Both the position numbers and the translations under genes were made by a program. The notes beneath the pieces were generated by a model. That model was not told where the DNA came from, did no database searches, and saw nothing but the letters and a program-made list of their open reading frames with translations. Source: Membranipora membranacea (lineage: Eukaryota; Bryozoa; Gymnolaemata; Cheilostomatida; Membraniporidae). From it: DNA of 64,000 nt. Shown here in pieces: positions 1 through 64,000 of this stretch (its first letter is position 1; the number at the start of each line of letters is the position of its first letter). The stretch lies in the NCBI GenBank assembly GCA_914767715.1, contig OU612069.1, positions 27,215,387 through 27,279,386 on the forward strand, read 5' to 3'.

Positions 1-2
1 GT

Positions 3-935
3 TGCAAAATCGGAGTTCCACAGGGTACTATTATGGGACCGTTCTTGTGGAACATTTTTGTGCATGATCTGCTGCCCAAAATACCTTGTATCAAATACTC
101 AGATGACACTACAGTTTATAATGTGGTAGAAAGCTCGGAAGTGCGCATAGAAAACTCGACATCTCATAAAGCATTTCTCGTATTTCATGCTAATCCTCTA
201 CAGTCTGCGGCTGATTATGCGGCAAGCTGGTGTAAAGAAAATTCAATGCTGTTAAACGTCACTAAGTCACAATCACTGACTCCAACCCTCCAAAAGAACA
301 TCATCTGTGATACTATCAAGATAAATGACATGCCCATCTCAAAAAATTCATCAGTCAAACTTTTGGGGGTTTGCTTTGACGATCATATGAGATTCAGTGC
401 TCACATTGACTCTGTAATAAGTAAGTTAAGGCCAGCTGTGCATGCCATTATTCTGCTCAGGAAAGTTGGGTTCTCCACGTCTAGTCTGGTCACATTTTAT
501 AGATCTAGAGTTCTGTCAGTGATCTCATACGCAGCACCAAGTTGGTTCCCTTACTTATCGAAAGGGGACAAGGAGATTCTTGAAAGACTACAGAAGTTAT
601 GTCTCAGGGTTATTTTGCCATGGTTAGAACATTATGATGAGCGTCTTGCAGCATTAAACTTAACAGAATTAAGTGTTTATCTGGACATATGCTGCCTAAA
701 GTATTTCAATAATGTGAGAAAGAACACCAGCCATCCACATCACCATCATCTACATCACCTAGCAACAAATGACAGGCACCATCATAAAACCACAACCCTC
801 CCTAAATCCAATACTGCTCTTTGCAGAAAAAGCCTTTTTATAAATACTCATAAATACATCAATGCCTTCTTATTGCTTCTTTTGTTTTTTGTTTTCACAT
901 GGTCTTATTTGCCTCATGCATTGATCGGTGGTTAA
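3..935 (+). mobile_element. 5'-truncated non-LTR (LINE) reverse transcriptase, C-terminal part
   Basis: Open frame running in from the window edge to a stop at 933-935. It carries the RT motif GVPQGT followed by GPFLWNIFVHDLLP, then YSDDT in place of the usual YADD box, and after the palm the LINE thumb region (LLGVCFDDHMRFSAHID, then SYAAPSWFPYLSKGDKE and a YDERLAALNL stretch). This is the second half of an RT; endonuclease and fingers lie outside or are lost. An AATAAA-like motif follows the stop. It resembles the fragments at 4.6 and 38.2 kb, but the C-terminal tail (His-rich, then hydrophobic) is unlike them and probably degenerate. Family call firm; clade (CR1/Jockey-like) inferred. Confidence 0.85.
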
Positions 936-1290
936 TAAAAGTTCATAATATGTACCATCAGAGATGGCATCTCACCGACCAAACAATCAAATACAAAGCC
1001 TTAACATATTGTGGATTCGTTATTGAACTTTGGCTCTCCATCAAGAACTGTTGATAGTCTTGGCTGCACGGATTTCAAATTCTCTTTGTTTCATAATTGC
1101 AACAGTTAGTCTCTTAAATACAACAATTTGTGGTTGGCATTGTAACTGCTGCATTCAGCCTTGCCCCAGTCAAATTGAAGTCAAAATGAAGAGTCGATGA
1201 GAACTTGTTTGAAACCTTGGTTGCCCTTTAAGACTTTAAAGCATATGAAGACGACACTTCACCCCATGGCCGTTTTGGCATGTTTAGTCT
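936..1290. other. No recognisable gene
   Basis: AT-rich sequence between the LINE fragment and the importin-alpha-like remnant. No conserved protein, RNA gene or clear repeat was recognised. Confidence 0.4.
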
Positions 1291-1293
1291 TAC

Positions 1294-3024
1294 CTCAGAC
1301 CAGATAAGCTGAGTAACCAGAGGTAAAACTTCCTCATCAATCACAAGCTGTACAGAGGCTGGTGTCCTTAGTACATTACTCAAACTGAACAGTGCCTGTT
1401 ATAGTAATATAATAAGAAGGTCATCAAAAGGTTTTACAAGGAGAAGTAATCTTTTATGAGTACACATTTTAACATTATTATTTCTTCGTAATTTTGGCAG
1501 TATCATAGTTTTACCCAGGCTGGCCACAGCGAATTATTGATCTATCCTTACTCACAATGTAAGAAAACTGCATCCACAAGAAAAGTTCACTCTCATCACT
1601 GTATACTGAATAACTTCACACTTCACAACATCTTACCTAATTGAGTACAATACCATCATTAGAAGTGAGGGTACCCTTCATATATCTGATCTGTTCACAG
1701 TCTAGTAGCTGGTTACAGAACTTTAAATTTGAGCTAGATTTCACTGATTATATTCTGATAGCGATTCACTGTAATATGATCACATCTTACACATTATACT
1801 GCATAAGTCTAATGCTGAACATGGGTCGGTCTTTACCCTAGCTTTATATTAATCATAAGTATAACATTATCTTTCCCAGGGTTGGCACAGATTGTCATTC
1901 CTGATCCAGACCACAATGGAGATGGATGTAGTGGATGGAGTAAGCTGAGCCAATTCTGAGGATGACCTCGTATTTCCTCAATACACTTAAAACTCTAGTA
2001 ATAAGACTACCCAAATGACAATGCATGTTATGGTCAGGCAGTTACTTATGATTAAGTTAGGACAAATTTTCAACCTCATCGATGACAGCTTGTTAGTGAT
2101 ACCAAGTGATGGCATGCCAGTAGAATGGAAGCATCTGGAATGCAGCAAAATAGGATCAATCTTGATAGAGCAAAGCAAATGGTCACTGGTATTCTATTTT
2201 CAGTCTCAAGCTTCAGAGTAAGAAGGCATTTTGAAACAAATTGGGTCGTACATCGCAGGAAAGCTAAAGTCTCATAGAATTGTAACTCTCCCTTATAACG
2301 TTTTGCTTATCTTAACTAACTTCAATTCCAAGGCTTTGCTATGGTAATGCTGCAAGAGAATCAAGTTCAATGATCAAAGGGAATTGAGGAAAAAAATTAC
2401 ATCCCCTATCTGAATTTCCCATGGATACACCTTTTCATCACACATAGCTGTAGGTGGTGGTGCCTCCACAGTTCTAACAGCAGAAGTAAACCAAGACATG
2501 AGCTTAGACCAGCCTGAGTCCTCATCACCCTACAATGATACCCAGTTACAAGGAGACACAGGTACACCTATACATGGATACACAGATACATATATATATT
2601 TCCGCTCTTTGGACTATTACAATGAATTACGATCGCAGGGAAAGTTCAACTAATGGATCATGATAGCAAGTTATTTAGGCCTGCATTTATAAGGGTCTAC
2701 TGTATGTCTCTGAATTCAATTAAACTAGTAAGAACAACACCAACAAGGTATCAGCATTGGTCTGAGGACTGAAACTGTAGTGATTGGCTCTCCATTTTTG
2801 ACCTTGTGTAATAGAATGCCATAGGACACTTTAAATCCAATATTGAGGAGGGGGGCACAAAGCCAAACAAGCACAGATATATTCACCTTATCCTGGACGA
2901 CACCAGGGACCTTCAGAAGGCTGATAATATACTTCAGGTCCGTATTATTCATCAGAACCTGTAGATTTATCCCCCCTGCTGATTCAGTCAGGTAGACATA
3001 ACTCCATAATCCAACAGCTACTAT
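1294..3024 (-). pseudogene. Importin-alpha-like (karyopherin alpha) armadillo gene remnant, copy 1
   Basis: Three blocks on the minus strand match exons of the plus-strand gene at 44-49.5 kb in the same order. Block 3024 to about 2880 encodes WSYVYLTESAGGI and ISLLKVPGVVQDKV. Block about 2535-2420 matches the Trp-rich acidic exon at 47.58-47.70 kb. Block 1395-1294 encodes a LFSLSNVLRTPASVQLVI segment ending at a GT donor. The pattern (hydrophobic helix, W-x-LSYLT, then V-x-x-LL) fits ARM repeats of importin alpha, the adaptor that binds nuclear localisation signals. The Trp-rich block reads with stops or shifts, and neither the N-terminal repeats nor the last C-terminal exons were found in this copy. 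Called a pseudogene from the missing exons; low expression of a divergent paralogue cannot be excluded. Confidence 0.6.
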
Positions 3025-3795
3025 CTGTACAGATCACAATGAGAACATAATCTGTGTTAACCAATTACATTACATTTTCCAGAGACAGACCAACCATCCA
3101 TTAATCATTCAGGTGGCTATATGAAATTGACGAGTTAAATCAGCCTACACTCAATTTCGATTGCTCTGTAATGGACACCCTGCCAAACCTGGCTTTTAAT
3201 AATACTTTGTTTTATAACACAATCGTTTTATTGGCTGTACATTTACGGGTCTTTTTCAACCCCATGTGTTGTGACAAATTCAATAACTGACCATTTAATA
3301 GTTTCCCTGCAAGTGAAAAATTTGCAAATATTGTGTTGAGAGCACATAATAGCTTGAGAAGTAAAGAAGTCCCATGCATCATTCATGATCTATTATTAAC
3401 AAGGGGCAGTACATTTGGATTAATAAATTCTTTGTACTTGACAAAGAGGGTTTTATGAATGGCGTCTCTATCAGTTGAATGAATAAAGTTGATCTTTATT
3501 TTGTCCAGTTTTCAAGTGACAGTCTTCACTTCTGTGATAAATATGCCTGCTCCTAATTTGGTTGCAAACCAAATACCAGACAGAACTACCTAATAAATTA
3601 ACCCCCTTCTTTGTGGATAGATAGGCCTTTCTTAGATCCCTCATTAAAGAGTTGGCAATCCTAAGCATATGCTGAACTGATCCGAATATCTGAATCATGA
3701 ACAGAATTTGGTGATGCATAAACAACTTCCCACTCAGAATTCGATGCTATCGAATAATTGTGTAGGTTTTGTCTAATTCATGTGCCTCGTTTCAG
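3025..3795. other. Intergenic or intronic sequence, nothing recognised
   Basis: AT-rich, without a convincing coding exon. If the macro-PARP gene has earlier exons (its first recognised exon begins with a splice acceptor), they may lie here or further upstream, but none is recognisable. Confidence 0.35.
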
Positions 3796-5020
3796 TCCTA
3801 TTCGAAACTGCCTTCAACACAACTGGCTCTTTCAGACTGGTTGTTGGCGATATTCTGAACACAAAGAGCGATGTCGTTGCCAACTCAATTGGACCAAAGG
3901 CAACCTGTGATGCCAAGTTTAATCCACAAGGTGTACTCGAACAAAAGTTTGCTGATGCAGCAGGGCAGCAATTGATCGACGAGTTAGAAGATCCTAAACA
4001 CGGCACATGGGGATTCGGAGAGATAATTTACACAGATTCATACCTCTTGAATAAAGGCGAGGGATGGCCAAAAGCTATATGCCACTTCTGTGTGCCAAGC
4101 AGGTATTCAGGTGACTCAACATACTTGGTAAGTCTTATAAGCAGACTTTGTCCCTCTAATCTTATATCAGAGAATCGGAATCAACTAGATATTGGATAGT
4201 TTATAATCATATGACAGCTGCACACTGTTTGACTAGGCTGGAGACCGATGTTACGGACCATCATGTATCACTTCATTGGCTGTTATTATAATCTTTATGG
4301 CAAAGCGTAAGCTTGTATGTAACAGGCAGAGGGGAATGCTTCATAAATTAATGCACCAGGAACAAAATGTGGAATAAATTCAGTGTTTGGCTGGTAGCCA
4401 TGAGTCGTTTAGTATTTAACACTGTCAGAGTTTTTTCACTAATACAGTTCGAATAAAAAAACCAGGGTTGGTCATCACCTCATCCTACTGCAACTACTCC
4501 ATTCTTGTCAAATCCTTTTCTCAACTATCAATAACTTGCATCATTCAGGCCATCGAAGTTCTGAAGATTTTAAGTTTGATTGCCTAATTTCTTATTACCA
4601 TCCTGAAATAGGTTAATAGCATCGAAAGTACAGCACATAAATAAAACAAAATAAAAGGATTCATCTATCGTTTGTATTTATTTTATTTAAAGAGTTTAGG
4701 GGGTGATGCTCGATGTTTGCTATTTTAGTGAAGTGTTCAATGCAATAGGTGTGCAGGAAAGTTATGATTGTTGGAAGTGCTAGATTTTCAAGCCTCTGTT
4801 CATAGTGGTCAGAGAATGGCAGCATAATCCAAGTGGCTGAGTGCTGGATCCCCTCTAGCCTTAATTTTTCAGTGTCTGATAATATATGGTACCATTCAGG
4901 GCAGGCGTAGGTGATTACGTACTTAAACTGATTGTTCACACGGTCGGAACTTTGCTAATTACCCAACAAAATTCTATCTGCTGGGTCAATTCCGGTGAGC
5001 ATCCCTTCAATAATAACTAT

Positions 5021-5183
5021 CACATTTACAGCTATTCGTTGTTTTTAATGTTGCGGATGCCCAGTGAGTAAACTATTGATTTTTTTTGACAATGAGAATG
5101 AGAAAATCAATAGTACTCACTGGGCACGCGCAACAATACAGACAGAGGAAAACAATGAATAGCTGTAAATGTGATAGGTATTA
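5021..5183. repeat. 160-bp foldback (imperfect palindrome)
   Basis: The left arm, with ACTATCACATTTACAGCTATTC and GCCCAGTGAGTA, recurs in reverse complement on the right (GAATAGCTGTAAATGTGATA and TACTCACTGGGC). The arms are separated by an AT-rich loop around 5085-5105. Probably an internal hairpin of the TTAA element or a small separate MITE. Confidence 0.8.
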
Positions 5184-5662
5184 TTAGAAATGAGTGGAAT
5201 TGCCTCCAAAGAGGAAGCAACTCCACTCCAACTCAACAGCAAAATGACCATATTCCCACTTGTTTTGACTTGCTCTCTCTCTCTGATACTGGGAACACAA
5301 TCCTCAATCATATTCTTAGCTTGTTTGTTGGAGAGTAAGGTTGTATTCATTATGTGCTCTCTATTGTTAACAATAGCAATTACAGACTATTAGTGAACTA
5401 CTGTTTATTATTATACACATCAACAGATTTTAGACATCACACTGACAATCTTATTGGATATTCAAGGATATTTCATCATTACTCTTAATCTCTGGAGTTA
5501 ACCAAATTTACTTCATTAGCTGGATTAATAAGGACCACTGATAACTTGAGAAAACATCTATTCTCGAGATTATTTGACTGACAACTTTCATTGTTATAGT
5601 CGGCCAGGGCGTAGGCCCAAGCCCCTGCGCTATAATCAACTGAGTCCATACACGTTCAAGGT

Positions 5663-6442
5663 ATGGGGTTGTCTAAAGAAATGAAGCAGGCGATGGACAA
5701 ATGGTTGGAGACAGTAAAGGCGGAGTTTGCTGCAAAGTTAGATTCGATGTGCCTTGATCTGGAGCAGAAACTTTTGAAAAAGGTTGGAGAGTTGGAGACT
5801 AAGGTTCAGAATCTTGAAGGCAGGAGTGGAGTGTTGGAGACCAAAGTTCAGCAGCTGGAAGGAGATAATGGCGAGTTGAGACGGCGACTTGATATGATGG
5901 AGAGATATGACAGAGGAGATAGTCTAGAGATACACAACGTACCTGTATCATCAAATGAGAATGTGGAGGATATTGTATTAAGCATAGCTACAGCAATGGA
6001 TATGGAAATGTCACTATCAGATATCAGCACTGTGTATCGTATGCCGGTTCGGAGAGAGAAGCAGGGAAAGGTAACACCCAGGATTTACGTCAAATTTACC
6101 AGACGTTGTATGAAAAAACTAATGTATGCAAGTCGCACAAAGAAGAAAGTGACCCATGACCAACTTGGACTCGGCAGCAGCGGTAAGATCTACATACATG
6201 AACACCTCACTAAATCTCAGTCTGAGCTGTATTTCAAGACTAAAGATAAAGTGAAAGAGCTTGGCTACAAGTTTGTATGGACCCAGGATATGAACATATA
6301 TGTGCGGTATAATGAAAGAGCCAACCGCATCCTTATCAATTGTGTAAATGATCTTGACAAGCTTCAGGAAAACTCTACGTCTGAAACCAATCAGTCAGCA
6401 CCTATACTAAGACCTCGCAAACAACAGAACACATCCGGCTAG
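5663..6442 (+). CDS. LINE ORF1 protein: coiled coil plus RRM-like/C-terminal RNA-binding domain
   Basis: 259 residues. Residues about 15-90 form heptad-rich helix with LEQKLLKKVGELETKVQNLE and a second LETKVQQLEGDN, a trimerisation-type coiled coil. Residues about 95-215 (DSLEIHNVPVSSNENVEDIV, then RIYVKFTRRCMKKLMYA, KIYIHEHLTKSQSELY, YKFVWTQDMNIYVR) match the RNA-binding region of L1/CR1-type ORF1 proteins, which coat LINE RNA in the RNP. The tail is basic and polar. Start chosen at the first ATG of the open frame after the leader; the stop at 6440-6442 precedes ORF2 by 46 bp. Confidence 0.85.
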   Translation: MGLSKEMKQAMDKWLETVKAEFAAKLDSMCLDLEQKLLKKVGELETKVQNLEGRSGVLETKVQQLEGDNGELRRRLDMMERYDRGDSLEIHNVPVSSNENVEDIVLSIATAMDMEMSLSDISTVYRMPVRREKQGKVTPRIYVKFTRRCMKKLMYASRTKKKVTHDQLGLGSSGKIYIHEHLTKSQSELYFKTKDKVKELGYKFVWTQDMNIYVRYNERANRILINCVNDLDKLQENSTSETNQSAPILRPRKQQNTSG

Positions 6443-6488
6443 GTCAAAACTTCTATGAGCTTGTTACCAGATAGTCGCATCATTCTGA

Positions 6489-9296
6489 ATGTTAAGTATT
6501 GTCCATCTAAATATAAGATCTTTGCCTAAACATTTTGATGAGTTCAGACTAACTCCTGATTTGGTCAATAATGACATAATCTGTTTTTCGGAAACTTGGT
6601 TTAATGGCTCTCATTATGACAACAATTTTCAAATACCTGGTTATGTATTGATTCGTAAGGATAGGGGTTTGACTACACGTGGTGGCGGGCTGGCTGTTTA
6701 TGTTAAACAAAACATAAAATTCGAAAAAGTTGATTTGACTTCACATGGTGGGACCGAAGTTCTATGCATCGAAATTGTTATTGCTGAGTCTAGATTTTGT
6801 TTGGTCCTTGTTTACAATCCACCTTGTGTTGCAAGCACCGATGTTTCCTGTAATTTTGGAAAGCTATTGTATGCTCACAATTTACGAAAGCCAACTGTAA
6901 TTATAGGTGATTTTAACATTGACTGGTCCGGTAATTCACAAGCGAAAGAAAATCTTGAAACCCTTATGAGACTTCATCAATATGAACAGCTCGTTAGAGA
7001 GTATACTAGATGTTTTAAAGATTCTAATACTACGATCGACTTACTTTTCTCAAATGTTCAAAATTTAGTACCTGAACACAAGGTTATAAAAAGTGATATA
7101 AGTGATCATTTTGCAATTCAAATGAAAGTTAATCTAAAAAGGCCTAAGGCCGGCTTTTCTTATGTCACTAAGCGAGATTTCAGAAATTTTGATGATCTTG
7201 AGTTTTTTAATAGTGCGAAATCTCTCGATTTTCATATTGTAGAGAATGTTCACTGTGTTCACGAAGCAGCAGATATTTTAGAATCAAAAATAGAATTATT
7301 GGTGGAGCAGTTTGCACCATTTAAAACCCAACGCTTAAAGCAAAAAAACAATCTTTGTTGGAAGTGTCCAGTGGCATCTAAACTAACAAGCCTTAAAAAA
7401 GATGCATTTCAAAAGTTTGTTGAGACGGGATTTGATAAAAATTCTACTGCCTGGGAGCATTATCGTTTAATCCGTAACAAGGCAACAAATGCAGTAAGAG
7501 ATGCCAAAAAGCGAGCAATGAGAGCAGTTCTTAATGATAAAACATTAGACCAATGGCAAAAAATCAAAATTTTCCAAGGTAAAAATTACCAAGGCAATAA
7601 TGTCATTCAAGAAATTGAATCTGAAAATTGCAACACTTCTGAAAGCCCAGTGATCGCTGAATGTCTAAATAGGTATTTTTCTAGCATTGGTGCCAATCTC
7701 AATGAAGAGGCTAAGCTATTGTCCAATAAAAGTTACTCAGGCTTTGATAATGATAAAGCTTTCAGTTTTCCAAAATTTGCTTTTCAAGAAATTACATCGA
7801 GTGAGGTGTCTAAATATCTGCACACATTGAAATCACGTAAAACTGGGGGATTAAATCAGATCCCTGCCTTTATTTATAAAATCCTAGAGCCTTTGATTCT
7901 GAATCCATTGACACATATTGTTAATCTGAGCCTTAAATGTCAAGAGTTTCCAGATGTGTGGAAAAAAGCCTTAGTAATTCCAATTTTCAAAAGTGGCAAG
8001 AAAAGTTTGCCAAATAATTATAGACCAATTTCGCTATTGCCAATATTAAGTAAAGTCCTAGAAAAGATAATAAATTACCAAATTCGTGATTACCTGGAGA
8101 TTAATGATCTAATAGCCTCTCGCCAATTTGGTTTCAGAAATGGAACATCCACTGATCAAATTTTAACTCAACTAGTCAACAAATTTCGTTCCCTGCTGTC
8201 AAAGCACGAGTCAAAATTTGTCACAGTTTCTGCACTTGATATCCGTAAAGCTTTTGATTGCGTAAACCATAAGATCCTTGCCAGTAAACTGTTAACGAAA
8301 TTCAATTTCCACACTAATGCATCAAATTTAATTAAAAATTATCTTTCAAGTCGAGAGCAGGCCATGAAAGTTAATGGTTGTGTATCTGAATGCAGTCGAG
8401 TTATAACTGGTGTGCCGCAGGGGTCTGTACTTGGACCACTCCTGTTTATCATGTTTATTAACGATCTGATGGAGCTCAAAAATTGTTATCTATATGCTGA
8501 TGACTGCCTACTAGTCACCAGTGGGGAAAACCCAGACATTTCCACAAAACTTATGGAAAAAAGCATTCATCAAGCATCCAGTTGGTACAGTGAAAATTGC
8601 CTTGTTCTAAACAGCGGCAAAACGGATGTCATGACCATTTCTAATAAACGTAACATCAAACCTCCGGAACTTAAATTTAATAATCTCATTTTCAAACAAT
8701 CTGACAAAATTAAGTACTTAGGTGTGATTCTTGATAACAAATTAAATTTTAAATCTCATACCAGTAAAATTAAACAAAAACTTTATCCAATAGTCACCAA
8801 CTTTCAACGTAATAGAAAATTCCTGACACCTAAATTAGCTAAGCTTTGGTACATTGGACTTATACGTTCTAATCTGGAATACAGCTCTCCTGTTTTATTT
8901 ACCACAAACGACTATGTCAAAAAAGAATTTTTAAAAATTGAGAATAGATGTTTGAAAATTATAGACTATAACAGTTCTAAAGATAATACTCGAAAGACCT
9001 ACAACATCCCTGTTTTAACTTTGCGTTTCGAATATTTGTATCTGCTGACGTTTTATAAAATTGTTAATAGTTTAGTCCCAATAATTGATACCAATCTGCT
9101 CCCCGAGAAATTAACTAGTGAAACTCGGCTTGCTAAAAGTTCTGGGTTTAGACTATCCAAGGAAAATTTTAGATTTGCTTTAGCTAATTTCGGTGCTCAG
9201 AAGTTTAACGAATTACCCAATCATGTTAAGCTGAGTCAATCCCTAGCTACATTCAAAAATGCCACTCGGAGCCACGTCCTCAAACTTCTCAATTAA
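6489..9296 (+). CDS. LINE ORF2: AP-endonuclease plus reverse transcriptase
   Basis: 935 residues, uninterrupted. Residues 1-215: APE-type endonuclease with HLNIRSL, FSETWF, the GDFNIDW box and SDISDHFAIQ, which nicks target DNA. Residues about 480-760: reverse transcriptase with PNNYRPISLLPILSKVLEK, ASRQFGFRNGTSTDQ, ALDIRKAFDCVNH (motif A Asp), ITGVPQGSVLGPLLF and LYADDCLLV (catalytic YADD). The C-terminal thumb region contains IKYLGVILDNKLNF. No RNase H or zinc knuckle seen. The EN-RT order and QFGFRNG block suggest the Jockey/CR1/L2 group; exact clade uncertain. All catalytic residues appear present, so the element could be competent. Confidence 0.9.
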   Translation: MLSIVHLNIRSLPKHFDEFRLTPDLVNNDIICFSETWFNGSHYDNNFQIPGYVLIRKDRGLTTRGGGLAVYVKQNIKFEKVDLTSHGGTEVLCIEIVIAESRFCLVLVYNPPCVASTDVSCNFGKLLYAHNLRKPTVIIGDFNIDWSGNSQAKENLETLMRLHQYEQLVREYTRCFKDSNTTIDLLFSNVQNLVPEHKVIKSDISDHFAIQMKVNLKRPKAGFSYVTKRDFRNFDDLEFFNSAKSLDFHIVENVHCVHEAADILESKIELLVEQFAPFKTQRLKQKNNLCWKCPVASKLTSLKKDAFQKFVETGFDKNSTAWEHYRLIRNKATNAVRDAKKRAMRAVLNDKTLDQWQKIKIFQGKNYQGNNVIQEIESENCNTSESPVIAECLNRYFSSIGANLNEEAKLLSNKSYSGFDNDKAFSFPKFAFQEITSSEVSKYLHTLKSRKTGGLNQIPAFIYKILEPLILNPLTHIVNLSLKCQEFPDVWKKALVIPIFKSGKKSLPNNYRPISLLPILSKVLEKIINYQIRDYLEINDLIASRQFGFRNGTSTDQILTQLVNKFRSLLSKHESKFVTVSALDIRKAFDCVNHKILASKLLTKFNFHTNASNLIKNYLSSREQAMKVNGCVSECSRVITGVPQGSVLGPLLFIMFINDLMELKNCYLYADDCLLVTSGENPDISTKLMEKSIHQASSWYSENCLVLNSGKTDVMTISNKRNIKPPELKFNNLIFKQSDKIKYLGVILDNKLNFKSHTSKIKQKLYPIVTNFQRNRKFLTPKLAKLWYIGLIRSNLEYSSPVLFTTNDYVKKEFLKIENRCLKIIDYNSSKDNTRKTYNIPVLTLRFEYLYLLTFYKIVNSLVPIIDTNLLPEKLTSETRLAKSSGFRLSKENFRFALANFGAQKFNELPNHVKLSQSLATFKNATRSHVLKLLN

Positions 9297-12280
9297 TGAG
9301 TCAGTTCTTATCATTTCATTTTAGCCTACTGCTACATTGTTCTAACTTTTCTTTTCCTAGCTATTGTGTATCAACTTGTGTAATGTTTTACTGCTAATTA
9401 ATGCCTGCGTGTACGTTGTAATTTTACCTGTCATTGTTCTTGATTTTTAGTTACATGTCTTTTTAATTCTACACCATATTTTTATCAATTTTTCTGTTTT
9501 CTGGGTACAAGTCCTAAGGACTTATTCTTCTCCAGAATAAACATGGAATATATATATATATTTGATTTTCTGAAACATTGAAGCTTTATTGAAGGGATGC
9601 TCACCTGAATTGACCCAGAAATTTGTTGGGTAATAAGCAAAGTTCCGATGGTCCAAATGTGAACAGTCGGTTTAATATTAGCAACGTAGAAGGTTTTCAG
9701 GCCATCGTTATCAATGCGTTTCAGCAATCTCATCAGGGAAATGCGTTGGGAGTATTAAGATATCATAGAGTCAACATGATTACTGTTTTCTACAACAATA
9801 CCTAAAACCTGTGCCCAGAGGGAGAAAGAAACATAGCATGATCTCCGTAGGTTGCACCAAGGTGCAGTGCAGGTTTGTTTGTACGAGTCACACTCAGTAT
9901 CACAGTTTTGCTAGAATTTAAAATCATATTGTTATGCTCAGACCAGGGGTTTGTTAACTGTATTGCAGCAGATATGTTCTCAATGGATGGTTAAAAAATA
10001 GGCTTATAAATGGTTGTATATTCAGTATATTTGATACATGTACAGGTATGGGGCCCAGTTCTTTTCCCCGAGGGGGATATACTTGAATAGGTTCATACTC
10101 CAAAAAAAGTCATAACAGTATTTCACACATTTTCTTGGTTCCAAAAACCTTTCTACTAACATAATGAAATTAGTGTCAAAACCAAAAGAATTCATTTTAG
10201 ATATCAGTATTAGGTGCTGCATACTATCATAGAGTTTGGAAAAATCAAGGTATGGATTTTGTAGCAATTTGACATTGGTATCAGAGGCCAGAATGGATGA
10301 CCAGCCATCTATCAGCTGAAATTTAGTAATTGTGATAATGGAATTTTATTTTTACGCTTGAGTTCACCCACATGTCTTTGTTTATGCACTTTTTTTACCC
10401 CGCCATACACCATACCTCCTTGAGAACGGTTGGGATGTTATATTCACGCAACCATCTATCTGTACTGCTGCTTGCACACATGGTATTGAGGCTGTCTCTG
10501 TGATTTTCGAAATATAAAAACACCTGAAAATTAAAATTATAACACCCTCTGCCATTTCCTAGCAAATTAAATTCAGTGTTTCTATTTTAGATTGTTGAAT
10601 CCCTGTAAGAGAGAGCACTCAACATAGCACATGACAAGAGTTTGAAATCTGTGGCTTTTCCTCTCATTGGTGCTGGCTGTAACTGCTATCCTGTTCTTGA
10701 TGTAATTAAAGCTATACTGGATGCATGCTCCTTCTTCATTCAAAAGGACAGTGGGCTGAGGGATGTAACTGTTGTTATTTGGGAGCATGATACCAGCAAA
10801 CAACAGGTGGGCACTTGGAATCTCCAAAAGGACAGACTGTTCCTTGTGGTATGACAAACAAAATTGCCAGGTTCCCATTGTGTAGATGAGCATTGTCGTT
10901 TTTGAGGCTTTAGGATCACTGTAGACTTATGTGGAGTTATGTGCAAGTTTGACACTCAAGCTGTTAGATAGGCACAAAAAATGGGAAACAAGCATGGCAG
11001 CACTTCCTTTAGACTTGCAAACAATTTATTTCGTCAGCAAAATTCATATACCTCAACATCTTTGGTTTTGTTTTGTTACAGATTGTTAGAGATGCAACAC
11101 ATATTTTGCAGAATTATGAACCGCAAGGTAAAGGTTTCACAGGAATCTTTCCAGGCGATATAAACTACTCAGATCCCAGGCAGGCCTTCTTAGATACAAT
11201 TGGAGAGCAGAGGCGTGCGGCAGTTCTCCATGTAGAGGTTTGAAGCTATTTCGCCCAACGCTATTTTCCCAGATTGGATAATAAACATTGCCGTAAATAC
11301 ATATTCTTCTTAAGCTTTTGATGGCAAAGCCTTTGGTGACCAAAGAAAATGCTAGATACCTAGAGTTTTGAATCTAATTCAGAGCTTTTTGTATCATGCT
11401 GATTTCATTGAATTCACTTTCATGAATTTAGGTACTGCCTATAACAACAGGAATACACTACACAAAGTATCAAACTGCTTTGAGGAAGGTTAAGGCTGCT
11501 CGACCAGAGATGGAAACAGTTGAGACCTTTGGATGGCATGGCACTAAAGGTGTGCATGCTAACAGCATAGCTAAGTCGGGTTTTGATATGAGCAAAATAG
11601 GAGACTCATATGGTATGTATTCAGATCTATACCGTATTATAAACAATAAATTAAAACAATATAAACTGTGGTTTGTACATTAAGAATATTGAACTGGACT
11701 AAAGGATAAAACTGAGAGTTTCTAGCAGATGTCCAATTTTGGAATTTTCCCGTGTTACCAGAAGATCTTCATTTTACAGTTGAATTACTTTATTAACAAA
11801 TCTCAGAAGTGAGATTCATACGAACATGATACAATATGAAAATCACAAATAAATATAAAATCACAGCGATTGGACACACTTACCTGGAATCTTGTGGATA
11901 TGCCATACCATCATTTTTCAACAACCTGTTCCCTCTCATGTTACATAACATATCAGTCATCTTCTTCTTCTTCAGGTCATAGATATGGCAAAGGAGCCTA
12001 TTTTGGGAAAGATGCACATACCGCCCACAAATTTGCCATATTAGACCCAGGAGACGGAGCCCACATCCCTAGAGGAACACTGGGGAGATTACCAGGAGGA
12101 AGAATATCTAAAGCTAAGGCAACTTACACCATCCTGTTGTGCAAAGTAATCACAGGCAAACAGCACCTGGGAAGTGAACATCTCACACAACCATTTCCAG
12201 GTCATGATAGCGCTAGAAACGGTGACGGTTCATATTTAATTATTTTCAATGCTGATTGTATTTTACCTGTTGTATGGTAG

Positions 12281-13156
12281 TTTCGGTCGCTGAAAAGAGA
12301 ACTGATTACTTATTGAGAGCAGGATGCGAAAGAGGACAGGAAGGTGAAATTGTTAGATGCTAGTGTGGGTAACAGGGTTTCGCATCCTGTTTCTCTCCAA
12401 CATACCTTGATTCGATGCCACGCTTTCTGGTTCAGAGGTTGCGGCGAGAAGGTATTCTGTATAACTTCGGTCTCTTTCTGGTCTTTCTTAAGGCTTCATA
12501 TCTACAACTATTATTCATATTAATATTAGGTATCATATTGGTGTCATAAAGGCTGCCGGCAGGATGTAGGACAGAGCATCATGAATAATTTTTGAAGTAA
12601 TTTTGTGGGTGATATAGCATTGTTAGTTGAATTTTCTGTTTAAGATCACTGATTTTAAAAATATCCCTGGCCTTGCTTCTAAACTAAGCTCACACTGAGT
12701 CAATAACATAAATTCTGTGGAATATTTTGAGATGTGATGGGAAAATTTTTGTACTGTATGACAGGCTGTTGAATCATTTCACCAGCCCATACTGTTTGAC
12801 GCATAGCTAAACAATATGAGATGTGTTTTTTGTCACATAGGTGTTGCCAGGCTTGTGATGATAAAACTCAATGAGACAATTTTGTTATCATTAGCGGTTT
12901 CACTGGCCATACAACATCCCACAATGAATGAAATCAAGGGAGCCAAACCCTGTGCCGGCCTATATGTATAATGGAGGGAAAGTCTCCAAGTGGCCAAAAG
13001 TTGGAGGGAAATGTTTTCAGTGGTTAAAAATGGAGGGAAGGCTTCTCAGTGGTCGAAAAAGGAGGGAAAGTAGCCAAAATGTTATGATAAAAGGCCATCA
13101 TACAGGAGTGTCTGTTCATTCCAGTGATATAAGTCTATAGAAAGCAGAGTGCAAAT
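12281..13156. other. No recognisable gene
   Basis: Region downstream of the PARP exon. It includes a short purine-rich tandem stretch at about 12,970-13,075 with repeated GGAGGGAA-type blocks next to GTGG. The missing PARP C-terminal exon was sought here and not recognised. Confidence 0.35.
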
Positions 13157-13321
13157 ATGGCTTCACCAGTAATTTTTTGTGGGTACGCTGACATTCAGTT
13201 GTTTTTAAAGTATAAAGACGTCAACATTGATGACTACAACCTACTTGTCCATGATGGGATGAAAATAGAGAAGGCGTATTGGCAGAAAAGGCTAAAATTT
13301 ACAGTGATTATCTTTCCCAAA
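13157..13321 (+). CDS. Putative first coding exon of an unrecognised gene
   Basis: An ATG (MASPVIFCGYADIQLFLKY) opens a 55-codon frame ending at a strong GTAAGT donor. The encoded text (DDYNLLVHDGMKIEKAYWQ and KFTVIIFPK) has balanced composition and looks coding, but matches no family I recognise. No matching downstream exon found; the next 2 kb is microsatellite-rich. It could be a spurious frame. Confidence 0.3.
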
Positions 13322-15210
13322 GGTAAGTGACACAGTTAAAATAAAATAGCCTAGAATTAATGATTGGTCATTGTGTCCATGATATGATTGTTATACTTAT
13401 GAAAAACAGGTCAAAGACTACGCGTTTTTTTCACCTTTTCATACTTATTGATGAGGCCCCAACTGCTATCTGCCCTCACCCTTCAATGCAGTGCAAAGTC
13501 ATAGTCAGAAACATAATGAACTCATTACAATCATCACTACAATATAATAGGTTATTTATATACTCTTATACTCAGATACAGTGCACTGTGGGCGTCATGT
13601 CATGGACTTCAACCTGCGGCATTACACCCATGCCCGCCTCTATGTAGCGACAGGTTAGGGAGTCAAGCAGCTTTGGTGAGGGTCCCCCTTGGGTTGTCAT
13701 CGTTGACAACATCTCACCTGATAACCTGTAATCACCTCCCTGGAGTGCTCTGGTATTGCACCTAATAGCTGTGTGCCATCTTCAGCTACAACAAATAAGC
13801 ATTTATGAGGTTATGCAACTGGTACTTTGACTGAGAAGTGTACACAGTGATATTCACCACTCGATTCGAAGGCTGAGCATTAACAGTGTACGTGTATATA
13901 TATATATGTATATACATATGGCATGTATACATATATAGCACATATATATATATATATTCAAATCTGTGCTTTTAAGTGTCATCTGTGTGTATTTGGCCCC
14001 AACTAAGTGTCACTCAAAAATAAGGAGTCATTTTATATGACCCACAAAAAAATCATGTCTCAAATCCTCTTAAATAATCATGTTGGGCATCCTTAACCCA
14101 ATAGTAATTAATGGTAGATAAAATAGCCTGGCATGGTTGGACAACTCCAATGCAAAGACTGCCCTACACACTGATAGCCACTACATATATTTTATATATA
14201 TATATATATATATATGAATAACTCATTGTCCAGGGTTTTTATGGGTACAATAGTGGGATATATAATATATGACACTTTATTGCACAAATGTGTGTATATA
14301 TATATAGAATGATAATAGGGGTTTTATGTGACCGTTATGTGTACTACCCCATACCTTTGAGTTCCAGATGATTGTGGGGTCTTTGAAGGGCCCATAACAA
14401 AATGTTTCATGCGCTCTAAACTTACAACTCTTGTATACATAAGTATTATACACAGCCATATAAATAATATGTATATATGAATAAAATGTTGTACACTTGA
14501 TGAAGTGAATCCATTAATACAGCTTAACTTTGTTTCTCAAAATATAAATACAAGACACGCTGGTAATTAAAACTCCCATGTCTGCATCACAAGTTTCATT
14601 CTGTTATCCTGCAACCGATACTAAGTTTGAATATGAACAAATAAGGCCGGTCATCGCAGGGATCAACCAGGTACACACCCCAACACCAGAAGCAAAAATA
14701 GTTCCGCTTCTATGATACCTCAGAGGTATCATAGAAGTGGTATCGACAGGATTCCTTATCGTGAGCTTTCCTACACAACTGAATCATAACTCAGCCACTG
14801 TAATAGACAGGCTGTGACTGCAGGTGGTACGGATCATGGTTGATCAATATCGGGTAGGATATTGTATCTACCTATACCTAATTTTTTATATTATGGGTAG
14901 GAGCATAGTGGAGGATGAAATATTTCATTTTCTCACCCAACATTTTCACCAGATCAATTAATTAATTTGGTGTGACCTAAATTGTGGCTTTTTTGCAGAA
15001 AGAACTCATCAACATCAGGATTTCCAGTGGTGGAATCGTCAAAGCGGCAATGCTCCTTTGCCTGAGTGATTGATTGTTCAATCTATAAACCTTCAATTTT
15101 CCTCCTTCGATCTTTGCGACGTTTCTGGCAATAAAGTTTGACTTGGCTCTGTATTTGCTTCACAAGGCATTATGAAATGAGTATTGACGGAAAGGGCACT
15201 CAAACATAGC
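13322..15210. other. Repeat-rich noncoding stretch
   Basis: Contains (TA)n runs at about 13,895-13,965, 14,190-14,215 and 14,290-14,305 and a short palindrome at 14,707-14,737. No coding exon or RNA gene recognised. Confidence 0.5.
14707..14737. repeat. 31-bp perfect palindrome
   Basis: Two 15-base arms, CTTCTATGATACCTC and its exact reverse complement, around a single A. It could be a hairpin or a duplicated dimer site; no gene lies next to it. Confidence 0.8.
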
Positions 15211-15279
15211 AAGCATTGTACATATTTGCCAAAAATAGTTCTAAAACGATTAATATTCTGGGTAGTAGATATTTGTTAT

Positions 15280-16330
15280 CTGTTCTTTCTATATGTGAGG
15301 ACAACTCCTCTCACAGAAAATCAGGCCAATCAAAAAGGGCCTACATTCACATTACAAAATTAATAAAATCACGACAGGCAATTTTCGTTACACAAATGAC
15401 CGATATATATTCCGAATACTAATGATCTATTTTCTGACTTATTTTAGATCTATAATGGCACAATGGGACAGCACAATACATCAGATATTATCTCCTACAC
15501 ATCTCTAGACTATAGTAATATAAATAAACATGTTGGTGGCTTCATAGGAATACACCACTATAAGTGTCAATCTGTGCCATAGACAAGGATAGGAGAATTT
15601 TGTTTTCTCTGTGAATGTCAAAAAATACCTAAAATGATGTACATCAAGCCGCCGCGCCTCGATGCCCGACATGTGCCATAACACTCCGTCACAAAAGAGG
15701 GAACAGACTTGTTCTAGGACCAAGGTAACCTACATACCCGGTGCTACCTCCACAGCTGAATATTACTACTCAGGAATAGGACTTAAAGTCATCGGTATTG
15801 TGGTGCTGATGGTAATGGAGAGAGAAATAGGACTCGGTCTGAATGGGAGTTAGTGTTTATGCCCCTAATGCCATAGACTTACTAAAACCATAATGACTTC
15901 ACTTTCAAAGACAAATATAAGATGTATCATTGATTTTTTCTACACTTCCCAGCAGTATGCACTTTTAGTTATTAATAAGTACGGAGATACCACACTGCAC
16001 AAACACAGTTCGCCTCTATTATACATCTGTATGTCTAGATGCACACATGACATGATTGCCCATCATAAGATACGGCTCATCATCTTGCCTTTGACCTATT
16101 AGTTTTTTTATCTCAAATTGCCGAAGCTCTGTGCTTTCTTTCAAGTTTGATCTGGTCTGCCTAAATTTGGAATTATTCCCCCTCGAGCCACCGTAAAACA
16201 TACCATTAGAACTAGAGAGGCCAAAATGCAAGCACTCTCAAATATATTTATAATGACTTGTATAATTAGAAGAAAGTAACAAAAAATTATTCTAGCGTAT
16301 AATTGATGATTTTGGTGGTACATTGTTACT
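15280..16330 (+). pseudogene. SLC15-like transporter fragment A: inverted, internally deleted
   Basis: Plus-strand copy of part of the duplicated transporter block. 15448-15531 is the 84-bp exon (IYNGTMGQHNTSDIISYTS) with AG and GT borders. The following intron matches copies B and C (through ACAGACTTGTTCTAGGACCAAG) and then jumps at about 15,725 straight into the middle of the last exon (VTYIPGATSTAEYYYSGIGL to MEREIGLGLNGS, stop 15851-15853). The exons between (172 and 109 bp) and the acceptor are deleted. Flanks 15,290-15,340 and 16,160-16,200 match the surroundings of copy C (56.2 and 50.95 kb), showing one inverted duplicate with a deletion. Confidence 0.8.
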
Positions 16331-16984
16331 GCATTTTAATTAGTTAAAATGGAATGATATACTGTGTGTGCAGCTCATCAGAAGAATTGCGTATCTTCCT
16401 TGCGCTCTTGTTACATTTTGCTACATGCAGAATACATTAAAACACTTATACATTCCATGTTTTGATAATAACTTCCTATAACGATGAGCAATACAATATT
16501 TATTACTCGTATAGCCGTCAAAAGTGTTCAATTCTTTGACTGGATGAGCTGCAGTCTGAGATGTTTAATATTTTGACTGGATGAGTGATCTGGTATGTTT
16601 AAATCCTTGATTAGGTCTGAAACTTTTACACTCAACCAATCACCAGTCATCCCCATCTTACACTGCCTGTAAGTGATAATGTGAATCATGTCATTGTTTT
16701 TGTTTTCAAATGGCCTTGACTGTGATGCAGATTGTTATTTACCAGTGGTGCAGATGACCACCCAGTCTCGTTTTTACTAAGCAGACAACTCTAAGATTGC
16801 GTCTGATGGCAGACCTAACTACCCTAGTTGGTGAGTTAACCCTATGACCTTTCAATAGTTTTCATACTGAACCTTAGCAGTGATTCACTGGTGTACATTG
16901 GGATATTCGGCATTTCAGGTGAGGCTAGCTATCTTCTCTGGCAGAGGGCAAGAGTCTGGGGGCTCAGACTGTGTGTCTGGGTAT

Positions 16985-18035
16985 GTATATATTCCATGTT
17001 TATTCTGGAGAGGAATAAGTATTTAGGACTTGTACCCAGAAAACAGAAAAAAAATTGATAAAATATGTTGTAGAATTAAAAAGATATGTAACTAAAAATC
17101 AAGAACAATGACAGGTAAAATTACAAACTACACACAGGCATTAATTAGCAGTGAAACGTTACACAAGTTAAAAAACAATAGCTAGGGAAAGAAATTTTGA
17201 ACATTGCAGCAGTAGGCTAAAATGAAATTATAATAACTGACTCATTAATTGAGAAGTTTGAGGACATGGCTCCGAGTGGCATTTTTGAATGAAGCAAGGG
17301 ATTGACTCGGATTAACATGATTGGGTAATTCGTTAAATTTCTGAGCACCGAGATTAGCTAAATCAAATCTAAAATTTTCCTTAGATAGTCTAAATCCTGA
17401 ACTTTTGGCAAGCTGAGTTTCACTAGTTAACTTTTCAGGTAGCAGATTGGTATCAATTATTGGGACTAAATTATTAACAATGTTATAAAACGTCAGCGGA
17501 TACAAATATTCGAAACGCAAAGTTAAAACAGGGATGTTGTAGGTCTTTGGAGTATTATCTTAAGAACTGTCATAGTCTATCATTTTCAGACATCTATTCT
17601 CATTTTTAGAAAATTCTTTTTTTACATAGTCGTTTGTTGTAAATAAAACAGGAGAGCTGTAGTCCAGGTTGGAACGTATAAGGCCAATGTACTAAAGCGT
17701 GGCTAATTTAGGTGTTAGGAATTTTCTATTGGATTACAGTTTTTGATTAATTTTACTGGTATGAGATTAAAAATGTAATTTGTTATCAAAAATCACACCT
17801 AAGTACTTAATTTTGTCTGATTGTTTGAAAATGATATCTGTTTTACACCTTTTTAGAACAAGGCAATTTTCACTGTACCAACTGGATGATTGTTTCCATA
17901 AGTTTTGTTGATATTGCTGGGTTTCGCCCACTGGTGACTAGTAGGCAGTCATCATCATATAGATAACAATTTTTGAGCTCCATCAGATTGTTAATAAACA
18001 TGATAAACAGCAGAGGTCCAAGTCCAGACCCCTGG
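16985..18035 (-). mobile_element. 5'-truncated copy of the two-ORF LINE
   Basis: Reverse complement of the 3' third of the LINE at 5.6-9.6 kb, from the AATAAACATGGAATA end (about 16,990) up to the RT palm (FINDLMELKN near 17,985-18,015). 17245-17520 stays open (RFEYLYPLTFYNIVNNLVPI, ending FKNATRSHVLKLLN); further 5' there are shifts and stops. The truncation point lies at the edge of the minisatellite. Confidence 0.85.
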
Positions 18036-18465
18036 ATGGCAGAAGTCACTTTTCCGACTTCAGATTTTCGACCAGTGAGAAGCCAGGATGGCGGGTGTCA
18101 CTTTTTTGACTACATATTTTCATCCATTGAGAAGCCAGGATGGCAGGTGTCACGTTTTGGACTTCAGATTTTGGACTAATGAGGAGCCAGTGTGGCAGGT
18201 GTCACTTTTGCGATCTCTGATTGTAGTGAAATGAGGAGATAGAGTAACAGGTGTCACTTTTTTTACTTTAGACTTTATAACATTAGGGAGCCTGGATGGC
18301 AGGTGTCACTCTTTCGACTTCAGATTTTGGACCAATGAGGAACCAGGATGGCTGGTGTCACTTTTGCATCCTCAGATTTTGGTCAAATGAGAAGCCAGGA
18401 TGGCAGGTGTCACTTTATCGACTTTAGATTTTGGACCAATGAGAAGCCGAACGGCAGGTGTCACC
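18030..18465. repeat. Minisatellite, about 52-53 bp unit, about 8 copies
   Basis: Repeated unit with the core GGCAGGTGTCACTTTT, then GACTTCAGATTTTGGACCAA and TGAGAAGCCAGGAT. Units are divergent, and one (around 18,235-18,290) is much more degenerate. Confidence 0.85.
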
Positions 18466-18828
18466 TGAATTCTTGTAGGTTACCTTGAATGGCCAGTGAC
18501 CAGTTACAACTGATGTGAGGTTACTGATCCCTGAGCATTCAAAGCAGAGGAGCCCAGTTTCAAATCTTAGATTCAGTTCACTAATGAATGATTTTGTATG
18601 ATTATCATGTTTACAATTTCTCCAATAAATAATTTTCGAATCTATCACCCACTCTTTGATTCCCTGTTTTATGACTGATTGGGGTACAGGGAGTGCTGGT
18701 TCTGGACCATAAAAGTCACGGTCAGAATCAGCATTCGCAAGTAAGTCCGCTCGTTCATTTCCATAAACCCCAATGTGACCTGGTACCCAAATGACCTTGA
18801 TCTTATTTCTATGTCCAGAAGACACCAA
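18424..18828 (-). mobile_element. RNase H fragment of a non-LTR retrotransposon
   Basis: Frame encoding KVIWVPGHIGVYGNERADLL, the C-terminal signature of retroelement RNase H (PGHxGxxGNExAD), followed by a Cys/His-containing tail (TGLLCFECSG, VVTGHWPFK) typical of the end of RNase H-bearing LINEs. It starts inside the domain, so the catalytic N-terminal Asp/Glu part is missing. The element differs from the 5.6-kb LINE, which lacks RNase H. Its 3' end runs into the minisatellite. Confidence 0.75.
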
Positions 18829-19199
18829 CAGTTAGCTTTCAGTTTACTTTAACAGCTTGGGGGCAAGAATTAGACAGTGTTTACACGTGTAGATAGGTTG
18901 TCTAAATACTATGTCATAGTTTCTACAACTCTCAGTTTGCCAGTTTGGGAGAAAATCAGTTTTTTAACTCAAAAATGTTGGAGGAGATAAATCCTAATAA
19001 TTGCCCATGGAATCCCATTATTTTGCCTTAGAATACCAAAATATTCCCATTTAATCCATTTTAAGCTCAGTTTAAAAGGAATTGGAGCAAGATTGTAAAT
19101 GTTACTGCAGGGTGAAATGTTATGAGATATGGTACAATTTTGACTCAAAGTCAATTTAAGTCAGCAAATGTATATCCAGAGAGATTTGAGTGCATCGAA

Positions 19200-19305
19200 G
19201 CATATACACTTTAATTCCCTCTGTTGGATTAGTGGCTGCAGCCTTTTAAACTAGTTTAAAAGGCTGCAGCCACTAATCCAATAGAGGGAATTAAAGTGTA
19301 TATGC
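19200..19305. repeat. 106-bp near-perfect palindrome
   Basis: Two about 53-base arms meet at AAACTAGTTT without a spacer; only one mismatch pair was found (CTGTTGG against CCAATAG). Can extrude as a cruciform. Probably a MITE, or an inverted duplication made at replication. Confidence 0.9.
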
Positions 19306-21035
19306 TATGACCTCTTAATCAACCATTGCTATAAGAGTTTGCAATTTGGTTTGTGAGAGGGCTGAATTGAGATAAGCTGGGAAAGGAAGAAGCAGCTACT
19401 TGGGCTTCAAGGGTAAAACTTTCAACCACTGTTGCTTTTTCTAATATAACAGACACTCATTGACTTCAGCAGACCTATGCTTCAACACGACCAGGAATCT
19501 AGTTTTGGAACATTTACTTGAGGCCTTTTGAACCATGATTCGATTCTTTTGGACTCTTACCAATACCCAATCACAAATATATTATATCATGTATTCGACA
19601 TCATTTTTTGTTGATTGGAAAGAAAACTCTTGCCTACCATTTCAATATAGAAATGCATAGACAATGATCATGACCCAGAAAGCATCCCAAGCTTCACACC
19701 AAGGAATCGCTGCAAAACGTCCTGAAAACTACAACATAATTCACATCTCTTGTTACAGGCAGTGTAAGACAGGGATGACTTGTGATTGGTTACATGGATA
19801 TGCAATGCCCAAGGAGTGTGGCTTCACAGGAATGTGTAAGAGATTCAGACCTGAATCAAAAAACTAAACATCTTGGACCTCTCATCCTGTCAAAAATCAC
19901 CACTCATACCATCAAGGCCTGCCTGTATGACTCTAGTTATAAGTTGTGGCGTGCTCTTTATTCAAAATAATGTTGCAAACTTAGGTATCAATGAACTTTT
20001 GGTGTTTTTCGATAATGATATTTTTGTAACGATATTACAAATAATACATTAAAATTGAATTACATACTTAAAAAAAACGGACTCGTTTTGTATTACGCTA
20101 TGTGTAGCATCATGTGGTAGAAGTATTTTACAAAATATATCTGATTTATCATATAATGCCTCTACAAAACGATAGTGGTTTCAGATAGCAAGCAGAGCTT
20201 GCCACCAAGTTAAATATCAAGTGTTATTACTGACAGAACAATATAATTCAAGTTGAACTCGTCATGATGATGTCCACTTATGCATATTTAAAGCAGCAGC
20301 TGTTTTACTCTATAATGTAGATATAATACCAAGATACATGTAGCATCAATTTCTTACTGCTGTAAACAGTGAGAGAAAATGCTCTAACAGAACTTGTGCG
20401 TTTATCTTCACCAACCAACGATAATAATAATTCTACGATAATTTGTCAAAAACATAACTTATGTTTTCTGAAACATGTGTCATTGATGCAATAATTGTTG
20501 TCTAAAATATGTAATAATTATAATATATAAAATATAAAAATGGTATAATATTGGATGACCTTGCTTCAAATCGCCTGTATTTCTGATTGCTGCCAGCTTA
20601 TACCCTTGACCCACCTGCGACTTACGGAGGAGCGACTCAAACTTCAAGTAAAGTTGAGCAAAGAAGACTGTCCCAAACTCATGGTAGAGCAAGATGTTTG
20701 TAGGTATGGAACATATTATCATATCATAAAATCACACATACCTTCACATATACTCATGAGATTGGCATCGTTTGCATAGAATAAATAAAGGAAGCTAACC
20801 ACTCTCCTCTTTTGATATTCACTCTAAATTTATTTAGCACAAGGAAAACTTAAAACCGTCCCAATAAAAAAAACAGTATGTGTATAGGTACCTATAAATA
20901 TCAAAAATATGCCATTGCCTGCCAGGTTCTGTAAATAAATCTGTGATACGTCTAAGATATCTATTTTCACAGAACAATGGGTTAAAGACTTCGCGCTGTT
21001 AGCTTAGTAAGTTATTGGCATCGCAGGCACATATA
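19306..21035. other. Noncoding, with one possible Cys-rich terminal exon
   Basis: Around 19,757-19,867 an AG acceptor is followed by a frame reading CKTGMTCDWLHGYAMPKECG, then MCKRFRPESKN and a stop. A diverged inverted copy of its start lies at 16,590-16,680. No family recognised. The rest, including AT-rich 20.0-20.5 kb, shows nothing. Confidence 0.3.
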
Positions 21036-22679
21036 CTAGTTCTCATTCAGACCCAGCCCTATTTCTCTCTCCATAACTATCAGTACAACGGTACTGATGA
21101 CGTTAATTCCTATTCCAGCGAAGTAATACTCAGCTGTGAAGGTCGCAATGGATATGTAAGTTACTGCTAAATTAACTAGTGCTGAGAGACCATCGACTAA
21201 GAAATACATACCCATAGCTGTGGCCTGCATCGAGCGAGGTGCAGACAATATAGTCAACTCATAACCTGTGAAATTAATAAAGTGTATTTGGTAATATAAT
21301 ATATATAATATATGATAATTTGTTGGTTACCTTATAACGAGTCCAATTCCCATTTTGCTAATTCCTATTCCAATCCATTGTTCTTTTATCACAGCCATGA
21401 ATACAAGTGGATTGAGCAAAAATGCATCAGAAACCATAGAAAAATAACCTGAGGCAAAAATCAGGATGCATCATCAAAGAAATTTCTGACTTAACTGATC
21501 AATAATTAACAAGCAACAGACAGGAAACAATAATTTATAGTTGGTTAATACAATGCCTGGGAAATTGGAAAACAAAGCATTGCGGCCAAATATTCCCTAG
21601 ACTTCCTGGTATAATACCACCTGTTATGTACCAACTGTAACAAGTTCTTGTGTATCCTGGTGTGGGCAGACAATGCTGGCTTACATAAGCTTAGAGTGAT
21701 TAAAGTAGTTTCAGCGGATAAAACGACTGCGACATATTTTTGTAATATACAATGGATATTTTATTGTTATTGCTTTATATAACATCTGGGTTGACTACAC
21801 CACTGATAATCACTATGTTTCCATTTGTGATTTGACACCTAAGCCTAACCGATGCATGAGATAAGCATAAAATTCAATTTTGGCATGTACCGATAGACAT
21901 CTCTTAATGCGAAACCATATACCGTTTCCATTCACAATCTTCATAAAAGCCTGCACACTTTGACTTCAATAGACATTGATGCGGGAGGCCTGGGTGTAAA
22001 TCCGGCAGCGGCTGATGTCTTTTCATGTTTTGTTCATGATGAAAATTGTTAGCATTAATCATTTGAAATGGGAGTGGATCAATCATTCGAAGGATGGGAA
22101 CATAGTAAATATAAGGCCAACAATCACATTTAGGTACACCTATAATCATTACGTGTGGTATTTTCTACAATACTTGTACAAGCTGTAACAGAACCAATTT
22201 TAAGTTTCCACTCTTCCACTAAAGAAAGTGAGTGGAGTTGGTACCACTTCCTAATTGGCACCTCGTTACACGTATAGACAAAAACCTACCTCACATCATC
22301 AGTGAAATGTTGTGAATCACAGGAGTAATTTCAAGGGCGGTAATGGCAGTCATAAATACAGTACAGAGTGACAAAACGCTAATACATAGCAATAGACAAC
22401 TACAGAATATTAGACAAACTAGAATATAAGAATGTAATGTTTTTACCTGCTGTGTATATGAGAGCGTTACTGACTCCATGAAACACCATTGTGAGTACTA
22501 GAGTCGTTACATCTGCCAGGCCTTCAAATATAAGAATATTCAAAAAAACATATGACTAAGTTCAAAGGTGAAATATCAGATAGACGGGGCAGTAGCCTGG
22601 CTAACTAGCGATGTAAACCATATTTGCCTCCACTGCATACTTGCCAAGTAATCTAAATACAAAATAGGGGGATTCCATT

Positions 22680-22850
22680 TTACGGCGATACTGCACCACA
22701 ACGTGGTGCTTCGAGGGTGCGAAGCACCCGAGTCACCCACCTGGGGGTTTGGGGGGCGGTGTGAGCCCCACAACCGGTACGGGGCGGAGCCCCGTCTGCA
22801 GAACCTCTGAGAGCGTTTCCAGCCACTAGGAAGGGCTAAAAAGGTATATT
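22680..22850. repeat. GC-rich island with stacked hairpins in an intron of copy B
   Basis: About 150 bp of strongly GC-rich sequence in AT-rich surroundings. It has nested short inverted repeats: GGGTGCGAAGCACCC, CGGGGCGGAGCCCCG and CACAACGTGGTG. It is absent from the matching intron of copy C, so it was probably inserted. Origin unknown. Confidence 0.6.
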
Positions 22851-22933
22851 TGACCCCAAATAATTTCATGTTTGTACTAGTACTAAAATATCAAACTGAG
22901 GTGAAATACACTTTAAGCAATTACAATCAATCC

Positions 22934-23036
22934 ATGGGCCCCTGGGACTCTTACTCACATGCCTTTACATTGTCAATGTCCAGTATCAAACACCCCATTG
23001 GCAATGTAGAGGCATGTAAGTCCCAGGGGCCTTTGC
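22934..23036. repeat. Foldback element, about 100 bp
   Basis: Left arm GGCCCCTGGGACT, CACATGCC and TACATTG recur inverted on the right as CAATGTA, GGCATGTAAGTCCCAGGGGCC. The long open frame across it is therefore not evidence for a gene. Confidence 0.75.
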
Positions 23037-23559
23037 CTGTCAAGACAGGCTACAAGTGCCCATGCATCATCACTGATCTGAAAATTTTCTCAGTCACAGA
23101 CAGTGAGAATCCAGTTAAGGTACTATATTTTTGTTTGACTAACATAAAATATGTTTCAAAGTCTTTGGTCCGAGCTTTGTTAAATTGTAGTGGACCTACC
23201 TTTGGAATTGTTTGGAAGGTTTCTATTTTCCTTCACTTAAATTTAACTTGAGTAGACTACTAAAAAATGTGTGATGTGAAAGGAAATGAAAACTAAAGGT
23301 ATGCACTTGACTAGCTACTTTATATTGTGACCAATGACTGTCAGTGTTGTGAGTTATGAGAGGATGCTATCGGTCATTTACAATAATAGGCTGAATCTTA
23401 ACAGAACAGGTAAATTTGTTAGGACTTTTGTTTTGAAATAGCTGTGATTGGTGCAGGGTTGAGATACAAGAACAGGTAGGTCAAAAAGAGAGACAGAAGG
23501 TAACCAATGAGAGAAGTTTGAAATAGAGCAGAGAAATGCGGCATTACTGTTAGATAGCA

Positions 23560-24860
23560 ATGGGGGGGGGGTATGGTATGAACATCGTTGAGACATGGGA
23601 TGGTGATGTGGATGCCATGCAATATGAGCAACTGAAACTTACGTTTGACAAACATTTTCCAAGCAGAGAAAACACAGTCACAACCAGACACAGGTTCTTG
23701 TGTATGGATAAGAATAGTGAGGAGGGATTAATCAACTATATAGAAAGGGTAGAAAGGAGGGTCATTACATGCAGATGGGCTGGATCGGAAGAAGAGATGA
23801 ACACCCTCATAATTATCAAAGGAATGCATGTAGATAAGATAAGAGGTGAGCTGCTGTAGAAAAAAGAGTTAACTTTAGCTAAGGTGAAAAACATGTGCAG
23901 AATCAGAATCAGCCCAGGCTGCGGCCAAAATTATAAGGTCAGTGGAATCTAAGCCTGTTTCAGGAGCTGACCTAGTTGAAGATAATCAGGAGTTGGTTGG
24001 TTGGTTGGTTTATTTTGTCACAAACATTAGGTATGCTGCGAGATTGAGTGTTTATACTGTTACATGAGTAGGGAATACCAAAAAGAAACATAAACTCAAC
24101 AGTTGGGAAAGAGCAGGCAGATATAGACAGGGTTGGAGCAAGTAATTTAAGTTCAGAATTCAGAGTTTGCAATGTTGGACATGTGGCTGTTACGGGGGTC
24201 ATGATTACAGATCGTGTGCGGAGAATGTGAGGTATGAGAATGGAGAGAAGAGTGGTCAAAGGGTGGCCCCGAAATGTTACTTGTGTGGAGAGCCTTCGAA
24301 CATAGCTAAATTCTGTCAAAATAGGTCTGCAGGCAGAGAAACAGGAAAGGGAAAGTTTAATGCCGTAGCAGGGTACTCCAGCGACGGATCGTTATGACTA
24401 GACGGAAGGAAGAAAGACAATGAATTTGAAATCAAGCTGAGATATTTTAAGAAGATTGTTAAATTCATTGTGGATACTGAATAGGACGTGACAGTAAGAA
24501 CATGGAGACGGCGCAGATGCTAGGATTAGATATGCGCCCGTCTAGACGTGATTTTAGAGGAGCAGGTGGGAGTAAATTAGAGATTTACTTTAAGGCTTAC
24601 CTTCCCCTTATCTCTTCATGGGGTCAAGAAGTAAGAGGTAAAGCATACATTCTAGAAGGGCACGTAACAACTAACTAGGAAAGCCAGAGATTTGTGAGTT
24701 CAAATTGGTGAAGACAATAAGGAGCATTAACAAAGAGGTTGAGTTAAAGCAGCCTAAGTTATCCGGTAGATTGGGAGTATCACCTGATGTGTTCAAGCTA
24801 AAGATCAAGGAGGGCGCAAATCCGGTGTGCCTGAACGTCCCACAAAGGTCACTTCTCTAT
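23560..24860 (+). mobile_element. Degenerate Ty3/Gypsy-type LTR retrotransposon (gag to start of pol)
   Basis: 23560-23859: gag-like frame (LTFDKHFPSRENTVTTRHRF, then CRWAGSEEEMNTLIIIKGMH). About 24170-24330: two zinc-knuckle-like Cys clusters (CWTCGCYGGHDYRSC; CYLCGEPSNIAKFC, where the usual His is Asn). About 24465: protease-like VDTE, then a stop where VDTGADVTV would be expected. 24705-24850: pre-RT segment KEGANPVCLNVPQR like the PR-x-VP region before gypsy RT. Frames are broken between blocks. No LTRs or RT palm found. Lies in an intron of copy B and is absent from copy C. Confidence 0.65.
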
Positions 24861-25159
24861 GAATGTTATTACCAACAACGACACCAATCACTTTTTTATC
24901 AACTTGATTATCAACCCTGTCTTGTCAATATCTTGCTATATGTCCGACACATAAACCAAGTCTGCACCATTTATTATCAGGACTAACAATATCTGGGCCA
25001 TCTGGATCTCAAAGAACACCAGGACTCTAAGCTGACCTGAAGGATAAGGACTCAATGCCAACTCTCTTATCATACAACAAATAATCTTTATACTGACTTC
25101 TGCCGAAACCTACTGATGAACACAAAACTCAGGATTATATATACAATCGACGGTACTGA

Positions 25160-25467
25160 TGATATGAACGTTGCTATTAGGACCCGGTCGACTGCAATTA
25201 TCAAGCAGAAGAAGAAGTAGCACAGACAAGGGCAATAGAGGCATTGAGAAACACAAGGCCGGAGAGCCCAATAGCTACAGGACAGAGACAGACAAACAAC
25301 TTGTGAGAAGGACGAGGAAACATTTAAGAATGTTGCTGAAGGATGACACAGAAGGTGGTGATGAGAGTCGAGGAGATATGGTCGACAACCGAGATCAAGT
25401 GAGAATTGAGATAGAATCCAACCCAACAGTTGCACCTATACTGGACACCTCAGCAAATCTCATGTAA
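25160..25467 (+). other. Possible tail of the LTR element, unassigned
   Basis: A 98-codon frame rich in Arg, Lys, Asp and Glu (KQLVRRTRKHLRMLLKDDTE) recalls basic C-terminal tails of gypsy integrases, but no integrase motif is seen, so the link rests on position only. Confidence 0.25.
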
Positions 25468-25539
25468 ACTGAAAACACAACACTAACCAGAATTGTTACC
25501 GATTTATTTACTCTTTTCAATAGAGCCCATGATATCGAT

Positions 25540-26310
25540 GTTATCTTTGCAATGCAGATACTACATGAGGTCGGAGTGAGTGAGTTTCGAGTTGCTCTCC
25601 TATTTAGCGACGGCTGGCCAGTAGAATGGAAGCGACTCAGATGGAGGGAAAGAAAATTAAACTTGGGCTATCTGGTTATTTTTGCTTTAATATTTATGAA
25701 CACTTGTTTTATTAATTATTAGACCAATTCTAATAGCTGTCACATATCATTTAGGAGTTGCCCCACCTCACTTAAAGTCAAGGCTACTCCCATTTTACAT
25801 GTCGTTGGAGTACAAAGGTATAAATTAGTCTTGTCATTCCGCCATGTGGCCGCGTGACAAGTCTAGGCATGAATAACATGACTCAGGCAAGGACCAGTCA
25901 GTCACATAGCGGCAAACAGATAGTGCAGACTTCTATCATATTTTGTTCTGAGGAATCATATTATACCTTGATACCAACTACATCATCATAATCATTTAAC
26001 CCAACTTATTATGGATCCTTAAAAAAAGAAAAATAAAGAAAAAATAGGACGCCACATAAAATAAAGGAGCACAAAAAGCAAAACTGAGTGAAGAAGGCAA
26101 GAGTGGGAAAGGAACTATACTTATGGCTGTTTACTGTACAACATGCATATTCGTGAGGATGGCTAGATTACCAATGTGAGGATTATATAACCTGTAGAGT
26201 CATCGCAGAGGCTGGCGGCTAGTAGAGAAGAAACTCCACAGGCAGGTTTTTACTGAGATATCGCTTGAGTTAGTCAGATATTTGTAAGAGTTTCATATAT
26301 AACACACTTA
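25540..26310. repeat. Intron segment shared by copies B and C
   Basis: Matches 54,810-55,590 nearly end to end (GGCTACTCCCATTT, ACATGTCGTTGGAG, CATGACTCAGGCAA in the same order). It marks the segmental duplication rather than a gene. An exon joining the 172- and 109-bp exons might hide here but could not be defined. Confidence 0.7.
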
Positions 26311-27719
26311 CTTGTGGATGTAACAGTGAAAACGCTGGAGGCAACAGAACAGATCTGCCCTGCCACTAGTCTGTGTAGTAATGATATTCTGAAGCGAGTT
26401 CTCCTGCTTATAATTTCGGTAACAGCGTATATTATCGGTATGAATAGAAGACTTGAGCCTTGTCCAATCACTGAATATTCCAGCTAAAACAAGATATATT
26501 TTAAAATCATAGAGCAACTTGCAGCACAGCAGTCCATAGAGATACTCAAATAATACAATTCTCAATATATGAAAAAAAGACATTATCAAAATGGATAAAA
26601 TGAGTTCATAGTTTACCTTGGTCCTAGAACAAGTCTGTTCCCTCTTCGTGGCGGAGTGTTATGGCACAAGTCTGGCATCGAGGCGTGGTGGCTTGATTAA
26701 TAGAGGGATCAAACTGGTTCTACCTTTGTCAATTGCACAAGCTAACACTTATAATGCTGTATTTACATAAAGCCACCCACCTGTTTATTTATGTTTGTGT
26801 AGTTTAGAGATACATAAGAACCATTGCCTGATGTAATGGGCTCTCCTATTGTACTGTTATAGATCTAAAATAAAAAGAAAATATTATCAACATTATTTCA
26901 AATATTTTACCAGTGATTGGTATTAAATTATTTGTCCCATCTTGCCACAATTTCGGTACTTTTGTAATGCGCATGTAAGCCCATTCTGATAGGCAACAGG
27001 AGTTGTCCTCTAACAAAGAGAGAATGTTAATATCTGTTATCAAGAATATTATTTCCTATAAAATGATTTTGGGCAAAATATGTAGAGTGCTTGTTGTGTC
27101 TGAATTCCCTTTCCTTCAAAAATCATTTCATAATCACAACGTTTCCATATGTCGAAATGACATCGGTTTGAGGGTTAATCGATACGTGGGATTAGCACTT
27201 AGGTTCCGCACTCATCGGTACGCATCTCTTCATTTGAATACAGGAACAGTTTTGATTCCTATTGACAATATAAGGTTTTTGGTCATTCGGTTGACCACTC
27301 ATTCGAAGCATGGGACCATAGTGATTGCTCCATGTGATGCAAATACACAGCCAAGTCAAACTTCATCGCCAGAAACGTGGCAAAAATTGAGGATTGTAAT
27401 GATTTATTTGTTTGAGTTTGAGTTGAGGGTTAATAGATCAATTGAGCGAATGCAAAGTAGCTGGAAACTTACATTCAAAGTAGCAGGTAAATTGAGTGAG
27501 TAAGAAGTCGGCATCAGACAGATGAGTACACAGAAAAACTTTCCTAGGTTAGCCCGCTCTTTTACTGAATTTTCAGGATAATCTCCTCCATTTCGTAAGA
27601 GGGCTACGGACAGAAATCCTTCCTCCTCTTTTCTGTGCCTGTTTGAATGATACAACATTCTGTTAGTTACATTTCATAATACTGTATTCCTAGAGCAAGT
27701 TTGATTGAAGTTGCCCGTG

Positions 27720-27727
27720 GTCCGGTC
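27720..27727. repeat. Left target-site duplication GTCCGGTC
   Basis: Eight bases directly repeated at 30,913-30,920 on the other side of the inverted-repeat element. Seven of eight match the GTCCGGAC consensus known for Drosophila P-element insertions. Confidence 0.8.
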
Positions 27728-28497
27728 CATAGACTTAATATACTACCTAGACAGGACAATGCTTATGCTTCACTGATCATAATGTGTCCCACTTAAATAG
27801 CACGACATGACGTAATTAGTTTGTGCTGTGAGGCATAGTTTACTATATGCCATTCAATGAAATAATGTGAAAAATCAAGGGACGCCGCGCATGATATCAG
27901 CTCTTGTCCGGCCCCTAATTATTTAAACACAGAGAAAATTTGTGAGTTTGTGTAAAAGACCGTTCCGCACGAGATGGTATAAAAATTGACTCCTTAGGCG
28001 AATCTAGAGCGAGAACAGACCTGATAAGTTACAATCATTAGCCAATAAATACTGAAACAAATACAGCCATCTACCACTACTATTCAAATGCACAGAATAC
28101 CCACAACACAGTATCACAAATATTTTGTTGGATGAGCCAGATCAAAGCACCACCACCATCATCATAGATTTTTGCATAAATATTCCTAGTCATGACTGAG
28201 CACAACCTGCTCAGCTTGGATACCTTGTTACAAGTTTTTACTGCAATTTTTTTGTCGCTTCATGAGGAAGAATAGATCTGTGCTGGAAATTGAGTATGCC
28301 AACTCCAGGTATGTATGTATGTATCATGAAGCTAGGGTACGTGGCAAATATATATATATATTAAGTCTATGGACATCTCTCATCAATGAAATAATATAGT
28401 AAATCAAGGCACGCAGGGTATAATACCAGCCAAATTATATTAGTTCTGTTTTAATTTATGAGATACAAATTATCAAAACAAATACAGCCCTGTACTG
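27728..28497 (+). repeat. Left long terminal inverted repeat of the P-like element
   Basis: Pairs with 30,141-30,912. Each arm is composite: an inverted copy of the terminus (TTAAGTCTATGG) occurs about 650 bp inside, at about 28,366-28,378, followed by a direct, diverged repeat of the outer subterminal block (CAATGAAATAAT, AATCAAGG). Confidence 0.85.
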
Positions 28498-28723
28498 AAA
28501 CAGAAGATGAAAGATACTATGTAAACAAAGTGGTTACTGGTTTTAATATTCATACTTCGTTGAGATTATTTATTTATATAACATGAACCTGCAGCCTGCT
28601 GTCTCATCTTCACAAGTAAGCCCAGCTGCAATTTTACTATCATCAGTTGCGAGATACAAGGCAAACATAGAAGTTCTGGATATAATACCCACGCCGCTCA
28701 GTTTATAGGAAAACTATTTTTAA

Positions 28724-29688
28724 ATGAGCCTACAGCCTGCTACCTCGTCTTCACAAGATGATAATCTGGCTGCCTCATCTTCACAAGATGATAATCTTGC
28801 TGCCTCATCTTCACAAGATGAAAATCCTGCTGCTACCACTTCACAAGATGATAAAGTAAGAAACAGCCCAGTGGTGGCTCTCATGTATGCATTGTCATAT
28901 TTCCGTCTTTATTGGATTGAATTTTTTGGCATAATTTCTGCTTGTCCCATCCATCTAAGATCTAAATCAATTAAATATTGTCCTATAATAATACCCACAT
29001 CCTTCTATACATGCACATAAATTTAAGGCTATAGACATAGTAAATAATAATCGATGGGTGTGATAAAATTTGAATGTAAGAAAAAAAAGGTGGAACGATA
29101 GTGATGGGGCGGGGGGGGGGGGGGGGGCTGGAGGGAAACTATTTGAGATGACAATTCTGATTTACTCCCGAAATATCTAACTCAGAACTGGCACAGCAGT
29201 CAAAAAGTGTGAGTAGACTTAATCGGTGATCTCGCAGATCTTTCTTGGCCATGCTGATGCTCCTATGAAATTGATTTTACAATTTCTGTTTATCATATCA
29301 AAAGCTGTAGTAGTTAAATGATAATTATTTGTATATGTTATCATTTGTGATGCTTTTAAAAAAGTCATCTAGAAACTGGTGTGCTGCCTACGGCTGTGGA
29401 AATACCCCGGCAGGAAATCCTAATTTAAGCTTCCACGCCTTCCCCAGAAATAACGAGGAGAGACTAAAGGTATGGGTTTCGGCCGTTAAACGCAAGAACT
29501 GGACTCCATCCAAATATGCTGTTCTATGTAGCGAACATTTGAAACGAGATACATTTAGAAGGCCTCCTGGTATGGGTGGGAGAGCTTTGCTCAAAAAGGA
29601 TGCTATCCCAACAATTTTCCAATCCTTCCAACACTATCTACAAACCCCTAAAAGTGAAGAGATATACGCTGGTCAGAATACACCATGA
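28724..29688 (+). CDS. THAP-domain protein encoded by the P-like element
   Basis: Exon 1 (28724-28855) encodes MSLQPATSSSQDDNLAASSS and further Ser/Gln/Asp repeats (a 30-bp tandem unit), and ends AAA before GTAAGA. Exon 2 from about 29,359 (after AAAAAAG) is in matching phase 0 and encodes a C2CH THAP domain: WCAAYGCGNTPAGNP, FHAFPRNNEERLKVW, CSEHLKRDTF and a final AIPTIF. Zinc ligands Cys, Cys, Cys and His and the conserved Trp, Phe and Pro are all there. After the domain only about 25 residues remain before the stop, so the product is a DNA-binding module without catalytic part. Alternatively exon 2 starts at its own ATG (29,329). By analogy with truncated KP protein of Drosophila it could bind element ends and repress; that is inference. 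Confidence 0.7.
28741..28856 (+). repeat. 30-bp tandem repeat in coding exon
   Basis: Four copies of a unit like GCCTCATCTTCACAAGATGA encode Ser-Ser-Gln-Asp-Asp repeats. A related, spliced-looking copy stands upstream at 28,595-28,620. Confidence 0.8.
29111..29127. repeat. Run of 17 G
   Basis: Uninterrupted G tract inside the P-like element core, just 5' of the THAP exon. Length is likely to be polymorphic or misassembled. Confidence 0.9.
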
Positions 29689-29774
29689 AACAACCAAACT
29701 CGCAGCAAACACTGGCAATAAGCGCTCCAAACTGAGCAGGCTTATTGTGTTCAGTGACTCAGTCATATCTAATT

Positions 29775-30060
29775 TTCAGCGATCGCTGATAGTGATAGTG
29801 TCTCGTTTGGAAATTTTGCAGCAATCACCGATAGTGGTAGTTTTCTAGTCTTTGACCCATCCGCAAAATTCAGTATAATCCCACAGTATATATTTTTTTT
29901 GATAAGTAGGTGTAAGAAGTGGTTAGCTTACATTGCTCTACTAATTTGATTAATTTTAACGTATACTGCAACCAGTCATATCTAACTTTGCAATGCTCGC
30001 TGATAGTGGTAGTATTTTTAATTTTTGTCGTGCCCACAACAGCAATAGTGGTAGCCGTTA
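29775..30060 (+). repeat. Short repeated motif GCTGATAGTGGTAGT
   Basis: Four variants, at about 29,783 (GCTGATAGTGATAGT), 29,826 (CCGATAGTGGTAGT), 29,998 (GCTGATAGTGGTAGT) and 30,043 (AGCAATAGTGGTAG), all in the same orientation between the THAP exon and the right inverted repeat. They could be internal transposase or THAP binding sites. Confidence 0.55.
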
Positions 30061-30140
30061 GCCTTGGTCGTGCCCTCATAAATTAGTATAATCCCGCAGT
30101 AACAGCCCTCTGTTTTGTCATGTAGTGATAAAAGTGATTA

Positions 30141-30912
30141 AGTACAGGGCTGTATTTGTTTTGATAATTTTTATGTCATAAATTAAAACAGATCTAATAT
30201 AATTTGGCTGGTATTATACCCTGCGTGTCTTGATTTACTATATTATTTCATGGATGAGAGATTACCAAAGACTTTATATATATATATATATATGTCACTT
30301 ACCCTAGCTTCATCATACATACATATCTGGAGTTGGCATACTCAATTTACAGCACAGATCTATTCTTCCTCATGAAGCGACAATAAAATTTGCAGTAAAA
30401 TCTTTTAACAAGGAATCCAAGCTGAGCAGGTTGTGCTCAGTCATGACTAGGAATATTTATGCAAACATCTATGATGATGGTGGTGGTGCTTTGATCTGGC
30501 TCATCCAACAAAATATTTGTGATACTGTGTTGTGGGTATTCTGTGCATTTGAATAGTAGTGGTAGAAGTGTTAAGAGTAGTCGGCTGTATTTGTTTCAAT
30601 ATTTATTGGCTAATGATTGTAACTTATCAGGTCTGTTCTCGCTTTGGATTCGCCTAAGGAGTCAATTTTTTATACCATATCGTGCGGAAAGGTCTTTTAC
30701 ATAAACTCACAAATTTTCTCTGTGTTTAAATAATTAGGGGCCGGACAAGAGCTGATATCATGCGCGGCGTCCCTTGATTCTTCACATTATTTCATTGAAT
30801 GGTATATAGTAAACTATGGCTCACAGCACAAACTAATTACGTCATGTCGTGCTATTTAAGTGGGACAGTATTGAATGCTATTGGCCTGTCTAGGTAGTAT
30901 ATTAAGTCTATG
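30141..30912 (-). repeat. Right long terminal inverted repeat of the P-like element
   Basis: Reverse complement of the left repeat from CAGGGCTGTATTTGTTTTGA to the terminal GTCTATG, with scattered substitutions and a (TA)n difference near 30,275. Confidence 0.85.
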
Positions 30913-30920
30913 GTCCGGTC
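30913..30920. repeat. Right target-site duplication GTCCGGTC
   Basis: Exact copy of 27,720-27,727. Confidence 0.8.
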
Positions 30921-32819
30921 ATTCCCATTCTACTGGTGCGGCTCAAAACCTAAAAACAGGCAAATTGAATAATGCTTGATCTACTGTGGTCCTGCGGCTA
31001 CATCTAGCCTGGTAAGTATAAGCCTAACGCTGCATCTATCTGTGAATCTATTAATTGAACAGACAAATTAACTGCATGAACACTTTATTGGCCCCTATTT
31101 AAATCTTTAAAACCACCACTGTCAAAATCTGAGTGTCAATGTCTCAAAGGTAAATGATAGCTTTTTGAATTATTGGTCTAATTAATTGTCTGTCCAATTG
31201 ATAACCCACATGTTTTTCATCATGAACAGACTGGCCATAGTAATTTCACACATAATGCTATCAGGCGCAAGGTTTTACAGATTTTACTCACTTTCTCCTT
31301 TTCCATGCCTGCTTCCATATACCTGCACTGTCCACAATCACGCTTACATCCGGTCGGTACTCTCGAATCTTTTTTGTACAGATCAATAAAACATATGAAC
31401 TTCTAAAATGTAACTGCAACCTATGGGGTCTGTAATGTTATCCAAAGCTATTGCCAAGTCTATTGTCAGATAGGTGACTGACTGTCAAGGTTGCAATTTT
31501 GGAGATTTAAAGGAACTTCTAGATCAAGAAAAGGACTTCTGGTTTTGAATCAAGAATGAAAACATCACCCACCAAGTATCAGGATCAAGGTGCTCAGAGT
31601 GGCACTGACATCCACAAATATGGCAAAGCTTACAGCCATGTGGCTAAATTTCTGTTTGAAGTGGTGCAGTAGCTTATTTGGGTCAGTGTCAGTTAAACTA
31701 TAATTGTATGTGACTGCTGCGCAGAGCACCACAGAAACTGTGTCCCCGAGCTTCCAAAACCAGAAATACAAAGCGTAGAGCTTCCTCACTTCATCTCTAC
31801 TAGTCATCTGACAACAATAAGCATACACAGAGTTTTCTTGTGTTAGTAGTTTTAAATGAGATGAGACACACAACAGCGAGGTACACAAGAGCCATCCCAT
31901 CTAAGTCCAGATAGCCCAAAGATATTTGAGGTGTAAAAGAGCAGGCAGGAGCCGTATATACTCCCTGTGAGTTGTTGTGAGGTACCATTTTACAGTTTAA
32001 GTTGCTTGGCAGCTCAAACATCACTCCAGATATATATCCAAACCTATCCAGTCATATGAAAATCGTTGTCGTTAGTAACCAAGGGTGCCAATACCAGGAT
32101 CAGATGAAACAGGGCCTTTAGGGGTGGTATTAATTTAAGTTAGCGATCAACCTTGTAATAAGCAAGGGCTTGGTACTCGCTCCGTAACTAGGCACAGAGT
32201 TTGCCTAGTTGAATGTTGCTACCAAATGTTTTCACTGATGGGGCTTCAAGTCCAAAATAGCACATTGATCCTAATATTTCATATCACATACCCAATCCAT
32301 ATGAGTACCGTCCCACACAGAAGCATTCTTGTTTTTCTGATCCAAGCATCAGAAATCAGCCCACTAATGACAGCGCATAGGTTGATGATAACGATGGAGG
32401 CTATGTGCACCGATTGAAACCTTCAAAGATAGAAGCAAGTAAAATATGTTATGTCTTTTTTTCAAAATTAAAATTAGTTTATGTATATTGAAGTAAGTTT
32501 ATATTGAATCCTCGGACTGTTTGATGATAACAATTCACATTCACTAATTGAATTGGAATTGAAACTTTACAAGTTTAACCTCCAAAACTGTGTTGAGAAA
32601 CAAGGAAGGAGAGCTGCTTCAAAATACTTTTATGTAAATACCATGGATCGGTTGCATAAAAAAACACTTGAGTCAAACCTCATTGTGAAACCTCTCACAA
32701 AGGCCAAACATTCTTATTCAATGTATAATATGCATTGGCCATAAAACCAATCTGAGCAATAGAAAAATGGACAAAACAAGGAAATATTGTTTTTACAACT
32801 CTACTGTCGGGAAAGGGAA

Positions 32820-32950
32820 AAATTTTCCGGCTTTCGATTCCAGGGCAAGCCAACTACCTCTTTGTTGCCATATCATGGAACTCCGGGCTGAGCGAAACCA
32901 AGATCATACAGCACTATCATAATCGCCGTCACATTGCCTGATGGACACAT
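32820..32950 (-). pseudogene. Partial duplicate of SLC15-like exon 1 end in intron 1 of copy B
   Basis: The stretch with GGAACTCCGGGCTGAGCGAAA and ATCATACAGCACTATCATAA repeats the 3' end of exon 1 (compare 33,040-33,085), and is closer to copy C (59,050-59,095) than to copy B's own exon. It is truncated and lacks a clean donor; a remnant of unequal exchange or tandem duplication. Confidence 0.6.
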
Positions 32951-33594
32951 AGTGATACAGGGTTGCTTGCCTCCTTATGCCCTTTAAAACTTAATTTCCA
33001 AGTAAGGTTAACTTACTTTTGAGTGACATTATCAGGCTTTGGAACTCCAGGCTGACTAAATAACGGATCATACATCACTATTATAAACGGCATCCATGTA
33101 GCGAGTGTTCTGATTGCCATGCAGCGGAAGAAATCACACAGCACAAGTCCACATACAGCTACTTTCTGGTTCTGCTGTGAGAAGATGTCACCCAGAGCGG
33201 ATCTTGAGCTCAGAACTCCTTTGTGTCCGTTGATTCTTTCCGACGGTGATACATTCAAAGGGGGCTCTACCTCGGCACTATTATTAACCAAGTTGTGCTC
33301 CTCCACTGTGGTGGTAGACGTTGCAGTTCCCATGTTCAGATAGCTCTTTTGTGGTTCACATACGGCTCTAATTTTCTGCAAGCTCTCTGAACAAATAAGA
33401 TATATGTACCTTGGCTGACAATATGGACAACTATCAAGTCCAAACAGCAAGATGCAGCCCGGATACAGCACTGAAATAATTCACACCATGTCAGATATTG
33501 TATGTTGAGATAAGCTTTTCCCAGTGAAACACAGTTAGTCATGTACTAGAATCATTATCTCAATTAGAATGATTTCTCTTCATATGTTTACAAT

Positions 33595-34310
33595 TGTATC
33601 TCTTCATTATTTTCGTACACAATGCCCAGTAAAAGTTGATGACTTGATCTTGATAAAGTTTATCTGGGAATGATGTATGTGGGCTAACGGGTAGGAACTC
33701 AAAACAAATTATCATTCACCGAACATCAGATTATATTTCATGATATTTCTAAGTATTGAAATACCAAATAATGTTGCTTACTGTGACTTAATGTGTTAGC
33801 GGAGTGCTCATATAAATGAAACCTCAACTACCAGTTTAACTGGTCACTAATCAGCCGATACAGCCTACTGCTCCTCTGTAGCAAACATATAACTCATGAA
33901 ACACATGCATGATCTGGGACCTGTAAATAAATGAAACATGTTGTTTATTACTAACAATATCCTTCCTTTTATATATCCCTGTATTGATATAGATCCTTGG
34001 GTCAGAAATCTCATGGTATGTTATTTAATATCTCAGGTCCCCTTTATAACCACATTTTTCCGGGTATGTTCATGGGGAAGTACCATCCTTATCATAGTTG
34101 GAAGGATTTTGCCACATATGCTTCTAATCATATCTTTTCATTGTCTTCAAACACAATGCCCAGTTTAAGTTGATTAATTGATCTGGATAAAGCTTATCTG
34201 AGAAAACAGTGAATGTGAGTTAACTGGTAGGAAATCAACGAAAATCATCATTTGCAGAACATCTGATTTGATTTCATGATGAATACTAAGTATTGAATAC
34301 AGGATATTAT
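33595..34310. repeat. Diverged direct repeat pair upstream of copy B
   Basis: 33,600-33,765 and 34,140-34,300 share ACACAATGCCCAGT, AGTTGATT/GA, GATAAAG, TTATCTG and GAACATC blocks in the same order. No coding content. Could be promoter-proximal duplication or an old repeat. Confidence 0.6.
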
Positions 34311-34679
34311 TGTACAGGGAACTACGACCATTATCTTGATTAGAATGATGTCGCTCCATCTGTGGCTTTCCACAGCTCGAATCAAGTGATGTGATGGTCG
34401 ATAACTCCGACACGATAGCATTTTCCATGGGGCGAAGTTGCACGATCGAACTGCCCTTTGAGTGTTTTCAATTGGCCGAATCCAGACCGTGCCGGTTTTG
34501 CTATGGAGTTTGTTTACTAGCCTAAATAACTAAGATGGCGCAAGTGAATAAATAAGCTGCTGCTGCTGCTCTTATAATGCTAGTTATGATGTTTAATCTT
34601 GTTGTACTTTCAATCACCCACAGAAATATACTGCTACTGTATTACTTAAATAGGTTTGAATTGAAGCAGAGATAGAGGC

Positions 34680-36525
34680 CCTCAACAGAGCAAAGAGGAA
34701 AAGAAAGAGCCCCATAGAATGGATGACACTTCAATGTGTAAGTTGAGTTTGCTCAGTTTGTAGCAAGGAGTATCTCCTTGGTAGTAGTAAGGAAGTAGAA
34801 CTGTAAGTCAGTATTGTTATTAATGATGGTAACGACAGCAAAGAGAGCATTAGACCTGTGTGTGTGAGATGGTCAAAGACCCTACCCTACAGTGTTGGAC
34901 GAATCAAGCTGATGTGGGTTGGTGAATGATGATCAAATATCTGCTACCTAACATCATACTGATTTCAATAATTGAATAATATGTTTTACTTGTTGTATAT
35001 AGCAAGACTCTTAGGCTATAGTATAATGTGTCCATTTTTAGGTAACTCCCTCATGGTATGACAATGTGCTCATGAAATCAACAGATGACAGGCTATGGCT
35101 GGAGAATATCCGACTTCCCAAGTCAGTGATCGAAAGATTAGCGGAAGAGGTAGTGCCTGCTATGGCCCCGAGTGATTTGGCAGTATGACAGCCGATACCC
35201 ACTTTCAAAAGGTAATAAAATACAGACTTTCCCCCCTACTCACCACCAGCAGTCTAGTCCCGCTTTTATATTTTACAGACCTGCAACACAGGATTCAGTT
35301 TATTAGGTAGTATTCTTTTTCGAAGACAAATAACAATGTGTTGACTGAAAAGCTCCGTCATATGGTGATACTTAGACTGTTCAAGGTTTGAATACTCCGG
35401 GGTATAAAACTATGTAGAAAATGTTTAGTATACACTTACGACGTAGAAAAATATTTACAAGACTTGCTGTTACAACTATTGAGGATATGACATTCATCTG
35501 AAACAAAATTGGCAGCTGATTTATCCATTCTTTCAGTGATGCACATTAGAATATCAAGATTAAAATTATTTCTGTTAAAGAGTTTAGACGTGTTTGGTCG
35601 TTCTCCCTCCGTGGCTGATGCTGTTGTTGTCAACGAAAAGATAGTGATATATACCGAACTACTTGGAGTTATGTTAAGGTCCTATCCCAGCCTCTGGTGT
35701 AGGCCTATAAGCAAGCTTTTCTGTTATTAATAATCATTTTTATTTCTTATTATTTCAGGATATGTATAGCTCTATACAAACTGGCTTCCTGTGGAGAGTA
35801 TCGTGCTGTTGCTAAAGCGTTTGGAGTCAGCATTACTTATTCTGCCAAGCGATGTCTGCACGGAATCGGCAGTATATCGGATTGTACACAACAGAAGATG
35901 CTATCAAAATCACCACCAGAACAGAAGCCAAATATCCCGAAAATATAGGGGCTATTGATGGCTCTCACATTGCCATCATACCTCCAGCTGATGGTTACGC
36001 TGACTTTATATGTAGAAAAATGTATCCATCTATAGTACTACAAGCTGTTGTAGATGTCAACCTCAAGTTCAGGGATACATATGCTAACATTCTAGGGTGT
36101 GCACATGATGCTGCTGTGTGGAGGCGCTCACTTCTGTTTGAAACAATTAATCGCTCAATGCCCAAAAATGGTAGAGTTATAGATCGCCACACTGTACCTC
36201 TTCACATTTTGGGAGACCCAGCATATATATTATCTACTGCAATTATTAAAGGGTATGTAGGACGCAACTTTTCACCCATTCAGGAAAGTTTCAATGTCTA
36301 TCACAGCAGTGCCAGGATGTGTGTCGAGATTGCGTTTGGCAGGCTAAAGAGCCGATGGAGGATTTTATAAAAAAGCGTACGGATCTCGACTACTGTTTTG
36401 CACCAGAGATCATCACTATGTGTTGTATCTTGCACAACATATGTGAAGAACATGATCACAAGAGACGGCTGTTCCCGCAGATGCTGGGCCATACGCTCAG
36501 CCCGAACAACCAGCTGACAGTCTAG
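34680..36525 (+). mobile_element. PIF/Harbinger DNA transposon transposase, degenerate
   Basis: 35852-36370 encodes the DDE nuclease core: ENIGAIDGSHIAIIPPADGY (first Asp), VNLKFRDTYANILGCAHDAA, HILGDPAYILS (second Asp), FNVYHSSARMCVEIAFGRLK and SRWRIL (Glu). Upstream pieces fit the N-terminus: 34,680-34,735 (AEIEALNRAKRKRKSPIEW), 35,040-35,190 (WLENIRLPKSVIERLAEEVV) and 35,758-35,850 (CIALYKLASCGEYRAVAKAF), the last joined to the core by a frame change. After RWRIL a TAA follows, and the C-terminal ITMCCILHNICEEHD continues in another frame (36,319-36,525). Catalytic Asp, Asp and Glu remain but the frame breaks suggest it is dead, unless introns account for them. Ends and 3-bp duplication not identified. 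Confidence 0.8.
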
Positions 36526-36599
36526 ACATGACGACAACAAGGCAAAGGAGATAAGAGACACCACCGCCAGTTACATTGGAGCGAACTACCCGCTCAGAC

Positions 36600-36900
36600 G
36601 CTCTTTCATTTACATTAAGTTTACATATTATGTATCATCTTTTTTTATGAAACTACTTGACACTTGCATAATAATGTATATCGTATATTTATGTATCATA
36701 TTAATTTGTGAAAACTTTGTCAAAATACAATGTGCATTATATGAAATTATATTTTATATTAATTTGTGAAAACTATGTTGCATCATAGAATGTGTATCGT
36801 ATACATTTATATTTCATGTCTATTTGTGAATACTATGTATCAAAAGAAGATTAATACTTATATGTAACTGTACAGTGAACATAAATAAACTTGGTTTATA
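36600..36900. repeat. AT-rich degenerate tandem repeat
   Basis: Blocks like TTAATTTGTGAAAACTATGT and ATTTATATTTCATGTCTATTTG recur about every 60 bases, downstream of the Harbinger coding part. Confidence 0.6.
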
Positions 36901-36957
36901 ATGAGTATGATAAAGAAAAAGATAAAACAGAAATCCAGTTTACTAACAAGTTTGATT

Positions 36958-37600
36958 TTAACACTGTGGAGGGAGTTTGGGATAAAAATGAACCATAGTT
37001 GTCTTCTTTATACACAGCTGTGGACAACCCAACAAAAATATGAATAAAGTGATTTCCAGCTGATTGAGATCGCATAAAAATAAGTTTAACAAGGTTTGGT
37101 TTTTATTGAGCATGTTCATGAATTCATTAGAGGCGGTTGATGTGCTTGGGTGGCTGGTTGCAGAGATGTAAGAGGCGCTAGGTTGAGAGGATGAGGAAGG
37201 GGCGTTCTGGTGGTTGTGGTTTAGTTGAAGGGGCATGAGTGGTGTATTATTTGGTTAGGGAAGTGATTAGGATGGGGTATAGGCATGTTTTGGGGATACA
37301 GGAAAGCTGGGGGGTAGGGTGGGGTGGGCTGGGCAGATGAGCTTGGCTGAACCTAAAAAATCGACAATTTTATGAAATCCCAAAACAGCCCTCGTATACC
37401 AGCAAAGTAGCGTTTCATCAGATTTGGTATTAATTTCACCCAGCTCTCTACAATAGCAGCCACATCATCTGCACCACTGTGCTTTCTTTTCCTGCTGCAG
37501 CTGGCTCCTGTCTCGCTCTGATGGGTCTCTGGCCTGCTCTGAGGAGTTCCTGCTGCTGATGTCCCTGATGTCCCTGCTGCCTGTTCCTATACTCGCTCAC
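36958..37600 (-). pseudogene. Possible Harbinger accessory (Myb-like) gene remnant
   Basis: Minus strand, convergent with the transposase. About 37,600-37,430 reads polar then basic (ETGASCSRKRKHSGADD) and AAIVESWVKLIPNLMKRYFA; 37,236-36,958 reads Ser/Thr/Pro-rich text (SSSSQPSASYISATSHPSTS). Harbinger elements usually carry a second gene for a SANT/Myb-like protein; position suggests this, but no SANT domain was recognised. Low confidence. Confidence 0.3.
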
Positions 37601-37690
37601 CTATAATCAGGGGACAAATAAGTAGTCACAATACTACATTTTTCAGAAAAAAACAACCCCCTGGATAGGCTGTAATGATTGACAGGAAAG

Positions 37691-37696
37691 TGTGTG

Positions 37697-37763
<67 letters not shown>

Positions 37764-37785
37764 ATGTGTGTATGTATGTATGTAG
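37691..37785. repeat. (TGCG)n microsatellite with TGTG/TATG flanks
   Basis: About 17 near-perfect TGCG units, then GTGTGTATGTATGTATGTA. Confidence 0.95.
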
Positions 37786-38154
37786 GGAGTAGGGGCAAGA
37801 AGTAAGGCCATGTTACTGCTTCTAAAATATAGGCAAAGAGTTTTTAATTAATAGTTTTAGACATTGATTTGAAGCTTGTCACATTAATTTAAAGCAGATT
37901 GATAGCAAGTAGTGAGTCAGGGGGGTCTTTCAATTGGAAAGAGCGATGCTAAAGCAAGTTATCACTACAACAACAATCAAAATTATCACTGACTTGGTCT
38001 TTAAATTAGACAAACTCACTCCAAAATCGCTCACTCAGAATTGATATCGTTCCATCAACGCCTGAGTGACTTGAAAGCGAGAGCCTAGCAGGTATTGCTC
38101 ACTCACTGAGTGATCTGATTGCAATTTTGACTGTTTCTAATAGAAAGACTCCCA

Positions 38155-38818
38155 GTTAGGAACTTAAGTGAGCCCACAATTCAACACTAAATCTGCTAAA
38201 CTATTAGGAGTCACTGTAGACTCTCAACTGTCTTTTAGTGACCACATAGACTCTGTCGTGAGCAAATGCAATAGCAGACTGTATCTGATGAAGCAGCTTA
38301 AGACCATGGGTATGAACACCGCAGGACTGATAACATTCTATGCTGCCAATGTCAAACCCGTTCTTTCCTACGCCTGCCCAGTATGGTTTCAGTTTATCTC
38401 CGAAGCCGATGAAGAGAAACTAGAGAAAGTGCAGAGATACGCTACACGCATGATGATGCCACACATAGAGCACTATGACGATAGACTGACCAAGCTAGCC
38501 TTACCCTATATATCCGACTTCTTAATGTCTCTATGCAGCGAACACTTTTTAAAAATTTCAACCAATAATACCCATCCGCTGAACAATAGAATCAGACCTA
38601 ACACTCAAAGAAAATCCGCCCGTAAAGCAGTAATCGACAAATACCGACCCAGCAAATGCCGCACTGTAAAACGGCAGAACAGCTTTTTTGAATTTTATAT
38701 GAGATTTTTCAACTAGTGCAATATTTTTCCATCAATTTTTATGTAAACATTTCAATTTTGTCAACCTTTTTAGGAGTGATACCGGAAATGTCTAAATAAA
38801 CAAACAAACAAAACAAAT
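38155..38818 (+). mobile_element. 5'-truncated LINE with (AAAC)n tail
   Basis: 182-codon open frame with the RT thumb and tail: KLLGVTVDSQLSFSDHID, LITFYAANVKPVLSYACPVW, MMMPHIEHYDDRLTKLALP, then HPLNNRIRPNTQRKSARKA and a Phe-rich end. A short 3' UTR ends in TAAACAAACAAACAAAACAAA, the target-primed tail. The family differs from the 5.6-kb LINE (TA-type end) and is close to the split LINE at 4.6/9.7 kb and the fragment at 54.05 kb. The frame is intact, so insertion is fairly recent. Confidence 0.85.
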
Positions 38819-39854
38819 TCTCCAGACCTTCAGCAATTCTTCTGTGAGTGGTGTATTTGGTCTTAAGTAACTTCCACTTGTTACACCACTGCGTGGTGGA
38901 CTTTGCACTGTTGTTAGGAAATCTTGCAAAAAAAAATCATAAATATTATCACAGACAGGTTACACCATATATATATCATACTATACTATTATATACTATC
39001 AAGGAGTTCTATTCCTCCTTGATACTATACATATCATACTCACTGTAACATATATATATACAGAGTTTTTCGCACCTAAATAACTCATTTTTTCTTGAGC
39101 AATGTGACGAGGCTCAGTTATTTAATAACACAGTACTGTGTTATGACTGGTAAAATTTACTAGCTTTAATCTGGCCTCAGAGCCTCATACTTTGTAGTTA
39201 TCTTATCTTACCTTAAGCATTATCCTGTACCACGGCGCACCTTATAGCAAGTTTATGCAAATTATTTATCTTGTCAGTTCGCAGGTTTTCTCATCCCATT
39301 CATTCTAGACAACTGAAGTGACAAGTCTTCCCAGCTCAGCATACACATGCTCGTTTTTAGCAGTCTTGCCATCTGTAAATCTGTACATATATTTTTCCTT
39401 CACAAAAGCAATGAAAGTAAGGATCTCATCGTGAGAAAAATTTGCCATGATATCTTTTTAGTTTGAAATTTATGAAAGAAATGAAGAGAGCTAAATTTCT
39501 TGACCTTTTTCTCAAGAGAGCAATTCGAATATGATCGTGCTGGGCTATCCCATGAATCCGTGCCGCCCAAATTCGGTGTGGATTCGAGCTGTGGAAAGCC
39601 ACTGATTGTGGCAAAAAATATGTTGTACACCTTGACTTGATGTTGACTGTTGCGATAATAAATGGGGGTGTGTGTTTATTTTCCAAATCAGTTCCGATTT
39701 TAGTTTCAGTCAATCTCTGAGTCATATAAGTCAGGTCAGGTCAGGTCTGTAATTTGCATGAAATGTTTAGCAGTCGATTATTTGCTGTCGTTTTCTATAT
39801 TAGCCTTGTGCATCGGCACTGAAACATCACACCACTGGCATAACCTTATTGTAG

Positions 39855-42520
39855 GTACAGCTCTTCAAAAAGAAAAGGGTGAGAAGCTGGAGAAGAGAAG
39901 AATGGACGGAGCTAATATGAAGAGAAATCCTCAGTATGCTATCGACCAGCTAAAATCTGCAGTATGTAATGCCACACATATTTTTGCACCTATGTTCAAC
40001 TAGGCTTACGGCTGATATCATAGAAATAATTTTCATGCATTGGGATTTCCTGTCACATAAACTATTTGGCTCCAGTTCACTCAACAGAATGCACATGTCA
40101 GCTATAATTCAAAATACACAGGTAGGGCTAGACATGCTTAAGTTTTTCATCTGTAACTAGTTGCTTAGAAAGCTAGCGTTAATTTTGTTTGATTGAATTT
40201 TTACTCGTTGACTGTTTTGTTTTTTAAATTTTGCTTAAAAAAATATCTTTTGAAAAAGGTACATAAAAGGCTTACCTAGGCATTGTGAGCTAACAGAATG
40301 AATAAAAATTCAAATATATAAAGATTGAGTTGTCTATACTTTTGTTGAAACTGATGTCAGACAGACAATTTAGTAGTTTGGTATAGCCAAATTCAGATCT
40401 ATGAATTGCTGATGCTAATCTGTAATGAATAATGGAGTGCGATATTTTGATTCGGAATTGGAAGATATGCCTTATACATTATTTTGTCATATTTCAGGCT
40501 GCCTATGCCTACGGTGATGGCTATGGATATTCGCCGTTGCTTTTAAACAAGGCAAGGGCGAAAACTACCTACGCCAGTTCGTAATTAAAGAAGGGCTGCC
40601 AGCTTACAATGAGGAGGAGGCAAGTACACCTAGCAGAGCAAATTGGTCCCTTCTTAGAGACTGTGCAATCGATACTATGAGTAAGTTTTACCACATATTT
40701 TACTTGTGAATTTTTATCCAGTCGAGAGATAACCAGCAAATCTATGATATTTCACAATAGCGTAGTAGATTGGTATACAATTTGGCTGTACGTGCTCGTT
40801 ATCTTTTTCGTTGTCATTTTAATATAGGTGCTGATTAAGTTTTTCCATTCTGCATGTGCTTGAACAACAGCCTAAATTTTATTCTTAGATGCCATTAAAA
40901 AGATCTGAAATTTCTATTGGTATGTCAGTGATTAAAAACAATTTGCTGCATAGGGAGTCAACCTTTTTGGATATTAAAAATTAATGGTGCTTCTTCCCTT
41001 CCATGCTGTGTAATGGTTGGCTTCTATTGTTCTAATAGTGGCAACCACTGTTAATGCTTCCGTGTCTTTTTTTCAGAAAAGAACATCACAGATTTGTAAA
41101 TTTTACCCACTCCTCATCAACAGGTATTATTTGGAAATCAATTTGTAATTATGTACATATATGTACCAGCTCATCATTTTTGCAAACAACCACTGTAGTT
41201 TCATCGTTTAAATAACGTGGGCGCTCTCACTAGATGACTGCAATATTCATAGGTTTTTTCTCATTGTGTAATACATTTTTTTCTCATCCCATCACCTCTT
41301 CTATTAATGATGATTATTTTAAACTTTAATATGAATGGTGACAGACTTTGCATGGAACATTGATGTGCAAAGATGAATTCACCTGGAATTTATTTTAATA
41401 TACCCTACAAACATTATTCTGTTATAGACACGACTGCTCAGATGATTGAATTTTGCCCTCCAGCCTCTCTGTCTCCGGAAAGACCCACAGAGCTAGTCTT
41501 TGACGCTGAAGATAGTTTGAATCATAATTTTTACAAATACAAATATTATCATCCCACTTATCTTTTGGTATAGAGAGCTCCGATCAGCAGTCCTGAGATT
41601 TAATACGGACAAGTCCAGCATTCCTGAGAGTCTTTATGTAATACTTAACCAAATAGTTATCCACACTTGCCAGTGTGAAACTTAATAAGCGAGATAGATA
41701 CAAAACATGAGAGTGAGTGGGATATTGTGGACATACCTGATCGGTGAGAGAAAATATAGCGTTTACAAAGCTGTTCAAAACTTATTCAAAAACTGAGGTA
41801 GCTTACATGGTGGTCTTCAAAATCACATTATATATTATAACAGCAGAAGTAGCCAAGTTAACTACTCAAATAGTGTCTAAGTTGTGTAGGTTTTAGTGAC
41901 ATCAATAAAAAATAGCAATTGTGTGAGAAGGAGCATGAAAAAGACTTGATATCATGCTTGGATTATAGTTTACACACTCAATAACTTGTTTTTATATTTT
42001 ACTTGTTGCCTGTTAGTAATAATAAATGTTATTGCAGAACAAGAAAACTATCTTAATGACATCGTGGAGGGATGACTCTAAGTATTTCTCGTGTCAGGAA
42101 GAGGGAAGTTTTGCAGAAGGCTGCCCTGTTTTGGCAGCCTATATGAAAAAGGTATAGTATGAGAGAGCTATAGAGTGTGATTTGATGATATAAAATACAC
42201 AAATCTAAAAAATTGACATTTGATTATATTTAATTCCCCATTTTACAATCTCTTTTTCTCAGCATAATTGTTATGTGTCGAGTTCCATACGACCATCTCG
42301 GATGACGTTGGTTTCTAGGCGTGTGGAATCAAATGCTGACCTACTAGCAGTTCCTTCTCTATTGACATCTTATTTAGATGTTCGTTCTTCTCGTTTAGTT
42401 GGAAAGGAAGAAGAGCGCAAAACGGCGTAAGAAGAACTAATGGTCCAGATAATGACTCACATTTCTCTAACTTTATTTCAGCCTCAATACTTTATATGTT
42501 TTGAATAACCATAATAAAAA
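39855..42520 (+). pseudogene. Fragments of an unrecognised multi-exon gene
   Basis: Exon-like blocks with splice borders: 39855-39961 (EKLEKRRMDGANMKRNPQYA, donor GTATGT); 40498-40680, where the likely frame (KQGKGENYLRQFVIKEGLPA, then SRANWSLLRDCAIDTM) is shifted by one base relative to the previous exon's phase; about 42,040-42,148 (RDDSKYFSCQEEGSFAEGCP); and 42,263-42,430 (SIRPSRMTLVSRRVESNADL, then SYLDVRSSRLVGKEEERKTA and a stop), followed by AATAAA at about 42,515. The text looks coding and fits one transcript, but I recognise no family. The frame break in the second block favours a decayed gene or captured transposon; a missed micro-intron is possible. Confidence 0.4.
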
Positions 42521-44200
42521 ACATTTGGTGAGGAATTTAAGAATTTATTAATACTCATACGACAATATTAGTAGATAATATTTTTGGTTTCAAACGAGAT
42601 TTTGTTTTTAATCAAAGTGTTACAAAATAATTACTTTTCCATGTAAAGAAGTACAAATAAAAAGTCAAGTTCACACCCTAGTATTTGATTTAGCTAGAGC
42701 TTGTGCTTGTATTGCTTATAATTCTAATATTATACCATGAACCGCTATTAGGAGTTGTCCCTACCGTAAGAATGCGCATCCATAGAGAGAATCCATCGGA
42801 GAATAATCATAGCACAGACATGAAGTTTTTATCAAGTGTTTTATAGCGTGATACGGGATGGAACATTAAGACAAATTTACTAAGATGACAGTTTTGCGAT
42901 TTTCTCAATAAAAGGGCCTACAGAATTCAAAATTGGCATTATTGAAACGATGAAGCCACCTTGCACAACCGATCCATGATATGACTAAGCCGACCAACTA
43001 TGATGTTGAATTTAAATTTTCGAAAGTTTGGCATTCATTTAAAGATGCTAATATTATGCCAAGAACCTCTATTTTCGTGGTAGTTTGGTGACGGCGATGA
43101 GAACAAGGGCAATGCCTTCGCATATATTGCTTAATCAGGAGTTGTCGCGGCCGTAAGAATGCGCACCTATTACTTGGAGTATATTCATAGCAAGAAAGCA
43201 TGCAGAAAACAATGGTTATGTGCTTGAGTGGCCACATTTTTACAAGTAACTTATAATGCAGGAGATGTCTTTGATGACAGCAACATGTACAATCATGATA
43301 TATTTTAGAATCACTGGTGCGACATATGACAATCGAGACCGAAAGCATGCCATACAACTGAATACTCTCAACAATGCAGCATACAGACATTTACAGTGAG
43401 GACGACATCAAGATGTACGTGTGACAATCACAGTTATCAGAATTCTGAGTTTGAAGGTCAAAAGTGTAGAGAGAATATTTTAGAAAACACAAAATGGATG
43501 GTGATACAATAGAAAACACAACAATTACACACGGTCCAGGAGTTGGGGTGAGTGCTGAATTACCTAACAGGACCTGAGACATAATCACTGATTCACTCCT
43601 TAGACTTCTTAGTTAGGTTTGCGATGTTTCTGTTAAGACATACACGCCAGACACACAAGCCAGAAAAATACTTAAAATTCAAATATTTGGCAAGGTAGCA
43701 TGCTGCTTTGGAACAGAAATTTTAGTATAATAATTTAGTTTAATGGTAGATGTCTAACAAATCAACAGTGCCTTTTTTTCTAGTCTCCCCAAAGCTGGAA
43801 TATACAAAAGACCACAGTAGGATATTTACCTCAGCAACTTGAGAGTATCGCCCAATTACTGAGGATCTCACTCGAACATGAGTTATCTCCTGAAGGTCAG
43901 CTTGACTGATAGAAATATTGTCAAGTCGGTCATCTAGTACTGTTGTAAATTCTTTGAAGATTTGTGATGACATCTATATAGTATATGGGTAAAATTGATA
44001 AGCTCCATTAGGAGTTGTCCTTGTTTATGGGTTCCAAGTGGCTCAACAGAACAACTGCCTACTTATAAACACTGCAAAGGCTGGTTCCGCCAACTAAAGG
44101 CTTATTGATGAGGTGTTCATTATAACTGTTAGAGAATTGCCAGGTGACTTGATGTCATGACTAAAGTGTCAGGTATACAGAGTTATATTGCAATGAGTTG
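42521..44200. other. Noncoding, with a small direct repeat
   Basis: Related stretches near 42,750-42,785 and 43,135-43,170 share AGGAGTTGTC and CCGTAAGAATGCGCA. Nothing else recognised. Confidence 0.45.
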
Positions 44201-46227
44201 AAGTTTTTGCCTGTTTCAGTATCGGATGCTGAGATGACTTACTCTGACTGCTCAGAAGATGATGAGGAGGAGGAGGGAGATAACGGCAGCCCTCCTTATG
44301 CAGATGTGATGACTAATATAGAGAAGCTTTCACAGGATACTGATCTACCTACTAAGATACAGGCAGCAATGAGTGTTAGGTGAGATAAGTCACCAACCAA
44401 TCGGACCATCTGCACCACTTGACTCAACAAACACAACAGTTAGTCTTCATGATTGATACAACCAAGTACTGACAATCTGTTTTATTTGGATGGGAAAAAA
44501 TAACGTAACACTGTTGCGCGACCAAATCTTATGTCTTATCTTGCGCTGTCAGTTGAACTAACTGGTGATACAACAAGAGATCCGGCTGTACGCTGTACCA
44601 ACACAGTAAAGAGGCATAACAAATTCCTAACTTATTCAGCAGTAAATCAATAATAACCAACCTGTGAATCTTTTAAATCTGCAAATCTGTTTTTTTTTCC
44701 TCAAACAAAATCTACTGCACTGTTTTTTGACAGGCGAGAAGTTTCAAAATCCAGCGTTACACGCATAGATGAGTATATATCACTCGGTCTTATCCCTGTT
44801 CTTCTACAGTACACTGAGCCTAACAAGGAGTAAGTTTGTATATCAATACTTTTTATCATAATCATCATCGTAATCATGGCTGATCACTAACTGTCTTAAT
44901 TGGTCTTATCGGTCAATGTGTGTATTAGTATTGCTATATACAGTAGTTCTAACTTCAAACACCAAGTAGTGTAGTTATTTTATTGCATTAATACTCAAAT
45001 GGCCTAAATCAGTGATAAGATTGACTACCCTATCTAGAAAGTTTCAGCCTGGTGTCGAAGTGACCAACTTGCGATGTTGCTTATTAAATTATGGACAGTT
45101 ATTGCCTGCCCTTTTGTTGAGAAGAGACAACTCCTCACATAATGGATGTTGCCCTATTCTACTTATATTCGTCTTTACTTATGTTCAATAACCGGCACTA
45201 TTCAAATTTGATTGGTCATTTTAGAATGATTATACAGTATGAAGCTCTTTGGTCGCTGACAAACATAGCGGCAGGGACATCACATCATTCATCTGAGATT
45301 GTGAAGGCAGGAGCTGTACCCAGACTTATCACGATACTCCAATCTCCCCACATTAATGTCAGAGGGCAGGTTATATGGGCACTGGGCAACATCATCGGTT
45401 AGTAAACTCCTATTCACTCTCAGCCTGAGAATTTTGCGGTTGCACCCGTGAATATTTGACTTATCTTTAGGAAGTAGGTCATCTGCCAAGCAACAGCATG
45501 CTATCCCGTGACATCAGTAGTTGTCATGAGAAGTATCACTTTGCATTTGCAATGATTTGAGTGCTGTAAAATGTTAACAAAAAAAGAAAGGTTGCATTGT
45601 CAAAACAATTAACCATGGATCAATGTAAATGGTCACCCTCATTGCCGGGCAAGAGGTTTCACATGTTCTTATGAAATTATGCAAGATAAAATCCACTCAA
45701 TGAATTGAATATATTCTGTAAGGTGGTCATCACAAATTTTATTATTACATATTACAGGTGGGAGCGAGGAGTAAAGAGAGCTGGTGATGCATTATGGGAT
45801 AGTGAGAGCTTTAGTCGATGCCTGCCTACACTATGACAACGCAAACCAGAAATATATCCTGGGCTATACTAAATCTATGTAGGTGTGATATTCCAGCGCT
45901 TAGTGAGAGCTCACTGAAACTCATATTATTACCTCTAGTGCAACAGTTTGTCTGTTATAAAGACTCTCAGGTAACTTGGATATAATTTTGTAGATTTTGA
46001 CCTTCGACCATTGACCCAAAAATCTCAGAAACTAGTTGTAGTTTTAACCTTTTACCTAACCTACTGATGTCGAGTGGTTCACATGAGCTGTGTCGAAAAT
46101 CTCTAATGCTTGTGAAAAGACTGGTGTTTTAATGTGAAATGGAACAAATTCGGGGAATATTGCTGAGACTTTCTTCAATTCTATCTTCATTTGTTGTTTT
46201 CTTTAATTATATACAGGTATTAATAAT

Positions 46228-46250
46228 CCCCCCTCCCCCCCCCCCCCCCC
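46228..46250. repeat. C-rich homopolymer run
   Basis: CCCCCCTCCCCC followed by a long C tract, in an intron of the importin-alpha-like gene. Confidence 0.9.
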
Positions 46251-46440
46251 GACTAATTCATCATCACTGATAACTAATAACTCCAATATAATGATATCAT
46301 ATTAGACTATCTGATATAAAATGATGCACTGGATAAGGTGCTAAGTTTTGTGCGTAACCAAATAAAATATAGATCATTCACCTGGTCCCCAAAGTCTAAC
46401 AGCATTCACATCGGTGTTTGTTGGCTGCTGATGGGCTTCT

Positions 46441-46680
46441 AGCTGTCTAAGTTCATATGGTATGATGTGATATGATATGGATATTTAGACTGTCACCGGA
46501 GAAAGTAGAATAATTGGATTGGTATATATAAGCCAATCCAATTATTCTACTTTCTCCGGTGACAGTCTAAATATCCATATCATATCACATCATACCATAT
46601 GAACTTAGACAGCTGTGATATGATATGGATATTTAGACTGTCACCGGAGAAAGTAGAATAATTGGATTGGTATATATAAG
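46441..46680. repeat. Long perfect palindrome plus a third direct copy
   Basis: 46,441-46,614 is an inverted repeat: the arm running from AGCTGTCTAAG through GACTGTCACCGGAGAAAGTA to the AATTGGATTGG block recurs exactly inverted, around a spacer TATATAAG. At 46,614-46,680 the inner arm appears a third time in the first orientation. The three copies look identical. Confidence 0.9.
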
Positions 46681-47459
46681 CTGTATTTTTGTTACCTGTA
46701 CAGATAGTAGCTGATGGATTATGGAGTTATGTCTACCTGACAGAATCAGCAGGGGGGATAAAACTACAGGTACTGATGGATAATATCGACCTGGAGTACA
46801 TTATCAGCCTTCTGAAGGTCCCTGATGTCGTCCAGGATAAGGTAACTATATATGTGCTTGTTGGGCCCTGTGCCCCCCCCCCCTCAATAATGGTTTGGAG
46901 GTGTCCTATGTCATTCTATTGCAGTGCTGTTCGCTTAATTCAAACCTCTTTGGACCACAAAGATTCATTCTAATTAAGCAGAGTCTGAATTAAGTGGCAT
47001 TTGAATGCGTTAAGATGAGGCTGAAAGGACCAATTTTCTTGTCTGAATTAACAGGAGAGCTGAATTGTAAAGTTTAACCAGCTAACACTGTATTAAACAC
47101 ACGGTCAAAGACGGAGTGCCAATTGTTTCCATGTCAGCTCTCAGACTTATGCTGATACAATGTGGATCTTGTTCTAACTAGTTGAATTAAATTCAACGAC
47201 ATCATAGTACATATAAGATCCTTAAAAATGCCTGGGTACCTGTTTACTTGTAATTGGCTCATATGACCCTTTTGCTTAACAGTGAGACCCTCAGATCAGA
47301 CTTTATCCAATCTTACTCTATTTAAATGTTGTGCCTGTGGCTTGAGGGGCAGCAACCACACAGACCATCAATTCCCTTAATAGGCAAATACTCCTACATA
47401 TTTTCAAACTTTTACACAACTTCTAAGTTGGAGCTGATTCATCAGAGGATTGAGTTGGT

Positions 47460-47585
47460 CGCTCATCATGCCTAATTACCTGATCTGTGTATCTGTCTGT
47501 ATCTGTGTATCCGTGTACCTGCGTTCCGACGTACCATTGTACCTGGGTACCAGTGTGCCCATGTATCCATGTATCTGTGTAGGGT
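47460..47585 (+). repeat. Short-period repeat (TGTGTATC/TGTACCTG type)
   Basis: Degenerate approximately 10-12 bp units directly before the 47.58-kb exon. A shorter inverted counterpart is at about 2,555-2,600, confirming the paralogy of the two importin-alpha-like loci. Confidence 0.65.
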
Positions 47586-48564
47586 GACGAGGAGTCAGGC
47601 TGGTCTAAGCTCATATCCTGGTTTACTTCCGCTGTTAGAACTGAGGAGGCACCACCACCTACGGCTTGTTGCGATGAAAAGGTGGATCCGTTGGAGATCC
47701 AGGTAGGTTTCCTTAATTCACTTTGATCACAGAACTTGATTATCTTCCAGCATTAGCATAGCAATGGACTTGAAGTGGGTTAAAGACCAGAAACTCAGTA
47801 TCTAGGGGCGTCACAATACTGTTACATCTTTTAGCTTTCCCGTGAAGTATGACCCTAGTGTATCGAAGTGCCCTCCTACGCTGGAGCTTTCCATTGAAAT
47901 TGAAATATTAGTTACCACTATCTTACCTAGATCAAGTTTGATCCAGTTTGCCTTCATCCGAGCTGGTAGGAGTTATGCTCTTGTTTACTGCGGATAGATA
48001 ACTCCAATTGTTTGACTAAAAAGAAGATCCAATTCCTGAGCTGACAATAGAATTGTAATTAATGAATGGTAATTTGTGCTTAACTTTGAGAACAATCATC
48101 TTTCAATAGTGTCCCTTATATTATAATATATTAGGTCTTATCTTGTTTCAGCGTATTGCTATCAGCATTATCAGCAACATATCCGCTAGCTCAGATATAA
48201 AGTTTTGTAACCAGCTCTCGCTTGACAGCAAAGGATGTGATCATTTGCGCTATCAAAGCTTCTTCTGCATCTCCTTATAAAACCCATTGTTCACCCTCAT
48301 GTTGTAATTACTAAAACAGACACTGTTCAGTCTGAGTAATGTACTAAGGATACCAGCCTCTGTTCAGCTTGTGATTAATGAGGGAGTTTTACCTCTGATT
48401 ACTCTGCTGATCTCGTCTGAGGTAAGACTAAACAGGCAAATAACTGCCGCGTGGGTTTATAGTATGGTCTTGAATGATAATTATGTCAAAAAGCTGATGT
48501 ACTGACTTGTGGGAACCAGATCCTCAATTTATCTGTACATACAAAACTTCCAATAAATACTACT

Positions 48565-48665
48565 AAACGCAGAAACTAGGGTATATCTGTGTACTAAACA
48601 CAGAAACTAGGCTATACTTGTGTACCAAACGCAGACCCAAGGCTATACCTGTGTACTAAATCTCC
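48565..48665. repeat. Tandem repeat, about 33 bp unit, 3 copies
   Basis: Units of the type ACTAAACGCAGAAACTAGG followed by CTATACCTGTGT, in an intron of the importin-alpha-like gene. Confidence 0.75.
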
Positions 48666-49490
48666 AGAAATATCTTTTCAGATATATTTCCCTGTCCCAG
48701 AGCTGAAGAAGCTATGGTGCTACCACCTCCTGGGTTGACTGCATATACTGTGACTGTTAAGTTAGTTTCTTTGTTTGTATCAACTAACCACACTGGTACT
48801 ACTCACAGTTCCCGTTAAGTTTTGAGTCCAAAGCTATGATGTAGAATTTACATTGATTAGCGAGATAAATCAGCTGTCTCTAAAAAACTACTGGTCACAT
48901 ATCTGTGTGTGATTTTATTTCAAGGAGCCATCACACATGAGGGTGAACATTGAGGCGGCATGGGTTCTGGACGCTATTCTACTACAAGCGACTAAAGAAC
49001 ATCTTCAGCTACTCCTGCATAGTGGAGTTATCCCCAAGCTCTGTGGACTACTGCAATCGCCCAAAGAAAAAGTTTGTTACATATAATATATGAAGAGGAT
49101 TCAAGTCAATTTTCAGAATGATGGAGAATACTTTTTGGCTTTGGTCCTTTGTTTTTGCATAGAGGTTTTTGGATCAGATCAGCCATGGATAAAAATATCA
49201 GCGGGCATCAAACAACTTGGTGACATTCATAATCATCAGTAGGCTACGTATACATTTTTGGTAAAATAACTTCATTTTTAAGATATAAAATCTATAGGAA
49301 TAGGAACTCCTGTTTTTTCATTTCTTTCCCTAGTAACAATTTTCTGAATTGTTGACTAAATATTTTACATCCATTTTCAGGCTATACACCTAGCTGCAGG
49401 GGATATCTCAAATTATCTCGCGAGATTAGAAGCTGATACCTGTCAGTCTATCAAACAGATCGCAGACTGCGGCGGTATGTTGAAAAGTAA

Positions 49491-51438
49491 TTTTGCAATC
49501 TGAAACATCGACTTTCCTCGAAGAATCCGTGTAGGGGGCCTAGAGTGGTAAGCAGATCATTAGATCTACCGAGAGATCACAACCACTGTAATACAGATAA
49601 CAGTGGTCATGCCCTGAGAAAAGAATGTCAAACCTATGTGTTGCTTCACTCTTATGACCTGTACATTAGTCTATGTTCCTCAGTCTCACAGTGGTCTGGG
49701 TTCTGAATTTCCTTCAGCCCCCACCTAGAGCAACAAATAACCATCCGCCATTCCAGATGCACCAAAATGAATAGACGTTCTTTGAACTTGGAAACGAGTA
49801 TATCCTGACGAGTATTTCCTATTAGACTGATGAGCAAACCTAATGCAATGTGTTATGCTATTACGACACAAAATAATGTGTATTTTGTACATGAATTTGT
49901 TGGCAAGAGAGGAGGTTAGAATGCCACGCCTATAACTTGTGCTATTTTCGGTCATAGAAAATTATACATAGCCGAGGAAGAGCAAAAATATCTTGACAAG
50001 AAAAAAATCATAATTGAATCGTCTGCCCACTAGGCTTGAGTTCCCAGGACTTTGTGGGATTACGTGTGCGAGCATAAAGAAAATTGGGTTGACTTTCAAG
50101 ATGCCCTTTGTGTTATTGATAAGGTTCTTGGATAAAGCGAGGTCCAATAGGTAACTATATAAATAGGATCCAATTTCAGAGGCTAGCCAGGTTGTGGTTC
50201 AATTATCTGATGATATCCTGGCAGCCATGGAAATGTGTTATGTTCCTAACCTCGGTTACTGAAGTTGTGAGCGTTTGAATGGCTCTGCACAAGTAGCTGT
50301 ATAACGTATTCTGCAGTAGCAGGGGCCTGATATTCTATATAACATAACACCTTGAACAATAAAACCCACTATACTATACCATGATATAATAATGGCTCTG
50401 CAAAAACCGATTTCAGATTGCTAAACTCAACTTACCGAACAATTTAATAGCTTGTCATGCCTTGTCATCTCTGGCAGAAAGTTCAGGAACGTCTTCAATT
50501 CTCAATGATGATGTTCATATTTTAAAGCAGCAGCAACTCATTGAGCTAATATACTATGTACCATATTAAGTCTATGGCTCGACCAAACAATGTAGAAAGG
50601 TATAATAATTAAAAAACATCAAGAATGAGTTTTTCCATGATTTTTTGTTGGCTGAAGTTAATCTGTCTATGTCAAAAATAATCTTAGAAACTGTGCTCTT
50701 TTTTGGCATGACAAGAGCACAGAAAGATACGCAAGTATTCTGATCATCCGCACACACAGCGGATTGTTAAATGTTCTTAAATTCAAATGCAGTAACAATG
50801 TAACGACGTGCGGAAAATATTCAAGAGCGCTTGTATTTATCCGAGCTAACCGTATACAAATATAGAACAAAATGTTTTGTGTTGATATCTGACAGCGTAG
50901 TTTGATCCTAATGGCTTGTTTGTTGGGTCTCTCATGTCTAGTGGTACATTTAACGGCGGCTCGAGGGGGAATAATTCCCGATTTAGGCAAACAGGATGAA
51001 ACTTGCATCATATCTGAACAACAGCCTCATACTTTTTGAGTCTCATGAGATGAGTTCCATCACATAGATACAGACAGATTATCATTGTCAGTCTCTGAAC
51101 TAATAAATCAAATATTGAAACGTAAAAGAAAACTTAGAGCTCGGGCAATTCAAGATAAAAAAAAAATGATGGGTTAATTCAAAGACCATGGGCAAAATCA
51201 GTTATGTGTGCTTCTAAAAATACGAACTTAAAACCTAGGTTTTTTGTGTAGTGCAGTATCTCCGTACCCATTGCTACTAAAATATTCATACTGTTGTGTG
51301 ATTTTACAAAAATTTTAATAATACATCTCATTATATTTAGATATAAGTGAAACGGTTAGGATTTTAATTACTGAACGATTTTGAGAAACAAGTTCATGTA
51401 GCCATTTCGGTAAGTTAATTACATTGGCAGCAAAAACA
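49491..51438. other. Noncoding region between the importin-alpha-like gene and SLC15 copy C
   Basis: 50,930-51,000 (GGCTCGAGGGGGAATAATTCC) matches 16,160-16,200 inverted and so belongs to the SLC15 duplication block. At 50,563-50,577 the 15-mer ATATTAAGTCTATGG equals the terminus of the P-like element; no partner end was found. Confidence 0.5.
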
Positions 51439-54400
51439 CTAGTTCTCATTCAGACCCAGTCCTATTTCTCTCTCCATTACTATCAGAACCACGATACTGA
51501 TGACGTTAAGTCCAATGCCAGCGTAGTAATACTCTGCTGTGAAGGTAGCACTTGGAATATATGTAACAGCTAAATTAACTAGAGCTGTGAAACCATCGAT
51601 TGAGTAAAACATACCCATAGCTGTGGCCTGCATCGAACTAGGTGCAGACAGTATAGTCAACTCATAACCTGTGAAATAAATAAGAGTATAAGAGATAATT
51701 TGGTGTTTACCTTAACACGATTCCAATTTCCATGTTGCTTAATCCTAATCCAGCTTTTATTTTTTTTTATGAATGAAGCTATAGGATGAAGTTTTGAATT
51801 TTTTTGTTTTCAACAATTCAATTGAGAAAAATTGCTCAGAAAAAGAAGAAAAAAATCTGAGGCAGAAATCAGAATGCATCATCAAAGACTTCTCTGTGAT
51901 TAGCCAGCAACAGACAAAGGGAAACCATCACAACTATTGGGCTATGGTGTGAACTTCCAAGTCATAGAGAAGATAGAAAATCTAGCCTTCAAAGTATCGG
52001 TCCATCAAAGCAAAGATTAGGAGGAGCGTGTCTGCCGTAACAATGTGAAACCAATCCTTGAGCTACTGGACCAAACCAGCAAACGTTACATGGGCAACAT
52101 AAGAACAAATGATAAACATTGCCTGCACAATCTAGTCGAGTGTTACACACACCAGCCAACAATTACACACCGGATGGCCCGCCTGAATACGGTTACCAAA
52201 CCAACATCAAGAAATGCTCTCAGGTCAAAATGCCCTATCATCAAGTACTGGCATGACTAAATGAATCTTTTATTGTTATCTGTGACTTATATTTTTATAC
52301 AACGTGAGATTTTTTAAGCACTCTCATTTTTAAACACTTTCAACCATATTGAATAGATCAGTAATGGATTTTCTCATCATTGGCTTAATTCTTGATCATT
52401 AATATATCCCGTTATAAATAATTTCATGGATGGAGGACATCCTCACAGGACAGCAGCAGAAAGTGGTTATTTATTTAAGAGTCACAAGTGGGGCATGAGA
52501 CATCGGGTGTCCCGCAAGGTTCAATTATCGGACCAACAATGTTCCTCTTCTACATAAATGGCCTGCCAGATAACATACAAGTCAGTAATGTAACTGTTTG
52601 CAGACGGCACAGTAGTCTACAACACCACAGACAGCCACCTGCGCTTCCAGGAAGATCTCAGAAGACTAACCGCCTGGGCATCCGGGTATGACATGGAGTT
52701 CCACCCATGAAGTGTCAGCATATTATGACAATTCCAAGGAAGTGGCAGCCCGACACCCAACCACTGACATTACATGAAACAGTCATACCAAGAGCAACTA
52801 ATGTCAAGTATCTAGGTGTCACCCAAGAAACCAAGATCACATGGCACACACGTTTACAACATCACTTCAAAATCCAACTCAATCATCTGCTTCATACGCC
52901 TGTTCTTGAGTATGCCTCTGCTGCTAGGGATTCCATCACTGACGGCCTGACCACTTGTTGAAAAGGAGTACAACAAAGAGCTGCTGGCATAATCAGCAGC
53001 ATAAGGTGTACTGACCATGAGACCAGTACAACAGGTTTCCTACAACAGATGAACCTGTCTCTGCTCTCTGACGGCAGACGGGCTCGCAGACTCAAAGTCT
53101 TCAGCGGGTATCGCCAAGATAACCTGGCTGTGCTCTCAAACTACATCACCAAAGCCACTGCCCACTGCAGACGCTCATTCTGCATGCGCACCGCTCGAAA
53201 ATGTGTTGGCAGCCACGAGCATGCTGTTGACACCCCTAAACATTTAGGGTTGGAGCTGTTCATGTCCAAAATTTATATTCGACATTGGACTGAATAACCA
53301 ATTGTGGAACAACGGTTTCCGATGTCACAGCTGATAATGCTTGCGCCGGAAACCACCCATCTTGCAGGCAAACGTTCAGGTAAACAGGGAAACAGACAGA
53401 CAACATTCACACATGTACTTGTCAAAATAATACAGTTAGTTAAAAACAATGTGAGGGAAATTGGAAAACAAAGCCTTGCGGCCGAATATCCCCTAGACTT
53501 CATGGTATAATACCACCTGGTACATACCGGCTGTAATTAGTTCTTATGTATCCTGGTATGAACGGAAAATTTTGGCGTACATAAGCCTCGACGAGTGATT
53601 AGAGTAATCTCATCAAATAAAACAACTCTGACATATTTTTGTGATATTTTAAGGTAGGATGTCATTAGATGTAGAGTAGACTTGCATGTATTCAGGCAAA
53701 CAATCACATGAGGGTACACCTATACTCATTACATGTGTTATTTTCTGCAATACTTGTACAAGCTACACTAAAACCAATCCCACTTTTCCACTAATAATAG
53801 TGAGTTGAGTTGGTACCACTTAATCATTGGCACCTCCTTACTCGTATCACACTAACATACCTCGCATCATCAGTGAAATGTTGTGAATCACATGAGTAAT
53901 TTTAAGGGCGGTAATGATAGTCATCAATACAGGGTGAAAAAAACGCTAATACATCTCTCATACACGCATGAGAAAAAACTGACAAGATACGAAGATCTGG
54001 TGACACAATGCCAAGACAAAGGATCGAATTGCTAATTATTAGCAGTGGATTTACTCCATGACGTATGCTCAACCTATGTGCTGAGAATCGTCAATAATCC
54101 AGAACATCTGCTGAGAAACCGCCTAAAGAACAAAACCAATGCAAGACCACAGAGATCAGTAAGAAAGTGTCAAACTGATGTCTATATAAATCGGTCACGA
54201 ACTGTGAAATGCAGCAAGGCAATCTTAAAAAACAGACTGTCTGGCCTAACAAGTTTAAATTGTTTCTGTTTTACAATTTATTATTTTCTCTCTCCAAGGG
54301 GGCTTTTATCTCGATGTAAACATCTTTGGCCAAAGAGTATATATTAAACAAACAAAAAAACAAACAAACAGTGGTACGCACACCACTGTATGATGTGCAG

Positions 54401-57400
54401 TGGTACGCACACCACTGTATGATGTGCAGTGGTACGCACACCACTGTATGATGTGCAGTGGTACGCACACCACTGTATGATGTGCAGTGGTACGCACACC
54501 ACTTTATGATGTGCAGTGGTACACACACCACTGTATGATGTGCAGTGGTACGCACACCACTGTATGTTGTGTCTAGCCATAGACAACTACAGGTATATAC
54601 GACAAACTAGAATATAAGTCTGTAATGTTCATACCTGCCGTGTATATGAGAGCGTTACTGATTCCTTGAGACACCATTGTGAGTACTAGAGTCGGCACAT
54701 CCGCCAGGCCTTCAAATATAAGAATATTCAGAAACCAATATGTCTTATTCAAACATGAAATATTTGATTTATTAGCAGTGTAAACCATATGTGCCTCCAC
54801 TGTCAGAGTAATCTGTGAGGTTGGAGTTGCTCTCCTCTTTACTGACAGCTGACCAGTAGAATGGAAGGCACTCAGACGGAGGGAAATTGGATTAACTTTA
54901 AGCTATCTGGTTGTAGTTGTTGTTGAGATTTATGAGCACATGTTTTATTGGACAAATTCTAATAGCTATCATATATCACTTAGGAGTTGCCCTGCCTCAC
55001 CTAAAGTGAAGGCTACTCCCATTTCACATGTCGTTGGAGCACAAAGGTATATATTAGCCTTGTCACAGAGAACACATGGCCGCGTGACTAGGCTAGGTAT
55101 AAATAACATGACTCAGGCAAAAACCAGTCAGTCAACGGCTAACAGATATGCAGACAGCTATCATATTTTGTACTGAGGAATGATATTATACCTTTGACCC
55201 AACTACATTATACTAATCATTTAACCTTCCATATAATTGAAAAGAAAAATAAACACCAGTAGGACCCCACAACAAAAATAAAAAGCAAAACTAAAAGAAT
55301 AAGGCAATATCGGGAAAGGAACTCTACTTTTATGACTGTTTACTGTACAACATATATACTCACAAGGACAGCTAGATTACTCATATGGGGATTATATTAT
55401 TTGGAGAATCACCCTAAAGGCTGGCGGCTAGTGGAGAGGACACTCCACAGACAGCTTTGTACTGAGAGGATATTGCTTGAGCAAGTCAGATATTTGTTAC
55501 AGTGATATGAGGTGAGCCTTTTCTATTGATTGTAACGAGTCAGATTGGTCATCCTAGAACACCTAGTTTCAGATATAACACACTTACTTGTGGTTGTAAC
55601 AGTGAAAACGCTGGAGGCAACAGCACAGAGTTGACCAGCCACTAGTCTATGTAGTAATGATATTCTGTAGCGAGTTCTCCTGTTTATAATTTCTGTAACA
55701 GCGTATATTATCGGTATGAATACGAGACCTGTTCCTTGTATAATAACTGAACTTTCTATCTAAAACAAAATAATTGTATTTCCACAAATTTTCACATCTT
55801 GCAGCAGTCCATAGAGATACTCAAAGAATACACTTCTCTCTCTATGTAAAAAGAGTATTGTCAAAATAGACATAACAAGTTTGTCTTGGTCCTAGAACAA
55901 GTCTGTTCTCTCTTTTGTGGCGGAGTGTTATTGCACAAGTCGGGCATCGAGGCGCGGCGACTTGGTAAACATCATTTTAGGTATTCTTTGACATTCACAG
56001 AGAGAACAAAATTCTCCTACCCTTGCCCATGGCACAAATTAACACTTATAATGCTGTAATTTTATAAAGCCACCAACCTGTTTATTTATATTACTATAGT
56101 CTAGAGATGTGTAAGATATAATATCTGATGCATTGTGTTGTCCCATTGTGCCATTAAAGATCTAAAATAAGTCAGAAAATATATCGGTAGCCCTTTCTGA
56201 TTAGCCTGATTTTCTGTGAGAGGAGTTGTCCTCACGCAAAGAAAGAACAGATAATAATTATCTACTACCTAGAATATTAACCACAATAAAAAGACTTGGG
56301 CAAAACATGCAGAATGATTTGAGTTTTCTCTGGTTACTCCAAGTTTGTGGTTCTCTTACCTTCAATACTCATTTCAAAATTCTCCTTGTGAAGCAAATAC
56401 AAACCAAGTCAAACTTTATTGTCACAAACTTAACAGCTTTGTTTTAAAAAAATCGAGATTTAAAATGATTTGTTTTGGTTGAAGGTAAATAGATTGATTG
56501 AGCGAACGCAAACTAGCTGGAGACTTACATTCATAGTAGCAGGCAAGTGTATTGAGTAAGACGTCGGCATAAGGCAAATGAGTACACACAAAAACTTTCC
56601 TAGGTTGGCGCGCTCGTTTACTGAATTCTCAGGATAATCCCCTCCATTTCGGAAAAGGGCTGTTGACAGAAAACATTCATCCTCTTTTCTGTACCTGTTG
56701 AAATGATACAATATACTGTTAGTTATGTCCCAACATACGGTGATCCTGCAACTACATCAAGCCTGGTAAGTATTAGCCTGTGTTGACTAGCTTTGTTCGG
56801 TGGGTTGGAGGGGGGTGGACGAACAAAGCTTGTCAACCCCTCTCGCTTTGTTCCACCCCCCCCCCCCCCCCACGAACGAAGCTTGTCAAGACACGCTAGG
56901 TTGGTAGATGCCTAACGCTGCATTTATGCTGTCAGTTAATTAAACAGACAATTAATTGCAGAGACATTTTAATGGACCAAATTTAAAACCATAAAAGCTA
57001 CCATCGTTCCAATTTGAATGCAATGTAACAAAGGTCAATGGTAGATTTTTAATTTAATGGTCTCTTTAATTGTCTGTCAAATTGATAACCCACATGTATT
57101 TCATCATTTACAAACTGTCAAGCGTAAGTTCACACATAATGCTATCACATGCAAATATTTTCCGTTTGAACTCACTTTCTCCTTTTCCATGCCTGCTTCC
57201 ATATTCCTGCACTGTCCACAATCACGCTTGTATCCGGTCGGTACTCTCGAATCTTTTTCATACAGATCACTAAAATATAAACACTTCTAAAATGTAACTG
57301 CAACCTATGGGATCTGTAATGTTATCCAAAGCTATTGCTAAGTATTATGACAGGTATGTGGCTGACTGTCAAGATCACAATTTTGGGGATTTAAAGCAAC

Positions 57401-59497
57401 TTCTAGATCAAGAGATGGACTTAGTATTTTGAATCAAGAGCGAAAATATCACCCACCAAGTATCAGGATCAAGGTGCTCAGAGTAGCACTGACATCAACA
57501 AATATGGCAAAGCTTACAGCCATGTGGCTGAATTTCCGTTTGAAGAGGTCAAGTTGCTGATTCGGGTCAGTTTTAGTTAAGCCATAATTGTACGTGATCC
57601 CTGCACAGAACACTACAGACACTGTGTCTCCGAGCTTCCAGAACCAGTAATACCAAGCGTAGAGTTTCCTCACTTCATCTCTACTAGTCATCTGACAGCA
57701 AAAAGCATAGGAAGAGTTTTCTTGTGTTTGAAGGTTTAAAAATAACAAATATTTCCATGATCCAATGATAAGGATTCACAGTAGTTTTATGGTTATCTCA
57801 AACATTCAACTCGATTCAGCTTAGTTTCAGAGACTTTACTACAACTTGGTAGTTGCATTTCAATATGCAAACATGAGAACGGGAGACCAGTTTTACATCG
57901 CATTGACAGCAATAAGGTTACCAATGAGATTCCTAGAAATTCAGAATAAGCTGTTTGTACCAGCATCACAAACCTGATCTCCTGCTAATGCTGGGATGAG
58001 AGTGTCAAGAGTAGACTGAGCTCCTGATATGAGGCACACAACAACTAGGTACACAAGAGCCATCCCATCTAAGTGCAGATGGCCCATAGATCTTAGAGGT
58101 GTAAAAGAGCAGTCAGGATCCATATATACTCTCTGTGAGTAGTTGTGAGGTATCATTGTACAGTTTAGGTTGCGTGGCAGCTCAAAAATCACTCCAGATA
58201 TGTATCCAAACCTATCCGATAATATGAGAATCACCAAATACATGGATTGGAAAGCCCATTGATACACATATGATAGCAAGCAAATCAGATTGAGTTGTCG
58301 TTTGTGACCAAGGGTGCCAATAGCGGGATCAGATGAAACAGGGGCTTTAGGGATGGTGCCAATTTGAGTTAATGATTAACCTTGTAATAAACACGGGCTT
58401 GGTATTCGCTCCGTAACTAGGCACACAGTTTGGCTAGTGGATTGTTGCTACCAATTGTTTTCCCTGAAGAAGCTTCTAGTCCAAAATAGCCAGTGAATCC
58501 CATTATATCATATTACATACCCAATCCATATGAGTACCGTCCCACACAGAAGCATTCTTGTTTTTCTGATCCAGGCATCAGAAACTAGTCCACTAATAAC
58601 AGCGCCCAAGTTGATGATTACGAGGGAGGCAATGTGCACCGATTGTAACCTTCAAAAAGAGAAGTAAGTAATATGGTTTGTCCTTTTTTCGAAATAAAAT
58701 TTAGTTTATATTGGATCCTGGCGCTTTGGACAAAACTTTATAAGGTTACCCTTCGAAACGGTGTTAAGAAACAAGTAAAGAGAGTTGCTTCGAAATACTG
58801 CAATGTAAATACCATGGATTGGATCCATAAAAAAACACTTGAGTCGATCGTCATTGTGGAACCTCTCACAAAGGCCAAAAATTCTTATTCAATGTATAAT
58901 ATGCACTGGTCATGAAACCAATCTGAGCCGGAAAAAAATGGACAGAACAAGAAAACATCGTTTTTACAACTCTGTCAGGAAAATTTTCCGGCTTTCAATT
59001 TCTGCCTTCCAGGGGAGGCCAACTTACCTTTTTGTTACCATATCAGGCTTTGGAACTCCGGGCTGAGCGAAAATAGGATCATACAGCACTATTATAAACG
59101 GTATCCATGTAGCGAGTGTTCTGATTGCCATACACCGGAAGAAGTCACAGAGCACAAGTCCCCATACAGCTAGTTTCTGGTTCTGCTTCGAGTTGAAGTC
59201 ACCCAGCGCGGATTTGAAGTTCAGAACTCCTCTGTGTCTCTTGATGCTTTCTGACAGTGACACATTCAATAGAGGCTTCACCTCTCCGCTATTGTTGACA
59301 GAGTTGTGCTTCTCTGCTGTGGTGGTAGACATTGTCGTTCCCACTTTTAGATTGCTATTTTGTTGTGTACATACGGCACCTGTTTTCGGCAAGCTCTCTG
59401 AAGAAATAAGACAAATGTCTACCTCGCTCGATGACACAAACACCCATCCAGTCCAAACAGCTAGATACAGCCACAATGTATCTTTGAAATAATCCAC
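51439..59497 (-). CDS. SLC15/POT-family transporter-like gene, copy C
   Basis: Nine exons in protein order: 59497-59028 (exon 1; start ATG probably near 59,329 or upstream), 58649-58521, 58253-57974, 57691-57453, 56694-56529, 56161-56078, 55759-55588, 54743-54635 and 51668-51439. Features: TM1 with LVLCDFFRCMAIRTLATW, the POT signature region GAVISGLVSDAWIRKTRMLL, KLYAWYYWFWKLGD, ANLGKFLCVLICLMPTSY, LADVPTLVLTMVSQGISNAL and the SAPSSMQATAMG block near TM10-11, ending EREIGLGLNEN. Membrane transporter; substrate unknown. The canonical ExxER of TM1 is reduced to Asp-x-x-Arg. Coding exons are open, but the acceptor of exon 3 reads GC where AG is expected (58,254-58,255), and the 172/109-bp exon join is out of phase, so an exon may be missing. 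Intron 8 is filled with LINE fragments and a 29-bp satellite. Confidence 0.65.
52025..52260 (+). mobile_element. LINE C-terminal fragment
   Basis: Frame ending NALRSKCPIIKYWHD plus stop resembles the basic tail after the RT of LINE ORF2 (HCLHNLVECYTHQPTITHRM). Short and without RT motifs, so tentative; it lies next to the larger fragment that follows. Confidence 0.4.
52434..53215 (+). mobile_element. Degenerate LINE reverse transcriptase fragment
   Basis: SGVPQGSIIGPTMFLFYING (RT motif B'), then in a shifted frame FADGTVVYN (YADD box decayed to FADG), then NVKYLGVTQETKITWHTRL. Further downstream SLLSDGRRARRLKVF fits the LINE tail. Several frame changes; the active site is lost. Confidence 0.75.
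54040..54371 (+). mobile_element. LINE 3' end with (AAAC)n tail
   Basis: Encodes LRIVNNPEHLLRNRLKNKTN and a basic tail (RSRTVKCSKAILKNRLSG), then a 3' UTR ending TTAAACAAACAAAAAAACAA. Same tail type as the 38.2-kb LINE. It is a severely 5'-truncated insertion in copy C. Confidence 0.7.
54371..54572. repeat. 29-bp satellite, 7 near-identical copies
   Basis: Unit GTGGTACGCACACCACTGTA plus TGATGTGCA. Each unit contains a hairpin (AGTGGT, 4-base loop, ACCACT on the partner strand). It starts exactly where the LINE AAAC tail ends, so it probably arose at or next to the insertion. Absent from copy B. Confidence 0.9.
56780..56900. repeat. Inverted repeat around C-runs
   Basis: GACTAGCTTTGTTCG and CGAACGAAGCTTGTCAAG flank two inner partial copies and two homopolymer tracts (a G-rich one near 56,805 and 16 C near 56,856-56,871). 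In an intron of copy C only. Confidence 0.7.
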
Positions 59498-60085
59498 ACC
59501 ATGTGAGATATGGTATTTTAAGATCAGCTTATCTCAGCTGAACACAATTAGTCATTATTGTAACTCGTGCTGATGTTTATCTCCTCATATTTGATAAAGA
59601 TGTGTCATTCAAAGTTTGCCAGTTAGTGATTTAAGGATTATTGATTGCATAATTCGGCATCAAATTTAAAACAACAATCAACTTGGTCATTACCTGAATT
59701 TTTTTTACTCTCAGCTGTTCTAGGGTCATAGTAAAATTTAGGCTGTCGACCAACAGAGGAAAACCATACAAACCAGACCAAACGATTTTGCATTTCAGAG
59801 TTATGATTTTTCAGAGATGAAGAGGGAAATAAACATGAAAGTTGAAATATCATTGGGTTCTGGGATGATGTGGTTTCAAGCTTTAAACCATGGAATTTTA
59901 CAAGCCGTACCTTTGACAATGGTATACAAATACAAGCATGAGCAGGGAAAGATAAACTATCAGAGTCAATTGTTCAGAGTAAGTTATCACAACCGTAATT
60001 ATTGCTAATGATAAGCCCACATACAACCATGGTCACAACTAGAGAAGATTGTAACGTTGGCGAGTATTAACACACCGATTCAGCT
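59498..60085. promoter_or_regulatory. Divergent intergenic region between copy C and gene D
   Basis: About 590 bp separate the outermost coding positions of copy C (minus) and gene D (plus), so both promoters probably lie here. No clear TATA box or conserved site could be picked out. Confidence 0.4.
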
Positions 60086-63000
60086 ATGGGCAATGCTAAA
60101 TCTGGTCAGGCATCAGGTGATAGTGCGACAAGATCAACACATTTCAAGCTAAAACCATCCAGGAGCAATAAAAATTATGACAGGATGAGCACGGCCTCAA
60201 CAACTGGTGGAGATTTCACACCAGAGAAGACTCAGAGACTAGCTATTGCTGGCATACTTTTATGTGAGCTCTTCAGAAATACTGCTACAAGATCTATGAT
60301 AATCTGGATACCTCAGATGTTTAGGCTCAATGACGATCTTGACCAATCAGGGTAAGTGTTCATCAATCTGTGAAGCATAGGAAAAAATGTCAGTGTCAAT
60401 TGAGAACTATCAAGAGCAGTGTTTTGTTATTTTACCAACTAAACCCCTTAAGGGGTTGAAGGTGTTAGGGTTAAATTTGTAAGTCTGTCTCTGAACATAA
60501 CAGTGCTTTAAGGGTGCGGCCGCCATATTCAGTGCCAAGTTGCTCTCAGTTTGCAGGCAGGTCAGAGCACACCTGAACGTCAATTGAGCCAAGTAGTTGG
60601 TAGACTGGGGGGATTGGGAGCGAGATTGGATCACAAGACCTCAAACGCATTAGAAGGCAGGCACTTTAAGTGTAGTTTCCGATTCTGCCATAATTGAATT
60701 GCCAAACATTTCCATCTAGTCCATTATGACTGACTAGTCAGTGATAACTGTTATGCTAGATCTCCTTCCTTGGAGAAATGTTTTGTGCTTGTCTGTGCTA
60801 TGATGAATAATTTTCGTCGCAAACCATTTTTAGCAATGTTGGGAAGAAAGTGTAGGTGTAGGAGGGGGGGGGGGCTCAGTTGGTTAGGATGTTGGCATCA
60901 GTGCACAAGTGGTAAAGGTTGTTGGTTTGAATCCCACTGTAGTCCACTGAATACTGAGGTATTTTAAACCCCTAGGTGTGCTCTGATCTGCCTACAAACT
61001 AGAATATTGCACTTGCATTGCCGCCTTGCCGTTAAGGCACCCCCTATGTCACCACTAATTTGTCAGGATGCGGTGCGTGACTAAACCTTGTGATTCTAAC
61101 CAACTTTCAACAACAGCATTTTAACCAACGTTTAACCAACTGCATATTCTTGTAATTTGCTAGGACTAATTCCAATGGTATCTGATATCATGAACAACAC
61201 AACTAGCTGGATTTTCGGTATCATTACAGATGCTTTCTTTAGAAAGACAAGAATCCTCATTCTCAATGGCGCTGTTATGGGTGCATGGTGAGTCAATATT
61301 TTTGTATTGTACAGTATTTTTTTAGCAGCAGATTTTACAGTCTTGGAGTTTCAGGCAATAATGTAGGTGTTGCACAATCTCTATCTACAGGGGCTCTCTT
61401 AATTGGTTCAGCTGTAACAACTTTGCACTGGCAGCGGTAATTGAACACTGCCACAGACCAAAGCGTTTAACAGACAGACAAACATTTATACAGTGAAATT
61501 CGAAGCAATTTTGAGTAATAACATTGATGGAAATAGTTATTGCCCATCCACGCCCAGGTTGATGGTATTCTTATGACATTGCGGTCATGGAACTTCTCGA
61601 ATGACTCCAGATTATGACTATAGGTCACCTATGCCTCAGAGCTATAATAGTAGCGCGTGAAGTACATTGTAAACATTTCTGCATTGTCAGGGGACATTGC
61701 GTACATTAGCATAGATGAAAACATTTATTGGCCTCCTCGGAAAAATTCCTGTCATCCTTTTCAAGTGATAGATAAAATGAAGAAGTTGCAATTCGTAGGG
61801 ATTTTACACTACAGTTAACCTAAAACTCCTCATGTAAAAAATACTTGGAAAGGAAGGGGATAACTGACACAAATAAATAGCTTACCAAGAAGAGCTTTGA
61901 ATGTAATGGCCATGTAAAACTATGGACTACTTTGGTATATAGAAGTCTGAACTATTTCAGTATTCTTTAATAATTTGAAGTTGTCTCTCACGCAAAGATT
62001 TCTCAACTGAACCAAAAGAGTTGTATACTTAAATTTAAGGCTACTCATAAACACGTCTCTTGTTTTGTTTTCAGTTTTCTCTATTTGGCCATCCTTCTTT
62101 CTGAAGTCTCAAACAACATTGTGTGTGCTCTGGACAACTCCACAAACAGCTCCAACCCTGATGACACAATCATAGTAGTGAATAACAAATCAATCGATAT
62201 TGACTGCAAACTAGAACCGATCTATGCTGCAGGAAATACAAGCGATGTCAAACTTATCGCAGTGATATACTTGACTGTGGTGTTTGTGATCTCATTGAAT
62301 GAGTCAGTGTTTGAGACAGTACTACCTGTTATAGGAGGTGATCAGGTGGGTGAATTCTTCTTCACTACTCAATAATATTTGACAACGTCAAAGGGCATTC
62401 ACAAGAAATAGCTCACTACTCTACCGCTTTGGCAAACTTTCTTGCGTCTGACACACATGAATTAATACCTACAATATCACTGAATCTGTAATTAGGAGAT
62501 GTTTGCCTCCGATTGTGAGGAAAAGCTTATGTCCGTGTTAAGATTGGCTCACAATTCATAGTTTGAAAACACCAAATGCCTTCGCTCCTATTGTCTAAGT
62601 ACTCAACAGTTACAGGTTAATACGCATTTGAGTATGCTGCAGTTGGGAACATAAAAACGTTTTAATACCGATATCATATTTAACCTCTGATGAATCTCAA
62701 TTGCAACCTCTTCAATTAAAGATTTCAAGTCGTGATGGTCTCAGAAAGTTTTACGCAGCTTACTATTGGTGTTGGAAGATGGGAGAATTGATGTCTTCTG
62801 TGGCTTCCGTCATACTCATGAGAACTCAATCACATCTCACCACAGCAGCAGATAATCAGAATCTATTTAAGTATGCCCTCCTAGGATGGTGCGTCTTCGC
62901 TTCTGTACTGATAACACTGGCTCTAACATCAATCTTTGTTGGTAAGTTGATCTATTCAGGCGTAGGTGGTGGCAAAGTTGATTAGAGACGCGGCCTCAAT

Positions 63001-63761
63001 CACAGAGCGCACATTGCAGATTGTCCTTTTGTATCGTACCTATTGTCTATTGTCTACTGGGGTACGGTTGGCCTCTTGGTGTCCTCCAACTGGTCTAAAA
63101 TAGTGAGTGATCTTGCACAGTATCCACAGCCTCTCCATTATCTTTGCGCCCTCGACCTGATATGAGGTGTGTGTTAGATCCCCTGATTTTAATTAACCAT
63201 GTGAATAGCCAATAAAGTTCACAAAATTTTCATACTAGTAACTAAAATAGTGTTGGGCGTCGATGTTTTTGGCAATTGATGGATACTTGTTCACCAATTT
63301 TCAGTGATATCCTGTTGATGGGTACGTGAGCACCGACCTGACACTGCTGTCATAGTAGATACAGTTGGCATATGGAAACAAGCATTCTCAAGGCAAAGGT
63401 ATATAGCTCTGAACATTCACAAAAAAATTGGTCAGTACAAATTTTGGTAATAAAAAAATACCTGGATCAAGTTTGTTCTAATTTGCCAGTGTTGTGCTAG
63501 ATAAAACTTCATTCTTAAACTTTAACTTAAATTCAATTTCATGAGCAAAGTTGAGGAGACTGGTGATTCAAGTGTAATATTTTGTTTATGTTTCTTGTTC
63601 ACAGAGTGAGGGCAGATGATGAGAGTTTCTTATCTGTGGCTAAAGTAAGCCGAGGTGGTGACTATGCAGACAATGCTGTGACTGAGAGGGGGAATATGGG
63701 CATGTTCTTTGTTATTGTCCTCTGTCTGATACCGGTGTCATTTGCAACAAGACTACCTGTG
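60086..63761 (+). CDS. SLC15/POT-family transporter-like gene D, 5' part
   Basis: Exons 60086-60351, 61164-61288, 62075-62345, 62722-62945 and 63605-63761 correspond one-to-one to the first five exons of copies B and C; the gene continues past the window. Exon 1 starts MGNAKSGQASGDSATRST (a Gly at position 2 that could be myristoylated, inference) and gives a long polar N-tail, then TM1 LAIAGILLCELFRNTATRSM. Exon 2 holds the POT signature region (WIFGIITDAFFRKTRILILN). Exon 3: a glycosylatable loop (several N-x-S/T) and VIYLTVVFVISLNESVFETV. Exon 4: SSRDGLRKFYAAYYWCWKMG. Exon 5: ERGNMGMFFVIVLCLIPVSF. Phases of exons 2-5 agree; the exon 1-2 join is off by one base as read. More diverged than B and C are from each other. 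ExxER is reduced to Glu-x-x-Arg. Confidence 0.65.
60455..60605 (-). mobile_element. SINE-related fragment (minus)
   Basis: Reverse complement contains AGGTGTGCTCTGACCTGCCT and GCAAACTGAG, matching the body of the tRNA-derived SINE at 60.87 kb in opposite orientation. The promoter part is not clear. Confidence 0.55.
60864..61070 (+). mobile_element. tRNA-derived SINE
   Basis: After a run of 11 G comes an A-box-like GGCTCAGTTGGTTAG (60,873-60,887) and, 37 bases later, a B-box-like GGTTTGAATCC (60,924-60,934). This is the internal RNA polymerase III promoter of tRNAs. The intervening sequence does not fold as a clean tRNA, and a tRNA-unrelated body (AGGTGTGCTCTGATCTGCCT) follows and recurs at 60,455-60,605. 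In intron 1 of gene D. Confidence 0.7.
61289..62074. other. Intron 2 of gene D
   Basis: AT-rich; no further exon, RNA gene or repeat recognised. Confidence 0.5.
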
Positions 63762-63854
63762 GTTAGTATGTTGTATGAAAACCGAAGTACACTAGAACTC
63801 GCCCAGATTGATCTGTAGCTGTGACACATAGGCCTTTCAGCTCTTGCATGCGAA

Positions 63855-63945
63855 GAAGAGGGGATTACTCGGTTTGAACAAATTACCTACCGCTAGCATG
63901 TAAGCATTCAAGGTCCTGAGTTCAAATCGTGCTGCAGTTTATTAA
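63855..63945 (+). mobile_element. Possible second tRNA-like SINE head
   Basis: CCGCTAGCATGTAAGCATTC followed by GGTCCTGAGTTCAAATCGTG resembles the B-box half of a tRNA-derived SINE (GGTTCAAATCC type). The A box is not convincing. In an intron of gene D near the window end. Confidence 0.35.
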
Positions 63946-64000
63946 TTACTAGGCACCGCTCCGCCCTAGATTACGAGGCTAAATGTATAGGCTAGGTAGT

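Follow-up and report, generated by a model that had tools for sequence, protein, structure and literature searches.

The window, a stretch of 64,000 nucleotides of the Membranipora membranacea genome (contig OU612069.1), harbours a single element of 3185 bp (27728-30912) with exact 16-bp ends; a BLAST of the element against the window found no further copies there. CATAGACTTAATATAC begins at 27728 and its complement closes at 30912, and through CATAGACTTAATATAC the ends begin with CA, as do those of Drosophila P. The flanking 8-mer GTCCGGTC was present only at the two duplication sites (Table 1) when the whole window was scanned. When the left and right arms are aligned, 727 of 758 columns (95.9%) are identical and a further 37 bases fall in gaps; the alignment score was 1263.5, compared to a maximum of 39.5 in 200 shuffles. 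The THAP frame inside the element matched PF05485 with 61.1 bits (E 1.7e-16, cut-off 23.9). Exact ends, long inverted repeats, an 8-bp duplication and a THAP exon had all been described in the original prediction and were confirmed; its left arm (27,728-28,497) was correct at the start, while the end lies at 28502. The element also contains a long G run (29110-29128).

Table 1. Features of the element and its insertion site, in positions of the window
Feature	Position	Strand	Basis or remark
Left target-site duplication, GTCCGGTC	27720..27727	.	Sequence
Left terminal inverted repeat, 775 bp	27728..28502	+	Arm alignment; at least 41 rows in own genome
TCCCACTTAA, candidate THAP-binding site, position 60-69 from left end	27787..27796	+	8/10 to the presumed Drosophila P consensus
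Inverted internal copy of the terminal 15 bp, inside left arm	28357..28371	-	0 or 1 mismatch in 21/21 aligned copies
Candidate upstream exon, 44 aa, about four 30-bp repeats, GT donor 28856	28724..28855	+	Predicted; in frame with THAP exon
THAP-only reading frame, 112 aa, C2CH spacing and AIPTIF box	29350..29688	+	PF05485
Deletion junction CCCT, common to both sides of the ~3.1-kb segment kept by the long C2 copy	29646..29649	+	Comparison with C2 copy
Diverged direct repeat, 70% (29760-29888 and 29973-30101)	29760..30101	+	Inner region adjoining right arm
Right terminal inverted repeat, 778 bp	30135..30912	-	Arm alignment
TCCCACTTAA, position 48-57 from right end, spacing 12 bp shorter than left	30856..30865	-	As left copy
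Right target-site duplication, GTCCGGTC	30913..30920	.	Sequence

The element is absent from a diverged tandem paralogue of its flanks (54815-59555), which supports the view that it is an insertion; approximately 110 bp around the junction cannot be aligned with the paralogue, and the empty site is consequently approximate only. The paralogous tandem regions (25580-33542 and 54815-59555) share pieces that are 76-88% identical, with the P-like element in the first only, and further partial matches to them lie at 15103-15885 on the minus strand. Elsewhere in the window there is a non-LTR retrotransposon (5636-9296), with an ORF1 containing Baculo_FP_2nd and an open 935-aa endonuclease-reverse transcriptase frame; a second, partial and reversed copy of such a retrotransposon (16982-18034) adjoins a 52-bp tandem repeat (18034-18464, 8.3 copies). 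A DDE_Tnp_4 transposase piece (35816-36370) and a 29-bp minisatellite (54369-54571, seven copies, 97% matches) were also observed. Rfam and tRNA scans of the window returned nothing.

We searched the M. membranacea genome (339 Mb, 18 contigs) with the left arm. At least 41 rows were obtained, with 40 of the 547 first-look candidates scored, so that all counts are lower bounds. The rows correspond to 37 distinct elements including the window copy (three rows are right arms and two rows belong to one element). Twenty of the other 36 elements were read as long stretches and 16 at their ends only, and three left flanks of the 20 came from the end-only reads. An exact 8-bp duplication was present in 27 of the 37 elements, that is, in every element with both ends found; of the remaining ten, no right end was found in the region searched for eight, and no left end for two. 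In L021, which is counted among the 27, the right end is altered and was located via the left 8-mer downstream. Five copies at G000:C7:6.09-7.47 Mb have a common duplication and common flanks and, judging from these, are one insertion duplicated along with its surroundings; the 27 duplications therefore represent 23 independent sites. Divergence from the family's own consensus was 0.16-0.60% in 21 aligned copies (window copy included; L033 is cut at 3140 bp with its right end not found, and L038 is a duplicate of L037). This low divergence indicates that the family is young and that the 3.2-kb form has spread recently through the host genome. A 16-mer of the element end also matches 10 viral contigs, which was taken as chance.

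The original prediction had drawn a P-type target preference for GTCCGGAC from the window site, and expected GTCCGGAC-like 8-mers to recur at other insertions. GTCCGGTC does fit GTCCGGAC at 7 of 8 positions, a fit reached by only 5 of the 63993 window 8-mers, two of these being the duplication itself. However, the preference was not borne out by the other insertions: among 24 independent sites (the 23 above and that of a long copy on contig C2, see below), the window site fits at 7/8, one other at 6/8 and the remaining 22 at 0-4, so that only two sites reach 6/8 or more. The mean fit exceeds the background (2.91 vs. 1.77 of 8), which is ascribed mostly to an outer G and C. G was found at position 1 in 18 of the 23 sites and C at position 8 in 18; with the long C2 copy added, G1 was found in 18, C8 in 19 and both in 14. 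A weak palindrome extends past the duplication to 14 bp (2.74 paired positions vs. 1.80 in the background, 23 sites), and its score was reached by 1 of 20000 resamplings. The target motif of hobo, a hAT, is given as GTNCGNAC in Table 4 of PMC3276498, and the window site fits it at 7/8 as well. Hence, this single site could not separate a P element from a hAT, a reading with which the duplication length of 8 and the CA-starting ends also agree. A lone insertion site says little about the target consensus of a family.

The distinction came from longer relatives. The protein of a JGI record (P0002) extends the element's THAP domain into a coiled coil, and gave 163 matches in the M. membranacea genome in a search that did not consider introns. 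Many of the matches listed stop at residue 36-50, where the deleted form would be expected to end, while on contigs C2 and C11 they continue past there. At the C2 and C11 loci, element positions 343-1922 are found at 92-93% identity to the window element and are followed by transposase sequence. The long C2 copy (C2:35473890-35480308, 6419 bp, running from 35480308 to 35473890, all but approximately 1 kb of it read) has exact 16-bp ends and the 8-bp duplication TTATCAAC on both sides. PF12017 (71.4 bits), PF21787 (102.3) and PF21788 (106.8) were detected in its frames (piece L075:416-1621), and PF21789 (45.5) in L094:606-1196, also on C2. The first three families were found in the C11 locus as well (L074:617-1549), beside the same left arm. 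The 402-aa piece of L075 matched the Drosophila P transposase 6p5a with E 3.4e-15 over query residues 18-380. P-type HTH, RNase H and inserted GTP-binding domains are thus present in the long C2 copy, but not in the window copy. The same applies to a coiled coil after the THAP domain, which is predicted as a helix at residues 78-148 of P0002 (single-sequence model), has a counterpart in L075 and is missing from the window copy. The search revealed no uninterrupted transposase of the element's family: on both C2 and C11, the best P0002 match crosses one TGA and one TAA. Among 20 P0002-match loci screened for additional complete copies, none showed an end pair with an 8-bp duplication.

Window-form sequence breaks off at element position 1922 and resumes at 1919 beyond the transposase, and arithmetic on the C2 coordinates gives the window form as lacking approximately 3.1 kb after the THAP domain. 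Judged from this alignment, the window element is an internal-deletion derivative. Divergence between the long C2 copy and the window form amounts to 2-8% over the stretches that were compared, which makes the former a relative of the latter and not its source.

With P-type transposase domains between the same ends, the element is almost certainly a non-autonomous cut-and-paste transposon that belongs to the P superfamily and has giant inverted repeats like those of Galileo. The superfamily named in the original prediction was therefore upheld. The genome search that it had proposed, with the arm, for copies and a longer relative yielded the 37 elements and the long C2 copy with its P-type domains; another transposase between the same ends, or copies without an 8-bp duplication, would have spoken against it, and what we found were P-type domains and 8-bp duplications. 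A hAT element with a hobo-like target is scarcely credible, given that the long copy with the same ends has P-type domains and matches the P transposase in the PDB. THAP domains are present in more than one transposase family, and a Kolobok or another THAP-bearing transposon might accordingly be considered. Kolobok duplicates TTAA, however, whereas the duplications at the 24 independent sites are 8 bp long and vary in sequence, and the long copy has a P-type transposase; we regard this origin as extremely improbable.

Matches to the GTP-binding domain were found in 102 places of the M. membranacea genome, and in none of 14 control genomes in the same search. Two of them lie in 762-aa open frames of other, putative P-type transposases (G000:C3:34639376 and G000:C11:7308816). 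A 526-aa open frame with THAP, HTH, RNase H and GTP-binding domains (L085:616-2193), whose surrounding 3.3 kb has no BLAST match to the element, probably represents a separate P family. Five clustered P0002-like loci with a right-type end nearby (L076, L077, L079, L080 and L082, G000:C8:15.12-15.34 Mb) show 86-89% identity over residues 2 or 11 to 66. No relatives of P0002 or of the THAP frame were found among viral contigs, nor any via alignment A1 in prokaryote genomes.

The THAP domain is the part of the transposase left in the window copy. Longer proteins with the element's THAP domain were sought, and none of the seven candidates reached E 0.001; a structure model of the THAP frame (mean pLDDT 46.7) was too poor for use. 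In 9 of 20 copies, 18 bp (29497-29514, residues NWTPSK) are missing from the domain, dividing the copies into two subfamilies. According to PMC7776569, repressors are often encoded by small non-autonomous P elements, the 207-aa KP protein of Drosophila being an example, and the THAP-only frame could have been retained as a repressor of this kind, aiding the spread of the derivative. An open frame of 106 or 112 aa is indeed kept in 18 of 21 aligned copies. Nevertheless, we consider a repressor quite unlikely: codon variants look neutral (14 of 16 distinct ones alter the residue or give a stop, 0.875 vs. a neutral expectation of 0.78), nearly half of the copies examined lack those six THAP residues, and the frame stops short of the coiled coil.

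The two ends of the element differ in their spacing. Both arms have identical first 28 bases, continue with unlike spacers of 30 bases (left) and 18 bases (right), and are alike again from TCCCACTTAA, a candidate binding site scored against what we take to be the Drosophila P transposase-site consensus. A literature search on CACTTAA as a P site found no paper. Eighteen copies, among them L037 and its duplicate L038, could be scored at both ends (L021, L029 and L033 were unscorable on the right); in 17 of these, the inner 14-mer begins at 61 (left) and 49 (right). The spacing is 61 and 50 in L019 (offset 11), and likewise 61 and 49 in the long C2 copy. In Drosophila P, the spacers from the terminal repeat to the transposase site are 9 and 21 bp, also 12 apart, in the account of PMC7776569.

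When approximately 235 bases beyond the spacer are compared, the left and right arms show 8 differences within the window copy and 9 within the long copy, and the left arm of the window copy differs from the right arm of the long copy at 8. Between the window and long copies, the left arms differ at 16 positions and the right arms at 6. The smaller differences within a copy (8-9 vs. 16 between left arms) look like the outcome of sequence exchange between the arms, with the spacers exempt: end and spacer together show 0 mismatches in 60 bases (left) and 0 in 48 (right) between the window and long copies. We tentatively suggest, with more doubt than confidence, that the 12-bp spacing difference is an ancient, selected feature of the superfamily, that copying between the arms is blocked or selected against at this place, and that a 12/23-like pairing rule is kept despite the symmetry of the arms. 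Against this, the spacer is not the sole unequal place, as an insertion of 15 bases near position 340 also sets the arms apart; moreover, the two strands of the window together contain CACTTAA 11 times, and we estimate the chance of its lying within approximately 100 bp of an end at roughly 1 in 70. TTTAAACA, as in the zebrafish subterminal repeat, was not found in the first 120 bp of either end (five occurrences in the window, on both strands).

The history of the arms is partly recorded in the inverted internal copy of the end (Table 1). This copy is present also in the long loci L074 and L075 and is thus older than the deletion. Just inside it there is a 48-bp direct repeat of arm sequence (79%). 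The giant arms might be composite, consisting of two inverted smaller elements of approximately 644 bp (27728-28371, with 15-bp inverted ends) around a captured middle. In its favour are the nearly unchanged inverted end copy in the left arm of all the aligned copies, its counterpart with two mismatches in the right arm of 20 of the 21 (none was found in L021), and the adjacent direct repeat. A composite origin is nonetheless unlikely, since the arms continue for 131 bp beyond the inverted end copy, and the inner end has no flanking 8-bp duplication in L090-L092.

We propose that a P-type transposase made elsewhere in the genome would act on the element. Its THAP domain would bind near each end, and the long-spacer left end would be paired with the short-spacer right end, using GTP. 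Cutting would take place at the CA...TG termini, followed by insertion where an 8-bp target has G and C at its two ends, the 8 bp being duplicated. The extra arm length would be unneeded for cutting, having presumably arisen by extension and by copying between the arms.

According to the original prediction, no P element with such an architecture had been described. This does not hold for Galileo of the Drosophilidae, a P-superfamily element whose repeats are given as approximately 0.3-1.2 kb (PMC3688188, PMC3573991). Among the matches listed from literature outside Repbase and subscription journals, no further giant-repeat case in the P superfamily was found, and a search of the mollusc literature returned no paper. 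In the accounts of PMC3688188, PMC3573991 and PMC4168063, Galileo is placed in the superfamily by its transposase, which has a THAP domain; its arms grow by internal repeats and are longest in non-autonomous copies; and the THAP domain binds at approximately 70 bp from the end as well as in the arm repeats. As proposed for Galileo, the extra arm length of the present element may hold further THAP-binding sites. Both have giant inverted repeats with internal repeats (short internal inverted repeats are described for some Galileo groups), and in both a palindromic target motif extends past the duplication. By contrast, the duplication of Galileo is described as mostly 7 bp (consensus GTANTAC or GTATTAC; D. 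willistoni provides three cases of 8 bp), whereas the present family has 8 bp at 24 of 24 independent sites, which share mainly the outer G and C; Galileo is known here by description. The element was kept apart from Galileo on the basis of these differences in the length and motif of the duplication.

Drosophila P has the domain order of the long C2 copy (THAP, coiled coil, HTH, and RNase H with an inserted GTP-binding domain), and shares with the present family the 8-bp duplication. If the candidate site TCCCACTTAA is indeed where the transposase binds, the two would also have in common the 12-bp difference in left and right spacing, which PMC7776569 describes for Drosophila P. Its repeats are 31 bp, compared to 775 bp here, and its target is GTCCGGAC, which is not the case in the present family. 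Zebrafish Pdre2 is a similar P-like element outside insects, with CATA ends (CATACCTGTCAAC), an 8-bp duplication and internally deleted copies; unlike the present element, it is described with 13-bp terminal and distant 12-bp subterminal repeats and no continuous giant repeat, within what PMC10983969 reports of its structure.

The family is young and abundant, belongs to the P superfamily, and combines giant repeats with duplications of 8 bp. Natural copies and long relatives coexist in the same genome, and this makes the role of the long arms and the need for unequal end spacing testable.
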